From NCBI GenBank assembly GCA_033032175.1, contig JAVKPJ010000050.1:1-64000 (forward strand): a stretch of 64,000 nucleotides of DNA, in the 5' to 3' direction. The DNA is from Saturnia japonica (Eukaryota > Arthropoda > Insecta > Lepidoptera > Saturniidae). The number at the start of each line of letters is the position of its first letter. The first letter of the stretch is position 1. Shown here in pieces: positions 1-64,000 of the stretch. A program made the translations under genes and the position numbers. Under the pieces are notes generated by a model. The model had not been told where the DNA came from. It saw nothing but the letters and a program-made list of their open reading frames with translations, and did not search any database.

Positions 1-246
1 CAGCCGCTGTCCGGAACTGGGCCCTTGGGGCTCAAATTGAGCCCTCATCGGCCCCAGCCCGGTACTGAGTGCGCCGCGCACATGCCACACCCAGGAGCTT
101 TTAACGGCCCTCCAGCCAGCGCCCCTCCATGGTCCCCTCTGATAAGCAGAGGGATACCAGGAGGAGCGCGTCAGATATTAGCCGCCGACCAAAGTGGTCG
201 ACGTTGCCCGGGGTGCACCACGAGGAGGTTTCTGACATCGCACCCC
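1..246 (-). mobile_element. E0: 5' end of a telomeric retrotransposon running off the left edge
   Basis: Only the 5' UTR is inside the window. It closely matches the 5' UTRs of the gag-only elements at 59291-59603 and 62045-62351, including the hairpin CCCCTCTG/CAGAGGG and the terminal ribozyme, so the element is probably gag-only or family A. The 5' terminal G is at 246 and telomere repeat follows at once. The coding part lies left of base 1. Confidence 0.85.
170..246 (-). ncRNA. HDV-like self-cleaving ribozyme at the 5' end of E0
   Basis: Read on the minus strand from 246: P1 GGGGTGC pairs with GCACCCC (7 bp), P2 GTCAGA pairs with TCTGAC, P3 ACC pairs with GGT around the loop TCCTCGT. The joining strand GGGCAAC, a P4 hairpin CGACCA-CTT-TGGTCG and the catalytic J4/2 segment CTAA follow in the HDV order. 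The predicted cleavage site is the telomere/element boundary. Confidence 0.85.
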
Positions 247-298
247 AACCTAACCTAACCTAACCTAACCTAACCTAACCTAACCTAACCTAACCTAA

Positions 299-300
<2 letters not shown>
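247..300 (-). repeat. Telomeric (TTAGG)n array
   Basis: About ten perfect CCTAA units on the plus strand between the 5' end of E0 and the poly(A) of E1. This is one of the longest arrays in the window. Confidence 0.97.
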
Positions 301-351
<51 letters not shown>

Positions 352-352
<1 letters not shown>

Positions 353-432
353 GTGGAGAAACCCATCATGGGTACACACCCGCCCGGGGGGACGAGTGGT
401 TATGTGAGACTCCTACTCACTAAAACTCCACG
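352..432 (-). ncRNA. Conserved 3'-terminal RNA fold of E1
   Basis: The outer stem CGTGGAG (352-358) pairs with CTCCACG (426-432). It encloses ACCCATCATGGGT, a CACCCG/CGAGTG stem and the hairpin GTGAG-ACTCCTA-CTCAC (plus-strand spelling). Poly(A) starts one base beyond the outer stem. Confidence 0.8.
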
Positions 433-627
433 GTGTACCCTCCGCCGCCATACTGGGGCGACGCGGGCACTGCGCTGGCATTCTGCCGCGCCGCCCCGGC
501 GGCCGGCCCGGCTGAACCGGGCCCCGGCCTAAATAGGAGACGGCTCAGTACACCCTAGCCGTCTCCTCCGTCCGCCGAGCCTGTGCAATGAGAAGACGGG
601 CCCCCCGACCCGTCTCCTCTGGCTCGG

Positions 628-3600
628 CTAGGGTGGCGGGAGTTGGCGAATGAACCGCCTCCTCCTGCCACCCGTTCTTCTTTGTCGGAGAGGGCCGCTC
701 AGGGGATCCCCCTCGCGTGCCCTCTCCGCAGCCTCCTTCTGCGAGATGACTTCCTCGCAGAAGGAGGCCATCGCCTTCCATGCATTCTCGCTGCCGAGCA
801 TGGCTCTCACCACACTCGGCAGCGAGAGGTCTCCTCCCACATCTACGGCCAGAGTGCGGCGCTGCCCCACCCACGCAGCACACTCAGACAAAGTGTGCTG
901 CGCCGTGTCCTCTGCAGCCCCGCACTCGTGGCACGTAGTGTTCGGCTCCCTCCTGGCAATCTTGTGCAGGTACCATCCGAAGCAACCATGTCCGGATAGC
1001 ACCTGCACAAGTCTAAAGCTCAGGGAGCCACGCTCCCTGGAACACCACTCTCGGAGGACCGGGCGGAGGGCGTCTATGGTATAACGCCCATAACGCGCGT
1101 CCGCCAGGTCCTCCTCCCACCTCCCGAAAACATTTTCCCGGGCCTCTCGCCTGACCCTGTCAATCTCCGTGGGAGCTGGAGGCTCCCCTAACCCTCTCCT
1201 CGCCGCCGTGAATTTGTACACGGCGGCGAGCACTTCCGCCTCCAGCTCCCACGGCGGGGAGCCGGCAAGAACCAAGGCCGCCCCCGCGGACACCGATCGG
1301 TACCCGCGAATTACCCTCAGCGCCACGACACGCTGCGTAGCACGCAGTATGCGTCTGTTCGTGGCGCTGAGAGCATCCGACCAGATCGGTGCCCCGTAGA
1401 CGGCCATGCTCCGCACGACCCCCGCGAACAAACGGCGACAGCTCGCGCCCGGCCCCCCCGAATTCGGGAGAAGCCGGCCGAGAGCCGCCGCCGCTCCCAC
1501 TATCCGCGGTTCGAGTCCCTTAAAGTGGGACTCGAACCGCCATCGTCCGTCCAGGATGAGGCCCAGATATTTCATCTGGGCCCCAACCCGGACCCTCACC
1601 CCCTCTACGTAGATGTGGGCCCCAGGAGGCGGCCCACACCGAGGCCCATGAAAAAGCATGGCCTCGGTCTTCTCGGCCGCCACCCTAAGGCCCAACGCCT
1701 TTATGCGCCCGACCACGAGGGCAGCGCCCTCAGTGGCCAGGCGCGCCACCTCTCCAAAAGAACCCCCCCGGGCTACGACTAGTGTGTCGTCCGCGTAGCA
1801 CAACACGCGAATCCCCGAAGGGAGCGCTACGCGGAGCACCCAGTCATAGCCCATATTCCACAGGAGCGGCCCCAACACCGACCCCTGTGGAACCCCACAC
1901 CCAGTGCGGCGCCGGACCACAGCCCCCCTTCCGTCCACGAAGGCGACCTCCCTGCCCTGGAGGTAGTCCCCCAACAGCCGCCGCAGGTACGAGGGCACTC
2001 CGAAAAACCGGAGCGCCTCCCGTATAACACCGTGCGGCAGACTGTTGAAGGCGTTGGCGATGTCGATCGACACCGCCAACAGCCTACCTCCCCCCTCGGT
2101 CGCCTCCGCGGACCACTCCTTCAGGGTGGAGAGGGCGTCCAGCGTTGAACGCCCTCTCCGGAAACCGAACTGCCGGTCCGAAAGTACCGGCCCCACTTCC
2201 GCCATGTGCCGGACGACACGAGACGCCAGAATACGCTCCAGCATCTTCCCCGTGTCGTCCAGCAGCACAAGGGGCCGGTACGAGGACGGGCAGTCCGGGG
2301 GGCGACCCTTCTTCCCCAGAAGGCAGAGTCGCCCCATCTTCCAGAGCTTCGGGAACCGTCCAACCGACAAACATCGGTTGAATAGCTCCCGAAGCTCTAC
2401 TCCCATGTGGTTCAGCGCCACACTTAAAACCTGGCCCGGAACCCCGTCCGGGCCTGGCGCCCTCCGCTTGTTGCGGAGGCGCTCCACCACCGACCCCATC
2501 TCCTCCTCAGTGATGGGGGGGGGTGGCAACAGCTCCTCCGCAACACTCCCATCTAACATGGGGGGCGGGGGGAGCTCCGGAGGGTCGGGCAGCAACGTGG
2601 CCACGACCCTCCCCAGGACCTCTGAGTCCAGGGACTCCGTTAAAGGGGGCGCCTGCCCCCGGAACTTCTTCCGGGCAACCCGGTACGGGCGCCCCCACGG
2701 GTCCCTATCCAGAGTCCTAAGGAGCTCCTCCCACTGCTCATCCTTTTCCCGGCTGATGGCCACCTGCAGGGACTTCCTGGCTTCCCTGTAGTGGCCAAGC
2801 AGCCGGGCCTCCTCCCCCGCTATACGGGTTTGCCGCCGGCGGCAGCGCTGAAGCTGCCGCCTCGCCGCGGAGCAGGCCACCCGGAGATCGGCAATCTCCG
2901 GGGTCCACCAATACACCGCCCGCCTGCTATGCGGGCGGTTGTTGCCCCGCGGCATCGACGCGTCGCAGACCGCCGTAAGGGCCTTACGGAAACGGCCCGC
3001 GATCGCGTCGATATCTTCCTCACTGGGAGCCGGCGCACGCCAGCTCTGGACGATGGCCGCCTCCTCAGCAAGCTGCCGATTGAGGCGGCCCACCACCCAT
3101 CGGGGGAAGTTAGCCCCCCCCGGAGCCCGGCGCGCCGGCACCTCTGAGGAGGTGGAGACCCCAAACCGGATATACCGGTGGTCTGACAGGGTCTCCACCT
3201 CCTCCAGCACTCTCCAATCCTGCACACGGCGTGCGACAGACGGCGTGGCGAAGGAGACGTCCACCACGGACCCTCCGTTCTGTCGCACGCACGTGTGCAC
3301 AGTCCCTCGGTTGAGGAGGGACAGCCCAACCTGGACTGCCCACTCCTCCACCACTGCCCCTCTAGGGTCCGTGACAACCGCTCCCCATGCCCGTGACTTG
3401 GCGTTAAAGTCGCCAAGCAGGACAATGGGGAGCGGTGACAGCCGCCTAACCACCGGCCCCAGGGAGTCGAGGAACACCTCGAACTCCCTCAGGGGCCGGT
3501 TGGGGGAGAAATAGACCCCCACCACACCGTATCCCCCCCAGGCGGCAGCCACGAACCCCGAGCCCCTCTCCTTGAAGGAGAGGGGGGACCCCCTACAATA

Positions 3601-3777
3601 AATTGCCACGGAGCCGTCAATGTCACCCGCCCAATAAGGTTGGGCAGGGACACAGTACGGCTCCGCAGCCACCGCAATATTGATACTCCACTCCGCCACT
3701 GATTGCACAAATAGGTCTTGTGCAGTGGCGGAGTGGTTAAGATTCCCCTGGAGGCAGTTGGTACGGTTGTGCTGCAT
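628..3777 (-). CDS. ORF2: endonuclease-reverse transcriptase (intact, 1049 aa)
   Basis: Enzyme for target-primed reverse transcription: it nicks telomeric DNA and copies element RNA from the nick. N-terminal AP-like endonuclease: GNLNH (11-15), AEPY (38-41), GDFNAKS (122-128), SDH (198-200). Reverse transcriptase: SIDIANAF (570-577, motif A), GVPQGSVLGP (628-637, motif B), YADD (661-664, motif C). The C terminus has an R1-clade zinc finger, CHEC...H...C. The start ATG overlaps the ORF1 stop as TAATG at 3779-3775, implying coupled translation. The frame has no break over 1049 codons, the normal length for the family, so it could encode active enzyme. It differs clearly from the family B and D ORF2s in this window. 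Confidence 0.92.
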   Translation of the reverse strand: MQHNRTNCLQGNLNHSATAQDLFVQSVAEWSINIAVAAEPYCVPAQPYWAGDIDGSVAIYCRGSPLSFKERGSGFVAAAWGGYGVVGVYFSPNRPLREFEVFLDSLGPVVRRLSPLPIVLLGDFNAKSRAWGAVVTDPRGAVVEEWAVQVGLSLLNRGTVHTCVRQNGGSVVDVSFATPSVARRVQDWRVLEEVETLSDHRYIRFGVSTSSEVPARRAPGGANFPRWVVGRLNRQLAEEAAIVQSWRAPAPSEEDIDAIAGRFRKALTAVCDASMPRGNNRPHSRRAVYWWTPEIADLRVACSAARRQLQRCRRRQTRIAGEEARLLGHYREARKSLQVAISREKDEQWEELLRTLDRDPWGRPYRVARKKFRGQAPPLTESLDSEVLGRVVATLLPDPPELPPPPMLDGSVAEELLPPPPITEEEMGSVVERLRNKRRAPGPDGVPGQVLSVALNHMGVELRELFNRCLSVGRFPKLWKMGRLCLLGKKGRPPDCPSSYRPLVLLDDTGKMLERILASRVVRHMAEVGPVLSDRQFGFRRGRSTLDALSTLKEWSAEATEGGGRLLAVSIDIANAFNSLPHGVIREALRFFGVPSYLRRLLGDYLQGREVAFVDGRGAVVRRRTGCGVPQGSVLGPLLWNMGYDWVLRVALPSGIRVLCYADDTLVVARGGSFGEVARLATEGAALVVGRIKALGLRVAAEKTEAMLFHGPRCGPPPGAHIYVEGVRVRVGAQMKYLGLILDGRWRFESHFKGLEPRIVGAAAALGRLLPNSGGPGASCRRLFAGVVRSMAVYGAPIWSDALSATNRRILRATQRVVALRVIRGYRSVSAGAALVLAGSPPWELEAEVLAAVYKFTAARRGLGEPPAPTEIDRVRREARENVFGRWEEDLADARYGRYTIDALRPVLREWCSRERGSLSFRLVQVLSGHGCFGWYLHKIARREPNTTCHECGAAEDTAQHTLSECAAWVGQRRTLAVDVGGDLSLPSVVRAMLGSENAWKAMASFCEEVISQKEAAERAREGDPLSGPLRQRRTGGRRRRFIRQLPPP

Positions 3778-5607
3778 TACCGAGCCGTACCAACTACCTC
3801 CGACCTAGGCCTCCCAAGACCAGCCCCAGGGGGCCTCCTCTTGGGTGATGGGGGCTTACACTTCGCCCCCCCCATATAATGGTCCGCTGGTTTTCCAGCG
3901 GCGGCGCATACGGCGCAGTGCAGCTTGGTTGCTGCACACTCTGCCGCCGCATGGCCAGGCCCCCCACACCTGTAACACAGGGCGCTCCTATCATCCATGG
4001 CCTCGCACATCGGGCGAGTGTGGCCCAGGCCCATACACCTGAAACACCTCAGGGGTTTCTCCTGCAGCGGTTGGACCCGGACCACACTCCAGCCAACGAG
4101 AAAGCGCCCCGCCTCTGCCAACTTTTTGGCTTCAGCCACGGGGAGTGACACTAGTGCCACTCCCCCACCCCAATCCTGCCGGATGGATCCAACCCTAATG
4201 AGGGCCGGCTCACATCCGGTCTTTTGCGCAACGGTGACCTTTAATTCATCCTGGCTCACGGAGTCATCAATGCCGATGATCCGAAGCTCCGCCCGTTTGA
4301 CTGGCCTGGATATCACTGCCACTTCCGCAAGAGCTACTTGCAACTGCGCAGCCAGGCCAGCCGCCTTTGTTTCACCCTCAGAGCCGCTGATCTCGATCAG
4401 CCTGGCTCCAGCGGCGGTCGTGCGGAGCTTCAGTTCATCTATCCCAAGTTCCCCCAGCTTGACCACCTCCCTCGCCCTTAAGACGGCCGCCGAATAGGAA
4501 ACGCCCCTCGCCACAGCCTCCGGCTGCAACGTTATCATAACAGCCGCCGACTGTGGCACGGAAGGCATCTTCGGCAGAGCCCCCTTCCTGCCACCCTTCT
4601 TTTTAGGCGCGGGAGCAGCTATCAGCGCAGCTGGGGCCTTGTTCTTTTTCTTTTTCGGCCGACGGACCACCGTGGTCCAGGCCTCCAAATCAACCTCCGA
4701 TGGGGCCCGAGAAGCTTCATGCCCGGGAGAGCGGGCCACTCCGTATGTGATGGAGTGGGAGTGGGCGTAGCCGTTCTCTCAGGCCTTATCCGGGACGCGA
4801 GTCGGGGCCTTTTAGCTCCTGATGGAGAAGGCCTCGCACTAGTACTGGCAGAGCTGGGAAGGACAGTTCCAGCGGAAGAACTGCGCCTTGCTGCAGGTTG
4901 CCTTTTATCACTCGCCAGCGGTGGGCGCCTGACCTGTTTTGGAAGGAGCCGTCCATCCACTTCCAGGCTGTCGAATCGGGCGTCTATGACTTCCCCAACA
5001 GCGGAGCGAATGGACCGCTCCAATCCAACCACCGCGTCCGCCAAGGCCTTTTCCCAGCAAGGGGGAGGCACCTCATTCCGCTCTGGCTGCAAAGGAGGAG
5101 AAGGAGGAGGCGGCATAATCAGCCTCGAATCAGCCTCCCGCTTCCACGCAAGGACCTCTTTCTTGAGGTCATCGACTTGCTTACGGAGCACCCTTGTTTC
5201 CCTCCCAAGGCGGGCTGTCTCCTTACTGACGGTGCGTTCCATAAGCGCTTCAACCCCTCTTTTAGTTCTTTGGCCGCACCTTTGAGAGCCTTGATTGCCG
5301 TCCCCTTCAAGTTTCCAGAGGTGCGGCAAACCTCCAAAATGGTGGACACCCCACCCTCCGTGCGCGTCCTTAGTGCTTCAGCATCTAAGGAATCTGCACT
5401 GGTATCCCCCTCAGCGTCATCATTGCCCCCACTGACTTCGACATTTGCGCCCCTTTCACCATCTCTTTCCTTCAGATAGGAATCTTCAGCGCAGGTTTTC
5501 TTAAGAATTGAGCGACCCGCGCTTCTTGATCGCCCTGAAAACCGGGCCGTTCCTCTTTTGGCCATGTTTTGTTTGGGCACTTTTGCCTCATCTTCTTCTA
5601 CCTCCAA
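3777..5607 (-). pseudogene. ORF1 (Gag-like RNA-binding protein), two frameshifts
   Basis: ORF1p packages element RNA and targets it to the telomere. Three frames are needed: 5607-~5260 (N-terminal part), ~5265-~4735 (coiled coil RETRVLRKQVDDLKKEV, proline-rich linker), ~4739-3777 (basic stretch RRPKKKKNK, Gag core, three zinc knuckles CFRCMGLGHTRPMC, CYRCGGPGHAAAEC, CAVC...H...C). Compared with intact E15 ORF1, the breaks lie near 5250-5270 and 4728-4740. No ATG is obvious at the 5' side (5607 is a TTG), consistent with 5' truncation. The stop forms TAATG with the ORF2 start. Confidence 0.85.
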
Positions 5608-5635
5608 TGCCGCAAACCGGGACCCATAAGTCCGC

Positions 5636-5670
5636 TAACCTAACCTAACCTAACCTAACCTAACCTAACC
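5636..5670 (-). repeat. Telomeric (TTAGG)n array
   Basis: Seven CCTAA units between the truncated 5' end of E1 and the poly(A) of E2. Confidence 0.97.
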
Positions 5671-5689
5671 TTTTTTTTTTTTTTTTTTA

Positions 5690-5777
5690 CATGGGGAAAT
5701 CCTACATTGGATACACCTCCCGCTGTCGGGGGACAGCGAGAGGGTTATGCCGGACTCTTACCGGCTAAAACCCCATG
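5690..5777 (-). ncRNA. Conserved 3'-terminal RNA fold of E2
   Basis: Outer stem CATGGGG/CCCCATG (5690-5696 with 5771-5777), middle stem CTCCCGCTGTC/GACAGCGAGAG, and hairpin GCCGG-ACTCTTA-CCGGC. Relative to families A and B, both sides of the outer, middle and last stems have changed together. Confidence 0.8.
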
Positions 5778-6015
5778 GCCGCATCAGCGCGCGTATGTGA
5801 GCAGGGTCGCGGGAAAGGCGGCAAGCATGCTACCGCTACCCTGTTCACGCGCTCGGGTCATCCGCAGGTGGTGAAAGCGAGGACCCTCGTCTCGTGGAGA
5901 GACTGACTCTCTCTCAGGCTTCCTCTATATGAAGCAGCGGCTACCCGTACTCTTCCTTCACGGGACCTCATTTATACGAAAATAGGCGCCCCCGCGTCTA
6001 TTGCCTTGAGGTTTA

Positions 6016-9000
6016 CTAAGGAGGCCTCTGATGATATAAGCCTCTTTGCCTTCCATGCCTGGATCTTCCGCGACGAATCAACGGCGCTCCTGGTGCTCTC
6101 TCCCTCTGTCTCTCTATTTCTTCTTTCTGCGACAAGACAGCTTCACAGAAAGAGACCACAGCATTCCATGTTCTCTCATCCCTAACCATAGCTCGAATCA
6201 CTGAAGGCAGAGTAAGGTCATCCCCAATAACGGCCCTGAGCTCTCGACGCTCCTCAAACCACGCAGAGCATTCCTCCAACGTGTGCTGCGATGTATCAAT
6301 CTCGCACTCGTCGCAGTGATGACACCTTGCTGTGAGCTCCCTCCCAGCTATCTGGTGCAGATACTTCCCAAAACAACCATGACTGGTCAGTATTTGCACC
6401 AGGCGGAAAGTCAGGGTTCCGTGGACCCTACACACCCATTCCCAGAAAACAGGGCGGATCGCCTCGATTATCGTAGTTCCAGCACTGGGTGAGGCCAAAG
6501 ATTCCCGCCAACTCCGAAACATCACACGCTGCAAATGCGCTCTCTGCAACTTCTTCTCTCTCGAGGCGATATTCATTCCACCGACAACTTTCTCGGCACA
6601 CCAGAAATACATCGCTGCATAACAATGAGCCACCAACTCCCATGGCGGAGAGCTCCCCAGCAGACACGCTGCCTCGAACGATATCGTCCTGTACCCGCGT
6701 ATCCCTCTGATAGCCATTAACCGTTGCAGCCTACGCAAGATGGCAGAACAGCGAGGAGTTAAGGCGTCATGCCAAACTGGCGCTCCATACAAAGCCATAG
6801 ATCGTATAACCCCCATGTAGAGATTACGACATCCGGTACCGGCACCTCCAAGGTTTGGTAAAAGACCTGCAAGCGCAGAAGCACACCGCATGACTTTAGA
6901 AGCCAGCTGGGCAAAATGCTCGTCAAACCGCCAGCGACTGTCCAAGACAAGGCCGAGGTACTTTAATTTAGAGCTCACACGAATGCGGACACCACAAACC
7001 TCAATATGTGCATTGGGGGGAGGAGCTCTACGAGGGCCATGGAAGCAAATAGCCTCCGTTTTGCTTAGAGCCACTTCTAATCCGAGCATCCGAATCCTCC
7101 CAACGACCTGCGTGACACTAACCGTCATGAGCCGAATAGCGGCCTGAAAATCATCACCACGTGCCGTCACCAGCGTATCATCGGCATAGCACGTCACCCG
7201 CGGCACCAGGCAAGAGCGCGCCCCTCAACACCAATCATACCCCAAGTTCCACAGGAGAGGACCAAGAACCGACCCTGTGGAACACCACACGTTATCACTC
7301 TCTGATGAGCACGCGCGTCCTGCCCAACACAGATTACCTTCCTGTCTTTCAGGTAAGAACCAATCAATCGACGCAGATACAACGGTACCCCATGGTATCG
7401 CAGCGCCTCCTTTATACATTCCCAGGGGAGGCTGTTGAAGGCGTTAGCAATGTCTAATGACACTGCCAACAGCACACCCCCCCGGGAAACCGCCTCACTA
7501 GAGAGGGATTTGACACGCAAAACAGCGTCAACCGTCGATCTACCCTCCCTAAAACCATATTGCACCGGCGAAAGATCAGGCCCCACCCCGGATAAACACT
7601 GGTACAGGCGCCGCGCAACAATACGCTCCAAAGCTTCCCAGCTTCATCCAACAAGACAATAGGACGAAACGCATTAGGAGAGTCTGAAGGGCGTCCCTGC
7701 TTTCGAAGTAACACAAGGCGTCCCACCTTCCACAGGAGAGGAAAGTGCCCCTGCTCCATGCAAGCATCAAACAACCGCCTAAGCCTTACCCCAATTCCGA
7801 CATAACCATCACCCAAACGCGGCCAGGTATTCCGTCCGCCCCGGAGCAGAATTCTTAACTCGGAGCCGTCTCACAGCCGCATCTAGCTCAGCTTCAGTGA
7901 CCAAAGGCACTTCACCCGAATCTCCCTGAGTGAAAGTCACGGATACTCTAAAAGGAGCTGCATGCTCTGGCCTCGACGGAAAAAGCGTCGACAATATTGT
8001 CTCCAAAATCTGCGGCTGCAAACTCTCAGTAATCGGGGGAGCCCACGGCCGCAACAAACCCAACACCATACGGTATGGACGTCCCCACGGATCACCGTCC
8101 AAAGTATTTAGAAGGTCCTCTCTCGCCCGAGACTTAGCCGCCCTAATAGCTGCTCGAAGTTCCTTCTTGGCCTCCTTATAAGTGGCGTACATCTGTGCCT
8201 CTATAGCTACATCTCGTCCCCGACGCAGCCTACGGTGCCTAGAATAAAGGCGCCTAGCTGCTACACACTCAGACCGCAACCGTGCGATCTCGCAAGACCA
8301 CCAATAGACTCGTCGCTTAGGCGGCTGTAGCCGGACTCTAGGCATCGCAGCATCCGAAATACGTGTCATAGCCTCCCGGAACCAACGAGCTTCATCGACA
8401 ACGCTCACCTGCCCACCCGGCGGTGAGAGCCAGGACTCCACCACAGAAGCCTCCATCAATGCCTGCTTATTGAGGCGCTTCACTGCCCATCTAGGCGACG
8501 TCGAGATTCCAGAAGACGGTACAATTGGAGAGCGACTGAAGAGATCAAATCTGATATACAGATGATCTGATAGACTCTCCGCTTCTTCTACAACTCTCCA
8601 GTTTTGGATTCGGCTGGCAACCATAGGGGTGGCAAAGGTGACATCTACAATGGAGCCCCCTCCCGCCGAACACAAGTGTTGATAGTCCCTTGGTTGACCA
8701 CAGTGAGGCCGATCTCGATTGCCCACTCGTTCAGAGCTCTGCCACGAACATCAGTGACGGGAGATCCCCAGGCAATGGATTTCGCATTGAAATCCCCCGC
8801 CACTAACAAAGGGCAGGGCAACATCCGGTTAACCAAGGTTCCCACCCGTTCCAGAAACTCTTCAAAATCTGCCAACGATCTATTAGGGGAAAAATAGACC
8901 CCCACTATCACAATTTCCGCCAACCTGACCACTACATATCCTACATCTCTTGCTAATACCGTCATGACAGGAGATCCTGCAGTTCCTGACGAAACAACAG

Positions 9001-9162
9001 CCACTGTACCCGTAGCATCCCCAACCCAAGTTTCTCTGGAGGGACGAAATAGGGCTCAGCAACCACCGCAAGTTGTATTGTCCACTCAGCCATGGTCTGC
9101 AGCAAAAGATCTTGAGCTGCAGACGAGTGATTAATATTACATTGAAGGAACCTAAAATCCAT
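6016..9162 (-). pseudogene. ORF2 endonuclease-reverse transcriptase, multiply frameshifted
   Basis: The protein is recovered only by joining six frames, with breaks near 7200, 7620, 7810, 8690 and 8980. The endonuclease part (FLQCNINHSSAAQDLL, GDFNAKS, SDH), RT motifs (SLDIANAF, GVPQG, CYADDTLVTARG at the start of the 6016-7206 frame) and the C-terminal CHHCDE...H...C finger are all present. The start is best placed at the ATG at 9162 (MDFRFLQ), which aligns with other family starts; an ATG at 9177 in the same frame lies inside ORF1. ORF1 ends TAG one base upstream (TAGTATG), so the usual TAATG overlap is lost. It cannot make a full enzyme. Confidence 0.9.
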
Positions 9163-9163
9163 A

Positions 9164-11313
9164 CTAATTTTCTTCATGCACTACACGGGCGGCTGTCGGT
9201 GCCTCACAAACAGCCGACATCAGCGAAGTCTGTGAAGGAGCCTTATTCTCCCTTCCCTTCTTCCTCCTGTTCCCCTGATTGGGTAAAGACGCAAGCCTAG
9301 TACAAGAGTTGCCACCCACACGATGGTCCGCAGGTTTACCTATATCTGCACATACCGCACAATGTGGTTTGGCTGTACACACATTGGCTTTGTGCCCCGG
9401 CTGAAAACATCGGTAGCACAACTGACTGCGATCAACATTTGAAGAACATTTTGTCCCCACGTGTCCTTCCTGCAAACATTTATAACACCTCTGTGGTCTG
9501 GTTGGCAGGACTTTAACGTGAGCCGAAACCCAACCAACCAGCAGTCGACGCCCATCATCGAGTTTTTTTGCCACAGCTACAGGGCAAGAGACCACAGACG
9601 TATAAAGACTCCTCAACCCGAGTCGTATGCCACTAGTCTTCACATGATCCGAAGAACATCCAGTAGCCTTGACAATGGCAGCAACTATTTCCTCCACAGT
9701 CACTGCCTCATCAAGGCCCGAAATGCGCACGTCTGCACACCTCATAGGCCGAGCTACCTTAACACCCTCAGCAGGGACAACCGCTTTAATCCTCGCTGCC
9801 AGAGCATCAGCTTTCTCACCGCTGGCAGCTCCCTGGACCTCTAACAGATATCCACCAGCAGCCGTCTTTCTCCATCGGATCCCAGGTATACCAATGTCAG
9901 ACACTTTAACCTCTGCCTTAATTCTATTAAGGACTTCCAAATAAGAAAGTCCCTTCTCCTCCGCTCCAGGCTGCAGAGTAACAGATACCGCCGTAGTATT
10001 GGGAGGCCGAATAATATTCGATGCCTTATCTTTCTTAGAGATTGGATTCTTTTTATTCCTAGGCTGTCTCTTCGGTCGGCCATTTTTACCCACCAACACC
10101 CACTCGCCTTCCTTTGGTCTAGGTGCTGGTAAAATCTCTTTACTGGTAGATAAAGAGATGGAGTTTGCTTGCACATGCGTAGGTCCCTTGCTGATCTTCA
10201 TACTACCCTCGCTTTCGCCAGTCTCCTGGATAACAGTAGTAGTAGGTAATGCATCGGATGCAGCCATCACCGTAACCACCGACTGAACGCTTTCCCGGTT
10301 CGCACTGGAGGAAGACCATTCTCCCTGCAGTAGTCTCTGCTCAATAGCCTCCAAACGAGAAAACATACCCTCCATACGACCCAACACACAATCAAGCCTT
10401 TCACTATCTTCCCCTCCTTTTTGAGCGAATTTACCCTTCTGCGTTAATGAGGAAAAGGCTTCACCCCCATTAATATCAGTGGGAACACAGGTGACAGTCA
10501 CAATAGGCTCTGGGAGACGAGTTCTTTCCATTTCAGCCCTGAGCTCCGCCAGCTGTCTTCGCAGCTCAACAAGTTCAGCCGCCTGCCTAGACTCCTTAGC
10601 CGCCAACTCTGCGTACGCTGCCTGGAGCATCATTACCTCATCCGAGACAGTACGAGATTGTAATTCCTCGACTACTTCTTCAATAGACGAGGCCGCATCA
10701 TTGAGGGCACGCTGGAAAGTGCCCTTGAGGTTTTTTGATTTCATAGCGACTTTGCGAATAACCTCAATATCTACATTAACCCTTTTATTCAGATCAGCGG
10801 CCATCTGTTCATCCGCAACTGAACCTGGGGCCGGGCTCGCGCAGCCGCTCTCTCTCGCCTCGCTCTAGAAGCCATCTGCGCAACCTCTCCCTCAGCCTTG
10901 ACGCGAAGTTCTTCCTGCTCCAAGCGAATTAACTCCGCTTTAGCTTTCGCCAGATCTTTGTAATGCCCCGTTGTCGGAGGACGACCCCTGACTTTTTTCT
11001 TGAGAACGGGGGTACATTGTCCAGTCATGCCAGTTTCAGGCTCGCTCTCTGACGATGAGCCCTCCTGAAAAAGAAGGCGTCCTCTTTCTTTAAGCTTGCG
11101 AACTTCCGCAAGGGGGACATCACTCCCCTCACTGGCCGTTGCCATAATGGATCTGCCACTGTCCGTGATATCCGAAAGGCACTCCAGCGACATCTCTCTC
11201 TCCAGGCCCACAGTGGAGCAATCAGTAGCAGTGGTACCACTCTCAGTACAAAGGCCAACATTCTCCTTAACATTCTTCGGTTTTGTTTTATTTTTTAAAA
11301 ATGCACTCTTCAT
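9164..11313 (-). pseudogene. ORF1 (Gag-like), one frameshift
   Basis: The N-terminal segment (11313 to ~10800, starting MKSAFLKNK at the ATG) and the main segment (~10804 to 9164, 546 aa) are in different frames. The break lies near 10800, just before the conserved block KSKNLKGTFQ. The main segment holds a long coiled-coil-like region, the basic linker, the Gag core and three zinc knuckles (CYKC...C, CYRCFQPGHKANVC, CAVC...H...C). The GTG-initiated extension to 11325 is not needed. Confidence 0.85.
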
Positions 11314-11735
11314 TTCTAATCCCACGAGAATGGGGGAAACTACCGGTCCACCCAGGCAGTGCCCCCTGTGCCTGGGTAAGCCTAGCGTAACCCGTCAAGA
11401 GAGTCGGCCGGTTCTCTGACGGGGGTCGCACTCGTGACTGGTCTCCCACCAGCCACGCATCCCCTCGCGGTGCGCCGCCGCTTGGGATTAGGGTAATTTT
11501 TTATAGAGGTTTTCTTCCTCGCGGTCCGGGCGGTGAAGCCAAGACCCTCGGTCCCATACGAAGCCGCGAGACGTGACCACGACACTCCGATGGGATTACG
11601 AGATCGACGGTGACAAGCCGAACAAGTTGTCCAGTCTGTCCGCCCGACGGCAGTGTGAGTGCACGCCGAGCCCGCCAAAACACCACGTTCTTCGATCTCT
11701 CTGACTAACAGAGGGACGGTAAACGTAGCCCCCCC
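11314..11735 (-). promoter_or_regulatory. 5' UTR of E2 with conserved hairpins
   Basis: Contains a CCCAGGCA/TGCCTGGG hairpin near 11350-11376 and, at about 11495-11520, the motif read on the minus strand as GAGGAAGAAAACCTCTATAAAAAAT: a 4-bp hairpin followed by an A-rich, TATA-like run. The same block occurs in E8, E12 and E15 and is multiplied six-fold in E13. Its role is unknown; internal promoter or RNA packaging signal are possibilities. Confidence 0.6.
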
Positions 11736-11813
11736 GTCAGGTATTAGCCGTCGGCCGTGAAGCGGCCGCCGTTGCCCGGGATGCACCACGCGGAGGTTCC
11801 TGACTCGCACCCC
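11736..11813 (-). ncRNA. HDV-like self-cleaving ribozyme at the 5' end of E2
   Basis: P1 GGGGTGC (11813-11807) pairs with GCATCCC (11784-11778, one G-T wobble). P2 GTCAGG (11804-11799) pairs with CCTGAC (11741-11736). P3 ACC/GGT encloses loop TCCGCGT. GGGCAAC (11777-11771) follows P1, then a P4 hairpin CGGCCG-CTTCA-CGGCCG, and J4/2 reads CTAA. Length 78 nt, within the normal HDV-like range. Confidence 0.87.
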
Positions 11814-11842
11814 AACCTAACCTAACCTAACCTAACCTAACC
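11814..11842 (-). repeat. Telomeric (TTAGG)n array
   Basis: About five CCTAA units between the 5' end of E2 and the poly(A) of E3. Confidence 0.97.
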
Positions 11843-11864
11843 TTTTTTTTTTTTTTTTTTTTAA

Positions 11865-11952
11865 CGTGGGGAAATCCTGCATTGGATCCACCTCCCGAGC
11901 TGGGCAGCTCAAGGGAGGGGTATGTCGGACTCTTACCGACTAAAACCCCACG
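11865..11952 (-). ncRNA. Conserved 3'-terminal RNA fold of E3
   Basis: Outer stem CGTGGGG/CCCCACG (11865-11871 with 11946-11952), middle stem CCTCCC...GGGAGG with inner GAGCT/AGCTC, and last hairpin GTCGG-ACTCTTA-CCGAC. Confidence 0.8.
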
Positions 11953-12177
11953 GTGTCCTTCTCGCACCTGTTGTTGGCCGGGGAGCGGGAACTGCTTGCG
12001 CATGCCATCCGCTCGACCCGGCAGGTGTGGCCCTACCCCGGGGCCCCGTCGCGGTCGAAGGCAGTCGGCACCTCCAACGAACCTCGGAGGGCGCACGAAC
12101 ACCAGTGCGCCTCCTCCATCTCGGGCCTGCATTTACGTGGTGACGGACATGCCCAAGTCCACCACCTGCAGACCCAT

Positions 12178-15100
12178 TTAAGGCGGCCGGAGATCATCAC
12201 GCGGCCTCCGGCGCCTGGCTCGTTGACCGCGAGAGGGGAGCAAGGTGTTACGCTCCCTCTCCCTCTCCGCCTCCTCTTTCGCAAGCATGACTTGCTCGCA
12301 AAACGAGGAGACGGAGTTCCACCCGCTCTCGCTCTCGACCATGGACAGAACCACGGCCGGAAGCGAGAGATCGGTGCCGACCGTCGCGACAATGTCGCGG
12401 CGTGGCAAGTCCCATGCGGGACAGACGGCTAGGGTGTGCTGCGCAGTATCCTCCGCGCAGCCACAGTGATGGCACCCAGGAGCGATCTCTCGGCCAATGC
12501 GACACAGGTAGCTCCCGAAACAGCCATGTCCGAGAGCACCTGTGTCAGCCGGAAGGTGAGGGTGCCATGCCGCCTCCGGAGCCATCCAGCCAGTACTGGC
12601 CTAATGGCTTCAATAGTCGCCACGCCCGAGCTAGGGTGCTCAAGTCGTGTGTCCCACGCTTCCACCATGGGATTCTGGCGGAGCTCCAACCTGTACGCCG
12701 CAATTTCCTGCGGCGCTGGTCTTTCGCCCCGCCCTAGCGCCTCCTCACGCCAATTAAACAACAGCGCGAGGACTTTCGCTTCGAGATCCCATGGTGGGGA
12801 TCCGGCCAATAGTGAGGCTGCCTCGAACGAGACCGTACGGTACCCTCGGACAGCTCTGACGGCCATCGCTCTCTGCGGTTTCCGCAGGAATGTGAGGTGC
12901 TGGGCCGTCAGGCTGTTCGCCCACACTGGTGCTCCATATAGGGCCATTGACCGTACGGCCCCGAGGTATAGCTTCCGGCAAGCGGAACCAGGCCCCCCGA
13001 GATTCGGCATTAGACGAGCCAGTGCGCCCGCTGTGCCCATGAGTCGGGGGGTCAGCTGCCGAAAGTGTTCTACAAAACTCCATCGGCTATCGGAACGATT
13101 CCCAGGTATTTCATCGTCGACCCGATGCCGATGGAGACGCCTCCCACTATTATCTGGGACCCTTGAGGTGGAGCGTTCCGGGGCCCGTGGAAACACAGGG
13201 CCTCGGATTTACTCAAGCCCACCTCGAGTCCCAGGCGCCTTATTCGGCTCACGACTTGAGCCACCGCAGCTGTGACTAGAATTGTCGCGTCGCGGTGCGT
13301 CTTCCCCCGCGCTGTGACAAGAGTGTCGTCTGCATAGCAGACGACACTGATACCGCTGAGAGGCACACCGCGTATCGCCCAGTCGTAGCCGATGTTCCAC
13401 AAAACGGGGCCAAGCACTGACCCCTGTGGAACACCGCTAGTTATATCCCGCCGACTCCATCCTTCCGGACCCGGGAAGGTGATGGTCCTCTGAGTGAGGT
13501 AGTCCTCGATGATGCGGCGGAGGTAAGGGGGCACTCCATGGTACCGGAGCGCCTCCCGTATGCTGCTCCAGGGCAGGGTGTTAAACGCGTTGGCGATGTC
13601 CAAGGACACCGCCAGCACCACTTCGCCCTGGGAGATCGCTTCCTCCGCTAGACTCTTCACGTGCATAATCGCATGTATTGTGGAGCGCCCTTGGCGAAAA
13701 CCAAACTGGTTATCAGCCAGGCCCGGCCCCACGTCCGTCAAGTGGTGGACGAGGCGGTCTGCAATTACTCTCTCCATGAGTTTGCCCACCTCGTCCAGCA
13801 GCACGATGGGGCGGAATGCGGACGGTGTGTCCGCCGGGCGCCCCTCTTTCTTGAGCAGGACCAGCCGGCCGGTTTTCCAGCACAGCGGAAATCGGCCCTG
13901 CTCAAAACACGCTGTGAAGAGTCTCATCAATCGGGACTCGAGGACATCATGAGCCAGGACCCATGCACGGCCTGGTATGCCGTCGGGTCCTGGGGCGGTG
14001 TTCTTCGACTGAAGCCGTCGCACCGCCCGGCTCAGCTCTTCCCGGGTCACATCAGGTACGTCGTCCTCCTGTCCCGCGTTGGTCGCTGAAGGCGGAGCCA
14101 TTGACGGAGGGGTGTGTTCGCTCACCAATGGGAACAGAGCGTCCAACACTCGCTTGAGGAATATAGGCTGGAGATCTGGGTTACCGGGGGGGCCCATGAG
14201 CGAAGTTTGCCTCGCACTAACTGGTAGGGGCGCCCCCACGGGTCCCGACTGAGGGTCTCCAAGAGTTCCTCGCGAGCCGAGGCTTTCGCCCTGGCTATAG
14301 CGTCTTTGAGTGCTTTGATGGCCGCTCTGTACCCTCCGTACAACTCCGCCTCAAGGGCGGACGTGTCCTGCTGTCGGCTTCGACGCCGCCTATGTCTGGT
14401 GTACCGGCGTCTCGCCGAAACGCAAGCTTCGCGCAGCTGCGCTATGTCGGCACTCCACCAGTACACCTGACGTCTGGTGGGCATTCGCCTTGCACGAGGC
14501 ATAGCCGCATCACAGACACACATCATCGCGATACGAAGCCGTTCTGCCTCCTGCTCCACATTGGCAGGTCTGCTAGAAGTCCCATCAAGACTCCAGGCCT
14601 GACCAATAACGGCTTCGCAGAATGCCTCAACATCGAGGCTTTTTAGCGACCAACGCGGTCCGCCCTCGCTCGAGGTTTCCGGGACCGGATTGTCCGAGGT
14701 TTGGGCTGAGACGTCGAACCGTATATACCGATGGTCCGACAACGTCTCTACCCCCTCAAGGACTCTCCAGCCCCGAACACGGCGCGCAACGGTAGGGCTA
14801 GCGAACGATAGGTCCACTATGGACCCACCCTGCCGTCGCACGCACGTGTGAACTGAACCCCTGTTGAGAACGGGTAGGCCGGTGGTTAGGGCCCACTCTT
14901 CTAGCTCCTCGCCCCTGGCATCCGTGAACGGGGAACCCCAAGCCGTAGATTTAGCATTGAAGTCCCCGAGCACTAGCACTGGACGAGGGTGACTACGGGT
15001 GACGACGTTACCTAGTTCCACTAATAAGGCCTGAAAGTCGGCGAGGTTCCAACTGGGGGGTGAATACACTCCCACAATCATTATGTCACCTAGATTCACC

Positions 15101-15331
15101 GCTACGCTTCCACGCCCTTTGTGACGACGACAAATGGCGGGGAGTCAACGGCTGCCCTAGTTGTTAGAGCCACTGAACCGTTAAGGTCTCCCGCCCAGTT
15201 ATCCCGGGTGGGATGTAATAAGGTTCAGCGATCACAGCGACATGAATGGACCACTGCGCCATGCTCTGAACCAGTAGGTCCTGAGCCCTGGCGCAATGAT
15301 TTATGTTCGCCTGCAAGACATGGAGTTCCAT
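12178..15331 (-). pseudogene. ORF2 endonuclease-reverse transcriptase, several frameshifts
   Basis: Segments 15331-~15100, 15099-~14140, ~14239-13070, ~13196-12430 and 12585-12178 are in different frames. The RT block (13070-14239) keeps SLDIANAF, GVPQGSVLGP and CYADDTLVTARG. The endonuclease block keeps GDFNAKSTAWGS and LSDHRYI. The C terminus keeps CHHCGCAEDTAQHTL. The start at 15331 sits in a TAATG overlap (15333-15329) with ORF1, so the original coupling is preserved in this dead copy. Confidence 0.88.
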
Positions 15332-17463
15332 TATTGTTGGCATTCCACATCTGCCTCTGAAGCGACCGGTGGCACCTTTTTGTCGGCCAACGAGCGCGTT
15401 TTTCGCGGGGGATCACCTTTCCGTTTGCCCCGCTTCCTTCTTCTGGGGGATGACGCCGAGCATCCCTTACTACAAATCCGGTGGTTCACCGGCCCCCCGT
15501 TCCCGCACATATGGTGCAATATGGTACAGCGGTGCACCCGGCAGCCTTATGTCCCGGCTGGCTGCAGCGCAGGCAAAAGCTACTGCGGTCGACTCCCTCG
15601 GTGCACTTTACAGCTACGTGTCCAGACTTTAAGCACCGGAAACACATTTGGGGTCTTGGTTGCAGGACCCTTACCTGCGCTGATACCCAGCCCACCAGGA
15701 TTCTCCGGCAGTCGCCAAGTTTTTTGGCGACTGTTACCGGGCATGACACGACGGCTGTCCCTGGCCGGTAAACCCAGGGCGTATGCCTTTGCACTTGATC
15801 TGCTCAACTGGGCAGTCCCCGGCCTGAGCTACTGCAGCAAGGACCTCCTCTAGTTCGACAGAGTCATCCAAGCCAGAGATGCGCACCTCTGCGCTTTTTG
15901 TTGGTCTGGTGACTCTAACTTCGCTGGCCCCAAAGGACGACCTTAGCTGCTCGGCTAGGGCATCCGCCTTATTGTCACTTGTGGAGCCAGGGACTTGTAT
16001 CAAGCATGCTCCGGCGGCAGTTCTCTTTATATCGACGCCTGTAATGTCCAGATGGTCAAGCTAATCTTGGACCTAGCATGTTTTAGGACGCCCTATATGT
16101 GAGTCCCTTCTCTATTGCCTCCGGCAGTAGCGTTAATGCTACTGCTGAGGATTTAGGCGGGCGAAGATGAGGGACCGTCCGTTTTTGTTCCGCATTCTTT
16201 GCTTTCGGCCGTCTTTTGCGCCCTTTCTTTACGACGGTAACCCATTCGCCGTCCTGTTGGGCTGCCGTGGAATTCACGCTTGGAGCAGGCAAAGATGCGC
16301 CCTCCCTTAGCTTCTCTTTCCCAACCGCCTTTTTAGGCACCTGTTTCCCGGTGGACTGTTGGGAAGTAGAAGCCTGAATTTCAGCAGGTCGCTTAGCAGC
16401 CTGGATCGCTGCGGTAGCTTTGCGATCGGCGGCAAGCGGGGTCTTCGAATTGGTGGTTGAGGAAGTAACCGCTCCTCAATTGCAGCGTTCCGGGCGTCCA
16501 TCATAGTTCCCACCTGAAGCATGACGGCCCGGACAATCTCGTCGATACTCGGTGTCGTCGTGGATGTCGTCGTGGATGTCGTCGTGGATGTCGTCGGCAT
16601 TTCCTTTCTGGGCTCTTGCTCTTGGACATTCGGCAAAGGTGGAAATTCTTCTACTCTGCGCCTATGGCCTCGTGTCTCTTGTAGGGATGTTGAGGTTTTG
16701 GGAAGAGCATCCGCTGGCTTAAGAAGCAACTTAATCTCCGCCAATTCCTTTTTAAGAGCTACTATTTCACCTCTTAATATCTTCGTTTCCTCAGTGCTGT
16801 TCCGGGTAACGAAAGCAGTTGTTGCCTCCGTTATAGACTCAACAGCATCTTTAAGGACTTTAGCACTGGATCTTTTTAAGCCCTTAGTGAGGCGCGAGAC
16901 TCGGAATATTGCCGAAACCGAGCTTCTTATTTGCTTCTCGAGGGCTTCCGCAGATAACTTGCTCGCTGGTTTTCGCGTGACCCAAGAGTCCGTTGCTACC
17001 TTGGCCAGCTCCTCAATTTCTACTTCTGAATCGACCTCTGCCTGGATATCCTTTGAGGCCGTCAGGTATTTCTTAACCTCCGACGTCGTAAGCCTGGTAA
17101 TGGTTCGGCCTCTGCCTCGTCTCGCAGTTAGCGGTACTTTTGGATCTGGTTCGGGTCGCTCGAACTGGAGCCATAATCTTTCGGTGAAGCAGTTCGTTCC
17201 TTCCGCTTACCTCCACTTACTATAGGCGAGGGCTCTCTACTACCACCACTGGTGCCCATAAACACCACATCATCAGTTGCCATATCGTTTGCTATATCAT
17301 CAGTCCGTGTTCTTGTGTTGGTCGTATAATTGTGCTCCGATGTCAAAATTGTGCCCCCCCAGAGAAGAGGGGCTGCCCGGCAAAGCCCGGGGAGGGATTC
17401 TCCGGAATACCGGTACCCTCCTGGGGTAATACTTTTTCATAATTTGACATTTTCCATCATCAT
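15331..17463 (-). pseudogene. ORF1 (Gag-like), multiply broken
   Basis: Fragments in several frames: zinc knuckles (15794-15486: CFRCLKSGHVAVKC, CLRCSQPGHKAAGC, CTIC), Gag core (16003-15734), basic linker (16340-16083), a Thr/Ser-rich segment (16744-16307) and the N terminus. The start is probably one of three tandem ATGs at 17463, 17460 and 17457. The N-terminal LPQEGT cassette shared with E9, E17 and E18 is recognisable at 17430-17350 but diverged. Confidence 0.8.
16552..16597. repeat. 12-bp tandem repeat within E3 ORF1
   Basis: The unit GTCGTCGTGGAT is repeated about 3.5 times. On the minus strand it encodes a Thr-Thr-Ser-Thr run in the linker of ORF1. This is local slippage, absent from the other ORF1 copies. 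Confidence 0.9.
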
Positions 17464-17816
17464 CAACTAACGGAGTTTGCAGTGCGCCTGCCCGAAATGG
17501 TATAACAGAACCAGAACCGCCAGCCGCTATCTGGAGCTAGGCCTTTGGGACTTAACGATGTCCTCTTCGGCCCTATCCCAGTACTGGGTGCGCTGCTCAC
17601 ATACCACACCCAGGAGTGTTTATCGGCTCTCCAGCCTAGATCCGTAGTGTTCAGCGAGACAGGGTCACCTCGAGAAGGATGTGGCTCTTCACCACGCACT
17701 ACGGTCTTGAGGTGGCAGGCTAAGGCTCTCTCCGAAAGGAAAGAGCTGTATTGCGCCTGTGGGTCCACCCCCTGCAGATCAGAGATACAAGTACCTCATC
17801 ACGCCTGCTCGACCCC
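17464..17816 (-). promoter_or_regulatory. 5' UTR of E3
   Basis: Positions 17600-17816 are almost the same as 37913-38125 in E9. The part nearer ORF1 is related to the E0/E17/E18 5' UTRs. The terminal 102 nt can be drawn with nested pairing: GGGTC/GACCC, GCAGGC/GCCTGC, and a 9-bp hairpin GCTCTTTCC-TTTC-GGAGAGAGC. Confidence 0.55.
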
Positions 17817-17850
17817 AACCTAACCTAACCTAACCTAACCTAACCTAACC
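17817..17850 (-). repeat. Telomeric (TTAGG)n array
   Basis: Nearly seven CCTAA units between E3 and E4. Confidence 0.97.
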
Positions 17851-17880
17851 TTTTTTTTTTTTTTTTTTTTTTTTTTCCTA

Positions 17881-17961
17881 CGTGGAGAAACCCTTCATGG
17901 GTACACACCCGCCCGGGGGGACGAGTGGTTATGTGAGACTCCTACTCACTAAAACTCCACG
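17881..17961 (-). ncRNA. Conserved 3'-terminal RNA fold of E4
   Basis: Outer stem CGTGGAG/CTCCACG (17881-17887, 17955-17961) and last hairpin GTGAG-ACTCCTA-CTCAC, as in E1. Confidence 0.8.
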
Positions 17962-18216
17962 GTGTACCATCGGCCGCCATAGCGGGGCGCGCGGGCAATG
18001 CGGTTGCAATCTGCCGCGTCGCCCCGGCGGCTGGCCCCAGTCGGGCCTCGGCGCTAAAGAGAGACAGTCTGGTACAACCCCAACTGTCTCCCAGACGGCT
18101 GAACCAGTGCAATGGGAAGACGGGCCCCCCGACCCGTCTCCCCTTGGTCCAGCAAGGACAGAGGAGAGAGGCGTGTAAGCACCCCCCACCTACTGCCCAA
18201 CGTCTACGCAAAAACC

Positions 18217-19124
18217 TCAAAGAGGTGCTAGTGTCGGAGGAATTCTACCTTTGCATGGGGGCGGCCTACAGCTGGCGCCTCCCATGTAGTGTGCCGCCGG
18301 AATTCCACTGTCGGCACAAACAGCGCAATGAAGCGCTTGTGCCTGGCAGTCCTGCGCCCTGTGGCCAGGGTTCCCACAGCGGAAGCAGAGTGCCCCCCTG
18401 TCGGCTGTCGACGGGCATAAAGGCCGAGTGTGGCCCAGACCCATGCACTTGTAACAACGCATGGGTTTGTGTTCCAAGACGTGGACACGGGCCGCACTCC
18501 AACCGACAAGGAGGCGTCCAGCCTCAGCCAAAGGCCTGGCCGCAGTGACAGGCACTGACAAGTGGATGGCACCTATCCCTCCCCTCGAAGATCGGATTTC
18601 GCCAGCCTTTATTAGGTCTGGCGCACAACCTCCCTTTAACGCAATTGCGGCGACGACCTCTTCTTTTGACACAGAGTCGTCCAGGCCGACGATGCGGACG
18701 TTAACTCTTTTGACCGGCCTTCTAATAACGGCGACGTCCGCTAAAGCCACCTGTAGACTCTGTGCCAATTTATCAGCTTGTTCCGGGCCTTGAGAGCCAG
18801 GAATCTCAATGATCCTGGCTCCCGATTTGGTCTCTCGGAACGCAAATCTGTCGATTCCTATTTCCGACAAGTCGACATTTGTCCTTGCTCTAAGAAGGGC
18901 TGCCTTATAGCTCACCCCCTGGGCCACTGCCTCAGGCTGCAGTGTTATAACAACCGCAGCTGAGCGTGGACCAGAGGGAAGCTTGGACTTAGAGCGCCGA
19001 GGCGCACCCTTCGCAGGGGCAGGAGCTGGCACCACAGCCGCCTTCTGCCGCTTTCTCCTCTTTTTGCGACGGGTCACAGTGGACCACGCCGCCTCAGTGT
19101 TGGTGACCAAACCAGGAGATGAAA
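18217..19124 (-). pseudogene. ORF1 C-terminal part (gag-only element)
   Basis: An open frame of about 300 codons from the truncation point to a normal C terminus. It holds a basic stretch (RRKKRRKRQK), the Gag core (SAAVVITLQPEAVAQGVSY, RPVKRVNVRIVGLDDSV, LLVGWSAARV) and three zinc knuckles: CYKCMGLGHTRPLC, CFRCGNPGHRAQDC, CAVCADSGIPAAHYMGGASC. The N-terminal half and start codon are missing, so it is not expected to be expressed as a full protein. Confidence 0.85.
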
Positions 19125-19139
19125 CCTAACCTAACCTAA

Positions 19140-19141
<2 letters not shown>
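19125..19141 (-). repeat. Telomeric (TTAGG)n array
   Basis: About three CCTAA units between E4 and E5. Confidence 0.95.
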
Positions 19142-19171
<30 letters not shown>

Positions 19172-19172
<1 letters not shown>

Positions 19173-19252
19173 GTGGAGAAACCCGTCATGGGTACACACC
19201 CGCCCGGGGGGACGAGTGGTTATGTGAGACTCTTACTCACTAAAACTCCACG
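19172..19252 (-). ncRNA. Conserved 3'-terminal RNA fold of E5
   Basis: Outer stem CGTGGAG/CTCCACG (19172-19178, 19246-19252), last hairpin GTGAG-ACTCTTA-CTCAC. Confidence 0.8.
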
Positions 19253-19487
19253 GTGTACCATCGGCCGCCATAGTGGGACGCGCGGGCACTGCGGTTGCAA
19301 TCTGCCACGACGCCCCGGCGGCCGGCCCCAGTCGGGCCCCGGCGCTAAAGAGAGACAGTCTGGTACCACCCCAACTGTCTCCCAGACGGCTGAACCAGTG
19401 CCATGGAGAGACGGGCCCCCCGACCCGTCTCCCCTTGGTCCAGCAAGGGCAGAGGAAGGAGGCGAGTGAACCGCCCCCTCCTACCAC

Positions 19488-20105
19488 CTACCGTCTACGC
19501 AACCCCCTACAGAGGACTCGATGCTGATGCAGCTCTCTTTGCTGGGTCTGGTGGCCTGCAGGCCGCTCCCCCCATATAATGCCCCGACGGCCTTCCAGCG
19601 TCGCACACAGGGCACAATGCAGCTTTTCAGCAACGCACTGTAGTGCCTTGTGGCCAGGTTGCCCACACTTGAAGCATAGTGCTCCCCTATCCGTTGTCGA
19701 TGGACAGCCAGGCCGAGTGTGGCCCACGTCCAGGCACCTGTAACATCTCAGAGGTCCTCCCTCAAGGAGCCGGACGCGTGCCGCACTCCACCCAACAAGA
19801 AGTCGTCTACCAGCCACCAGGACCCTAGCAGCGACGACGGGGAGAGACAAATGAATTGCTCCACTGCCCCTCCCGTAGGGGCGTATCTCCCCAGGCCTAA
19901 TATGGGCACGGTCACAACCGCCTTTTGTTGCCGCTGCTATAACGACTTCATCAACCGTCACCGAGTCGTCTAACCCAAATAATGCGGATGTCGGCTCTCT
20001 TCATTGGTCTGCCAACAGTGGCCACATCTGCCAGCACCTCCTGAATTTTCGTGCCAGACCGTCAGCTTGCTCAGTACCACGGGGACCAGGATTTCGATAA
20101 TCTGG
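19488..20105 (-). pseudogene. ORF1 C-terminal part, two frameshifts (gag-only element)
   Basis: The Gag core and knuckles CYRCLDVGHTRPGC and CFKCGQPGHKALQC are readable in 19961-19488. Frameshifts fall near 19970-19985 (one extra base against E6 around GLDDS) and in the third knuckle, after HCALC near 19600. Non-functional. Confidence 0.8.
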
Positions 20106-20131
20106 ATCCCGTTGAACCTTTTTTTTATTTA

Positions 20132-20212
20132 CGTGGAGAAACCCGTCATGGGTACACACTCGCCCGGGGGGACGAGTGGTTATGTGAGACTCCTACTCAC
20201 TAAAACTCCACG
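20132..20212 (-). ncRNA. Conserved 3'-terminal RNA fold of E6
   Basis: Outer stem CGTGGAG/CTCCACG (20132-20138, 20206-20212). The middle stem is perfect here: CACTCG/CGAGTG. Confidence 0.8.
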
Positions 20213-20531
20213 GTGTACCATCGGCCGCCATAGTGGGGCACGCGGGCACTGCGGTTGCAATCGGCCGCGACGCCCCGGCGGCTGGCCCCAGTGGGGCCCC
20301 GGCGCTAAAGAGAGACAGTCTGGTACAACCCCAACTGTCTCCCAGACGGCTGTACCAGTGCAATGGGAAGACGGGTCCCCCGACCCATCTCCCCTTGGTC
20401 CAGCACGGGCGGAGGAAGGAGGCGAGTAAACCCCCCCCTCCTACCACCCACCGTCTACGCAACCCCCTACGGAGGTCGTTGTGCTGGTGGCGGTCTACCC
20501 TTTATCAGGGGTGGCCTGCACTTCGCGCCCG

Positions 20532-21419
20532 TCATATAATGGTCTGCTGACCTCCCTGCATCAGCACACAAGGCGCAAGCAGCTTTGCAGCGATACATTG
20601 TTGCGCCTTATGGCCAGGCAGCCCACACCGGAAGCAAAGTATCCCTCGGTCCACATCCGACATGCAAACAGGCCGAGTGTGACCCACATCCATGCATCGG
20701 TAACATCGCATGGGTCCACCCTCAAGGAAGCGCACACGTGCCGCGCTCCAGCCCACCAATAGGCGTTTTGCCTCCACCAACACCTTCGCAGCTGCTACGG
20801 GAAGCGCAAGGTGGACCGCACCACTTCCCCGGCCATAGATGTTAATAGAGCCGGCCCTAATAAGAGCCGGCTCGCAACCCCCCTTTGCTGCTGCGGCTGC
20901 AACTACCTCTTCTATCGACACGGAGTCGTCTAGCCCGACGACACGGATGTTCATCCTTTTAATGGGCCGGACCACCGTGGCCAACCCCGACAGTTCCTCT
21001 TGGAGGCGCTCCGCCAGCATGTCAGCCTGCCCCGAGATCTGGTTCCCTTGGATCTCAATGATCCGGGAACCAGTGGCAGTGGGGCGCACTGAGAAATTCT
21101 CTATGCCGAGAGCTGACATGCTGACTCGGTCCCGCGCCTCCATAAGAGCGTCCTTGTAGCTTAATCCCCCCGCCACAGCTTCCGGCCGCAGCGTAATGAC
21201 CACCGCAGCCGAGCGCGGTGTCAAGGGGAGTTTTGCCTTGGGCTTGGATTTTGATCTAAGCCCACCTCCAGATGGGCCAGAAGTCACTGCCGTGGAAGCC
21301 TTAGCCTGCTTCTTGCGTCGACGTCGGCGATGAGCCACTGTAGTCCAACCGTCATCATTTGGTGTAGATAAGTCTGGAGCAGGTGTAGCAGTTCCGAGCG
21401 TATTCCGCTCGCTGTCCAT
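20532..21419 (-). pseudogene. ORF1 C-terminal half (gag-only element), frameshift in the last knuckle
   Basis: A 295-codon frame with a basic stretch, Gag core (SAAVVITLRPEAVAGGLSY, RPIKRMNIRVVGLDDSV) and two normal zinc knuckles (CYRCMDVGHTRPVC, CFRCGLPGHKAQQC). After this a one-base loss near 20575 shifts the frame, so the third CCHC is replaced by an unrelated tail. The M at 21419 is internal relative to the 688-aa intact homologue E18. Confidence 0.83.
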
Positions 21420-21455
21420 GGGCTCCTGGGAACTATCAACTACAATCCCGTTGAA

Positions 21456-21507
21456 CCTAACCTAACCTAACCTAACCTAACCTAACCTAACCTAACCTAA
21501 CCTAACC
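21456..21507 (-). repeat. Telomeric (TTAGG)n array
   Basis: About ten CCTAA units between E6 and E7. Confidence 0.97.
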
Positions 21508-21533
21508 TTTTTTTTTTTTTTTTTTTTTTTTTA

Positions 21534-21618
21534 CGTGGGGAAATCCTACATGGATCCGCCTCCCGAGCCGGGCAGCTCGAGAGGGGTATGTCAGACTCTT
21601 ACTGACTAAAACCCCACG
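21534..21618 (-). ncRNA. Conserved 3'-terminal RNA fold of E7
   Basis: Outer stem CGTGGGG/CCCCACG (21534-21540, 21612-21618), hairpin ATCC/GGAT, 10-bp middle stem CCTCCCGAGC/GCTCGAGAGG, last hairpin GTCAG-ACTCTTA-CTGAC. Confidence 0.82.
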
Positions 21619-21860
21619 GTGTTCTCCACACACCTATGTGGCCGGGGAGCAGGAACTGCAAGCAATAACTTCCACTCAACCCGGCAGGTGTCAGCCCCTC
21701 ATGAGGGGCCCCTTCCTTCGGTCTGAGGGGTCGGATGATTGGACACCCTCTGACGAACCGTCGAGGGGCGCATCGAACACAGATGCGCCTCGCCTCGGGC
21801 CTGTCCACTAACTGCAAGGGCGAAGGACGTGCCCGCACGTCCAACGCCCGCAGGCCTTAT

Positions 21861-24800
21861 TTACGGCGGCTGTAGGTCATCCCTGACCCGTCGCCGCCGT
21901 ACGGTTCGTCGACCGCGGGAGGGGAGCTGTGATGCCTGCTCCCTCTCCCTCTCCGCCGCCTCCTTAGTGAGCAGAACGTCCTCGCAGAATGAGGCGACGG
22001 AGTTCCATCCGGTCTCGCTCTCGACCATGGACTTCACAACAGTCGAGAGCGAGAGATCCAGGCCAATCACCGCGACGAGCTCGCGGCGTGGCGTTTCCCA
22101 GGCGGGACATTCTTCGAGGGTGTGCTGTGCGGTGTCCCTCGCACAGCCACAATGGTGGCACCCTGCTGTCGGTTCCCGGCCTATACGACACAGGTAGCTC
22201 CCGAAACAGCCGTGTCCCGAGAGCACCTGCGTTAGCCGGAATGTCAGGGTGCCGTGCCGCCTGGTTAGCCATTCGGCCAATACGGGCCGAACGGCATCCA
22301 CTGTTGCCACGCCCGAGCTCGGTCGCTCAAGTCGTCGGCGCCACTCGTCCACCACTAGGACCTGGTGGAACTGTGACCTCAGCGCCTCGATTTCCCGAGG
22401 CGCGAGTCGTAAACCTTGCTCCAGCGCCTCCATGCGTCGAAGATACAGAGACGCGTGGGCTCTCGCCTCCAGGTCCCAGGGTGGGGATCCGGCTAGAAGG
22501 GAGGCCGCCTCGAAAGAGATCGTGCGGTACCCACGGGTGGCCCTTATAGACATCGCCCGCTGCGGTCTTCGCAATTGGGCAATGTTCGTGGCCGTCAGGC
22601 CGTACGCCCATACGGGTGCCCCGTACAAGGCCATAGACCGCACGATTCCTAGGTACAGCTTCCGGCAAGAGGAATTAGGCCCCCCCATGTTCGGCAGCAG
22701 TCGGGCTAACGCACCCGCTGCGCTCATGAGACGGGGAGCCAGTTGCCGGAAGTGCTCTTCGAAGGTCCATCGGCTGTCGAGGACAAGGCCGAGATACTTC
22801 ATGGACGACTCGACACCGATGGACACGCCTCCCACGACAACCCGGGATCCTTGAGGCGGCGCATTCCGAGGCCCATGGAAAAACAGAGCCTCGGATTTAC
22901 GCAGCGCCACCTCCAGCCCCAGTCGCCGGATCCTTCCAACGACTTGAGCGACACACGCTGTCGCTAACATCATTGCGTCGCGGTGCGTCTTCCCCCGGGC
23001 TAACACCAGCGTGTCATCAGCGTAGCACACGACGCTAGCGCCTCGGAGGAGCGCACCTCGCAACACCCAGTCGTATCCGATGTTCCAGAGTAGGGGCCCT
23101 AACACTGACCCCTGGGGAACACCGGATACGACGTCTCGCCGACACATCCCTTCTTGACCCGGGAAGGTTACGTACCTCTCACTGAGGTACGCCCCGACTA
23201 TGCGGCGGAGGTAGGACGGCACTCCATGAAACCGGAGTGCCTCTCTAATTGTAGCCCAGGGCAAGGTGTTAAAAGCGTTGGCGATGTCAAGAGACACTGC
23301 CAGAACCACCTCGCCCCGAGCAGTTGCTTCCTCCGCCTGGATCTTCACACGCATTATGGCGTCGATTGTGGAGCGCCCCTGGCGGAAGCCATACTGGTTA
23401 TCCGCCAGATCCGGCCCTATTGTTGTTAAGTGCTGGACGAGGCGGACTGCGATTATCCGCTCGCAGAGCTTCGCCACCTCGTCCAACAGCACTATGGGCC
23501 GGTATGCGGACGGAGAGTCCGCAGGGCGCTCCGCTTTCCTGAGCAGGACCAGCTTGCCGGTTTTCCATAAACGTGGAAACCGGCCCTGCTGAAGACACGC
23601 CGTGAAGATTCCCAAAAGCCGGGGCTCGAGGGCCTCTTGGGCCAGGACCCATGCACGACCAGGTATGCCGTCAGGTCCTGGGGCGGTGTTTTTCGCTTGC
23701 ATGCGTTTCACCGCCGCCCTCAACTCTTCCCGGGTCACCTCGGGGACCTCGTTGTCGTCGCCAGAGTGGTCCGAGTTGGGCGCAGCCATAGGCGGAGCCA
23801 TCTGCGGTGGCGTGTGCTCCGCCCTTGAGGGGAACAGAGCGGCCACCACCTCTTGGAGGAGCTGTGGCTCAAGACTCTGGGTTACCGGGGGGGCCCACTG
23901 ACGTAACTTGCCACGTACCATACGGTACGGGCGCCCCCACGGGTCCCGATTGAGCGTCTCCAGCAGCTCCTCTCTGGCTAGAGCCTTCGATTGCTCGATA
24001 GCCTTACGGAGGGCCAGTTTGGCCGCTCTGTACTCTTCGTAGAGCTCCTCCTCCGTAGAAGACGCGGACTGCACGCGGCCTCGCCTTCGTCGCTCCCTGG
24101 TGTACCGGCGTCGGACAGCCACACACGCTACGCGCAATTGCGCGATTTCATCAGTCCACCAGTACACTTGACGCCTGGCGGGTATCGGCCCCTTAATTCG
24201 GGGCATTGCCGCGTCGCAGACCCGTGTCATTTCCACTCGCAGCTGCCCCGCCTCTTCGTCGACGTCTGCAGCCCGGTCGGATAGTTCGTCAGTCACCCAG
24301 GCCTGCAAAACTGATGCTTCCAGAAGCGCCTCACGATCGAGGCGCTTCAACGCCCAACGCGGACCCTGCTCTGCAGGGGTCCTACGGACTGGTCTGCCCG
24401 AAGTTTGGGTGGAGATGTCGAACCGTATATATCGGTGGTCCGACAACGTCTCCACCCCCTCAAGGACTTTCCAGCCCCAAACACGGCGCGCTAAAGCAGG
24501 ACTAGCGAACGTGAGGTCTACTATTGAACCGCCCTGCTGTCGCACACACGTGTTGACAGACCCCCGATTGAGAAGAAGCAGGCCGGTTGCGATGGCCCAC
24601 TCCTCCAGAGCTTCGCCTCTGGCGTCCGTGGACGGGGAACTCCAAGCTGTTGACTTTGCGTTGAAGTCCCCGAGAACTAGGACGGGGCGAGGATTACTGC
24701 GACCGACAACGCTGCCTAACTCCCCGAGGAAACCCTCGAAGTCGGCGAGACTTCTACTTGGGGGTGCATACACCCCCACTACCACCAGGTCACCGAAATG

Positions 24801-25037
24801 TGCTACTGCGTACCCCTGACCCCTCGAGATGTTAGAGAAGGGCATGGCACCAGCAGCGGCCTGGGACACTAAGGCCACCGAGCCGTCTAGATCGCTCACC
24901 CAGTTATCGGCGGGTGGGACAAAGTACGGCTCAGCCATCACGGCTACGTGGATCAATCCCTGCGCCATACTCTGGAACATGAGGTCCTGAGCTCTGGCAC
25001 AGTGGTTGAGGTTACCTTGCAGAAAATGGAGTGCCAT
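21861..25037 (-). CDS. ORF2: endonuclease-reverse transcriptase (intact, 1058 aa)
   Basis: Same role as E1 ORF2. Endonuclease: GNLNH (8-12), AEPY (35-38), GDFNAKS (123-129), SDH (199-201). RT: SLDIANAF (582-589), GVPQGSVLGP (639-648), YADD (672-675), followed by KYLGLVLDSRW. The zinc finger CHHCGCARDTAQHTLEEC starts near residue 960. A basic tail (RRTVRRRRVRD) ends the protein. Length and all key residues are normal and there is no internal stop. The ATG overlaps the ORF1 stop as TAATG at 25039-25035. Because its ORF1 is truncated and no upstream promoter region remains, this copy is probably not mobile alone even if the enzyme is active. Confidence 0.93.
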   Translation of the reverse strand: MALHFLQGNLNHCARAQDLMFQSMAQGLIHVAVMAEPYFVPPADNWVSDLDGSVALVSQAAAGAMPFSNISRGQGYAVAHFGDLVVVGVYAPPSRSLADFEGFLGELGSVVGRSNPRPVLVLGDFNAKSTAWSSPSTDARGEALEEWAIATGLLLLNRGSVNTCVRQQGGSIVDLTFASPALARRVWGWKVLEGVETLSDHRYIRFDISTQTSGRPVRRTPAEQGPRWALKRLDREALLEASVLQAWVTDELSDRAADVDEEAGQLRVEMTRVCDAAMPRIKGPIPARRQVYWWTDEIAQLRVACVAVRRRYTRERRRRGRVQSASSTEEELYEEYRAAKLALRKAIEQSKALAREELLETLNRDPWGRPYRMVRGKLRQWAPPVTQSLEPQLLQEVVAALFPSRAEHTPPQMAPPMAAPNSDHSGDDNEVPEVTREELRAAVKRMQAKNTAPGPDGIPGRAWVLAQEALEPRLLGIFTACLQQGRFPRLWKTGKLVLLRKAERPADSPSAYRPIVLLDEVAKLCERIIAVRLVQHLTTIGPDLADNQYGFRQGRSTIDAIMRVKIQAEEATARGEVVLAVSLDIANAFNTLPWATIREALRFHGVPSYLRRIVGAYLSERYVTFPGQEGMCRRDVVSGVPQGSVLGPLLWNIGYDWVLRGALLRGASVVCYADDTLVLARGKTHRDAMMLATACVAQVVGRIRRLGLEVALRKSEALFFHGPRNAPPQGSRVVVGGVSIGVESSMKYLGLVLDSRWTFEEHFRQLAPRLMSAAGALARLLPNMGGPNSSCRKLYLGIVRSMALYGAPVWAYGLTATNIAQLRRPQRAMSIRATRGYRTISFEAASLLAGSPPWDLEARAHASLYLRRMEALEQGLRLAPREIEALRSQFHQVLVVDEWRRRLERPSSGVATVDAVRPVLAEWLTRRHGTLTFRLTQVLSGHGCFGSYLCRIGREPTAGCHHCGCARDTAQHTLEECPAWETPRRELVAVIGLDLSLSTVVKSMVESETGWNSVASFCEDVLLTKEAAEREREQASQLPSRGRRTVRRRRVRDDLQPP

Positions 25038-25695
25038 TATAATTGATGATACTCCATTTCTGCCTCCTGGGACGTTGCCGGCGTCTGAGTATCCACCGGC
25101 AACGTTACGGGCTGAGAGGGACCCTTGCCCCTCTTCCTGCCTCTCCTCTTGGCACCTTTACTGGTTTTCGGTGCAGGCTTCCCACAAGCCCTACTGCCCA
25201 CTCGATGGCCAGCGGGCTTTTTATCGGCAGCGCATACCGCACAATACGGAACGGCTTCACACCCACCGGCTTTGTGCCCCGGTTGACTACAGCGGAAACA
25301 CAATTCACTGCAGTCAACCTTACAGGTGCACTTGACACCTAGGTGCCCACCTTGAAGGCACCTGAAGCACCTTGTAGGCCGGGGTGGCAGGACTTTCAAC
25401 TGCGCCGAAACCCATCCAATAAGCAGGCGGCGGCCATCGCCCAGTCTTTTTGCTGCATCCACCGGACAAGACACCACACACGTCCACAATCCTCTTAACC
25501 CAGGACGGACGCCATTCGTTTTGATTTGGTCCGGTGAACACCCTGCAGTTTCAGCGACCGCAGCGACCACTTCTTCCGCCGTAACAGACTCATCCAGGCC
25601 CGTGATGCGCACGTCAGCACACCTCATGGGCCTGGAGACTTTGACGCCTTCGGCGGGGACAGCTTCTCTTATTTTTGCCGCCAATACATCCGCCT
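25037..25695 (-). pseudogene. ORF1 C-terminal part (Gag-like), 5'-truncated
   Basis: About 218 codons: the end of the Gag core (RPMRCADVRITGLDESV, GWVSAQLKVL), zinc knuckles CFRCLQGGHLGVKC, CFRCSQPGHKAGGC and CAVC...H...C, and a lysine/arginine-rich tail. It is open to the truncation point. It resembles E2 ORF1 more than the gag-only ORF1s. Confidence 0.87.
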
Positions 25696-25720
25696 TAACC
25701 TAACCTAACCTAACCTAACC
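25696..25720 (-). repeat. Telomeric (TTAGG)n array
   Basis: Five CCTAA units between E7 and E8. Confidence 0.97.
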
Positions 25721-25741
25721 TTTTTTTTTTTTTTTTTTTTA

Positions 25742-25826
25742 CGTGGGGAAATCCTACATGGATCCGCCTCCCGAGCCGGGCAGCTCGAGAGGGGTATGTC
25801 AGACTCTTACTGACTAAAACCCCACG
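25742..25826 (-). ncRNA. Conserved 3'-terminal RNA fold of E8
   Basis: Outer stem CGTGGGG/CCCCACG (25742-25748, 25820-25826); other stems as in E7. Confidence 0.82.
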
Positions 25827-26066
25827 GTGTTCCTCTTTCACCCATTTGGCCGGGGAGTAGGGACAGCTTGCGCATTACTTCTACTCGCCCGACGGGTGTA
25901 GGCCCCTCATAAGGGGCCACCTGCAGCGGTCTGAGTGGTAGAGATGTGTGACACCCTCCGACGAACCTACGAGGAGCGCATCGAACACTGATGCGCCTCG
26001 CCTCGGGCCTGTGCATTGGCTGCAAGGGCGAAGGACGTGCCCGCGTCCGACACCCGCAGGCCGTTT

Positions 26067-29000
26067 TTACGGCGGCAGGAGGTCATTCCTGACCCTACGC
26101 CGCCGGGTTCGTCGACCGCGGGAGGGGAGCTCTGACGTCTGCTCCCTCTCCCTCTCCGCCGCCTCCTTTGCGAGCATGACGTCCTCGCAGAATGAGGCGA
26201 CGGAGTTCCACCCGCTCTCACTCGCAACCATGGACGAAACGACGGTCGGGAGTGAGAGATCGGGCCCTATAGCCGCGATGAGGTCGCGGCGTGACGAGTC
26301 CCATGCGGGACAGGCGGTCAGTGTGTGCTGCGCGTTATCGACCTCGCAGCCACAATGATGGCACCCAGTTGTTGGCTCTCGGCCTATACGACACAGGTAA
26401 CTCCCGAAACATCCGTGTCCCGAGAGCACCTGCGTCAGCCGGAAGGTTAGGGTGCCGTGCCGCCTCCGTACCCACGCCGTCAAATGAGGCCTCACGGCCT
26501 CGACGGTCGTCACGCCGGCGCTGGGGTGCTCCAGTCGTCGGTCCCACTCCGCCATGACTATGATCTGGTGGAGCTCTGCCCTCCGCGTCTCGATCTCACG
26601 AGGCGCAGGTCGTATTCCTCTCTCCAACGCCTTCCCGCGCCACCTGTATAGCGACGCGAGGGCTTCCGCCTCCAGATCCCATGGCGGAGATCCGGCCAGT
26701 AGGGAGGCTGCCTCGAAGGAGATCGTGCGATATCCCCGGGCTGCTCTGACGGCCATCGCTCTCTGCGGCTTGCGCAGAGCGGCGATATTACGGGCCGCCA
26801 GGTTCTCAGCCCACACCGGGGCCCCGTAAAGGGCCATGGACCGCACGATCCCCATGTAGAGCCTTCGGCACGCGGAATTTGGACCCCCCAGGTTGGGCAA
26901 CAGCCGCGCTAACGCGGCCGCAGCGCCCATAAGACGGGGGGTCAGCTGCCTGAAGTGCTCTACAAAGTCCAATCGGCTATCCAGAACGAGTCCAAGATAT
27001 TTCATATTGGACTGGATGCCGATTGGGACGCCTCCCACGATGATCTGGGACCCTCTCGGTGGCGCATTCCGAGGCCCATGGAAACACAGAGCCTCAGATT
27101 TTTGCAGCGCCACTTTTAGTCCCAGACGCCGAATCCGACCGACGACGTGTGCCACCCCAGCTGTTACCAATATCGCGGCTTCGCGGTGCGACTTAGCTCT
27201 CGACGTGACCAGTGTGTCGTCGGCATAACATACGACACTGAGGCCACGGAGGAGCGCACCGCGCAACACCCAGTCGTATCCGATGTTCCAGAGAAGAGGG
27301 CCCAAAACTGACCCTTGGGGAACACCGGATACGACGTCTCGCCGACACATTCCACTCCGACCCGGGAAGACTACATACCTCTCGGAGAGGTACGCCCCGA
27401 CTATGCGGCGGAGGTAGGACGGCACTCCGTGAAATCGGAGCGCCTCTCTAATTGTGGCCCAGGGCAAGGTGTTAAAGGCATTTGCGATGTCTAAAGACAC
27501 CGCTATCACCACCTCGCCCCGAGCAATGGCCTCCTCCGCCAGACTCCTCACTTGCGCGATCGCGTCAATCGTGGAGCGCCCTCTGCGGAAACCGAACTGG
27601 TTCGACGCCAAATCCGGCCCCACGTGCGTTAAATGGCCGACGAGGCGGTTTGCAATCACTCTCTCGAAGAGTTTGCCCACCTCGTCGAGCAGCACAATGG
27701 GGCGGTACGCGGACGGCGAGTCCGCCGGGCGCCCCGGCTTTTGGAGCAGGACTAGACGGCCGGTTTTCCACTTCGACGGAAACCGGCCCTGCTCCAGACA
27801 CACGCTGAGGAGTCCCAATAGTCGGGGCTCGAGGACCTCTTGGGCCAGGACCCACGCTCGACCAGGCAGGCCGTCGGGCCCTGGGGCGGTGTTTTTGGCC
27901 GCGAGGCGTTTCACCACCGCCCTCAATTCTTCCCGGGTCACGTCGGGCACGTCGTCTCGGTCCACGTCGGGCTCGGCCGCGGGCGGAGCCATGTGGGGAG
28001 GTGAAAACTCCTCCCTGGAGGGAAACAGAGCGCTCACCACCTCCTCGAGGAACTCTGACTGGAGACTCTGGGTAACCGGGGGGGCCCATTGGCGAAGTTT
28101 GCCGCGTACCATCCTGTACGGGCGGCCCCACGGATCCCGATTGAGCGTCTCCAGGAATTCCTCTCTGGCCAGAGCTTTTGCGCGCTCAATGGCCCGTCGG
28201 AGGGTGAGCTTAGCTGCTCTGTAACCCTCATGCAGCTCCGCCTCTCCGGGGCTTGCGACCTGCGAATGACGTCGTCTGCGCCTTATCCTGGTGTACTGGC
28301 GGCGCGCTGCTACGCAAAGTGCGCGCAGCTGCGCGATTTCAGCGTTCCACCAGTACACCTGGCGCTTAGCTGGACGACGCCCAACTCTCGGCATCGCCGC
28401 ATCACACATATGCGACACGGCGGCTCGCAGTCGCTCCGCCCCATCTTCGACATCGGCAGGCCTCTCGGGTGTTCCATCCATCACCCAGGCTTGCACGATG
28501 GCAGCCTCGAGGAACACCTCGCGATCGAGGCGTCCCAGAGCCCAACGTGGACTGTCCTCTTCCAGGGCTCTCGGGACCGGTCGTCCCGTGGTCTGAGCGG
28601 ACACTTCGAATTGTATGTATAGATGGTCCGAAAGTGTCTCTACCCCCTCCAGGACTCTCCAGTCCCGAACACGGCGTGCTATTGCAGGGCTAGCGAACGA
28701 TATGTCCACTATGGATTCGCCCTGCGGTCGCACGCACGTGTTTATGGAGCCCCTGTTAAGGACGAGCAGGCCTGATGTTACGGCCCACTCTTCCAGCGCC
28801 TCACCCCTATTATCCGTGGATGGGGAACCCCAAGCCGTAGATTTGGCGTTGAAGTCCCCGAGGACTAGGACGGGGTGAGGGTGGCTGCCCGAGACGACAG
28901 TGACCAACTCCACCAAGAAAGCCTCAAATTCGGCGAGACTCCACCGAGGGGGTGCGTACACCCCCACCACCACAATGTCACCGAGACGCGCCGCCACGTA

Positions 29001-29225
29001 TCCCTGGCCCTCCTTGATGTTAGCGAAGGGTGGGGAGCCAGTGGCGGGCTGGGAAATAATGGCAACCGAGCCATCTCGATCCCCCGCCCAGTTATCTCGG
29101 AGCGGCACAAAGTATGGCTCGGCTATCACGGCGACGCTGATTGACCACTGTGCCATGCTTTGGACAAGCAGGTCCTGCGCACTGGCACAGTGGTTCAGAT
29201 TCCCTTGGAGAATACGAATAGACAT
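26067..29225 (-). CDS. ORF2: endonuclease-reverse transcriptase (intact, 1052 aa)
   Basis: All hallmarks are present: GNLNH, AEPY, GDFNAKSTAW and SDH in the endonuclease; SLDIANAF, GVPQGSVLGP and CYADDTLVTSRA in the RT; CHHCGCEVDNAQHTLTAC near the C terminus. The junction with ORF1 is TAATAATG: an ORF1 stop at 29230-29228, then a second in-frame TAA that overlaps the ORF2 ATG at 29225. Its sequence is very close to E9, E10, E11 and E12, pointing to a recent burst. Confidence 0.93.
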   Translation of the reverse strand: MSIRILQGNLNHCASAQDLLVQSMAQWSISVAVIAEPYFVPLRDNWAGDRDGSVAIISQPATGSPPFANIKEGQGYVAARLGDIVVVGVYAPPRWSLAEFEAFLVELVTVVSGSHPHPVLVLGDFNAKSTAWGSPSTDNRGEALEEWAVTSGLLVLNRGSINTCVRPQGESIVDISFASPAIARRVRDWRVLEGVETLSDHLYIQFEVSAQTTGRPVPRALEEDSPRWALGRLDREVFLEAAIVQAWVMDGTPERPADVEDGAERLRAAVSHMCDAAMPRVGRRPAKRQVYWWNAEIAQLRALCVAARRQYTRIRRRRRHSQVASPGEAELHEGYRAAKLTLRRAIERAKALAREEFLETLNRDPWGRPYRMVRGKLRQWAPPVTQSLQSEFLEEVVSALFPSREEFSPPHMAPPAAEPDVDRDDVPDVTREELRAVVKRLAAKNTAPGPDGLPGRAWVLAQEVLEPRLLGLLSVCLEQGRFPSKWKTGRLVLLQKPGRPADSPSAYRPIVLLDEVGKLFERVIANRLVGHLTHVGPDLASNQFGFRRGRSTIDAIAQVRSLAEEAIARGEVVIAVSLDIANAFNTLPWATIREALRFHGVPSYLRRIVGAYLSERYVVFPGRSGMCRRDVVSGVPQGSVLGPLLWNIGYDWVLRGALLRGLSVVCYADDTLVTSRAKSHREAAILVTAGVAHVVGRIRRLGLKVALQKSEALCFHGPRNAPPRGSQIIVGGVPIGIQSNMKYLGLVLDSRLDFVEHFRQLTPRLMGAAAALARLLPNLGGPNSACRRLYMGIVRSMALYGAPVWAENLAARNIAALRKPQRAMAVRAARGYRTISFEAASLLAGSPPWDLEAEALASLYRWRGKALERGIRPAPREIETRRAELHQIIVMAEWDRRLEHPSAGVTTVEAVRPHLTAWVRRRHGTLTFRLTQVLSGHGCFGSYLCRIGREPTTGCHHCGCEVDNAQHTLTACPAWDSSRRDLIAAIGPDLSLPTVVSSMVASESGWNSVASFCEDVMLAKEAAEREREQTSELPSRGRRTRRRRVRNDLLPP

Positions 29226-29227
29226 TA

Positions 29228-31402
29228 TTAATTGGCTTCTTCCATCTCCTCCGTCTGGACCGTCGTCGGCGCTTTAGGAACAGCCGACGAGGTCAGGGGC
29301 TGTGTCGGGGCTTTTCCCCTCTTCCCCCTCCTTCTTTTCTTGGGTGGCGACGACGCAACGCATGTCTTGCCGCCCACCCGGTGCCCAGCAGGTTTACCCG
29401 CACCTGCACATATTAAACAATGCGGGTCCGCTGTACAGCCTGCCGCCTTATGGCCGGGTTGACTGCAGCGATAGCAGAGTGCACTGCAGTCAACTTCTGA
29501 GGAGCATTTTGCCCCCAGATGACCGGCCTGAAGGCAGCGGAAACACCTCTGTGAGCGGGGCTGCAAGACTTTTACTCGCGCCGACACCCAACCCACCAAT
29601 AGCTTACGGCCGTCGCCGAGTTTTTTGGCCACCGTCACTGGGCACGAAACCACGGCCGTTCCAGCCCCATCAAAGCTGGGGCGTGGATCAGTTGCCTTAA
29701 CGTGCTCTGGGGGCATTCCCCAGCACGTGCAACGGCGGCAATTAGCTTCTCCACTGTAACGGAGTCATCAAGGCCTGAGATGCGCACGTCTGCACACCTC
29801 ATCGGCCTGGTTACTCGTATATCCTCAGCTGGAAAGGACGCCCTAATTTTTTCTGCAAGGGCGTCTGCTTGCAGATCACTCGTGGCACCTGGAACCTCTA
29901 AGAGGGCAGCCCCTGTTGCCGCCCTTCTATAGTTGACGCCCTCAATGCCTAGAGCGCCAAGGTCGACCTGCTCCCATGTTTTCGTTAGCACCTCCCTGTA
30001 GGTGATGCCCCTCTTCGCAGCCTCAGGTTGAAGTGTTATAACCACCGCAGTGGATTTGGAGGTGCGAAGTTTGGGGGCTCTGTTCCTTTTTGGAGGTGCT
30101 TTTGTAGCCGCCTTTTTCTTATTCTTCTTTGTGGCCTTACCCCCCTTACCTACTAACACCCACTCCCCTTGAGTGGGTTTAGGAGTGGCCACCTTCTCGC
30201 TGTAGGAAGCTTGAAGGGCGGGTGTAGTCGTCGACTTGGAACCGGCTTTCCCCGCTTTTTCTCTGCCATTCTTCTCATCTGCTTGCCGGGATTCAGGCTG
30301 CCGCGGAGGACCACTTTTAGGTGCTCTCGTTTTCGCAATCTGCGCAGCCTTTCTATCCGCCGCCAATGGAGGGCGGAGTTGTCTTTCTGGGAGAAGCCTA
30401 TCCTCCAAGGCCTCGAAGCGAGCACTCATTATGTTGAGTATGCGCTCGAACTTCTGGTCAATGTCAGAATTCTCGCTCCGAGGCCTCCCTGGCAACGGCG
30501 GAAACTCCTCCCTCCTCCTTGGAGCCGGAGAAGTTGAAGGGTCCAGTCCTGTCTCTGTCGCTGTGACTAGAGAGACTTCAGCTCCTGGCGATGGCTGGCG
30601 GACCTTATTCAGGTCTGCTCTCATTAACGTGAGCTCCTTCCGAAGCTCTGCCAGTTCTTCCGCTTGTCTGGTGTTCGTCTCCTCTAGCCTTGCGTACGCT
30701 GCTTGGACCCTCGCCAACTCCTCGGTGGTGGTCCGACTGCGGTATTGTTCCACTGCATCCTTAATGGACACAGCCGCATCCTTGAGGGCCTTCTGGAAAG
30801 TGCCTTTTAGGTTCGCCGATTTTTTGGCGACTTTGAGGATCACCTCCACGTCGCCCAGCACCCTTTCACTTAATTGGGAGGAGAGCTCTTCCTCCGGAGC
30901 AGTGGCAATCTCTTTAGCGGACCTGTTGTATCGTGCCCGCGATGCCTCCTCCGCCAACTCTTCTTCAGCTGTTAAGCGAAGCAACTCCTCTTTCTTCCGG
31001 ATATAATCTTCCTTCACCTTTGCCAACCCCACATATTCTCCTGTAGTTGGGGGCCGCCCCCTACCCTTTTTGGGGATAGAAACTGGCGTTTGCGTCTGGT
31101 CAGCACCTTCGACCTTCCTTTTCCGCCAGAAGGAGCTTGGCGGAGCGTCCTCAGCGCCAGACAGAGGGTTTTCAGAAGACCCTACCGTCACCATAGAGGC
31201 CTCGCTTGACTCGCTACACACTGACAACCTGTCTAGTGAAGGGTCCCTTACGATAGCCACAACGGGGTTGAATTCACCTTCGCGACCATCCACTTTTCTC
31301 TCCTCGCACGTAACTCCACTAGTGGAGCCACCGTCCTCGTCCTTCTTAAAACTAGGTATATTTACAATATTTACAGAGGTTTTTTTAAAAGGTTTGCTCA
31401 TT
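29228..31402 (-). pseudogene. ORF1 (Gag-like), single-base frameshift
   Basis: Start MSKPFKK at the ATG at 31402 (the upstream open frame to 31536 lacks a needed ATG). The domains are an N-terminal acidic/Ser-rich region, a coiled coil (VQAAYARLEETNTRQAEEL), basic linker, Gag core and three knuckles (CFRCLQAGHLGAKC, CYRCSQPGHKAAGC, CLIC...H...C). The frame breaks at a C/G run: five G at 29709-29713 (plus strand) against six G at 45281-45286 in the homologous E12 position. This is one missing base, a real mutation or a homopolymer error. Confidence 0.88.
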
Positions 31403-31821
31403 TTTGTTCCCACGATTGTGGAGGAAGTAACGGTCCACCCAGGCAGTGCCCCCTGTGCCTGGGTAAGCCTAGCGTAACCCGTCAAGAGAGTCGGCCGGTT
31501 CTCTGACGGGGGTCGCACTCGTGACTGGTCTCCCACCAGCCACGCATCCCCTCGCGGTGCGCCGCCGCTTGGGATTAGGGTAATTTTTTATAGAGGTTTT
31601 CTTCCTCGCGGTCCGGGCGGTGAAGCCAAGACCCTCGGTCCCATGCGAAGCCGCGAGACGTGACCACGTCACTCCGATGGGATTACGAGATCGTCGGCGA
31701 CAAGCCGAACAAGTTGTCCAACCTGCCCGCCCGACGGCAGTGTGAGTGCACGCCGAGCCCGCCAACACGCTACGTCTTCGAACCCTCTAAATAGAAGATG
31801 AACGGTAAACGTCGCCCCCCC
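31403..31821 (-). promoter_or_regulatory. 5' UTR of E8
   Basis: About 300 nt are nearly identical to the E2 and E12 5' UTRs. Includes the CCCAGGCA/TGCCTGGG hairpin and the GAGG/CCTC hairpin followed by TATAAAAAAT (about 31581-31608). Confidence 0.6.
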
Positions 31822-31899
31822 GTCAGGTATTAGCCGTCGGCCGAGAAGCGGCCGCCGTTGCCCGGGATGCACCACGCGGAGGGTCCTGACTCGCACCCC
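31822..31899 (-). ncRNA. HDV-like self-cleaving ribozyme at the 5' end of E8
   Basis: P1 GGGGTGC/GCATCCC, P2 GTCAGG/CCTGAC (31827-31822), loop TCCGCGT, GGGCAAC, P4 CGGCCG-CTTCT-CGGCCG, J4/2 CTAA. One base of P3 is changed (ACC to CCC), which may weaken that short stem. Confidence 0.82.
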
Positions 31900-31913
31900 A
31901 ACTTAACCTAACC
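31900..31913 (-). repeat. Short telomeric array with one variant unit
   Basis: Two to three units, the first reading CTTAA instead of CCTAA. Confidence 0.92.
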
Positions 31914-31934
31914 TTTTTTTTTTTTTTTTTTTTA

Positions 31935-32019
31935 CGTGGGGAAATCCTGCATGGATCCGCCTCCCGAGCCGGGCAGCTCGAGAGGGGTATGTCAGACTCT
32001 TACTGACTAAAACCCCACG
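31935..32019 (-). ncRNA. Conserved 3'-terminal RNA fold of E9
   Basis: Outer stem CGTGGGG/CCCCACG (31935-31941, 32013-32019); other stems as in E7. Confidence 0.82.
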
Positions 32020-32261
32020 GTGTTCCTCCTTCACCCATTTGGCCGGGGAGTAGGGACAGCTTGCGCATTACTTCTACTCGCCCGACGGGTGTAGGCCCCT
32101 CATCAGGGGCCACCTTCAGCGGTCTGAGGGGTCGAGATGTGTGTGACACCCTCCGACGAACCTACGAGGGGCGCATCGAACACTGATGCGCCACGCCTCG
32201 GGCCTGTGCATTAGCTGCAAGGGCGAAGGACGTGCCCGCGTCCGACACCCGCAGGCCGTTT

Positions 32262-35200
32262 TTACGGCGGCAGGAGGTCATTCCTGACCCTGCGCCGCCG
32301 GGTTCGTCGACCGCGGGAGGGGAGGTCTGACGTCTGCTCCCTCTCCCTCTCCGCCGCCTCCTTTGCGAGCATGACGTCCTCGCAGAATGAGGCGACGGAG
32401 TTCCACCCGCTCTCACCCTCGACCATGGATGAGACGACGGTCGGGAGTGAGAGATCGGGCCCTATAGCCGCGATGAGGTCGCGGCGTGACGAGTCCCATG
32501 CGGGACAGGCGGCCAGTGTGTGCTGCGCGTTATCGACCGCGCAGCCACAATGATGGCACCCAGTCGTTGGCTCTCGGCCTATGCGACACAGGTAACTCCC
32601 GAAACATCCGTGTCCCGAGAGCACCTGCGTCAGCCGGAAGGTTAGGGTGCCGTGCCGCCTCCGTACCCATGCCGTCAAACGAGGCCTCACGGCCTCGACG
32701 GTCGTCACGCCGGCGCTGGGGTGCTCCAGTCGTCGGTCCCACTCCGCCATGACCAGGATCTGGTGGAGCTCTGCCCTACGCGCCTCGATCTCACGAGGCG
32801 CAGGTCGTCTTCCTCTCTCCAACGCCTCCCCGCGCCACCTGTAGAGCGACGCGAGGGCTTTCGCCTCCAGATCCCATGGCGGAGATCCGGCCAGTAGGGA
32901 GGCCGCCTCGAAGGAGATCGTGCGATATCCCCGGGCTACTCTGACGGCCATCGCTCTCTGCGGTTTGCGCAGAGCGGCGAAATTACGGGCCGCCAGGTTC
33001 TCAGCCCACACCGGGGCCCCGTAAAGGGCCATGGACCGCACGATCCCTATGTAGAGCCTTCGGCACGCGGAATTTGGACCCCCCAGGTTAGGCAACAGCC
33101 GCGCTAACGCGGCCGCAGCGCCCATAAGACGGGGGGTCAGCTGCCTGAAGTGCTCTACGAAGTCCCATCGGCTATCCAGAACGAGTCCAAGATATTTCAT
33201 ATTGGACTGTATGCCGATTGGGACGCCTCCCACGATGATCTGGGACCCTCTCGGTGGCGCATTCCGAGGCCCATGGAAACACAGAGCCTCAGATTTTTGC
33301 AGCGCCACATTTAGTCCCAGACGCCGGATCCGACCGACGACGTGTGCCACCCCAGCGGTTGCCAATATCGCGGCTTCGCGGTGCGACTTAGCTCTCGACG
33401 TGACCAGTGTGTCGTCGGCATAACACACGACACTGAGGCCACGGAGGAGCGCACCGCGCAACACCCAGTCGTATCCGATGTTCCAGAGAAGAGGGCCCAG
33501 AACTGACCCCTGGGGAACACCGGATACGACGTCTCGCCGACACATTCCACTCCGACCCAGGAAGACTACATACCTCTCGGAGAGGTATGCCCCGACTATG
33601 CGGCGGAGGTAGGACGGCACTCCGTGAAATCGGAGCGCCTCTCTAATTGTGGCCCAGGGCAAGGTGTTAAAGGCATTTGCGATGTCTAAAGACACCGCTA
33701 TCACCACCTCGCCCCGAGCAATGGCCTCCTCCGCCAGACTCCTCACTTGCGCGATCGCGTCAATTGTGGAGCGCCCTCTGCGGAAACCGAACTGGTTCCC
33801 CGCCAAATCCGGCCCCACGTGCGTTAAATGGCCGACGAGGCGGTTTGCAATCACTCTCTCGAAGAGTTTGCCCACCTCGTCGAGCAGCACAATGGGGCGG
33901 TACGCGGACGGCGAGTCCGCCGGGCGCCCCGGCTTTTGGAGCAGGACTAGACGGCCAGTTTTCCACTTCGACGGAAACCGGCCCTGCTCCAGACACACGC
34001 TGAGGAGTCCCAATAGTCGGGGCTCGAGGACCTCTTGGGCCAGGACCCACGCTCGACCAGGCAGGCCGTCGGGCCCTGGGGCGGTGTTTTTGGCCGCGAG
34101 GCGTTTCACCGCCGCCCTCAATTCTTCCCGGGTCACGTCGGGCACCGTCGTCTCGATCCACGCCGGGCTCGGCCGCGGGCGGGGCCATGCGGGGAGGTGA
34201 AAACTCCTCCCTGGAGGGAAACAGAGCGCTCACCACCTCCTCGAGGAACTCTGACTGGAGACTCTGGGTTACCGGGGGGGCCCATTGGCGAAGTTTTCCG
34301 CGTACCATCCGGTACGGGCGGCCCCACGGATCCCGATTGAGCGCCTCCAGGAATTTCTCTCTGGCCAGAGCTTTTGCGCGCTCAATGGCCCGTCGGAGGG
34401 TGAGCTTAGCTGCTCTGTAACCCTCATGCAGCTCCGCCTCTCCGGGGCTTGCGACCTGTGAATGACGTCGCCTGCGCCTTATCCTGGTGTACTGGCGGCG
34501 CGCTGCTACGCAAAGTGCGCGCAGCTGCGCGATTTCAGCGTTCCACCAGTACACCTGGCGCTTAGCTGGACGACGCCCAACTCTCGGCATCGCCGCGTCA
34601 CACATATGCGACACGGCGGCTCGCAGTCGCTCCGCCCCCATCTTCGACATCGGCAGGCCTCTCGGGTGTTCCATCCATCACCCAGGCTTGCACGATGGCG
34701 GCCTCGAGGAACACCTCGCGATCGAGGCGTCCCAGAGCCCAACGTGGACTGTCCTCCTCAGGGCCTCTCGGGACCGGTCGTCCCGAGGTCTGGGCGGACA
34801 CTTCGAACTGTATGTAAAGATGGTCCGAAAGTGTCTCTACCCCCTCCAGGACTCTCCAGTCCCGAACACGGCGTGCTATTGCAGGGCTTGCGAACGATAT
34901 GTCCACTATGGATTCGCCCTGCGGTCGCACGCACGTGTTTATTGAGCCCCTGTTAAGGACGAGTAGGCTTGATGTTACGGCCCACTCTTCCAGCGCCTCA
35001 CCCCTATTATCCGTGGATGGGGAACCCCAAGCCGTAGATTTGGCGTTGAAGTCCCCGAGGACTAGGATGGGGTGAGGGTGGCTACCCGAGACGACAGTGC
35101 CCAACTCCACCAAGAATGCCTCAAATTCGGCGAGACTCCACCGAGGGGGTGCATACACCCCCACCACCACAACGTCGCCGAGACGCGCCGCCACGTATCC

Positions 35201-35422
35201 CTGGCCCTCCTTGATGTTAGTGAAGGGCGGGGAGCCGGCGGCGGGCCGGGAAATGATGGCCACCGAGCCATCTCGATTACCCGCCCAGTCATCTCGGGGC
35301 GGCACGAAGTATGGCTCGGCTATCACGGCGACGTTGATTGACCACTGTGCCATGCTTTGGACTAGCAGGTCCTGCGCACTGGCACAGTGGTTTAGATTCG
35401 CTTGGAGGAGACGGATGGCCAT
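32262..35422 (-). pseudogene. ORF2 endonuclease-reverse transcriptase, two +1 frameshifts
   Basis: Compared with E8, one extra base lies near 34145 (CACCG for CACG) and one near 34637 (five C for four). Between them the linker between endonuclease and RT is out of frame. Endonuclease (35422-34640) and RT with C-terminal finger (34145-32262, 627 codons, YADD intact) are each open. Both lesions are single-base, so the copy may be very young or contain sequencing errors. The junction with ORF1 is TAATAATG, as in E8. Confidence 0.9.
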
Positions 35423-35424
35423 TA

Positions 35425-37758
35425 TTAACTGGTTTGTTCCATCTCCTCCGTCTGGACCGTCGTCGGCGCTTTAGGAACAGCCGACGAGGTCAGGGGCTGA
35501 GTCGGGGCTTTTCCCCTCCTTCCCCTTCTTCCTTTCTTCGTCTTGGGTGTCGGCTCAACACAAGCTCTGCTGCCCATCCGATGTCCCGTCGGTTTATTCG
35601 CTCGTGCGCATACAGCACAATGCGGATCCGCTGTACAACCTCCGGCTTTGTGGCCCGGTTGACTACAGCGATAACACAGCTGACTGTAGTCAAATTCGCA
35701 GGGACATTTTACCCCTACGTGGCCACTCTGGAAGCAACGGAAACACCGTTGTGGGCGAGGCTGCAGGATCTTCACCCGCGCCGACACCCATCCCACCAGT
35801 AACCGTCGGCCATCGCCAAGCTTCTTTGCTGTCGCTACTGGACAGGTTACTATAGCTGTTCCTGTCCCATCAGGTCCAGGACGTGGGTCGCTACATTTCA
35901 CTTGTCCAGGCGGGCATTCCCCAGCTGAGGCGACGGCTGCGATTAGTTTCTCGACCGTGACCGAGTCGTCGAGTCCTGAGATGCGCACGCTTGCACTTCT
36001 TACTGGCCTGGATACCCTAATATCCTCCACTGGGAAGGACAGCCTAATTTTATCTGCCAGCGCATCAGCCTTTTCGTTGCTGTCGGCGCCGGGTAACTCC
36101 AATATGGCTGCTCCTGTCACCGCCCTCCTGTAGTTAACGCCCTCAATTCCAAGGCTGCCTAGGTCCACGCTTTCCCAGGTCTTCGCCAGTACCTCCTTAT
36201 ATGTAAGACCTCTCGTTGCCGCCTCCGACTGCAGCGTGATCACCACTGCAGTGGATTTCGGCGAACGAATCTTACGGGTCTTCTTACCCTTTTTCTTAGG
36301 AGGCGCTGCCTTGGGCTTGGCCTTCTTTGATATAGCCGCCTTTTTACCCCCCTTACCGACTAATACCCATTCCCCCTCGGAGGACTTGGGAGCAGCTAAC
36401 TTTTCGCTGTAGGAGGGGGGACGAGAATCGGGTGCAGCCGACTTTGGTACTGCTTTCCCTACCTTCTGGCTGCTCTTCGTAGTCACTTGCCGGGAGTCTG
36501 CCAGCCGTGGAGGCCGAGTTTCGGGAGCTAACGGTTTCGCCGTGAGCTGTGCAGCCTTTCTATCCGCCGCTAAAGGAGGGCGGAGTCGTTGTTCCGGGAG
36601 GAGCCTATCCTCCAACGCCTCGAAGCGCGCACTCATTATATTGAGAATCTCCCTAAATTTCCCATCAATATCCGAAGTGCCGCTCCGAGGACGCCCTTGT
36701 TGCCTCTGCGGCAAAGGAGGAAACTCTTCCCTCGAAAGCCTTCTTGGAGGTGAAGAGGGTGGCGCGACAACGGAAGAGACGCTGGGTTCGGGCACTGGCA
36801 TGCGGACCTTCAAGAAGTCCGCTCTTAACTCCGCGAGCTCTTTGCGGAGCTCTGCCAGTTCTTCTGCCTGTCTTCTGTTTGTCTCCTCTACCCGCGTGTA
36901 TGCAGCTTGGACCCTCTCCAACTCCTCAGTGGTGGTCCGACTACTATATTTTACGACTGCGTCCTTAATGGACGCAGCCGCATCTTTGAGGGCTTTTGTA
37001 AACGTGCCCTTCAAGTTGTGTGATTTTTGGGCAACTTTAAGGATCACCTCAACGTCACCCATCACCCTCTCGGTTAATTGGGAGGAGAGCTCCTCCTCCG
37101 GGGCGGTGGCGATCTCTTTCGAAGCCCTACTGTGGCACGCACGTGAAGCCATCCTTGCCACGTCCTCCTCGGCTGCGAGTCGGATACCCTCCTCTTTAAG
37201 ACGCAGGTACTCGGATTGTAGCTTTACCATCCCGACGTATTCCCCAGTTGTTGGAGGGCGACCTCTGCCTCTTTTAGTGACCGCGACCTTCTTTAGGGCC
37301 GGAGAGGACTCATCTACCGACGCCGGGTCCGACGGTTGCGGAGGGTCAGGGTCTTCTGGCTTCCTTTTCCTTCGCCAAAACGTACCGCTAGGAATATCGT
37401 CATCAGACATAACCGATACCATTGTGCCCACGCTGGAATTACTAGTAACCGATAAGCGGTCCAACGATGCACTCCTCTCAATGATTACAACGGGCACAGC
37501 CGTCCCGCTATGACCTTCCTTTTCTGGCTCTACGACACCAGAATTCGGGACACTACCCGCTCCCGTACCATATTTATCCAAATCGCATGCAGAATCAAAA
37601 GTCAATGTTCTTGCCAAGGTTATCGTTGTTAAATCGGAATCACGCAAAATTTTGCCCCCCCCAGAAAACGTGGGGCAGCCCGAGCTAAGCTCGGGGAGGG
37701 ATTCTCCATTTCTGGTACCCTCCTGGGGTAGTGATTTTTTAAATGTTGCACTATCCAT
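35425..37758 (-). CDS. ORF1: Gag-like RNA-binding protein (intact, 777 aa)
   Basis: Complete frame from ATG 37758. Domains in order: N-terminal cassette KKSLPQEGTRNGESL...CPTFSGGG (about residues 7-34), shared with the gag-only ORF1s; Ser/acidic region; conserved block KSHNLKGTFTKALKDAA; coiled coil; basic linker; Gag core (STAVVITLQSEAATRGLTY, RPVRSASVRISGLDDSV, GWVSARVKIL); zinc knuckles from residue 672: CFRCFQSGHVGVKC, CYRCSQPGHKAGGC, CAVC...H...C; basic tail. It should bind element RNA and help deliver it to telomeres. It stops at TAA 35427-35425, just before the ORF2 start. Confidence 0.92.
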   Translation of the reverse strand: MDSATFKKSLPQEGTRNGESLPELSSGCPTFSGGGKILRDSDLTTITLARTLTFDSACDLDKYGTGAGSVPNSGVVEPEKEGHSGTAVPVVIIERSASLDRLSVTSNSSVGTMVSVMSDDDIPSGTFWRRKRKPEDPDPPQPSDPASVDESSPALKKVAVTKRGRGRPPTTGEYVGMVKLQSEYLRLKEEGIRLAAEEDVARMASRACHSRASKEIATAPEEELSSQLTERVMGDVEVILKVAQKSHNLKGTFTKALKDAAASIKDAVVKYSSRTTTEELERVQAAYTRVEETNRRQAEELAELRKELAELRADFLKVRMPVPEPSVSSVVAPPSSPPRRLSREEFPPLPQRQQGRPRSGTSDIDGKFREILNIMSARFEALEDRLLPEQRLRPPLAADRKAAQLTAKPLAPETRPPRLADSRQVTTKSSQKVGKAVPKSAAPDSRPPSYSEKLAAPKSSEGEWVLVGKGGKKAAISKKAKPKAAPPKKKGKKTRKIRSPKSTAVVITLQSEAATRGLTYKEVLAKTWESVDLGSLGIEGVNYRRAVTGAAILELPGADSNEKADALADKIRLSFPVEDIRVSRPVRSASVRISGLDDSVTVEKLIAAVASAGECPPGQVKCSDPRPGPDGTGTAIVTCPVATAKKLGDGRRLLVGWVSARVKILQPRPQRCFRCFQSGHVGVKCPCEFDYSQLCYRCSQPGHKAGGCTADPHCAVCARANKPTGHRMGSRACVEPTPKTKKGRRGRRGKAPTQPLTSSAVPKAPTTVQTEEMEQTS

Positions 37759-38125
37759 CTTCGTTACTTACTTTCCGTCTAGTTCGCAGTACGCCTGCCG
37801 GGACCGGTATGAAACCCACCAATCCCGCCAGCCGTTTTCCGGAACTGGGCCCTTGGGACTCAACTTGAGCCCTCATCGGCCCCAACCCGGTACTGAGTGC
37901 GCTGCTCACACGCCACACCCAGGAGTGTTTATCGGCTCTCCAGCCTAGATCCGTAGTGTTCAGCGAGACAGGGTCACCTCGAGAAGGATGTGGCTCTTCA
38001 CCACGCACTACGGTCTTGAGATGGCAGGCTAAGGCTCTCTCCAAAAGGCAAGAACTGTATTGCGCCTGTGGGTCCACCTCCTGCAGATCAGAGATACAAG
38101 TACCTCATCACGCCTGCTCGACCCC
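37759..38125 (-). promoter_or_regulatory. 5' UTR of E9
   Basis: The inner part matches E0, E17 and E18 (region containing CCGGAACTGGGCCCTTGG). The outer 210 nt match E3. The terminal 102 nt (38024-38125) have the same nested stems as E3 (GGGTC/GACCC, GCAGGC/GCCTGC, and a slightly weaker GTTCTTGCC/GGAGAGAGC hairpin). Confidence 0.6.
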
Positions 38126-38139
38126 AACCTAACCTAACC
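38126..38139 (-). repeat. Telomeric (TTAGG)n array
   Basis: Between two and three CCTAA units between E9 and E10. Confidence 0.95.
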
Positions 38140-38166
38140 TTTTTTTTTTTTTTTTTTTTTTTTTTA

Positions 38167-38251
38167 CGTGGGGAAATCCTGCATGGATCCGCCTCCCGAG
38201 CCGGGCAGCTCGAGAGGGGTATGTCAGACTCTTACTGACTAAAACCCCACG
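38167..38251 (-). ncRNA. Conserved 3'-terminal RNA fold of E10
   Basis: Outer stem CGTGGGG/CCCCACG (38167-38173, 38245-38251); other stems as in E7. Confidence 0.82.
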
Positions 38252-38494
38252 GTGTTCCTCTTTCACCCATTTGGCCGGGGAGCAGGGACAGCTTACGCAT
38301 TACTTCTACTCGCCCGGCGGGTGTAGGCCCCTCATAAGGGGCCACCTTCAGCGGTCTGAGGGGTCGAGGTGTGTGACACCCTCCAACGAACCTACGAGGG
38401 GCGCATCGAACACTGATGCGCCACGCCTCGGGCCTGTGCATTAGCTGCTGCAAGGGCGAAGGACGTGCCCGCGTCCGACGCCCGCAGGCCGTTT

Positions 38495-40470
38495 TTACGG
38501 CGGCAGGAGGTCATTCCTGACCCTGCGCCGCCGGGTTCGTCGACCGCGGGAGGGGAGTTCTGACGTCTGCTCCCTCTCCCTCTCCGCCGCCTCCTTTGCG
38601 AGCATGACGTCCTCGCAGAATGAGGCGACGGAGTTCCACCCGCTCTCACCCTCGACCATGGATGAAACGACGGTCGGGAGTGAGAGATCGGGCCCTATAG
38701 CCACGATGAGGTCGCGGCGTGACGAGTCCCATGCGGGACAGGCGGCAACTGTGTGCTGCGCGTTATCGACTTCGCAGCCGCAATGATTGCACCCAGTTGT
38801 TGGCTCTCGGCCTATGCGACACAGGTAACTCCCGAAGCATCCGTGTCCCGAGAGCACCTGCGTCAGCCGGAAGGTTAGGGTGCCGTGCCGCCTCCGTACC
38901 CATGCTGTCAAATGAGGCCTCACGGCCTCGACGGTCATCACGCCGGCGCTGGGGTGTTCCAGTCGTCGGTCCCACTCCGCCATGACCAGGATCTGGTGGA
39001 GCTCAGCCCTACGCGCCTCGATCTCACGAGGCGCAGGTCGTATTCCTCTCTCCAATGCCTCCCCACGCCACCTGTAGAGCGACGCGAGGGCTTTCGCCTC
39101 CAGATCCCATGGCGGAGATCCGGCCAGTAGGGAGGCCGCCTCGAAGGAGATCGTGCGATATCCCCGGGCTGCTCTGACGGCCATCGCTCTCTGCGGTTTG
39201 CGCAGAGCGGTGATATTACGGGCCGCCAGGTTCTCAGCCCACACCGGGGCTCCGTAAAGGGCCATGGACCGCACGACCCCCATGTAGAGCTTTCGGCAAG
39301 CGGAATTTGGACCCCCAAGGTTGGGCAACAGCCGCGCTAACGCGGCCGCAGCGCCCATAAGACGGGGGGTCAGCTGCCTGAAGTGCTCTACAAAGTCCCA
39401 TCGGCTATCCAGAACGAGTCCAAGATATTTCATATTGGACTGGATGCCGATTGGGACGCCTCCCACGATGATCTGGGACCCTCTCGGTGGCGCATTCCGA
39501 GGCCCATGGAAACACAAAGCCTCAGATTTTTGCAGCGCCACATTTAGTCCCAGACGCCGGATCCGACCGACGACGTGTGCCACACCAGCGGTTGCCAATA
39601 TCGCGGCTTCGCGATGCGACTTAGCTCTCGACGTGACCAGTGTGTCGTCGGCATAACACACGACACTGAGGCCACGGAGGAGCGCACCGCGCAACACCCA
39701 GTCGTATCCGATGTTCCAGAGAAGAGGGCCCAAAACTGACCCCTGGGGAACACCGGATACGACGTCTCGCCGACACATTCCACTCCGACCCGGGAAGACT
39801 ACATACCTCTCGGAAAGGTACGCCCCGACTATGCGGCGGAGGTAGGACGGCACTCCGTGAAATCGGAGCGCCTCTCTAATTGTGGCCCAGGGCAAGGTGT
39901 TAAAGGCATTTGCGATGTCTAAAGACACAGCTATCACCACCTCGCCCCGAGCAATGGCCTCCTCCGCCAGACTCCTCACTTGCGCGATCGCGTCAATCGT
40001 GGAGCGCCCTCTGCGGAAACCGAACTGGTTCGCCGCCAAATCCGGCCCCACGTGCGTTAAATGGCCGACGAGGCGGTTTGCAATCACTCTCTCGAAGAGT
40101 TTGCCCACCTCGTCGAGCAGCACAATGGGGCGGTACGCGGACGGCGAGTCCGCCGGGCGCCCCGGCTTTTGGAGCAGGACTAGACGGCCGGTTTTCCACT
40201 TCGACGGAAACCGGCCCTGCTCTAGACACACGCTGAGGAGTCCCAATAGTCGGGGCTCGAGGACCTCTTGGGCCAGGACCCACGCTCGACCAGGCAGGCC
40301 GTCGGGCCCTGGGGCGGTGTTTTTGGCCGCGAGGCGTTTCACCGCCGCCCTCAATTCTTCCCGGGTCACGTCGGGCACGTCGTCTCGGTCCACGTCAGGC
40401 TCGGCCGCGGGCGGAGCCATGTGGGGAGGTGAAAACTCTTCCCTGGAGGGAAACAGAGCGCTCACCACCT
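38495..40470 (-). pseudogene. ORF2 RT half (truncated, frame open)
   Basis: About 657 codons with no break: RT motifs SLDIANAF, GVPQGSVLGP, CYADDTLVTSRA and the C-terminal finger (CNHCGCEVDNAQHTVAAC, with an H-to-N change in the second finger position compared with E8). The endonuclease half and natural start are absent, so it is an inactive remnant. Confidence 0.9.
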
Positions 40471-40487
40471 CCTAACCTAACCTAACC
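40471..40487 (-). repeat. Telomeric (TTAGG)n array
   Basis: Three CCTAA units between E10 and E11. Confidence 0.95.
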
Positions 40488-40508
40488 TTTTTTTTTTTTT
40501 TTTTTTTA

Positions 40509-40593
40509 CGTGGGGAAATCCTACATGGATCCGCCTCCCGAGCCGGGCAGCTCGAGAGGGGTATGTCAGACTCTTACTGACTAAAACCCCACG
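40509..40593 (-). ncRNA. Conserved 3'-terminal RNA fold of E11
   Basis: Outer stem CGTGGGG/CCCCACG (40509-40515, 40587-40593); other stems as in E7. Confidence 0.82.
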
Positions 40594-40834
40594 GTGTTCC
40601 TCTTTCACCCATTTGGCCGGGGAGTAGGGACAGCTTGCGCATTACTTCTACTCGCCCGACGGATGTAGGCCCCTCATAAGGGGCCACCTTCAGCGGTCTG
40701 AGGGGTCGAGATGTGTGACACCCTCCGACGAACCTACGAGGGGCGCATCGAACACTGATGCGCCTCGCCTCGGGCCTGTGCATTGGCTGCAAGGGCGAAG
40801 GACGTGCCCGCGTCCGACACCCGCAGGCCGTTTT

Positions 40835-41695
40835 TTACGGCGGCAGGAGGTCATTCCTGACCCTACGCCGCCGGGTTCGTCGACCGCGGGAGGGGAGCTC
40901 TGACGTCTGCTCCCTCTCCCTCTCCGCCGCCTCCTTTGCGAGCATGACGTCCTCGCAGAATGAGGCGACGGAGTTCCACCCGCTCTCACTCGCAACCATG
41001 GACGAAACGACGGTCGGGAGTGAGAGATCGGGCCCTATAGCCGCGATGAGGTCGCGGCGTGACGAGTCCCATGCGGGACAGGCGGTCAGTGTGTGCTGCG
41101 CGTTATCGACCTCGCAGCCACAATGATGGCACCCAGTTGTTGGCTCTCGGCCTATACGACACAGGTAACTCCCGAAACATCCGTGTCCCGAGAGCACCTG
41201 CGTCAGCCGGAAGGTTAGGGTGCCGTGCCGCCTCCGTACCCACGCCGTCAAATGAGGCCTCACGGCCTCGACGGTCGTCACGCCGGCGCTGGGGTGCTCC
41301 AGTCGTCGGTCCCACTCCGCCATGACTATGATCTGGTGGAGCTCTGCCCTCCGCGTCTCGATCTCACGAGGCGCAGGTCGTATTCCTCTCTCCAACGCCT
41401 CCCCGCGCCACCTGTAGAGCGACGCGAGGGCTTCCGCCTCCAGATCCCATGGCGGAGATCCGGCCAGTAGGGAGGCTGCCTCGAAGGAGATCGTGCGATA
41501 TCCCCGAGCTGCTCTGACGGCCATCGCTCTCTGCGGCTTGCGCAGAGCGGCGATATTACGGGCCGCCAGGTTCTCAGCCCACACCGGGGCCCCGTAAAGG
41601 GCCATGGACCGCACGATCCCTATGTAGAGCCTTCGGCACGCGGAATTTGGACCCCCCAGGTTGGGCAACAGCCGCGCTAACGCGGCCGCAGCGCC
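40835..41695 (-). CDS. ORF2 C-terminal part (partial at the gap)
   Basis: Open frame covering the region after the RT active site, ending with CHHCGCEVDNAQHTLTAC and a basic tail. Whether the full ORF2 is intact cannot be judged because the sequence stops at the gap. Confidence 0.8.
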   Translation of the reverse strand, partial: GAAAALARLLPNLGGPNSACRRLYIGIVRSMALYGAPVWAENLAARNIAALRKPQRAMAVRAARGYRTISFEAASLLAGSPPWDLEAEALASLYRWRGEALERGIRPAPREIETRRAELHQIIVMAEWDRRLEHPSAGVTTVEAVRPHLTAWVRRRHGTLTFRLTQVLSGHGCFGSYLCRIGREPTTGCHHCGCEVDNAQHTLTACPAWDSSRRDLIAAIGPDLSLPTVVSSMVASESGWNSVASFCEDVMLAKEAAEREREQTSELPSRGRRTRRRRVRNDLLPP

Positions 41696-41795
41696 NNNNN
41701 NNNNNNNNNNNNNNNNNNNNNNNNNNNNNNNNNNNNNNNNNNNNNNNNNNNNNNNNNNNNNNNNNNNNNNNNNNNNNNNNNNNNNNNNNNNNNNN
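41696..41795. other. Assembly gap (100 N)
   Basis: Exactly 100 N. Both sides carry overlapping parts of the family B ORF2, so at least the 5' part of E11, a TTAGG array and the 3' end of E12 are missing here. The true size is unknown. Confidence 0.98.
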
Positions 41796-44700
41796 GAAAA
41801 CGAAACCGGGTCGGGAGTGAGAGATCGGGCCCTATAGCCGCGATAAGGTCACGGCGTGACGAGTCCCATGCGGGACAGGCGGCAAGTGTGTGCTGCGCGT
41901 TATCGACCGCGCAGCCACAATGATGGCACCCAGTTGTTGGCTCTCGGCCTATGCGACACAGGTAACTCCCGAAACATCCGTGTCCCGAGAGCACCTGCGT
42001 CAGCCGGAAGGTTATGGTGCCGTGCCGCCTCCGTACCCATGCCGTCAAATGAGTCCTCACGGCCTCGACGGTCGTCACGCCGGCGCTGGGATGCTCCAGT
42101 CGTCGGTCCCACTCCGCCATGACCAGGATCTGGTGGAGCTCTGCCCCCCTACGCGCCTCGATCTCACGAGGCGCAGGTCGAAATCCTCTCTCCAAGGCCT
42201 CCCCGCGCCACCTGTAGAGCGACGCGAGGGCTTCCGCCTCCAGATCCCATGGCGGACATCCGGCCAATAGGGAGGCCGCCTCGAAGGAGATCGTGCGATA
42301 TCCCCGGGCTGCTCTGACGGCCATCGCCCTCTGCGGTTTGCGCAGAGCGGCGATATTACGGGCCGCCAGGTTCCCAGCCCACACCGGGGCCCCGTAAAGG
42401 CCCATGGACCGCACGATCCCCATGTAGAGCCTTCGGCAAGCGGAATTTGGACCCCCCAGGTTGGGCAACAGCCGCGCTAACGCGGCCGCAGCGCCCATAA
42501 GACGGGGGGTCAGCTGCCTGAAGTGCTCTACAAAGTCCCATCGGCTATCCAGAACGAGTCCAAGATATTGGACATATTGGACTGGATGCCGATTGGGACG
42601 CCTCCCACGATGATCTGGGACCCTCTCGGTGGCGCATTCCGAGGCCCATGGAAACACAGAGCCTCAGATTTTTGCAGCGCCACATTTAGTCCCAGACGCC
42701 GGATCCGACCGACGACGTGTGCCACCCCAGCGGTTGCCAATATCGCGGCTTCGCGGTGCGACTTAGCTCTCGACGTGACCAGTGTGTCGTCGGCATAACA
42801 CACGACACTGAGGCCACGGAGGAGCGCACCGCGCAACACCCAGTCGTATCCGATGTTCCAGAGAAGAGGGCCCAAAACTGACCCCTGGGGAACACCGGAT
42901 ACGACGTCTCGCCGACACATTCCACTCCGACCCGGGAAGACTACATACCTCTCGGAGAGGTACGCCCCGACTATGCGGCGGAGGTAGGACGGCACTCCGT
43001 GAAATCGGAGCGCCTCTCTAATTGTGGCCCAGGGCAAGGTGTTAAAGGCATTTGCGATGTCTAAAGACACCGCTATCACCACCTCGCCCCGAGCAATGGC
43101 CTCCTCCGCCAGACTCCTCACTTGCGCGATCGCGTCAATCGTGGAGCGCCCTCTGCGGAAACCGAACTGGTTCGCCGCCAAATCCGGCCCCACGTGCGTT
43201 AAATGGCCGACGATGCGGTTTGCAATCACTCTCTCGAAGAGTTTGCCCACCTCGTCGAGCAGCACAATGGGGCGGTACGCGGACGGCGAGTCCGCCGGGC
43301 GCCCCGGCTTCTGGAGCAGGACTAGACGGCCAGTTTTCCACGTCGACGGAAACTGGCCCTGCTCCAGACACGCGCTGAAGAGTCCCAACAGTCGGGGCTC
43401 CAGGGCCTCTTGGGCCAGGACCCACGCTCGACCAGGCAGGCCGTCGGGCCCTGGGGCGGTGTTTTTGGCCGCGAGGCGTTTCACCGCCGCCCTCAACTCT
43501 TCCCGGGTCACGTCGGGCACGTCGTCTCGATCCACGTCGGGCTCGGCCGCGGGCGGAGCCATGTGGGGAGGTGAAAACTCCTCCCTGGAGGGAAACAAAG
43601 CGCTCACCACCTCCTCGAGGAACTCTGACTGGAGACTCTGGGTTACCGGGGGGGCCCATTGGCGAAGTTTGCCGCGTACCAGCCGGTACGGGCGCGCCCC
43701 CACGGATCCCGATTGAGGGTCTCCAGGAATTCCTCTCTGGCCAGAGCTTTTGCGCGCTCAATGGCCCGTCGGAGGGTGAGCTTAGCTGCTCTGTAACCCT
43801 CATGCAGCTCCGCCTCTCCGGGGCTTGCGACCTGCGAATGACGTCGTCTGCGCCTTATCCTGGTGTACTGGCGGCGCGCTGCTACGCAAAGAGCGCGCAG
43901 CTGCGCGATTTCAGCGTTCCACCAGTACACCTGGCGCTTAGCTGGACGACGCCCAACTCTCGGCATCGCCGCGTCACACATATGCGACACGGCGGCTCGC
44001 AGTCGCTCCGCCCCATCTTCGACATCGGCAGGCCTCTCGGGTGTTCCATCCATCACCCAGGCTTGCACGATGGCGGCCTCGAGGAACACCTCGCGATCGA
44101 GGCGTCCCAGAGCCCAACGTGGACTGTCCTCCTCAGGGCCTCTCGGGACTGGTCGTCCCGAGGTCTGGGTGGACACTTCGAACTGTATATAGAGATGGTC
44201 CGAAAGTGTCTCTACCCCCTCCAGGACTCTCCAGTCCCGAACACGGCGTGCTATTGCAGGGCTTGCGAACGATAGGTCCACTATGGATTCGCCCTGCGGT
44301 CGCACGCACGTGTTTATGGAGCCCCTGTTAAGGACGAGTAGGCCTGATGTTACGGCCCACTCTTCCAGCACCTCACCCCTATTGTCCGAGGATGGGGAAC
44401 CCCAAGCCGTAGATTTGGCGTTGAAGTCCCCGAGGACTAGGACAGGGTGAGGGTGGCTGCCCGAGACGACAGTGCCCAAATCCACCAAGAGTGCCTCAAA
44501 TTCGGCAAGACTCCACCGAGGGGGTGCGTACACCCCCACCACCACAATGTCGCCGAGACGCGCCGCCACGTATCCCTGGCCCTCCTTGATGTTAGCGAAG
44601 GGCGGGGAACCGGCGGCGGGTCGGGAAATGATGGCCACCGAGCCATCTCGATCTCCCGCCCAGTTATCTCGGGGCGGCACGAAGTATGGCTCGGCTATCA

Positions 44701-44797
44701 CGGCGACGCTGATTGACCACTGTGCCATGCTTTGGACTAGCAGGTCCTGCGCACTGGCACAGTGGTTTAGATTCGCTTGGAGGAGACAGATGGCCAT
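41796..44797 (-). pseudogene. ORF2 endonuclease-reverse transcriptase, frameshifted, C terminus missing
   Basis: Endonuclease part open 44797 to ~43690; a two-base gain near 43690 (GCGCGCCCCC for GCGGCCCC) and another length change near 42570 (TTGGAC for TTTC) move the frame. The RT block 43703-42570 keeps SLDIANAF, GVPQGSVLGP and CYADDTLVTSRA. The ORF1/ORF2 junction is a TAATG overlap at 44799-44795. Confidence 0.87.
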
Positions 44798-46974
44798 TAC
44801 TGATTGACTTCATCCATCTCCTCCGTTTGGTTCGTCGACGGCGCTACCGGAGCAGCCGACGAGGCAAGGGGCTGTGCAGGGGCTTTTCCCCTCTTCCCCC
44901 TCCTTCTCTTCTTGGGTGGCGACGACGCAACGCATGTCTTGCCGCCCACCCGGTGCCCAGCTGGTTTACCCGCACCTGCACATATTAAGCAATGCGGGTC
45001 CACTGTGCAGGCTGCCGCCTTATGGCCGGGTTGACTGCAGCGATAGCAGAGTGCACTGCAGTCAACTTCTGAGGAGCATTTTGCCCCCAGATGACCGGCC
45101 TGAAGGCAACGGAAACACCTCTGTGAGCGGGGCTGCAAGACTTTTACTCGCGCCGACACCCAACCCACCAATAGCTTACGGCCGTCGCCGAGTTTTTTGG
45201 CCACCGTCACTGGGCACGAAACCACGGCCGTTCCAGCCCCATTAAAGCTGGGGCGTGGATCAGTGGCCTTAACGTGTTCTGGGGGGCATTCGCCAGCACG
45301 TGCAATGGCGGCAATCAGCTTCTCTGCTGTAACGGAGTCATCCAGCCCCGAAATGCGCACGTCTGCACACCTCATAGGCCTGGACACCCTAATGTCCTCT
45401 GCTGGAAAGGACGCCCTAATTTTTTCTGCAAGGGCGTCTGCTTGCGGACCACTGGTGGCACCTGGAACCTCTAAGAGGGCAGCCCCTGTTGCCGCCCTTC
45501 TATAGTTGACGCCCTCAATGCCTAGAGCGCCAAGGTCGACTTGCTCCCATGTTTTCGTTAGCACCTCCCTGTAGGTGATGCCCCTATTCGCAGCCTCAGG
45601 TTGCAGTGTTATAACCACCGCAGTGGATTTGGAGGTGCGAAGTTTGGGGGCTCTGTTCCTTTTTGGAGGTGCTTTTGTAGCCGCCTTTTTCTTATTCTTC
45701 TTCGTGGCCTTACCCCCCTTACCTACTAACACCCACTCCCCTTGAGTGGGTTTAGGAGTGGCCACCTTCTCGCTGTAGGAAGCACGAGGGGCAGGTGTAG
45801 TCGTCGACTTGGGACCGGCTTTCCCTGCATTTTGACTGCTTTTCTTCTTAGCTGCTTGCCGGAATTCACGCTGCCGCGGAGGACCAGTTTAAGGTGCTAC
45901 CACTTTTGCAGCTTGCGCAGCCTTTCTATCCGCCGCTAAAGGAGGACGGAGTTGTCTTTCAGGGAGGAGCCTATCCTCCAAGGCCTCGAAGCGAGCACTC
46001 ATTATGTTGAGTATGCGCTCGAACTTCTGGTCAATGTCAGAATTCTCGCTCCGAGGCCTCCCTGGCAACGGCGGAAACTCCTCCCTCCTCCGTGGAGCTG
46101 GAGAAGTTGAAGGGCCCAGTCCTGTCCCTGTCGCTGTGACTAGAGAGACTTCAGCTCCTGGCGATAGCTGGCGGACTTTATTCAGGTCCACCCTCATTTC
46201 TGCGAGCTCCTTCCGGAGCTCTGCCAGCTCTTCCGATTGTTTGGCATTCGTCTCCTCCAGCCTTGCGTATGCTGCTTGGACCCTTGCCAACTCCTCTGTG
46301 GTGGTTCGACTGTAATATTTCTCTACTGCGTCCTTAATGGACACAGCGGCATCCTTAAGGGCCTTTTGGTAAGTTCCCTTAAGATTTGATGATTTTTTGG
46401 CGACCTTGAGGATCACCTCAACGTCGCCCAGTATTCTCTCGTTTAATTGGGAGGAGAGTTCTTCCTCCGGAGCAGAGATGATCTCCTTTGCGGCCCTATT
46501 AAGCCGTGCCCGCGATGCCGCCTCTGCCACCGCCTCTTCGGCTGTAAGGCGGAGTAGCTCCTCTTTCTTGCGGATGTAATCTTCCTTCACCTTTGCTAAC
46601 CCCACATATTCTCCTGTAGTTGGGGGCCGCCCCCTACCCTTTTTGGGGATAGAAACTGGCGTTTGCGTCTGGTCAGCACCCTCGACCTTCCTTTTCCGCC
46701 AGAAGGAGACTGGCGGAGCGTCCTCAGCGCCAGACAGAGGGTTCTCAGACGACCCTACCGTCACCATAGAGGCCTCACTGGACTCGCTACACACCGACAA
46801 TCTGTCTAGTGAAGGGTCCCTTACGATAGCCACAACGGGGTTGAATTCCCCTTCGCGACCATCCACTTTTCTCTCCTCACACGTAACTCCACTAGTGGAG
46901 CCACCGTCCTCGTCATTCTTAAAACTAGGTTTATTTACAATATTTACAGAGTTTTGTTTTAAAAGTTGGCTCAT
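44797..46974 (-). pseudogene. ORF1 (Gag-like), one nonsense codon
   Basis: Start MSQLLKQ at the ATG at 46974. The frame is continuous except for a TAA at 45891-45889, where E8 has AAA (Lys to stop). Downstream it continues in the same frame to the normal C terminus with knuckles CFRCLQAGHLGAKC, CYRCSQPGHKAAAC and CLIC...H...C. Close to E8 ORF1 and without E8's missing base at 45281-45286. Confidence 0.88.
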
Positions 46975-47396
46975 TTTTGTTCCCACGATTGTGGGGGAAG
47001 TAACAGTCCACCCAGGCAGTGCCCCCTGTGCCTGGGTAAGCCTAGCGTAACCCGTCAAGAGAGTCGGCCGGTTCTCTGACGGGGGTCGCACTCGTGACTG
47101 GTCTCCCACCAGCCACGCATCCCCTCGCGGTGCGCCGCCGCTTGGGATTAGGGTAATTTTTTATAGAGGTTTGCTTCCTCGCGGTCCAGGCGGTTAAGCC
47201 AAGACCCTCGGTCCCATACGAAGCCGCGGGACGTGACCACGACACTCCGATGGGATTACGAGATCGACGGTGGCAAGCCGGACAACGTGTCCAACCTGTC
47301 CGCCCGACGGCAGTGTGAGCGCACGCCGAGCCCGCCAACAAGCCATGTCCTTCGTCAGCTCTGAGGAGCAGAGAGTCGATAAACGAGGCCCCCCCA
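46975..47396 (-). promoter_or_regulatory. 5' UTR of E12
   Basis: Same type as E2 and E8, including the CCCAGGCA/TGCCTGGG hairpin and the hairpin with TATAAAAAAT tail near 47155-47180. Confidence 0.58.
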
Positions 47397-47474
47397 ATCA
47401 GGTATTCGCCGTCGGCCGAGAAGCGGCCGCCGTTGCCCGGGATGCACCACGCGGAGGTTCCTGACTCGCACCCC
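47397..47474 (-). ncRNA. HDV-like self-cleaving ribozyme at the 5' end of E12
   Basis: P1 GGGGTGC/GCATCCC, P2 GTCAGG/CCTGAT (one G-T wobble), loop TCCGCGT, GGGCAAC, P4 CGGCCG-CTTCT-CGGCCG, J4/2 CGAA, which is the sequence found in HDV itself. Confidence 0.85.
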
Positions 47475-47489
47475 AACCGAAACCTAACC
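47475..47489 (-). repeat. Telomeric array with variant unit CCGAAA
   Basis: One TTTCGG (CCGAAA) unit followed by one TTAGG unit. First occurrence of this variant from the left. Confidence 0.9.
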
Positions 47490-47519
47490 TTTTTTTTTTT
47501 TTTTTTTTTTTTTTTTTCA

Positions 47520-47605
47520 GTTTGGGAAAACCCATCATGGGTACCCGCCCGCCGCGGAGGACAGCAGACGGGTTATGTGGGACTGTACCCACTAAAAACC
47601 CAAAC
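47520..47605 (-). ncRNA. Conserved 3'-terminal RNA fold of E13
   Basis: Outer stem GTTTGGG/CCCAAAC (47520-47526, 47599-47605), hairpin ACCCATCATGGGT, stem ACCCG/CGGGT, last hairpin GTGGG-ACTGTA-CCCAC. All stems differ in sequence from the other families but pair equally well. Confidence 0.8.
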
Positions 47606-47746
47606 ATCGCCTCCGGAGCGCTTGGCGTCGGGAGCACAGGAATCGCTTGCGCATTACCTCTGTGCCCACCGACAAGCGCTGCCCCCCCGAAGAGAGGCTC
47701 TCCCCACTGGGACGCCCATCACCGACCGCAGCCCCAGCCTCCGTTC

Positions 47747-47988
47747 AATTTTTTCACGAGGTTTTATTCCTCGGTGATTTTTTAAGGAGGTTTTCTTCCT
47801 CCGGGTTCAGGCCCACACGTCCACCAGAACCCGACGCCTGGTGATTTTTTAACGAGGTTGTCTTCCTCGGTGATTTTTTAATGAGGTTTTTTTCCTCCAG
47901 GCTCCGGCCCCGCAGGACCAGAACCCCGCCCTTGTGATTTTTTAAAGAGGTTGTCTTCCTCTCAATTTTTTAGCGAGGTTTTCTTCCG
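47747..47988 (-). repeat. Six-fold GAGG/CCTC hairpin repeat in E13
   Basis: Units start near 47747, 47776, 47843, 47872, 47935 and 47963. Plus-strand pattern: AATTTTTTnn-GAGG-TTnTCTT-CCTC, or GATTTTTTAn in the middle copies. The same motif occurs once in the 5' UTRs of E2, E8, E12 and E15. Spacing between units is irregular. Confidence 0.85.
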
Positions 47989-47990
47989 CA

Positions 47991-48155
47991 CGGTCGCAGA
48001 GGACAGGGAGAGCGGCTCAACGAAACACCGACACGCCTCTTCCCCTGCGACCCCACCACGTCCGCCATCTTTTAACGACGGTGGCGACCCCGTCGAGGCC
48101 GCGGAAGGTAGGGTGAGCGGCACAACGAAACACCGACACACCTCTCCCGCCGCGG
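47991..48155 (-). repeat. Two-copy hairpin unit of E13 with covarying stems
   Basis: Copy 1 (about 47992-48055) is closed by GTCGCAG/CTGCGAC, copy 2 (about 48093-48155) by GCCGCGG/CCGCGGC. The loops share AACGAAACACCGACAC. Both sides of the stem changed together, so the hairpin itself appears to be preserved. Confidence 0.7.
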
Positions 48156-48384
48156 CCTGTCTCCTTCAGCCGCGGTGCCTCCCATACGACACCGCGGCTC
48201 GCCTCAGCGGCGGTGGCGCCCATACACCACCGCAACCTACTGTTGGCCGCTTCGTCTGGGATCTTATGCCCAAAGCCCTGACTAGCAGCCTCGCCTGTGG
48301 GTTCCTCTTGGCTTCACCGTGGAGGACCAAGCCACGGTTACTAAGCCCCCCCACCACGACAAGGCGGGAACCCTCCGGGGGGGA

Positions 48385-48402
48385 CCTAACCGAAACCTAA
48401 CC
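48385..48402 (-). repeat. Telomeric array with variant unit CCGAAA
   Basis: CCTAA, CCGAAA, CCTAA, CC between E13 and E14. Confidence 0.92.
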
Positions 48403-48425
48403 TTTTTTTTTTTTTTTTTTTTTTA

Positions 48426-48513
48426 CATGGGGAAATCCTGTATTGGATACACCTCCCGCCGTCGGGGGACAGCGAGAGGGTTATGCCGGACTCCTACCGG
48501 CTAAAACCCCATG
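48426..48513 (-). ncRNA. Conserved 3'-terminal RNA fold of E14
   Basis: Outer stem CATGGGG/CCCCATG (48426-48432, 48507-48513), last hairpin GCCGG-ACTCCTA-CCGGC. Confidence 0.8.
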
Positions 48514-48750
48514 GCCGCATCAGCACGTATGTGAACATGATCACGGGATTCGCGCTAGCATTCTCCGCGACCCTGTCCACGCGCTTGGGTCACCCGTAGA
48601 TGGTCCAACTGGGGACCCCCGTCTCGGAGAGAGACAGCCTCTCTCCATGCTTCTCCTAGAAGCAGCGGCAACCCGTGCTTCTCCTTCACGGGTCCTCCTA
48701 TAAATGGTCACAGACGCCCCCGCGTCTATTACCAGGAGGGTATAGATAAA

Positions 48751-51700
48751 TTAAGGAGGCATTTGGTGAAACTGACCTCCACCTCTCCTTCTACGCCTTA
48801 TTCCACCACGACGTATTGTAGGTGCTTCGGAGTCCCTCTCTCTATCTCTCTCCGCATTCTCCTTCTGTAATAACACAGTTTCGCAGAAAGTGACAACTGC
48901 GTTCCATGACTCCTCTCCACTAGTCATAGACTGAACAACAGCCGGTAAAGAGAGATCATTACCTAACACGGAAACTAGAATGCGGCGCTCCTCAGTCCAA
49001 GCCGGGCATAGCTCAAAAGTATGCTGAGCCGTGTCAAAATCACAATCACAATGGTGGCATCTGGGCGTCGGCTCTCTTCCAGCAATCTGGTGCAGATACT
49101 TGCCAAAACAACCATGACCGGTCAGCATCTGCACCAGACGGAAGGTAAGAGAACCATGAGTTCTATCCACCCATTCCCTGAACACTGGGCGAACTGCCTG
49201 AATGATTTCAAGGCCAGCACTTGGTGATGACAAGGATTCCCACCATAAACGCAGAACGACTTGTCGTAGGCGGACCCTCTGCATTTCCTTTGCCCTTATC
49301 GTAACGCGCTCCCTTGCATCAAACCTTTCAATACGCCAGGAGTACAAATCTGCGTGAGAGCGAGCAACCAAGTCCCATGGCGGGGAGTTCGCCAGTAGGC
49401 ATGACGCATCGTACGAAACCGTACGATATCCGCGGATCACCCTGATCGCCATTAACCGCTGCAGCTTGCGCAAAATGGCAGCACTACGTGGTGTCAAGGC
49501 TTCGTGCCACACTGGGGCTCCATAAAGAGCCATGGACTGCACAACCCTCATGTACAGGGTACGACAACTGGAGCCGGCTCCACCAAGGTTTGGTAAAAGA
49601 CTAGAAAGCGCAAACGCACTACGCATAACCTTGGGAGCCAGTTGGCGAAAGTGTTCATCAAACACCCAACGACTGTCCAAAACGAGGCCAAGTTACTTCA
49701 ATTTGGAGCCCACATTTATGCGGACTCCACTAACAGTAATGTGCGTGTCGGAAGGCGGAGCTCTACGGGGGCCATGAATACAAATAGCCTCTGTCTTATT
49801 GAGGGCCACCTCAAGTCCGAGCATCCGAATCCTCCCAACCACCTGAGCCACACTCGCTGTAGCTAAACGGACTGCATCCCGAACGGTACTGCCCCGCGCT
49901 GTGACAAGCGTGTCATCCGCGTAACAGGTTACAGAGGCACCTGGCAGAAAAGAACCCCGCAACACCCAATCGTACCCAATGTTCCACAGGAGCGGGCCAA
50001 GAACTGACCCCTGTGGAACACCGCACGATATTACTCTGTGATGGTCACGCGCATCTTGCCCGACGCATGTGACATGCCTTCCTTTCAGGTATGACCGAAC
50101 CAAACGACATAAGTATAGAGGCACCCCATGATACCGCAACGCCGAATGTATACATTCCCAGGGGAGGCTGTTAAAAGCGTTGGCAATGTCTAATGACACC
50201 GCCAACAGCACTCCACCCTGAGACACAGCTTCATCCGAGAGGAACTTAACGCGAAGGATCGCATCGATGGTAGAGCGACCCTCTCGGAAGCCAAACTGCA
50301 CCGCTGAAATGTCGGGTCCTATCCTGGCCAGATGTTGAACCAAGCGCCTGGCGACAACACGCTCGAGAAGTTTACCCACTTCATCCAGCAGCACAATTGG
50401 GCGATACGCAGCTGGCGAGTCCACAGGCCTTCCTTCCTTCCGCAATAGGACCAGGCGACCCACCTTCCACTGTGGGGGAAAATGTCCCGACTCCAAACAG
50501 GCATTGAATAAACGTATGAGTCTCCCCCCCAGCGCCTCCATAACAAGAATCCAGGCCCGGCCTGGGACACCATCAGGCCCCGGAGCAGTGCATTTTGCAC
50601 GAAGCCGTCTAACAGCCACTTCCAATTCAACCTAAGTAATAGCAGGCACCTCATCACTACCCCCATATCCAGGCATAAGGGCCGAAGCCCGAAAAGGAGG
50701 AGTGAACTCCTCTCTCTGCGGAAACAATGTAGACATTATGTCATCGAGCAATCGCGGCTCCAGACTCTGCGTGACCGGGGGAGCCCAGGGGCGTAAGCAG
50801 CCCAAAACCATCCGGTACGGACGTCCCCACGGGTCACCGTCCAGGGTCTCTAAAAGCTCTCTCCGCGCTTGAGATTTAGCTCGCCTAATGGAGAGCTGCA
50901 GAGCACGCTTCCTCTCTCTGTACTCTTCATATAGCTGGGCCTCAACACTCAAATCCCGTTCCCGACGAAGTCTACGATGCCTAGCATAGCGGCGCCTCGC
51001 GGCCACGCACAGTGTCCGCAAACATGCGATGTCGCGAGACCACCAGTAAACATGCCGCCTAGATGGCCGAACTCTAACCCGAGGCATAGCGGCATCGCAT
51101 ATGCGAGTCATAGCATCCCTAAACCAACTCGCTTCCATCTCAACATTCACAGGTCCATTTGGTATGGGTAGCCAGGACTCAACTATCGAGGCCTCCACTA
51201 AAATGTCCTCATTCAAATGCTTTAGGGCCCATCTAGGGGCCGAGGTCATGTTCGCTATTGGAGCTGTAGTCACTGATGAGTAGCAGACCCTGAAACGAAT
51301 GTACAGGTGATCCGAAAGGGTTTCTGAATCACCCACAACTCTCCAACCCCTAATGCGCCCCGCGACAGCAGGGGATGCGAACGTAATGTCCACGATCGAA
51401 CCTCCCTGCTGCCGCACACAAGTATTTTCTGATCCCCTGTTAATAACAGAGAGGCTAGTTGCTATTGCCCAGTTTTGTAAGACCCTACCCCGACCATCAG
51501 TAACGGGACTTCCCCACGCTGTCGACTTGGCATTAAAATCACCCGCCACCAGAACAGGGTAGGGCAAATTTTGCCCTATGAATGTTGCAAGGTCACCCAG
51601 AAAAGTCTCAAACTCAGCGAGGGTCTTGTTAGGTGAGAAATAAACTCCAACAACAACTATATGCCCCCACTGAGCAGCTACGTAACCCGAACTCTTCCTC

Positions 51701-51909
51701 TTAACTGTTAGGAGCGGAGTTCCTACTGACATGGAAGAGACGATGGCTACCGTACCCGACACATCACCAAACCAGTTATCCCTGAGAGGGACGAAATAGG
51801 GCTCAGCAACCACCTCCACTTGTATCGACCACTCAGCCATGGTCTGTATCAAAAGGTCCTGAGCCGCAGCCGAGTGATTGACATTCGCCTGAAGAAACTC
51901 AAAAACCAT
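48751..51909 (-). pseudogene. ORF2 endonuclease-reverse transcriptase, two nonsense codons
   Basis: One continuous frame of normal length (MVFEFLQANVNH to the C-terminal CHHCDCDFDTAQHTFELC) interrupted only by stops at about 50634-50632 (linker before the RT) and 49695-49693 (KLK-stop-LGLVLDSRW, a Tyr codon lost in KYLGLVLD). Endonuclease (GDFNAKS, SDH) and RT (SLDIANAF, GVPQGSVLGP, CYADDTLVTARG) motifs are intact. ORF1 ends TAA six bases upstream in the same frame (TAATTTAGGATG), not in the usual overlap. Confidence 0.9.
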
Positions 51910-51915
51910 CCTAAA

Positions 51916-52306
51916 TTAGCGGATATCTGAAACCTGCCCTCCCCTTGGCCCTTTGGCGACCTTGGGAGCAGCTACTTTAGCTGCCGACTTACTAGCAATC
52001 CTATAAGAGGATTCACACATTTTACGTCCCAGCACGTGGTCCGCTGGCCTTTGTGCATCGGCACACACAGAGCAGTGCGGGGCAGCGGAACAACCACTTG
52101 CCTTGTGACCCTCCCTGCCACAGCGAAAGCACTGCTCACTGCGGTTAACTTTCGCCGTACAACGCTGCTTGATATGACCAGTTTCCAGGCATTTAAAGCA
52201 CCTCGCAACCTTAGGCTGAAGCAATTTCACAGTTGCAGCAACCCAGCCTAACATTAGTCTGCGCTCCAGCGCAATCTTTTTTGCAACCGCAACTGGGCAG
52301 CGAACC
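51916..52306 (-). pseudogene. ORF1 C-terminal part of E14 (Gag-like)
   Basis: Readable upstream of the ATG at 52254 as CPVAVAKK...RRLMLGWVAATVKLL, then knuckles CFKCLETGHIKQRC, CFRCGREGHKASGC and CSVC...H...C and a short basic tail. The N-terminal four fifths are replaced by E15 sequence. Confidence 0.85.
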
Positions 52307-52310
52307 CAAA

Positions 52311-53968
52311 CGTGTGAGGGCGTCTACTGTGGATCGCCCTACCCTGAATCCGTACTGCCCGTCTGAAAGCTCCGACCCCAATTCCTTCATGTGTCGGACG
52401 ACACGAGAAGCGATAATACGCTCAAGCATTTTCCCCGTGTCGTCCAACAGCACAAGGGGCCGGTAAGACGACGGGCAGTCCGGAGGGCGACCCTCCTTCG
52501 CTAGGAGACACAATCGCCCCTCTTTCCAAAGATTCGGGAACCGTCCGACCGTTATGCATCGGTCGAACAGCTCCCGAAGCTCTCCGTCTAGATGGCCGAG
52601 CGCCAACAACAGTATTTGGCCCGGAACGCCATCCGGGCCAGGCGCCCTCCACTTCCTGCGGAGGCGCTCCACCACCAGCCCCATCTCCGAATCTGATACG
52701 GGATGGGGCAAGCTCGGCGTGACCGCAGTCCCAGCCCTAGGAGGCATTGGCGGTGGGAGGAACTCCGGAGGGTCCGGGAACAATGTTCCCACGACCCTCA
52801 ACAATACCCCCGACTGAAGGGTCTCCGTTATCGGGGGCGCCTGGCCCCGAAACTTCTTCCTAGCCACCCTATATGGGCGCCCCCATGGATCCCCGTCCAG
52901 CGTTTGGAGGAGCTCCTCCCAGGCCTCATCCTTGGCCCGACCTATGGCCACCTGCAGGGACTTCTTACATTCCCTGTAGGCGTCATATAGCCGGACCTCC
53001 TCCCCAGGCTGTCGACTGCGCCGCCGACGGCTATGCTGAAGCAGCCGCCGGGCCGCGGAGCAGGCCGCACGTAGATTTGCAATCTGCGGCGACCACCAGT
53101 ACACCGCCCGTCTATTTTGCGGGCGGTTGTTGCTCCGCGGCATCGACGCGTCGCACACCTCCGTGATAGCCGCACGGAAGCGGACTGCCGACGCGTCGAT
53201 CTCCTCTGTTTCAGGAGCCGGTGACCGCCAGCTCTGCACACAAGCCGCCTCTTCAGCCATCTCTCGGTTGAGGCGGCCCACAACCCATCTAGGGAACGCT
53301 GCGCCTCTGCGTGGGCGAGCTATCCCACCCTCGGCGGAGGTGGAGACCTCGAACCGAATATATCGGTGGTTCGATAAGGTCTCCACCTCCTCCAAAACTC
53401 GCCACTCATGCACACGGCGTGCGACAGACGGCGTGGCGAACGACACGTCCACCACCGACCCTCCGTTCTGTCGCACGCACGTAAACACTGTACCTCTGTT
53501 GAGGAGGGACAGTCCAACCTCGACTGTCCACTCCTCAACTGCCAAGCCCCTTGGGCTTGTGGCCACCGCTCCCCACGTCCGCGACTTGGCATTGAGATCG
53601 CCAAGCAGGACAATGGGAAGCGGTGACAGCCGCCTTACCACCTGATCCAGGGAGTCAAGGAAAGCCTCGAACTCCACCAGGGCCCGGTTCGGGGAGAAAT
53701 ACACACCAATAATGGCGTATTCTCCCCTGGCGGCCGACACGTACCCAGCCCCCCTCTCCTTTACAGTAAGGGGCAAACCCGAGCTGTAGATCGCCACGGA
53801 GTCGTCCAGGGCCCCCGCCCAAAAAGGCTGGGCAGGGACATGGTACGGCTCCGCAGCGACCGGCACGCCAATGCTCCACTCCGCCACCGTCTGCACCAAC
53901 AAATCCTGTGCAGTGGCGGAGTGGTTCAGGTTCGCCTGAAGAAAGCTTGTATGGTTGTGCTGCATCAT
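52311..53968 (-). pseudogene. ORF2 N-terminal half of E15 (endonuclease and start of RT)
   Basis: Starts at MMQHNHTSFLQANLNH. The junction with ORF1 reads ATGATG: the ORF1 stop TGA (53967-53965) lies between two ATGs, at 53968 and 53965. The endonuclease is complete (AANLNH, AEPY, GDLNAKS with F changed to L, LSNH in place of SDH, i.e. the catalytic Asp is changed to Asn). It runs to the GFRVGRSTVDALT block and then leaves family sequence at the fusion. No RT active site. Confidence 0.88.
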
Positions 53969-56061
53969 TGGTCCATACAAGTCTCCGTCCGAATCGGGTT
54001 CGCCGATGTCTCTCTTACTGCTCTTGGAGCAACGACCGTCCATCTCTTAGTGGCGGGAGGCTTGCAGCTATTCCCCCCCATGTAGTGATCGGCCGGGCGG
54101 CCAGCATCCGCACACACTGCACAGTGCATCTTCTCTGCTGTGCAGTTTATAGCAGCATGACCGGCCTCTCCACATCTAAAACATAGCGCCCCTCGGTCAG
54201 CTGCGACCTGGCACAACGGCCGGGTGTGACCCAAACCAAAGCACTTATAACACCGCAAGGGTTTTTCCTCCTGCGGCTGGATTCGGGCCACACTCCAGCT
54301 TATGAGGAGTCGTCCATCCTCTGCCAGTTTCCTGGCCCCGTCAACCGGGAGGGAAACGAAAACCACTCCACCCCCCCAGCCATTCCGACGAATGCTGCCG
54401 ACCTTTATCTGCGTCAGATCACAGCCAGTCTTATTGGCAATAGTCGTAGCCACCTCCTGCCTCTCCACGGAATCATCCAGGCCAATCATTCTCAATTCCG
54501 CCTTCTTAATTGGTCTGGTCACCGTAGCTATGTCAACCAGTGCAATGTTCAGCCTTGTGGCCAGTCCAGCAGCCTTTTCCTCGCCACCCGAGCCAGGAAG
54601 CTCAATAATTCTTGCCCCTGTGGCGGTTTCCCTCACCTTGATGCTGTCAATCTCCAGCTCCGCCAAAGGGACCGCACCCCGCGCCTGCATCAGGGCCGCA
54701 CTATAGCTTACGCCCCTCGCGACCGCCTCAGGCTTGAGGGTGAGAACCACTGCAGCCGATCGCGGTTTAGTGGGCAGCTTTGGCTTAGCCCCCGTCGTCT
54801 TCTTTGCAGGCGTTGTAGCCACAGGTGCAGCCACCGGCGCTGCAGGGGCCTTTGGCGCTACAGGAGTCTTTTTCTTCTTCCGGCGTGCCACCACCGACCA
54901 CGCCTCCCCATCTGTCGAAGCTTGGGTGGCAGTAGCCGATCCCGGGAGTGCGGCCCACTCCATGCCCAACGGCCGTGGGCCAGTGGCAGGTGCTGCCGTC
55001 ACCACCCCACTATCAGCCCGGGTTCCTTGAACCGGGGCAGGCGTAGCTGACCTAGCCCTTATTGGTCTTGACCCAGAGGGTCCACGAGGCCTAGCACCTG
55101 CCGGTACTATTGCCCTCTTGTCCACCGCTAATGGTGGACGAATTACCGGCGCTGGTAACAGCCTGTCCTCTAGGTTTTCTAGCCTCGCACTCAGCATTTG
55201 ACCAACAGAGGACAGGAGTGAGCCCTTCAAAGAGTCCACCGCCTCAGCCAAGGCCTTCTGCCATTCAACAGCAGGAGGATCCACAGGCGGCGGAGGAGGT
55301 GGTGGGGGCATAGCCTGTCGAGCATTCGCCTCCTTCCTCCATGCCGCAACTTCGGCTTTGAGATTCTCCACTTGCCTGTGGAGCGTTTTGGTCTCCCGCC
55401 TGAGTCGGATAGCTTCGTCGCTCTCCGAACGTTCGAGGAGTGCCTCAACAACCTCCTGTAAATACTTTGCCGCACCCTTCAATTCCTTGATGCAAGTTCC
55501 TTTTAAATTCTCGGACTTGCGACAAACTGCCAAAATTGAGCCCACTTTATTGACCGTTAGGGCCCTCAAACCATCAGCATCCAGGAGCTCAACCTCTCTT
55601 ATGCCAATCTCATCCCCAGAGTCTCCGTCATCCCTCAGGAATTGTTGTTTTGAAACAGCACGGTCAAAAGAGCCGTCCGCCTCTCCCAAAATAGCACGTC
55701 TCGAACTTTTGGAGCAGCTTGAGTCTCTGCTCCTCCTGCCTCTTTTTGCAGTTCCCCGACTGGAAACCGCTCCCGCATCTATCTCTCCCTCCGATAAATT
55801 TATGTGATCCTCCAAAGGCCTCTTCCCGGAGCCTACAGCAATCCTCGAATCACTCCTGGTACCCGTGGTGAAGAAAGTCGTCCGAGCATCGATTGAATCG
55901 TCCTCATAAGAAATGATTTCCGGCTCTAGCCCCTCATGGGGCGGTAGAGTGGCCAGTTTTGGCCCACTGAGCGACAAATCGGCCCGTTTGCTCCCTTCTT
56001 CATTATTCTTACTACTATGTCTTACACTAATTTTTTTTTGTTTTGGTAAAGTTTGGCTCAT
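53965..56061 (-). CDS. ORF1: Gag-like RNA-binding protein (intact, 698 aa)
   Basis: Complete frame from ATG 56061 (MSQTLPKQ). N-terminal acidic/Ser-rich region with basic patches (KRGRRSRDSS), conserved block KSENLKGTCIKELKGAA, coiled coil (LRRETKTLHRQVENLKAEV), proline-rich PPPPPPPPVDPP, basic linker, Gag core (SAAVVLTLKPEAVARGVSY, RPIKKAELRMIGLDDSV), then zinc knuckles from residue 604: CYKCFGLGHTRPLC, CFRCGEAGHAAINC, CAVC...H...C. It provides the intact counterpart to the broken E1 ORF1. Confidence 0.92.
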   Translation of the reverse strand: MSQTLPKQKKISVRHSSKNNEEGSKRADLSLSGPKLATLPPHEGLEPEIISYEDDSIDARTTFFTTGTRSDSRIAVGSGKRPLEDHINLSEGEIDAGAVSSRGTAKRGRRSRDSSCSKSSRRAILGEADGSFDRAVSKQQFLRDDGDSGDEIGIREVELLDADGLRALTVNKVGSILAVCRKSENLKGTCIKELKGAAKYLQEVVEALLERSESDEAIRLRRETKTLHRQVENLKAEVAAWRKEANARQAMPPPPPPPPVDPPAVEWQKALAEAVDSLKGSLLSSVGQMLSARLENLEDRLLPAPVIRPPLAVDKRAIVPAGARPRGPSGSRPIRARSATPAPVQGTRADSGVVTAAPATGPRPLGMEWAALPGSATATQASTDGEAWSVVARRKKKKTPVAPKAPAAPVAAPVATTPAKKTTGAKPKLPTKPRSAAVVLTLKPEAVARGVSYSAALMQARGAVPLAELEIDSIKVRETATGARIIELPGSGGEEKAAGLATRLNIALVDIATVTRPIKKAELRMIGLDDSVERQEVATTIANKTGCDLTQIKVGSIRRNGWGGGVVFVSLPVDGARKLAEDGRLLISWSVARIQPQEEKPLRCYKCFGLGHTRPLCQVAADRGALCFRCGEAGHAAINCTAEKMHCAVCADAGRPADHYMGGNSCKPPATKRWTVVAPRAVRETSANPIRTETCMDQ

Positions 56062-56488
56062 TGTTTATCCCACGAGTATGGGGGAAATAAAAACGGTCCA
56101 CCCAGGCAGTGCCCCCTGTACCTGGGTAAGCCTAGCGTAACCCACCAGAGAGTCGGCCGGTTCTCTGACGGGGGTCGCACTAAAGACTGATCAACCCATC
56201 AGCCATGCATCCTATCGCAGTGCGCCGCCGCTTAGGATTGGGGTAATTTTTTATAGAGGTTTTCTTCCTCGCGATCCGGGCGGTTAAGCCAAGACCCTCG
56301 GTCCCATACGAAGCCGCGAGACATGACCACGACACTCCGATGGGATTACGAGAACGGCGGTTGTAAGGGAGGTAAAATATACCCCACTTAGCTGCCTAAT
56401 GGCAGTGTACGTGCACATCAAGCCCACCAACGCCACGTCTGTTGGCCCCCTCTGATATTCAGAGGGATGCCAGACGAGGCCCCCACTC
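56062..56488 (-). promoter_or_regulatory. 5' UTR of E15
   Basis: Aligns with E2/E8/E12 including the CCCAGGCA hairpin and the GAGG/CCTC hairpin with TATAAAAAAT tail (about 56245-56270). A segment near 56355-56400 differs. Confidence 0.55.
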
Positions 56489-56513
56489 GTCAGGTATTAG
56501 CCGCCGGCCGAAA
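56489..56513 (-). ncRNA. Remnant of an HDV-like ribozyme (5'-truncated)
   Basis: Only CGGCCGGCGG-CTAA-TA-CCTGAC is left: the 3' side of P4, J4/2 and the P2 3' strand. P1, P3 and the P2 5' strand are missing, so it cannot cleave. Confidence 0.75.
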
Positions 56514-56538
56514 ACCGAAACCTAACCTAACCTAACCG
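56514..56538 (-). repeat. Telomeric array with variant units CCGAAA
   Basis: Two to three CCGAAA units mixed with CCTAA. Confidence 0.9.
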
Positions 56539-56568
56539 AAACCTTTTTTTTTTTTTTTTTTTTTTTTA

Positions 56569-56649
56569 CGTGGAGAAACCCTTCATGGGTACACACTCGC
56601 CCGGGGGGACGAGTGGTTATGTGAGACTCCTACTCACTAAAACTCCACG
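56569..56649 (-). ncRNA. Conserved 3'-terminal RNA fold of E16
   Basis: Outer stem CGTGGAG/CTCCACG (56569-56575, 56643-56649), perfect middle stem CACTCG/CGAGTG, hairpin GTGAG-ACTCCTA-CTCAC. Confidence 0.8.
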
Positions 56650-56715
56650 GTGTACCATCGGCCGCCATAGTGGGGCGCGCGGGCACTGCGGTTGCAATCG
56701 ACCGCGACGCCCCGG

Positions 56716-56803
56716 AAAAATGTTGGTTAATTGTGCCTTAACCAATTTGTGTGTTCCATCCTTGTCAAGGGGAGTGCTAACCGTCTCTCCTTTCAATAGA
56801 CAC
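56716..56803 (-). pseudogene. U6atac: U6atac snRNA retrocopy
   Basis: On the minus strand from 56803 the sequence starts GTGT, then contains AAAGGAGAGA (pairs with U12-type 5' splice sites), GGTTAGCACTCCCC and TTGACAAGGATGGAA (U4atac-pairing and catalytic region), a 3' stem TTGGTTAA/TTAACCAA, and a final TTTTT typical of Pol III transcripts. These blocks match U6atac as I know it from human. At 88 nt it is shorter than the human RNA, mainly between the catalytic region and the 3' stem. It lacks any Pol III promoter: telomere repeat lies directly upstream. Its terminal T run is fused to the retrotransposon 3' UTR. A functional gene copy is therefore unlikely. Confidence 0.85.
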
Positions 56804-56823
56804 AACCTAACCGAAACCTAACC
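56804..56823 (-). repeat. Telomeric array with variant unit CCGAAA
   Basis: CCTAA, CCGAAA, CCTAA, CC between E16 and E17. Confidence 0.92.
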
Positions 56824-56846
56824 TTTTTTTTTTTTTTTTTTTTTAA

Positions 56847-56927
56847 CGTGGAGAAACCCTTCATGGGTACACACCCGCCCGGGGGGACGAGTGGTTATGT
56901 GAGACTCCTACTCACTAAAACTCCACG
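56847..56927 (-). ncRNA. Conserved 3'-terminal RNA fold of E17
   Basis: Outer stem CGTGGAG/CTCCACG (56847-56853, 56921-56927); other stems as in E1. Confidence 0.8.
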
Positions 56928-57156
56928 GTGTACCATCGGCCGCCATAGCGGGACGCCGCGGGCAATGCGGTTGCAATCGGCCGCGACGCCCCGGCAGCCG
57001 GCCCAAGTCGGGCCCCGGCGCTAAAGAGAGACAGTCTGGTACAACCCCAACTGTCTCCCAGACGGCTGAACCAGTGCAATGGGAAGACGGGCCCCCCGAC
57101 CCGTCTCCCCTTGGTTCAGCTAGAGCAGAGGAAGGAGGCAAAAGCGCCCCCCCCTT

Positions 57157-59290
57157 CTACCCAACGTCTACGCTAACCTCTGCTGAGGTATTTGGCATCG
57201 GCGGCGCCTTGCCCTTAGTGGTCGGCGGCCTGCAGCTAGCTCCTCCCATTTGATGCCCAGCCGGTCTCCCGGCATCGGCACATACGGCGCAGTGGTGCTT
57301 TTCAGCGCACTGCAGCGCCTTGTGGCCGGGCAGCCCACATCGGAAGCACAGGGTCCCGCGGTCAACTGTCGACGGGCAGAGTGGGCGAGTGTGGCCCACA
57401 CCCATGCACCTGAAACAGCGCATGGGCCCACCTTCCAGGAGGCGCACACGAGCCGCACTCCACCCGACAAGGAGGCGACCTGCCTCAACCAACACCTTCG
57501 CAGCCGCGACGGGGAGCGAGAGGTGCACTGCACCTGTGCCTCTGCCATAGGCCCGTATGGCTCCAGCTCTAATTAGTGGTTTCTCACAGCCGGTCTTAGC
57601 AGCCACAGCTGCCACAACCTCTTCCACCGACACGGAGTCGTCCAACCCAATAACGCGAACGTCCGCCCTTTTAACCGGCCTGGCGATGGTAGCCTCGCCC
57701 ACCAACACCGTCTGTAGGATTTCGGCTATCCGGTCCGCCTGTTCCGGGCCACGGGAGCCCCGGATCTCCACAATCCTGGATCCCGTAGCTGTGGCCCTAG
57801 TGGATATATTCTCGATACCGAGATCCGCCAACACAACTTGGTCCCGAGCCTTTAAGAGAGCTTCGCTATAGCTCAGTCCCCTCGCCAAGGCCTCTGGCTG
57901 CAGTGTAATAAGCACTGCAGCTGAGCGCGGTGTCGAGGGGAGATTTGCCTTAGGCTTACGCCCAGGTGCCCTCCCAACAGGTACGGGAGCTACTCCCACA
58001 GAAGGCCTCGGTACCGTGGAGAGCTTCTCCCTTCTTCTTCGGCGGCGACGGGACACAGCAGTCCATCCGTCAGCGTTCGCGTCAGTTGTGGCTGGCACAT
58101 GCGCATCAGCGCCGCGCACGGCCCACTCCATACCCATACCCAAGGGCTCTTGAGGATGGCTACCAGAAGACCTACCCTCCGCACGTGGTGCAGGGGTGCG
58201 AGCCGCAGCCCCCGGCACCATTGGTTTGCGGCTCAAAGCTGTAGTACCCACTGGTCTAGGGACAGCGGCACCACCCAACTTCTTGTCGGCAGCCAGAGGG
58301 GGGCGAACCACTGGGGCGGGGAGGAGACGGTCCTCCAGGGCCTCAATTTGGGCGGTCACTACCTCCCCCATCGTGACGCGGAGGGACCGCTCCATCGTCC
58401 CCATATGGGTCCCCATAGCTTCTACCAATGCTTGCACGAGGGATTCCTGCACAGGTGCCGGTGCTGGTGGCAACGGTGGCGCAGGTAGAGTCTCCCCCCG
58501 ATTACGGAACGAGGAAAGCTCCGCCTTGAGTTCTTCAACCTCCCGACGGAGCCTCCCCGTCTCGCGCCGCAGAAGGAGGGTCTCCTCCGCCACCGTACGC
58601 GTGAGAGCTGTGGCAGTGACCTCATGGAGGATCCACGCCGCCTCCTTCAGGTTTTTTACAAATGTACCCTTGAGGTTGCCAGATTTCTTGGCAACCTCAA
58701 GGATCGTGTCTACTTTCTCCTTTGCGAGGGCCCTCAACGTGTCAGGATCGAGGAGCTCGATGCCTTCGAGCACTCCCACATCTGCGACGGCAACCGCCTC
58801 TTCAGTGCAGGCCAGTTCAGAAGCAGGACACTTTGCCCTATCTGCCTCAACTACTGCCGCTGCACGTGGCACCCCAGCAGAGGAGCCCAGGATACGGGCT
58901 TTACCCCTCTGGGCCGTCGTCACCTTGCTGGGGGCCACCCCGTCCGCACCAGACTTGTCGCCATGCGACCGCTTCCTATCAGCGACAGTCACTGATGATA
59001 AGCTGTCAGAGCTCCCTGCCCAATGTCGGACAGAGAACCGGTCCAGCGAAACATCCCGCACAAGCCGTACCGATGGTTGTTCGGAGTCCAGTCTTAGTTT
59101 TCCCACGGTGGTCGTTTTATTGCTAGTATCGGTTATCCCAGTTCTTGCCAAAGTCGTTGTGATTTTACCAGTCTTGTGCAAATCTTTGCCCCCCCCCAGA
59201 AAACGTGGGGCAGCCCGAGCTTTGCTCGGAGAGGGATTCTCCCTTGCGGGTACCCTCCTGGGGTAGTTTCTTTTTAAGGTTTGCTTCCAT
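57157..59290 (-). pseudogene. ORF1 of gag-only element, one +1 frameshift near the N terminus
   Basis: Start MEANLKKKLPQEGT at ATG 59290. The frame breaks in a run of nine C (59189-59197) where E9 and E18 have eight, right after the CPTFSGGG cassette. The remaining ~670 codons (59181-57157) are open: KSGNLKGTFVKNLKEAA block, coiled coil (LRRETGRLRREVEELKAEL), basic linker, Gag core (SAAVLITLQPEALARGLSY, RPVKRADVRVIGLDDSV), knuckles CFRCMGVGHTRPLC, CFRCGLPGHKALQC, CAVC...H...C. The break may be a homopolymer error or slippage. The stop is TAG; no ORF2 start follows. Confidence 0.87.
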
Positions 59291-59526
59291 CTTCACTGCT
59301 CTACCCGTCAGTTTGCGGTACGCCTGCCGGGACCGGTATGAAAACAACTAATCCCGCCAGCCGCTGTCCGGTACTGGGCCCTTGGGGCTCAAACTGAGCC
59401 CTCATCGGCCCCAGCCCGGTACTAGGTGCGCCGCGCACATGCCACACCCAGGAGCTTTTAAGGGCCCTCCAGCCGGCGCTCCTCCACAGTCCCCTCTGAT
59501 AAGCAGAGGGGTACCGGGAGGAGCGC
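59291..59526 (-). promoter_or_regulatory. 5' UTR of E17
   Basis: Same type as E0 and E18. Contains the hairpin CCCCTCTG-ATAAG-CAGAGGGG near 59491-59511. Confidence 0.6.
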
Positions 59527-59603
59527 GTCAGGTATCAGCCGCCGACCAGAATGGTCGACGTTGCCCGGGGTGCACCACGGGGAGGTTCCTGACATCGCAC
59601 CCC
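59527..59603 (-). ncRNA. HDV-like self-cleaving ribozyme at the 5' end of E17
   Basis: P1 GGGGTGC/GCACCCC, P2 GTCAGG/CCTGAC, P3 ACC/GGT with loop TCCCCGT, GGGCAAC, P4 CGACCA-TTC-TGGTCG, J4/2 CTGA. Against E18, the P2 end pair is G-C here and A-T there. Confidence 0.86.
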
Positions 59604-59613
59604 AACCGAAACC
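59604..59613 (-). repeat. Minimal telomeric array with variant unit CCGAAA
   Basis: AA, one CCGAAA unit, then CC, between E17 and E18. Confidence 0.85.
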
Positions 59614-59640
59614 TTTTTTTTTTTTTTTTTTTTTTTTTAA

Positions 59641-59720
59641 CGTGGAGAAACCCATCATGGGTACACACCCGCCCGGGGGACGAGTGGTTATGTGAGACTC
59701 CTACTCACTAAAACTCCACG
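59641..59720 (-). ncRNA. Conserved 3'-terminal RNA fold of E18
   Basis: Outer stem CGTGGAG/CTCCACG (59641-59647, 59714-59720); hairpin GTGAG-ACTCCTA-CTCAC. Confidence 0.8.
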
Positions 59721-59977
59721 GTGTACCATCGGCCGCCATAGTGGGACGCGCGGGCACTGCGGATGCAATCTGCCGCGACGCCCCGGCGGCCGGCCCCAGT
59801 CGGGCCCCGGCGCTAAAGAGAGACAGTCTGGTACAACCCCAACTGTCTCCCAGACGGCTGAACCAGTGCAATGGGAAGACGGGCCCCCCGACCCGTCCCC
59901 CCTTGGTCCAGCAAGGACAGAGGAGAGAGGCGTGTAAGCACCCCCCCCCCTACTGCCCAACGTCTACGCTACCCCCT

Positions 59978-62044
59978 CTACGGAGGTGGTGGTGCAGGCG
60001 GTGCCCTTCCTCTCTTTTCAGGGGGCCTACATTTGGCGCCCCCCATGTAGTGCCCCGCCGGCCTTCCGGCGTCGGCACACAAGGCGCAGTGCAGCTTTTC
60101 AGCAGTGCACGCTTGCGCCTTGTGGCCAGGCTCTCCGCATCGGAAGCACAGTGCTCCTCTATTAACCGCCGTTGATGGGCAGAGCGGACGCGTGTGGCCT
60201 ACCTCCATGCAGCGGTAACACCGCATGGGCCCACCCTCCAGGAGGCGCACACGAGCCGCACTCCACCCGACCAGGAGGCGACCCGCCTCCACCACCACCT
60301 TGGCAGCGGCTACAGGTAACGCAAGATGGACTGCGCCGCTGCCCCTGCCATAGGTGTTAATAGAGCCAGCCCTGATAAGAGCTGGCTCACAACTCCCCTT
60401 AGTCGCTGCAGCCGCAACGACTTCCTCCACCGAGACGGATTCATCCAGTCCTATGACTCGGATATGGGCCCTTTTAACGGGCCGAGCCACCACAGCCAAC
60501 CCCGACAACTCTTCCTGGAGGCGCTCCGCCAGCCTATCGGCCTGCTCCGAACTTTGATCCCCCCGAATCTCTATGATCCTGGATCCAGTAGCAGAGGGGC
60601 GCCACGAGAAATCCTCTATACCGAGCTCTGCCATACTCACTCGGTCCCTCGCTTCTAAAAGAGCGTCCTTATAGCTAAATCCCTCCGCCACAGCTCCCGG
60701 CTGCAGCGTAATAACAACAGCAGCCGAGCGCGGTGTCGAAGGGAGCTTCGCCCTTGGTTTAGGCTTAGGCTTGCCTCCAGGTGGGATGGAAGCCGCTACC
60801 ATCGGAGCCTTAGTGGGCTTCTTGTTTCGGCGTCGGCGACGAGCTACAATTGTCCACTCCCCGTCAGGCATCACTGGAGGAGCAGGAGCAGGAGCGGATC
60901 CAGGGAGCAGTTCGCAATGTACTCCCTTCTGACCGGTACTCACCGCAGGGAGAGACCCTGTCAACTTAGATCCTGCAGTCTTAGCCCTTACAGGCTTTGG
61001 TACTGTGGGCCCGGGAGTCGCCTTGCGGTTTGCATTCAAGGGTGGGCGGACCACCTTAGCGGGCAGGAGACGGTCTCCCAACGCCTCAATCTGGGCGGAC
61101 ATTGCCTCACCCAAGGAGAGCCGAAGCGACCGCTCCATGCGCACCATGTGATCCGCCAATACGTCTTGCACGTTCTGCGGCAAAGTTTGTTCTTCCTGAC
61201 TGGAAGACTCCGGCTGCAGTGCCGGCACTGGTGGCAAAGGTAGAGCATCTGCCCTGCCACGTAGAGCAGCGAGCTCCGCCTTCAGCTCTACCACTTCTTC
61301 GCGAAGCTTCCGCGTTTCTCGCCGCAAGAGTAAAGTCTCTTCTGCCACCGTGCGCCTAAGCGCAGTTGCCGTCACCTCCTGGAGGGTTCTAGCTGCCTCC
61401 TTCAGCGCCTTTATGCACGTACCCTTGAGGTTGCTAGACACTCTGCATACCTCAAGGATAGTGTCAACTTTACTTGTCGCCAGAGCCCTCAGGCTCTCCG
61501 GGTCGAGAGCCTCAAAGTCTAGTGGCGGCTCTGCAGGTAACTTCTGCAGAGTGTTACCGCGGACAGAGGAACTCTCATCACGCGACTCAACCGCACCCCC
61601 TGGAACACTCGTTGACCTAGTTGAACCACCCCGGTCACGTGCTCTGCCTCTCTGGGCCGTAGTTACCTTACTAGGCGTAGCGTCCCCACTAGTAATACCC
61701 GGTTTATCTTCATGTGTCCGCTTCCTGTCAGATACAGCTTCCGTCGTTGTAATATCGGGGCTCTCAGACCAGTGTCTGACCGAAAAACGGTCCAGTGAGA
61801 GATCCCTGAGAATCCGAACAACAGGCTGATCAGTAGCCAGTGTGCGTTTGTCCGTAGTCGTCATTTTCTTGATGGAATCGGTTTCCCGTGTTCTTGCCGT
61901 AGTCGTAGTTTTATCGGAGTCGTGCAAAATTTTGCCCCCCCCAGAGAACGTGGGGCAGCCCGAGCTATGCTCGGGGAGGGATTCTCCCTTGCGGGTACCC
62001 TCCTGGGGTATTAAACTTTTCAACTTTGCCTTGTCCATCATCAT
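59978..62044 (-). CDS. ORF1: Gag-like RNA-binding protein of a gag-only element (intact, 688 aa)
   Basis: Starts at one of three tandem ATGs (62044, 62041, 62038). Domains: N-terminal cassette SLIPQEGTRKGESL...CPTFSGGG; Ser/Thr-rich region; KVDTILEVCRVSSNLKGTC block; coiled coil (LLLRRETRKLREEVVELKAEL); basic linker; Gag core (SAAVVITLQPGAVAEGFSY, RPVKRAHIRVIGLDESV, LLVGWSAARVRLL); zinc knuckles CYRCMEVGHTRPLC (609-622), CFRCGEPGHKAQAC (633-646) and CALC...H...C (653-672); a proline-rich end. It stops at TAG 59980-59978 and lacks the TAATG coupling site. Because the only protein encoded is Gag-like, reverse transcriptase must come from another element. Confidence 0.92.
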   Translation of the reverse strand: MMMDKAKLKSLIPQEGTRKGESLPEHSSGCPTFSGGGKILHDSDKTTTTARTRETDSIKKMTTTDKRTLATDQPVVRILRDLSLDRFSVRHWSESPDITTTEAVSDRKRTHEDKPGITSGDATPSKVTTAQRGRARDRGGSTRSTSVPGGAVESRDESSSVRGNTLQKLPAEPPLDFEALDPESLRALATSKVDTILEVCRVSSNLKGTCIKALKEAARTLQEVTATALRRTVAEETLLLRRETRKLREEVVELKAELAALRGRADALPLPPVPALQPESSSQEEQTLPQNVQDVLADHMVRMERSLRLSLGEAMSAQIEALGDRLLPAKVVRPPLNANRKATPGPTVPKPVRAKTAGSKLTGSLPAVSTGQKGVHCELLPGSAPAPAPPVMPDGEWTIVARRRRRNKKPTKAPMVAASIPPGGKPKPKPRAKLPSTPRSAAVVITLQPGAVAEGFSYKDALLEARDRVSMAELGIEDFSWRPSATGSRIIEIRGDQSSEQADRLAERLQEELSGLAVVARPVKRAHIRVIGLDESVSVEEVVAAAATKGSCEPALIRAGSINTYGRGSGAVHLALPVAAAKVVVEAGRLLVGWSAARVRLLEGGPMRCYRCMEVGHTRPLCPSTAVNRGALCFRCGEPGHKAQACTAEKLHCALCADAGRPAGHYMGGAKCRPPEKRGRAPPAPPPP

Positions 62045-62274
62045 ATTTCAATCCTTCTAGTTCGCAGTACGCCTGCCGGGATCGGTATAAAACAACCGAT
62101 CCCGCCAGCCGCTACCCGGAACTGGGCCCTTGGGGCTCAAACTGAGCCCTCATCGGCCCCAGCCCGGTACTGGGTGCGCTGCTCACACGCCACACCCAGG
62201 AGCTTTTAACGGCCCTCCAGCCGGCGCTCCTCCACAGTCCCCTCTGATAAGCAGAGGGGTACCGGGAAGAGCGC
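62045..62274 (-). promoter_or_regulatory. 5' UTR of E18
   Basis: Same type as E0 and E17, with the hairpin CCCCTCTG-ATAAG-CAGAGGGG near 62239-62259. Confidence 0.6.
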
Positions 62275-62351
62275 GTCAGATATTAGCCGCCGACCAAACT
62301 GGTCGACGTTGCCCGGGGTGCACCACGAGGAGGTTTCTGACATCGCACCCC
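62275..62351 (-). ncRNA. HDV-like self-cleaving ribozyme at the 5' end of E18
   Basis: P1 GGGGTGC (62351-62345) with GCACCCC (62321-62315), seven Watson-Crick pairs. P2 GTCAGA (62341-62336) with TCTGAC (62280-62275). P3 ACC/GGT with loop TCCTCGT, very close to the HDV loop; GGGCAAC; P4 CGACCA-GTT-TGGTCG; J4/2 CTAA. Confidence 0.87.
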
Positions 62352-62356
62352 ACCCC

Positions 62357-62403
62357 AACCGAAACCTAACCTAACCTAACCGAAACCTAACCTAACCTAA
62401 CCG
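62357..62403 (-). repeat. Telomeric array with interspersed CCGAAA variants
   Basis: Pattern CCGAAA, CCTAA x2, CCGAAA, CCTAA x3, CCGAA(G). The rightmost telomeric array in the window. Confidence 0.93.
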
Positions 62404-62778
62404 AAGCACAGAGCCTCAGATTTTTGCAGCGCCACATTTAGTCCCAGACGCCGGATCCGACCGACGACGTGTGCCACCCCAGCGGTTGCCAATATCGCGG
62501 CTTCGTGGTGCGACTTAGCTCTCGACGTGACCAGTGTGTCGTCGGCATAACACACGACACTGAGGCCACGGAGGAGCGCACCGCGCAACACCCAGTCGTA
62601 TCCGATGTTCCAGAGAAGAGGGCCCAAAACTTACCCCTGGGGAACACCGGATACGACGTCTCGCCGACACATTCCACTCCGACCCGGGAAGACTACATAC
62701 CTCTCGGAGAGGTACGCCCCGACTATGCGGCGGAGGTAGGACGGCACTCCGTGAAATCGGAGCGCCTCTCTAATTGTG
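62404..62778 (-). mobile_element. E19: family B ORF2 fragment broken at its 3' side
   Basis: Contains RT motif B to C of ORF2 (GVPQ..., WNIGYDWVL, CYADDTLVTSRA) almost identical to E8. Unlike every other element it meets the telomere repeats without 3' UTR, terminal fold or poly(A). The frame at motif B is intact except for a G-to-K change, read as GKFWALF in a shifted frame. It is cut by the gap at 62779. Confidence 0.85.
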
Positions 62779-62878
62779 NNNNNNNNNNNNNNNNNNNNNN
62801 NNNNNNNNNNNNNNNNNNNNNNNNNNNNNNNNNNNNNNNNNNNNNNNNNNNNNNNNNNNNNNNNNNNNNNNNNNNNNN
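62779..62878. other. Assembly gap (100 N)
   Basis: Exactly 100 N, separating telomeric repeat DNA from AT-rich sequence. Physical linkage of the two sides rests on scaffolding only. Confidence 0.98.
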
Positions 62879-63337
62879 TTAAATTATTTATTATTTATTA
62901 TTTTTTAATAAATTTTTAACACTATATTTTTATTTATTATTATTAATTGGTATATGATTTAAGAAACAATTAATATGTTTTGGTCTATTTATATCAAAAC
63001 TTTAATAAAATTTTTAATATTATATCGATGCGGGCCGCGCGCTTGATGTCTCTGTTTTCCCACGGTGAAACGGTTATGTAATATGAAATTCCTTTTAGTT
63101 TTAGTCCAAATTTGTTTATATTTTGTTAAATATCTCTGGTTCCTGATGTCGTAGCGCTTTGGGCAAAGTCTTTTTAGATGCGGGATTAATTTGCGCACCT
63201 GTCTATTCCCATCCCAGCTGCTAATACGTCACAGGATACTATGTTTTGAATGTTTAAAGAATTTAATTGTAGTTTTCTCTTAAAGTATGTAATTAAAAAT
63301 TCTGAAATTTTGCACAAAAATAGTGTGATATATAGAT
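62879..63337. other. AT-rich sequence of unknown nature
   Basis: Base composition is sharply different from the GC-rich elements. It starts with runs of TTATTTATTATT and has a small GC-rich patch near 63027-63040. I see no coding frame, no TTAGG repeat and no known RNA. It may be unique subtelomeric DNA or an old AT-rich repeat. Confidence 0.6.
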
Positions 63338-63555
63338 TCGACAGGAGCGCCCTATGCTACAGGTGTGGGGGGTCTGGCCACGCGGCGGCAGAATGTGCAT
63401 CATCCAAGATGCATTGTGATGTGTGTGCCGCCGCTGGTAAACCAGCGGACCACTACATGGGAGGGGCGAGCTGCAGGCCCCCTACAAGCAAGGTGAGGCC
63501 TTTTGGTGCTGGGGCTAGCAGACCCAGGTCGGAGGTGATTGGATCAGCCCGCTAA
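63338..63555 (+). pseudogene. ORF1 C-terminal end of E20
   Basis: Encodes CYRCGGSGHAAAEC, CDVCAAAGKPADHYMGGASC and a short tail, then TAATG (63553-63557) shared with the ORF2 start. The first knuckle and everything upstream are missing. Confidence 0.87.
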
Positions 63556-64000
63556 TGGACCGGAGCTGCACCAATTACCTCCAGGGTAATTTGAACCACT
63601 CCGCCACTGCACAAGACTTGTTTGTGCAATCAGTGGCGGAGTGGAACATCAGTGTGGCGGTGGCTGCGGAGCCGTACTGTGTCCCTGCTCAACCGTACTG
63701 GGCAGGCGACTTGGACGGCTCTGTAGCCATCTACAGTACGGGTAACCCCTCTTGTTAGGGAGAGGGGTTCTGGGTTCGTGGCGGCCGCCGGGGGGGGATT
63801 CGGGGTTGGGGGACGTATTTCTCCCCAAACCGGCCCCTGAGGGAGTTTGAGGAGTTTCTGGACTCCCTGGGGCCGGTGGTAAGGCGGCTGTCACCGCTCC
63901 CCATTGTCCTGCTTGGCGACCTTAACGCCAAGTCGAGGGCATGGGGAGCGGTGACCACGGAGCCCCGAGGGGCAGTGGTGGAGGAGTGGGCAGTCCAGGC
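63555..64000 (+). pseudogene. ORF2 N-terminal part of E20, frameshifted
   Basis: MDRSCTNYLQGNLNHSATAQDL through AEPYCVPAQPYWAG is in frame. The frame is lost near 63750, recovered in another frame past 63800 (YFSPNRPLREFEEF, LGDLNAKSRAWG), so at least two indels lie in the first 90 codons. It continues past the window edge. Confidence 0.87.

Follow-up and report, generated by a model that had tools for sequence, protein, structure and literature searches.

Two non-LTR elements in a telomeric array of Saturnia japonica, E17 and E18, are very probably members of an established non-autonomous lineage that carries gag only, derives from SART-like (R1-type) telomeric elements and would be mobilised in trans through a 3'-terminal RNA module. 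The window analysed here is a stretch of 64,000 nucleotides (C50:1-64000), and the assembly that was searched comprises 580 Mb in 402 contigs. An array of head-to-tail non-LTR elements occupies the minus strand of the window from 249 to ~62,400, and TTAGG tracts lie between most neighbouring elements. No tRNA genes were found. The following gag-only features and 5' ends were identified:

59614..62351, minus strand: E18, complete gag-only unit (ribozyme start, one ORF, poly(A) and GGTT)
59978..62044, minus strand: E18 ORF1, Gag-like, open, 688 aa (CCHC knuckle; long helices and an RRM-like pair predicted)
62274..62351, minus strand: HDV-like ribozyme at the E18 5' end (RF02682, 44.4 bits, gathering score 44)
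56824..59603, minus strand: E17, complete-length unit of a different gag-only subfamily, with a break in the ORF1 frame close to the N terminus
57157..59181, minus strand: E17 ORF1 body, 674 aa from TTG
59526..59603, minus strand: HDV-like ribozyme at the E17 5' end (37.8 bits, E 0.002, below gathering)
17851..19124, minus strand: E4, 5'-truncated gag-only copy
~20119..21455, minus strand: E5a, 5'-truncated gag-only copy
19142..~20115, minus strand: E5b, 5'-truncated gag-only copy abutting E5a
1..248, minus strand: E0, gag-only-like element that the window edge cuts off after its 5' end

E18 consists of an HDV-like ribozyme, a 5' UTR, an ORF1 of 688 aa, a 3' UTR, a poly(A) of 25 nt and GGTT. 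The same layout was observed in E17, with a poly(A) of 21 nt before GGTT, and the two units are 2.7-2.8 kb long. No similarity to endonucleases or reverse transcriptases (RT) was found in E17 or E18. The sequence-only reading had described both as complete units lacking ORF2; the plan, the length and the lack of ORF2 hold, but the ORF1 of E17 is frame-broken near its N terminus, since the first ATG (E17 nt 318) is out of frame with the ORF1 body. In 11 further E17-type copies (99-100% identity) the frame is open, over 729-747 aa in nine and over 704 and 716 aa in the other two. E4 and E5 had been listed as truncated members, and both are indeed 5'-truncated; the E5 region, however, is made up of two abutting copies, E5a and E5b, separated by a single GGTT. 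E0, of which only the 5' end lies inside the window, may be a further member; this end has 93-94% identity with the 5' end of the gag-only units.

Insertion into TTAGG takes place between T and A (TT^AGG), with the sense strand of the element on the TTAGG strand. TT precedes the 5' ends of E17 and E18, and GGTT directly follows the poly(A) in 40 of 41 complete gag-only units. The sequence TTAGGTTAGGTTAGG occurs 34 times in the window against 0.00 expected; this excess, together with the same arrangement genome-wide, excludes chance. On contigs of stated length with copies at most 400 kb from an end, with ends taken as assembled and misjoins possible, the outward TTAGG strand coincides with the sense strand of the elements at seven ends out of ten (C1, C14, C15, C16, C18, C19 and C24) and the polarity is reversed at three (C4, C7 and C25). 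The tip is thus usually faced by the 3' end of the element.

In the genome of the window, the lack of ORF2 extends to every ORF1 of the family that was read. At least 66 matches to the E18 ORF1 (65 candidates scored of 5921) and at least 68 to the E17 ORF1 (66 candidates scored of 5012) were detected. Joining of ORF2 was observed in none of the 79 ORF1s that were read (73 from a recount of 3' ends, five chromosome-internal copies and one at C7; some share flanks and not all are independent). All but two continue through the 3' UTR to poly(A), the exceptions (2/79) being tandem units cut short of it. The recount was based on 99 distinct 3' ends, picked by a shared 3' core in loci L001-L053 and the window: 73 carry the C-terminal part of a gag-only ORF1 and no ORF2, 10 carry ORF2 and 16 carry neither. 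The 73 C-terminal parts are 62-100% identical to those of E17 or E18 and end 310-382 nt before the 3' end; poly(A) is present in 71, and the two ends without it belong to a tandem on C24. As the loci were chosen by ORF1 match, these figures do not tell how common gag-only elements are relative to two-ORF elements. For the coordinate test, 119 of 134 ORF1 match rows were used; the 15 left out are partial or split matches, with full or near-full ones at C8, C13 (two), C28 and C219, and the copy at C8 was read directly. One apparent ORF1-ORF2 element, at C7:22047849, was rejected: it consists of a gag-only unit with poly(A), then TTAGG repeats, then a separate 5'-truncated E1-type copy. A host-domesticated gag gene is ruled out by the copy number and the poly(A) insertions.

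It could be argued that the gag-only copies form no lineage and arose from autonomous elements by deletion, locally or repeatedly. Identity in the C-terminal part of ORF1 speaks to this: compared with E18, the five ORF1s of the window that have ORF2 behind them reach no more than 56%, the gag-only ones at least 61%. Where ORF1 and ORF2 of one element were found at an end (E1, L051, L052 and L053), the ORF1s are 44-58% identical to E18's, the value of 58% coming from a 121-aa piece of L051. A gag-only 3' UTR in common with the E1 family (described below), in an alignment that may reach slightly into the C-terminal codons of E1 ORF2, makes a deletion-like origin of the gag-only ancestor likely. 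Deletion as the source of the individual copies is nevertheless highly improbable, given that no ORF1 of 79 is joined to ORF2, that the ORF1s with and without ORF2 are separated in identity, and that divergence inside the gag-only clade has been long and under selection. The suggestion that E17 and E18 belong to a propagating lineage rather than to one deletion was therefore borne out by the whole-genome search and by the selection on ORF1; the majority of ORF2-bearing copies that would have spoken against it was not seen.

A first tree, with 36 gag-only rows and five autonomous ones, separated the two sets at a single, weakly supported branch (69/65). In a larger tree, 16 gag-only rows and one external sequence, P0001, fall on one side (89/87) and adjoin the E1 family (96/95). 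Support for the gag-only branch is only moderate. A clade of the gag-only rows minus P0001 was rejected (p-AU 0.019); for ORF2 to have been lost only once, P0001 would therefore have to be gag-only too. The protein end of P0001 resembles that of gag-only proteins and is without the E1-family tail.

Between gag-only subfamilies, Nei-Gojobori dN/dS was 0.38 for A-B (dS 0.36), 0.26-0.30 for A-C, 0.27 for B-C and 0.25 for A-D, the last at a dS of 1.44 and near saturation; for two close A copies it was 0.45. An excess of differences at third codon positions was observed in all ten pairs tested. These substitution patterns show purifying selection on ORF1 between the gag-only subfamilies, with dN/dS at 0.25-0.45 for dS values under 0.7. 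Provided that ORF2 was lost a single time, ORF1 has remained functional throughout the absence of ORF2.

The protein itself has a CCHC knuckle (Pfam) and a predicted RRM-like pair at ~440-601, for which the top Foldseek matches are tandem RRMs with low TM-scores. The AlphaFold model of ORF1 is of low confidence (mean pLDDT 50, pTM 0.25), and its RRM-like stretch is the only part used. Among named Gag proteins the closest come from Lepidoptera (Spodoptera, 38%; Danaus, 37%; Dendrolimus, 32%), and a repeat homolog search with an alignment as query returned the same four proteins.

The proposed autonomous partner of the gag-only units is the family of E1, which lies in the same array:

301..5638, minus strand: E1, SART-like, 5'-truncated, ORF1 frame-broken, ORF2 open; proposed autonomous partner family
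628..3777, minus strand: E1 ORF2, 1049 aa, endonuclease and RT (domain and structure matches)
59640..59735, minus strand: 3'-terminal RNA module of E18 (covariance model and alignment)
56846..56942, minus strand: 3'-terminal RNA module of E17 (covariance model and alignment)

Among solved structures, E1 ORF2 best matches the endonuclease of TRAS1 ORF2p (1wdu, E 8.6e-13) and then that of R1Bm, which speaks against a jockey-clade partner. At least 44 genome matches to E1 ORF2 (87-100%) were found, of which 39 have no internal stop. The E1 3' UTR is 86% identical to that of E18 over 298 nt and 82% identical to that of E17 over 348 nt; in E3, E6-E10 and E12 only the last ~112-119 nt match the E18 3' end, at 75-80%, and over all the other families with a match there the values are ~105-119 nt and 75-81%. 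The E1 family is most likely the donor of ORF2, although the insertion target and the fold of the module are common to the SART-like families of the window.

The last ~100 nt of 15 elements could be aligned, and RNAalifold predicted 24 pairs from this alignment, 13 of them with two-sided changes. In a set of 21 pairs that make up four helices, pairing holds in 99.0% of cells, compared with 85.7 in shuffles; 47 cells show a two-sided change, compared with 15.9 when shuffled and at most one when slid. Further pair types are fewer than in shuffles (11 vs 15.2), which is expected because the changes preserve pairing. The outer helix lies directly against the poly(A), and the gag-only helices are of E1's version. 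A covariance model gave 16 matches in the window, so that every poly(A) 3' end has one (16/16), including that of E5a, which is absent from the alignment on which the model was built.

It has been shown that SART1Bm proteins act in trans on a reporter with the SART1 3' UTR and mobilise it into TTAGG repeats, in an assay that uses Sf9 cells (PMC7265360). Sequence comparisons suggest that the gag-only units are likewise mobilised in trans, by the RT of a two-ORF relative. As the motif implies, the HDV-like ribozyme would free the 5' end of the RNA. Gag translated from ORF1 would then package the RNA of its own element, probably with a preference for cis, and such packaging would explain the selection on ORF1. 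The ORF2 protein of a two-ORF relative, most likely of the E1 family, would recognise the module and the poly(A) in trans, nick TTAGG between T and A and copy the RNA by target-primed reverse transcription.

Two further features of the window bear on whether ORF1 contributes to this process:

47490..48384, minus strand: E11, ORF-less 0.9-kb element with the four-helix 3' module (covariance model and alignment)
56544..56805, minus strand: E13, U6atac snRNA fused to the end of a gag-only-type 3' UTR and poly(A), in TTAGG

Ends of the E11 type account for nine of the 99 3' ends; eight have a unit length of 855-877 nt, and some of the contigs share flanks. The 3' UTR part of E13 (148 nt) is 98% identical to E5a and 92% to E1, and the simplest reading of its sequence is that reverse transcription began on a gag-only-type 3' UTR and then switched to U6atac, in keeping with the proposed cycle. 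Template switching of L1 with U6 and U6atac has been described (PMC4476161). E11 and E13 show that insertions bearing the 3' module can arise where the element itself encodes no protein. They are what would be expected if the gag-only units were passive hitch-hikers for which only the module matters, with ORF1 kept through a few recent master copies or through another role of Gag. We consider this unlikely: selection on ORF1 was detected between subfamilies at dS 0.24-0.66, and many frames are open over 689-747 aa, so the protein appears to matter over many rounds of copying. A broader proposal takes the TTAGG telomere as a stable community of four tiers under one 3' RNA tag, namely two-ORF SARTs, the Gag-only clade, ORF-less elements and cellular-RNA chimeras. 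The Gag of the Gag-only clade might then supply RNP assembly or telomere targeting to the whole community, in a true division of labour like the one proposed for HeT-A, though here in canonical repeats, and not just as a parasite; we hold this to be conceivable and rather doubtful.

Spread of the arrays mainly by telomere recombination or break-induced replication, and not by retrotransposition, was also considered. The 41 complete units (2.68-2.79 kb) lie on 31 contigs and form 28 clusters once units with either flank in common are merged. Contig pairs with whole stretches in common include C65/C67, C1/C60 and C39/C50, some of which may be haplotypes, and L020/L021 is a tandem repeat joined at a non-telomeric junction. 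Recombination as the main route is nonetheless quite improbable, as poly(A) lengths differ, 5' truncations vary, flanks fall into as many as 28 clusters, and single copies with poly(A) are present inside chromosomes. Five such copies, deep inside chromosomes, have ORF1 followed by 3' UTR and poly(A) and no ORF2. These observations point to retrotransposition as the source, with recombination adding copies. Against the main reading stand several gag-only copies inside chromosomes that lack TTAGG flanks, the tandem with its cut 3' end, the broken ORF1 of E17, the many low ribozyme scores and a 5' leader that resembles E8 and not the E1-family L052 or L053.

The gag-only units resemble SART-like telomeric R1-type elements in their insertion at TT^AGG, in the orientation that places their sense strand on the TTAGG strand, and in having a structured 3' UTR and poly(A), this last a likeness in kind of feature. 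They differ from such elements in the absence of the second ORF for endonuclease and RT, which is present in E1; SART1 of Bombyx mori has both ORF1 and ORF2. The enzyme partner of HeT-A in Drosophila belongs to the jockey clade. HeT-A is telomeric, encodes only Gag and uses the RT of another element, a Gag like that of HeT-A occurs together with Pol in TAHRE, and HeT-A gag is also apparently under negative selection, as described in two accounts (PMC4700185, PMC5537684). The gag-only units are likewise telomeric and encode Gag only, and would depend in the same way on a foreign RT. HeT-A arrays, however, replace telomerase repeats, whereas the gag-only units sit within TTAGG; the proposed partner here is of SART/R1 type, and at seven of the ten contig ends it is the 3' end that points to the tip. 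The comparison with HeT-A made in the sequence-only reading is thus apt for the lifestyle and fails for membership.

The same reading had placed a similar arrangement inside canonical repeats. The units do lie within TTAGG, and a dependent element in such repeats has a precedent. MoTeR2 of Magnaporthe oryzae is reported to lack RT, to reside inside canonical telomere repeats and to have terminal sequences in common with the RT-bearing MoTeR1 (PMC7367193). The gag-only units have their 3' end in common with E1, their 5' leader matches E8 and their ribozyme start matches several families. In MoTeR2 an unrelated insert without obvious function replaces RT, whereas the gag-only units keep a selected Gag. 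HAL1 is a mammalian L1 derivative that is not known to be telomeric. This half-L1 is described as a LINE derivative that encodes ORF1p only and has arisen several times (PMC5753468); it shares the ORF1-only state with the gag-only units, whose relatives are SART/R1-like and not of the L1 clade.

Each component thus has a separate precedent: HeT-A as a gag-only telomeric element, HAL1 as an ORF1-only derivative of a LINE and MoTeR2 as an element in canonical repeats that lacks RT. New, as far as seen, are a large selected SART-type gag-only clade inside TTAGG, a shared covarying 3' module and an ORF-less tier with the same module. No gag-only SART or TRAS element was found in the titles and abstracts returned by an open-licence literature search, which is not proof of novelty. 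If the proposed reading is correct, the HeT-A type of arrangement, with Gag only and a borrowed RT, arose separately inside canonical TTAGG telomeres and need not be a by-product of the loss of telomerase repeats. The covarying 3' module would provide a compact, testable definition of the RNA accepted by a telomeric RT, and the coexisting dependent classes make cis preference and parasite load testable in the SART1 Sf9 assay.

The 5' leader of the gag-only units is a mosaic. Its first part (nt 1-85) is like that of several families, and nt 137-470 are 85% identical to E8; no match of nt 137-470 was found in the E1-family elements L052 and L053. RF02682 matches were detected in 11 loci at 32.7-44.4 bits; the gathering score of 44 is reached by L001, L005, L010 and L014 and, in the window, by the ribozymes of E0 and E18, and many gag-only copies score below it. 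The ribozyme start motif is present in the first 40 nt of 34 of the 41 complete units.

Gag-only units (ORF1, 3' UTR and poly(A), without ORF2) and elements of the E1 family (SART-like, with ORF2) were also found inside chromosomes:

C11:7.195-7.2015 Mb, E1-family element (L052), deep chromosomal interior
C9:15354200, C1:18684800, C19:10208000, C7:7209370 and C8:5910250, chromosome-internal gag-only copies with poly(A) (L054-L058)

The five gag-only copies are off-target insertions; GG was observed at the start of the flank in four, and TTAGG repeats in none. The 3' end of L052 is altered and its flank is non-TTAGG. ORF2 copies of 1062 aa resembling that of L052 were detected inside other chromosomes, and together these copies perhaps represent a lineage that departed from the telomere. 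Gag-only units also occur in tandem:

C24:14.010-14.015 Mb, tandem gag-only units of ~2.7 kb (L020/L021)

Here the 3' end is cut and the junction is non-telomeric; amplification was probably by recombination, not by insertion.

Three further elements were identified in the window:

48403-56507, minus strand, apparent join of two elements, 8.1 kb (E12)
56544-56805, minus strand, U6atac snRNA joined to a 3' UTR of the gag-only type, inserted within TTAGG (E13)
47490-48384, minus strand, ~0.87-kb element without an ORF, carrying the shared four-helix 3' module (E11)

E12 looks like an E1-like front (ORF1/ORF2), with similarity in ORF2 stopping near residue 552, joined to an E2-like rear. E13 is a probable template-switch chimera lying within a telomere. 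E11 contains repeated GAGGAAGAAAACCTC-like blocks, and eight units of this type (855-877 nt) were present among the loci read.

Matches to an Rfam microRNA family run antisense to the element array:

13379-13445, 23067-23135, 27270-27338, 33465-33533, 39698-39766, 42840-42908, 49966-50032 and 62592-62660, plus strand, mir-3389, scores below gathering

Because their positions suggest that they fall within the RT regions of SART-like ORF2, the mir-3389 family may be retrotransposon-derived.
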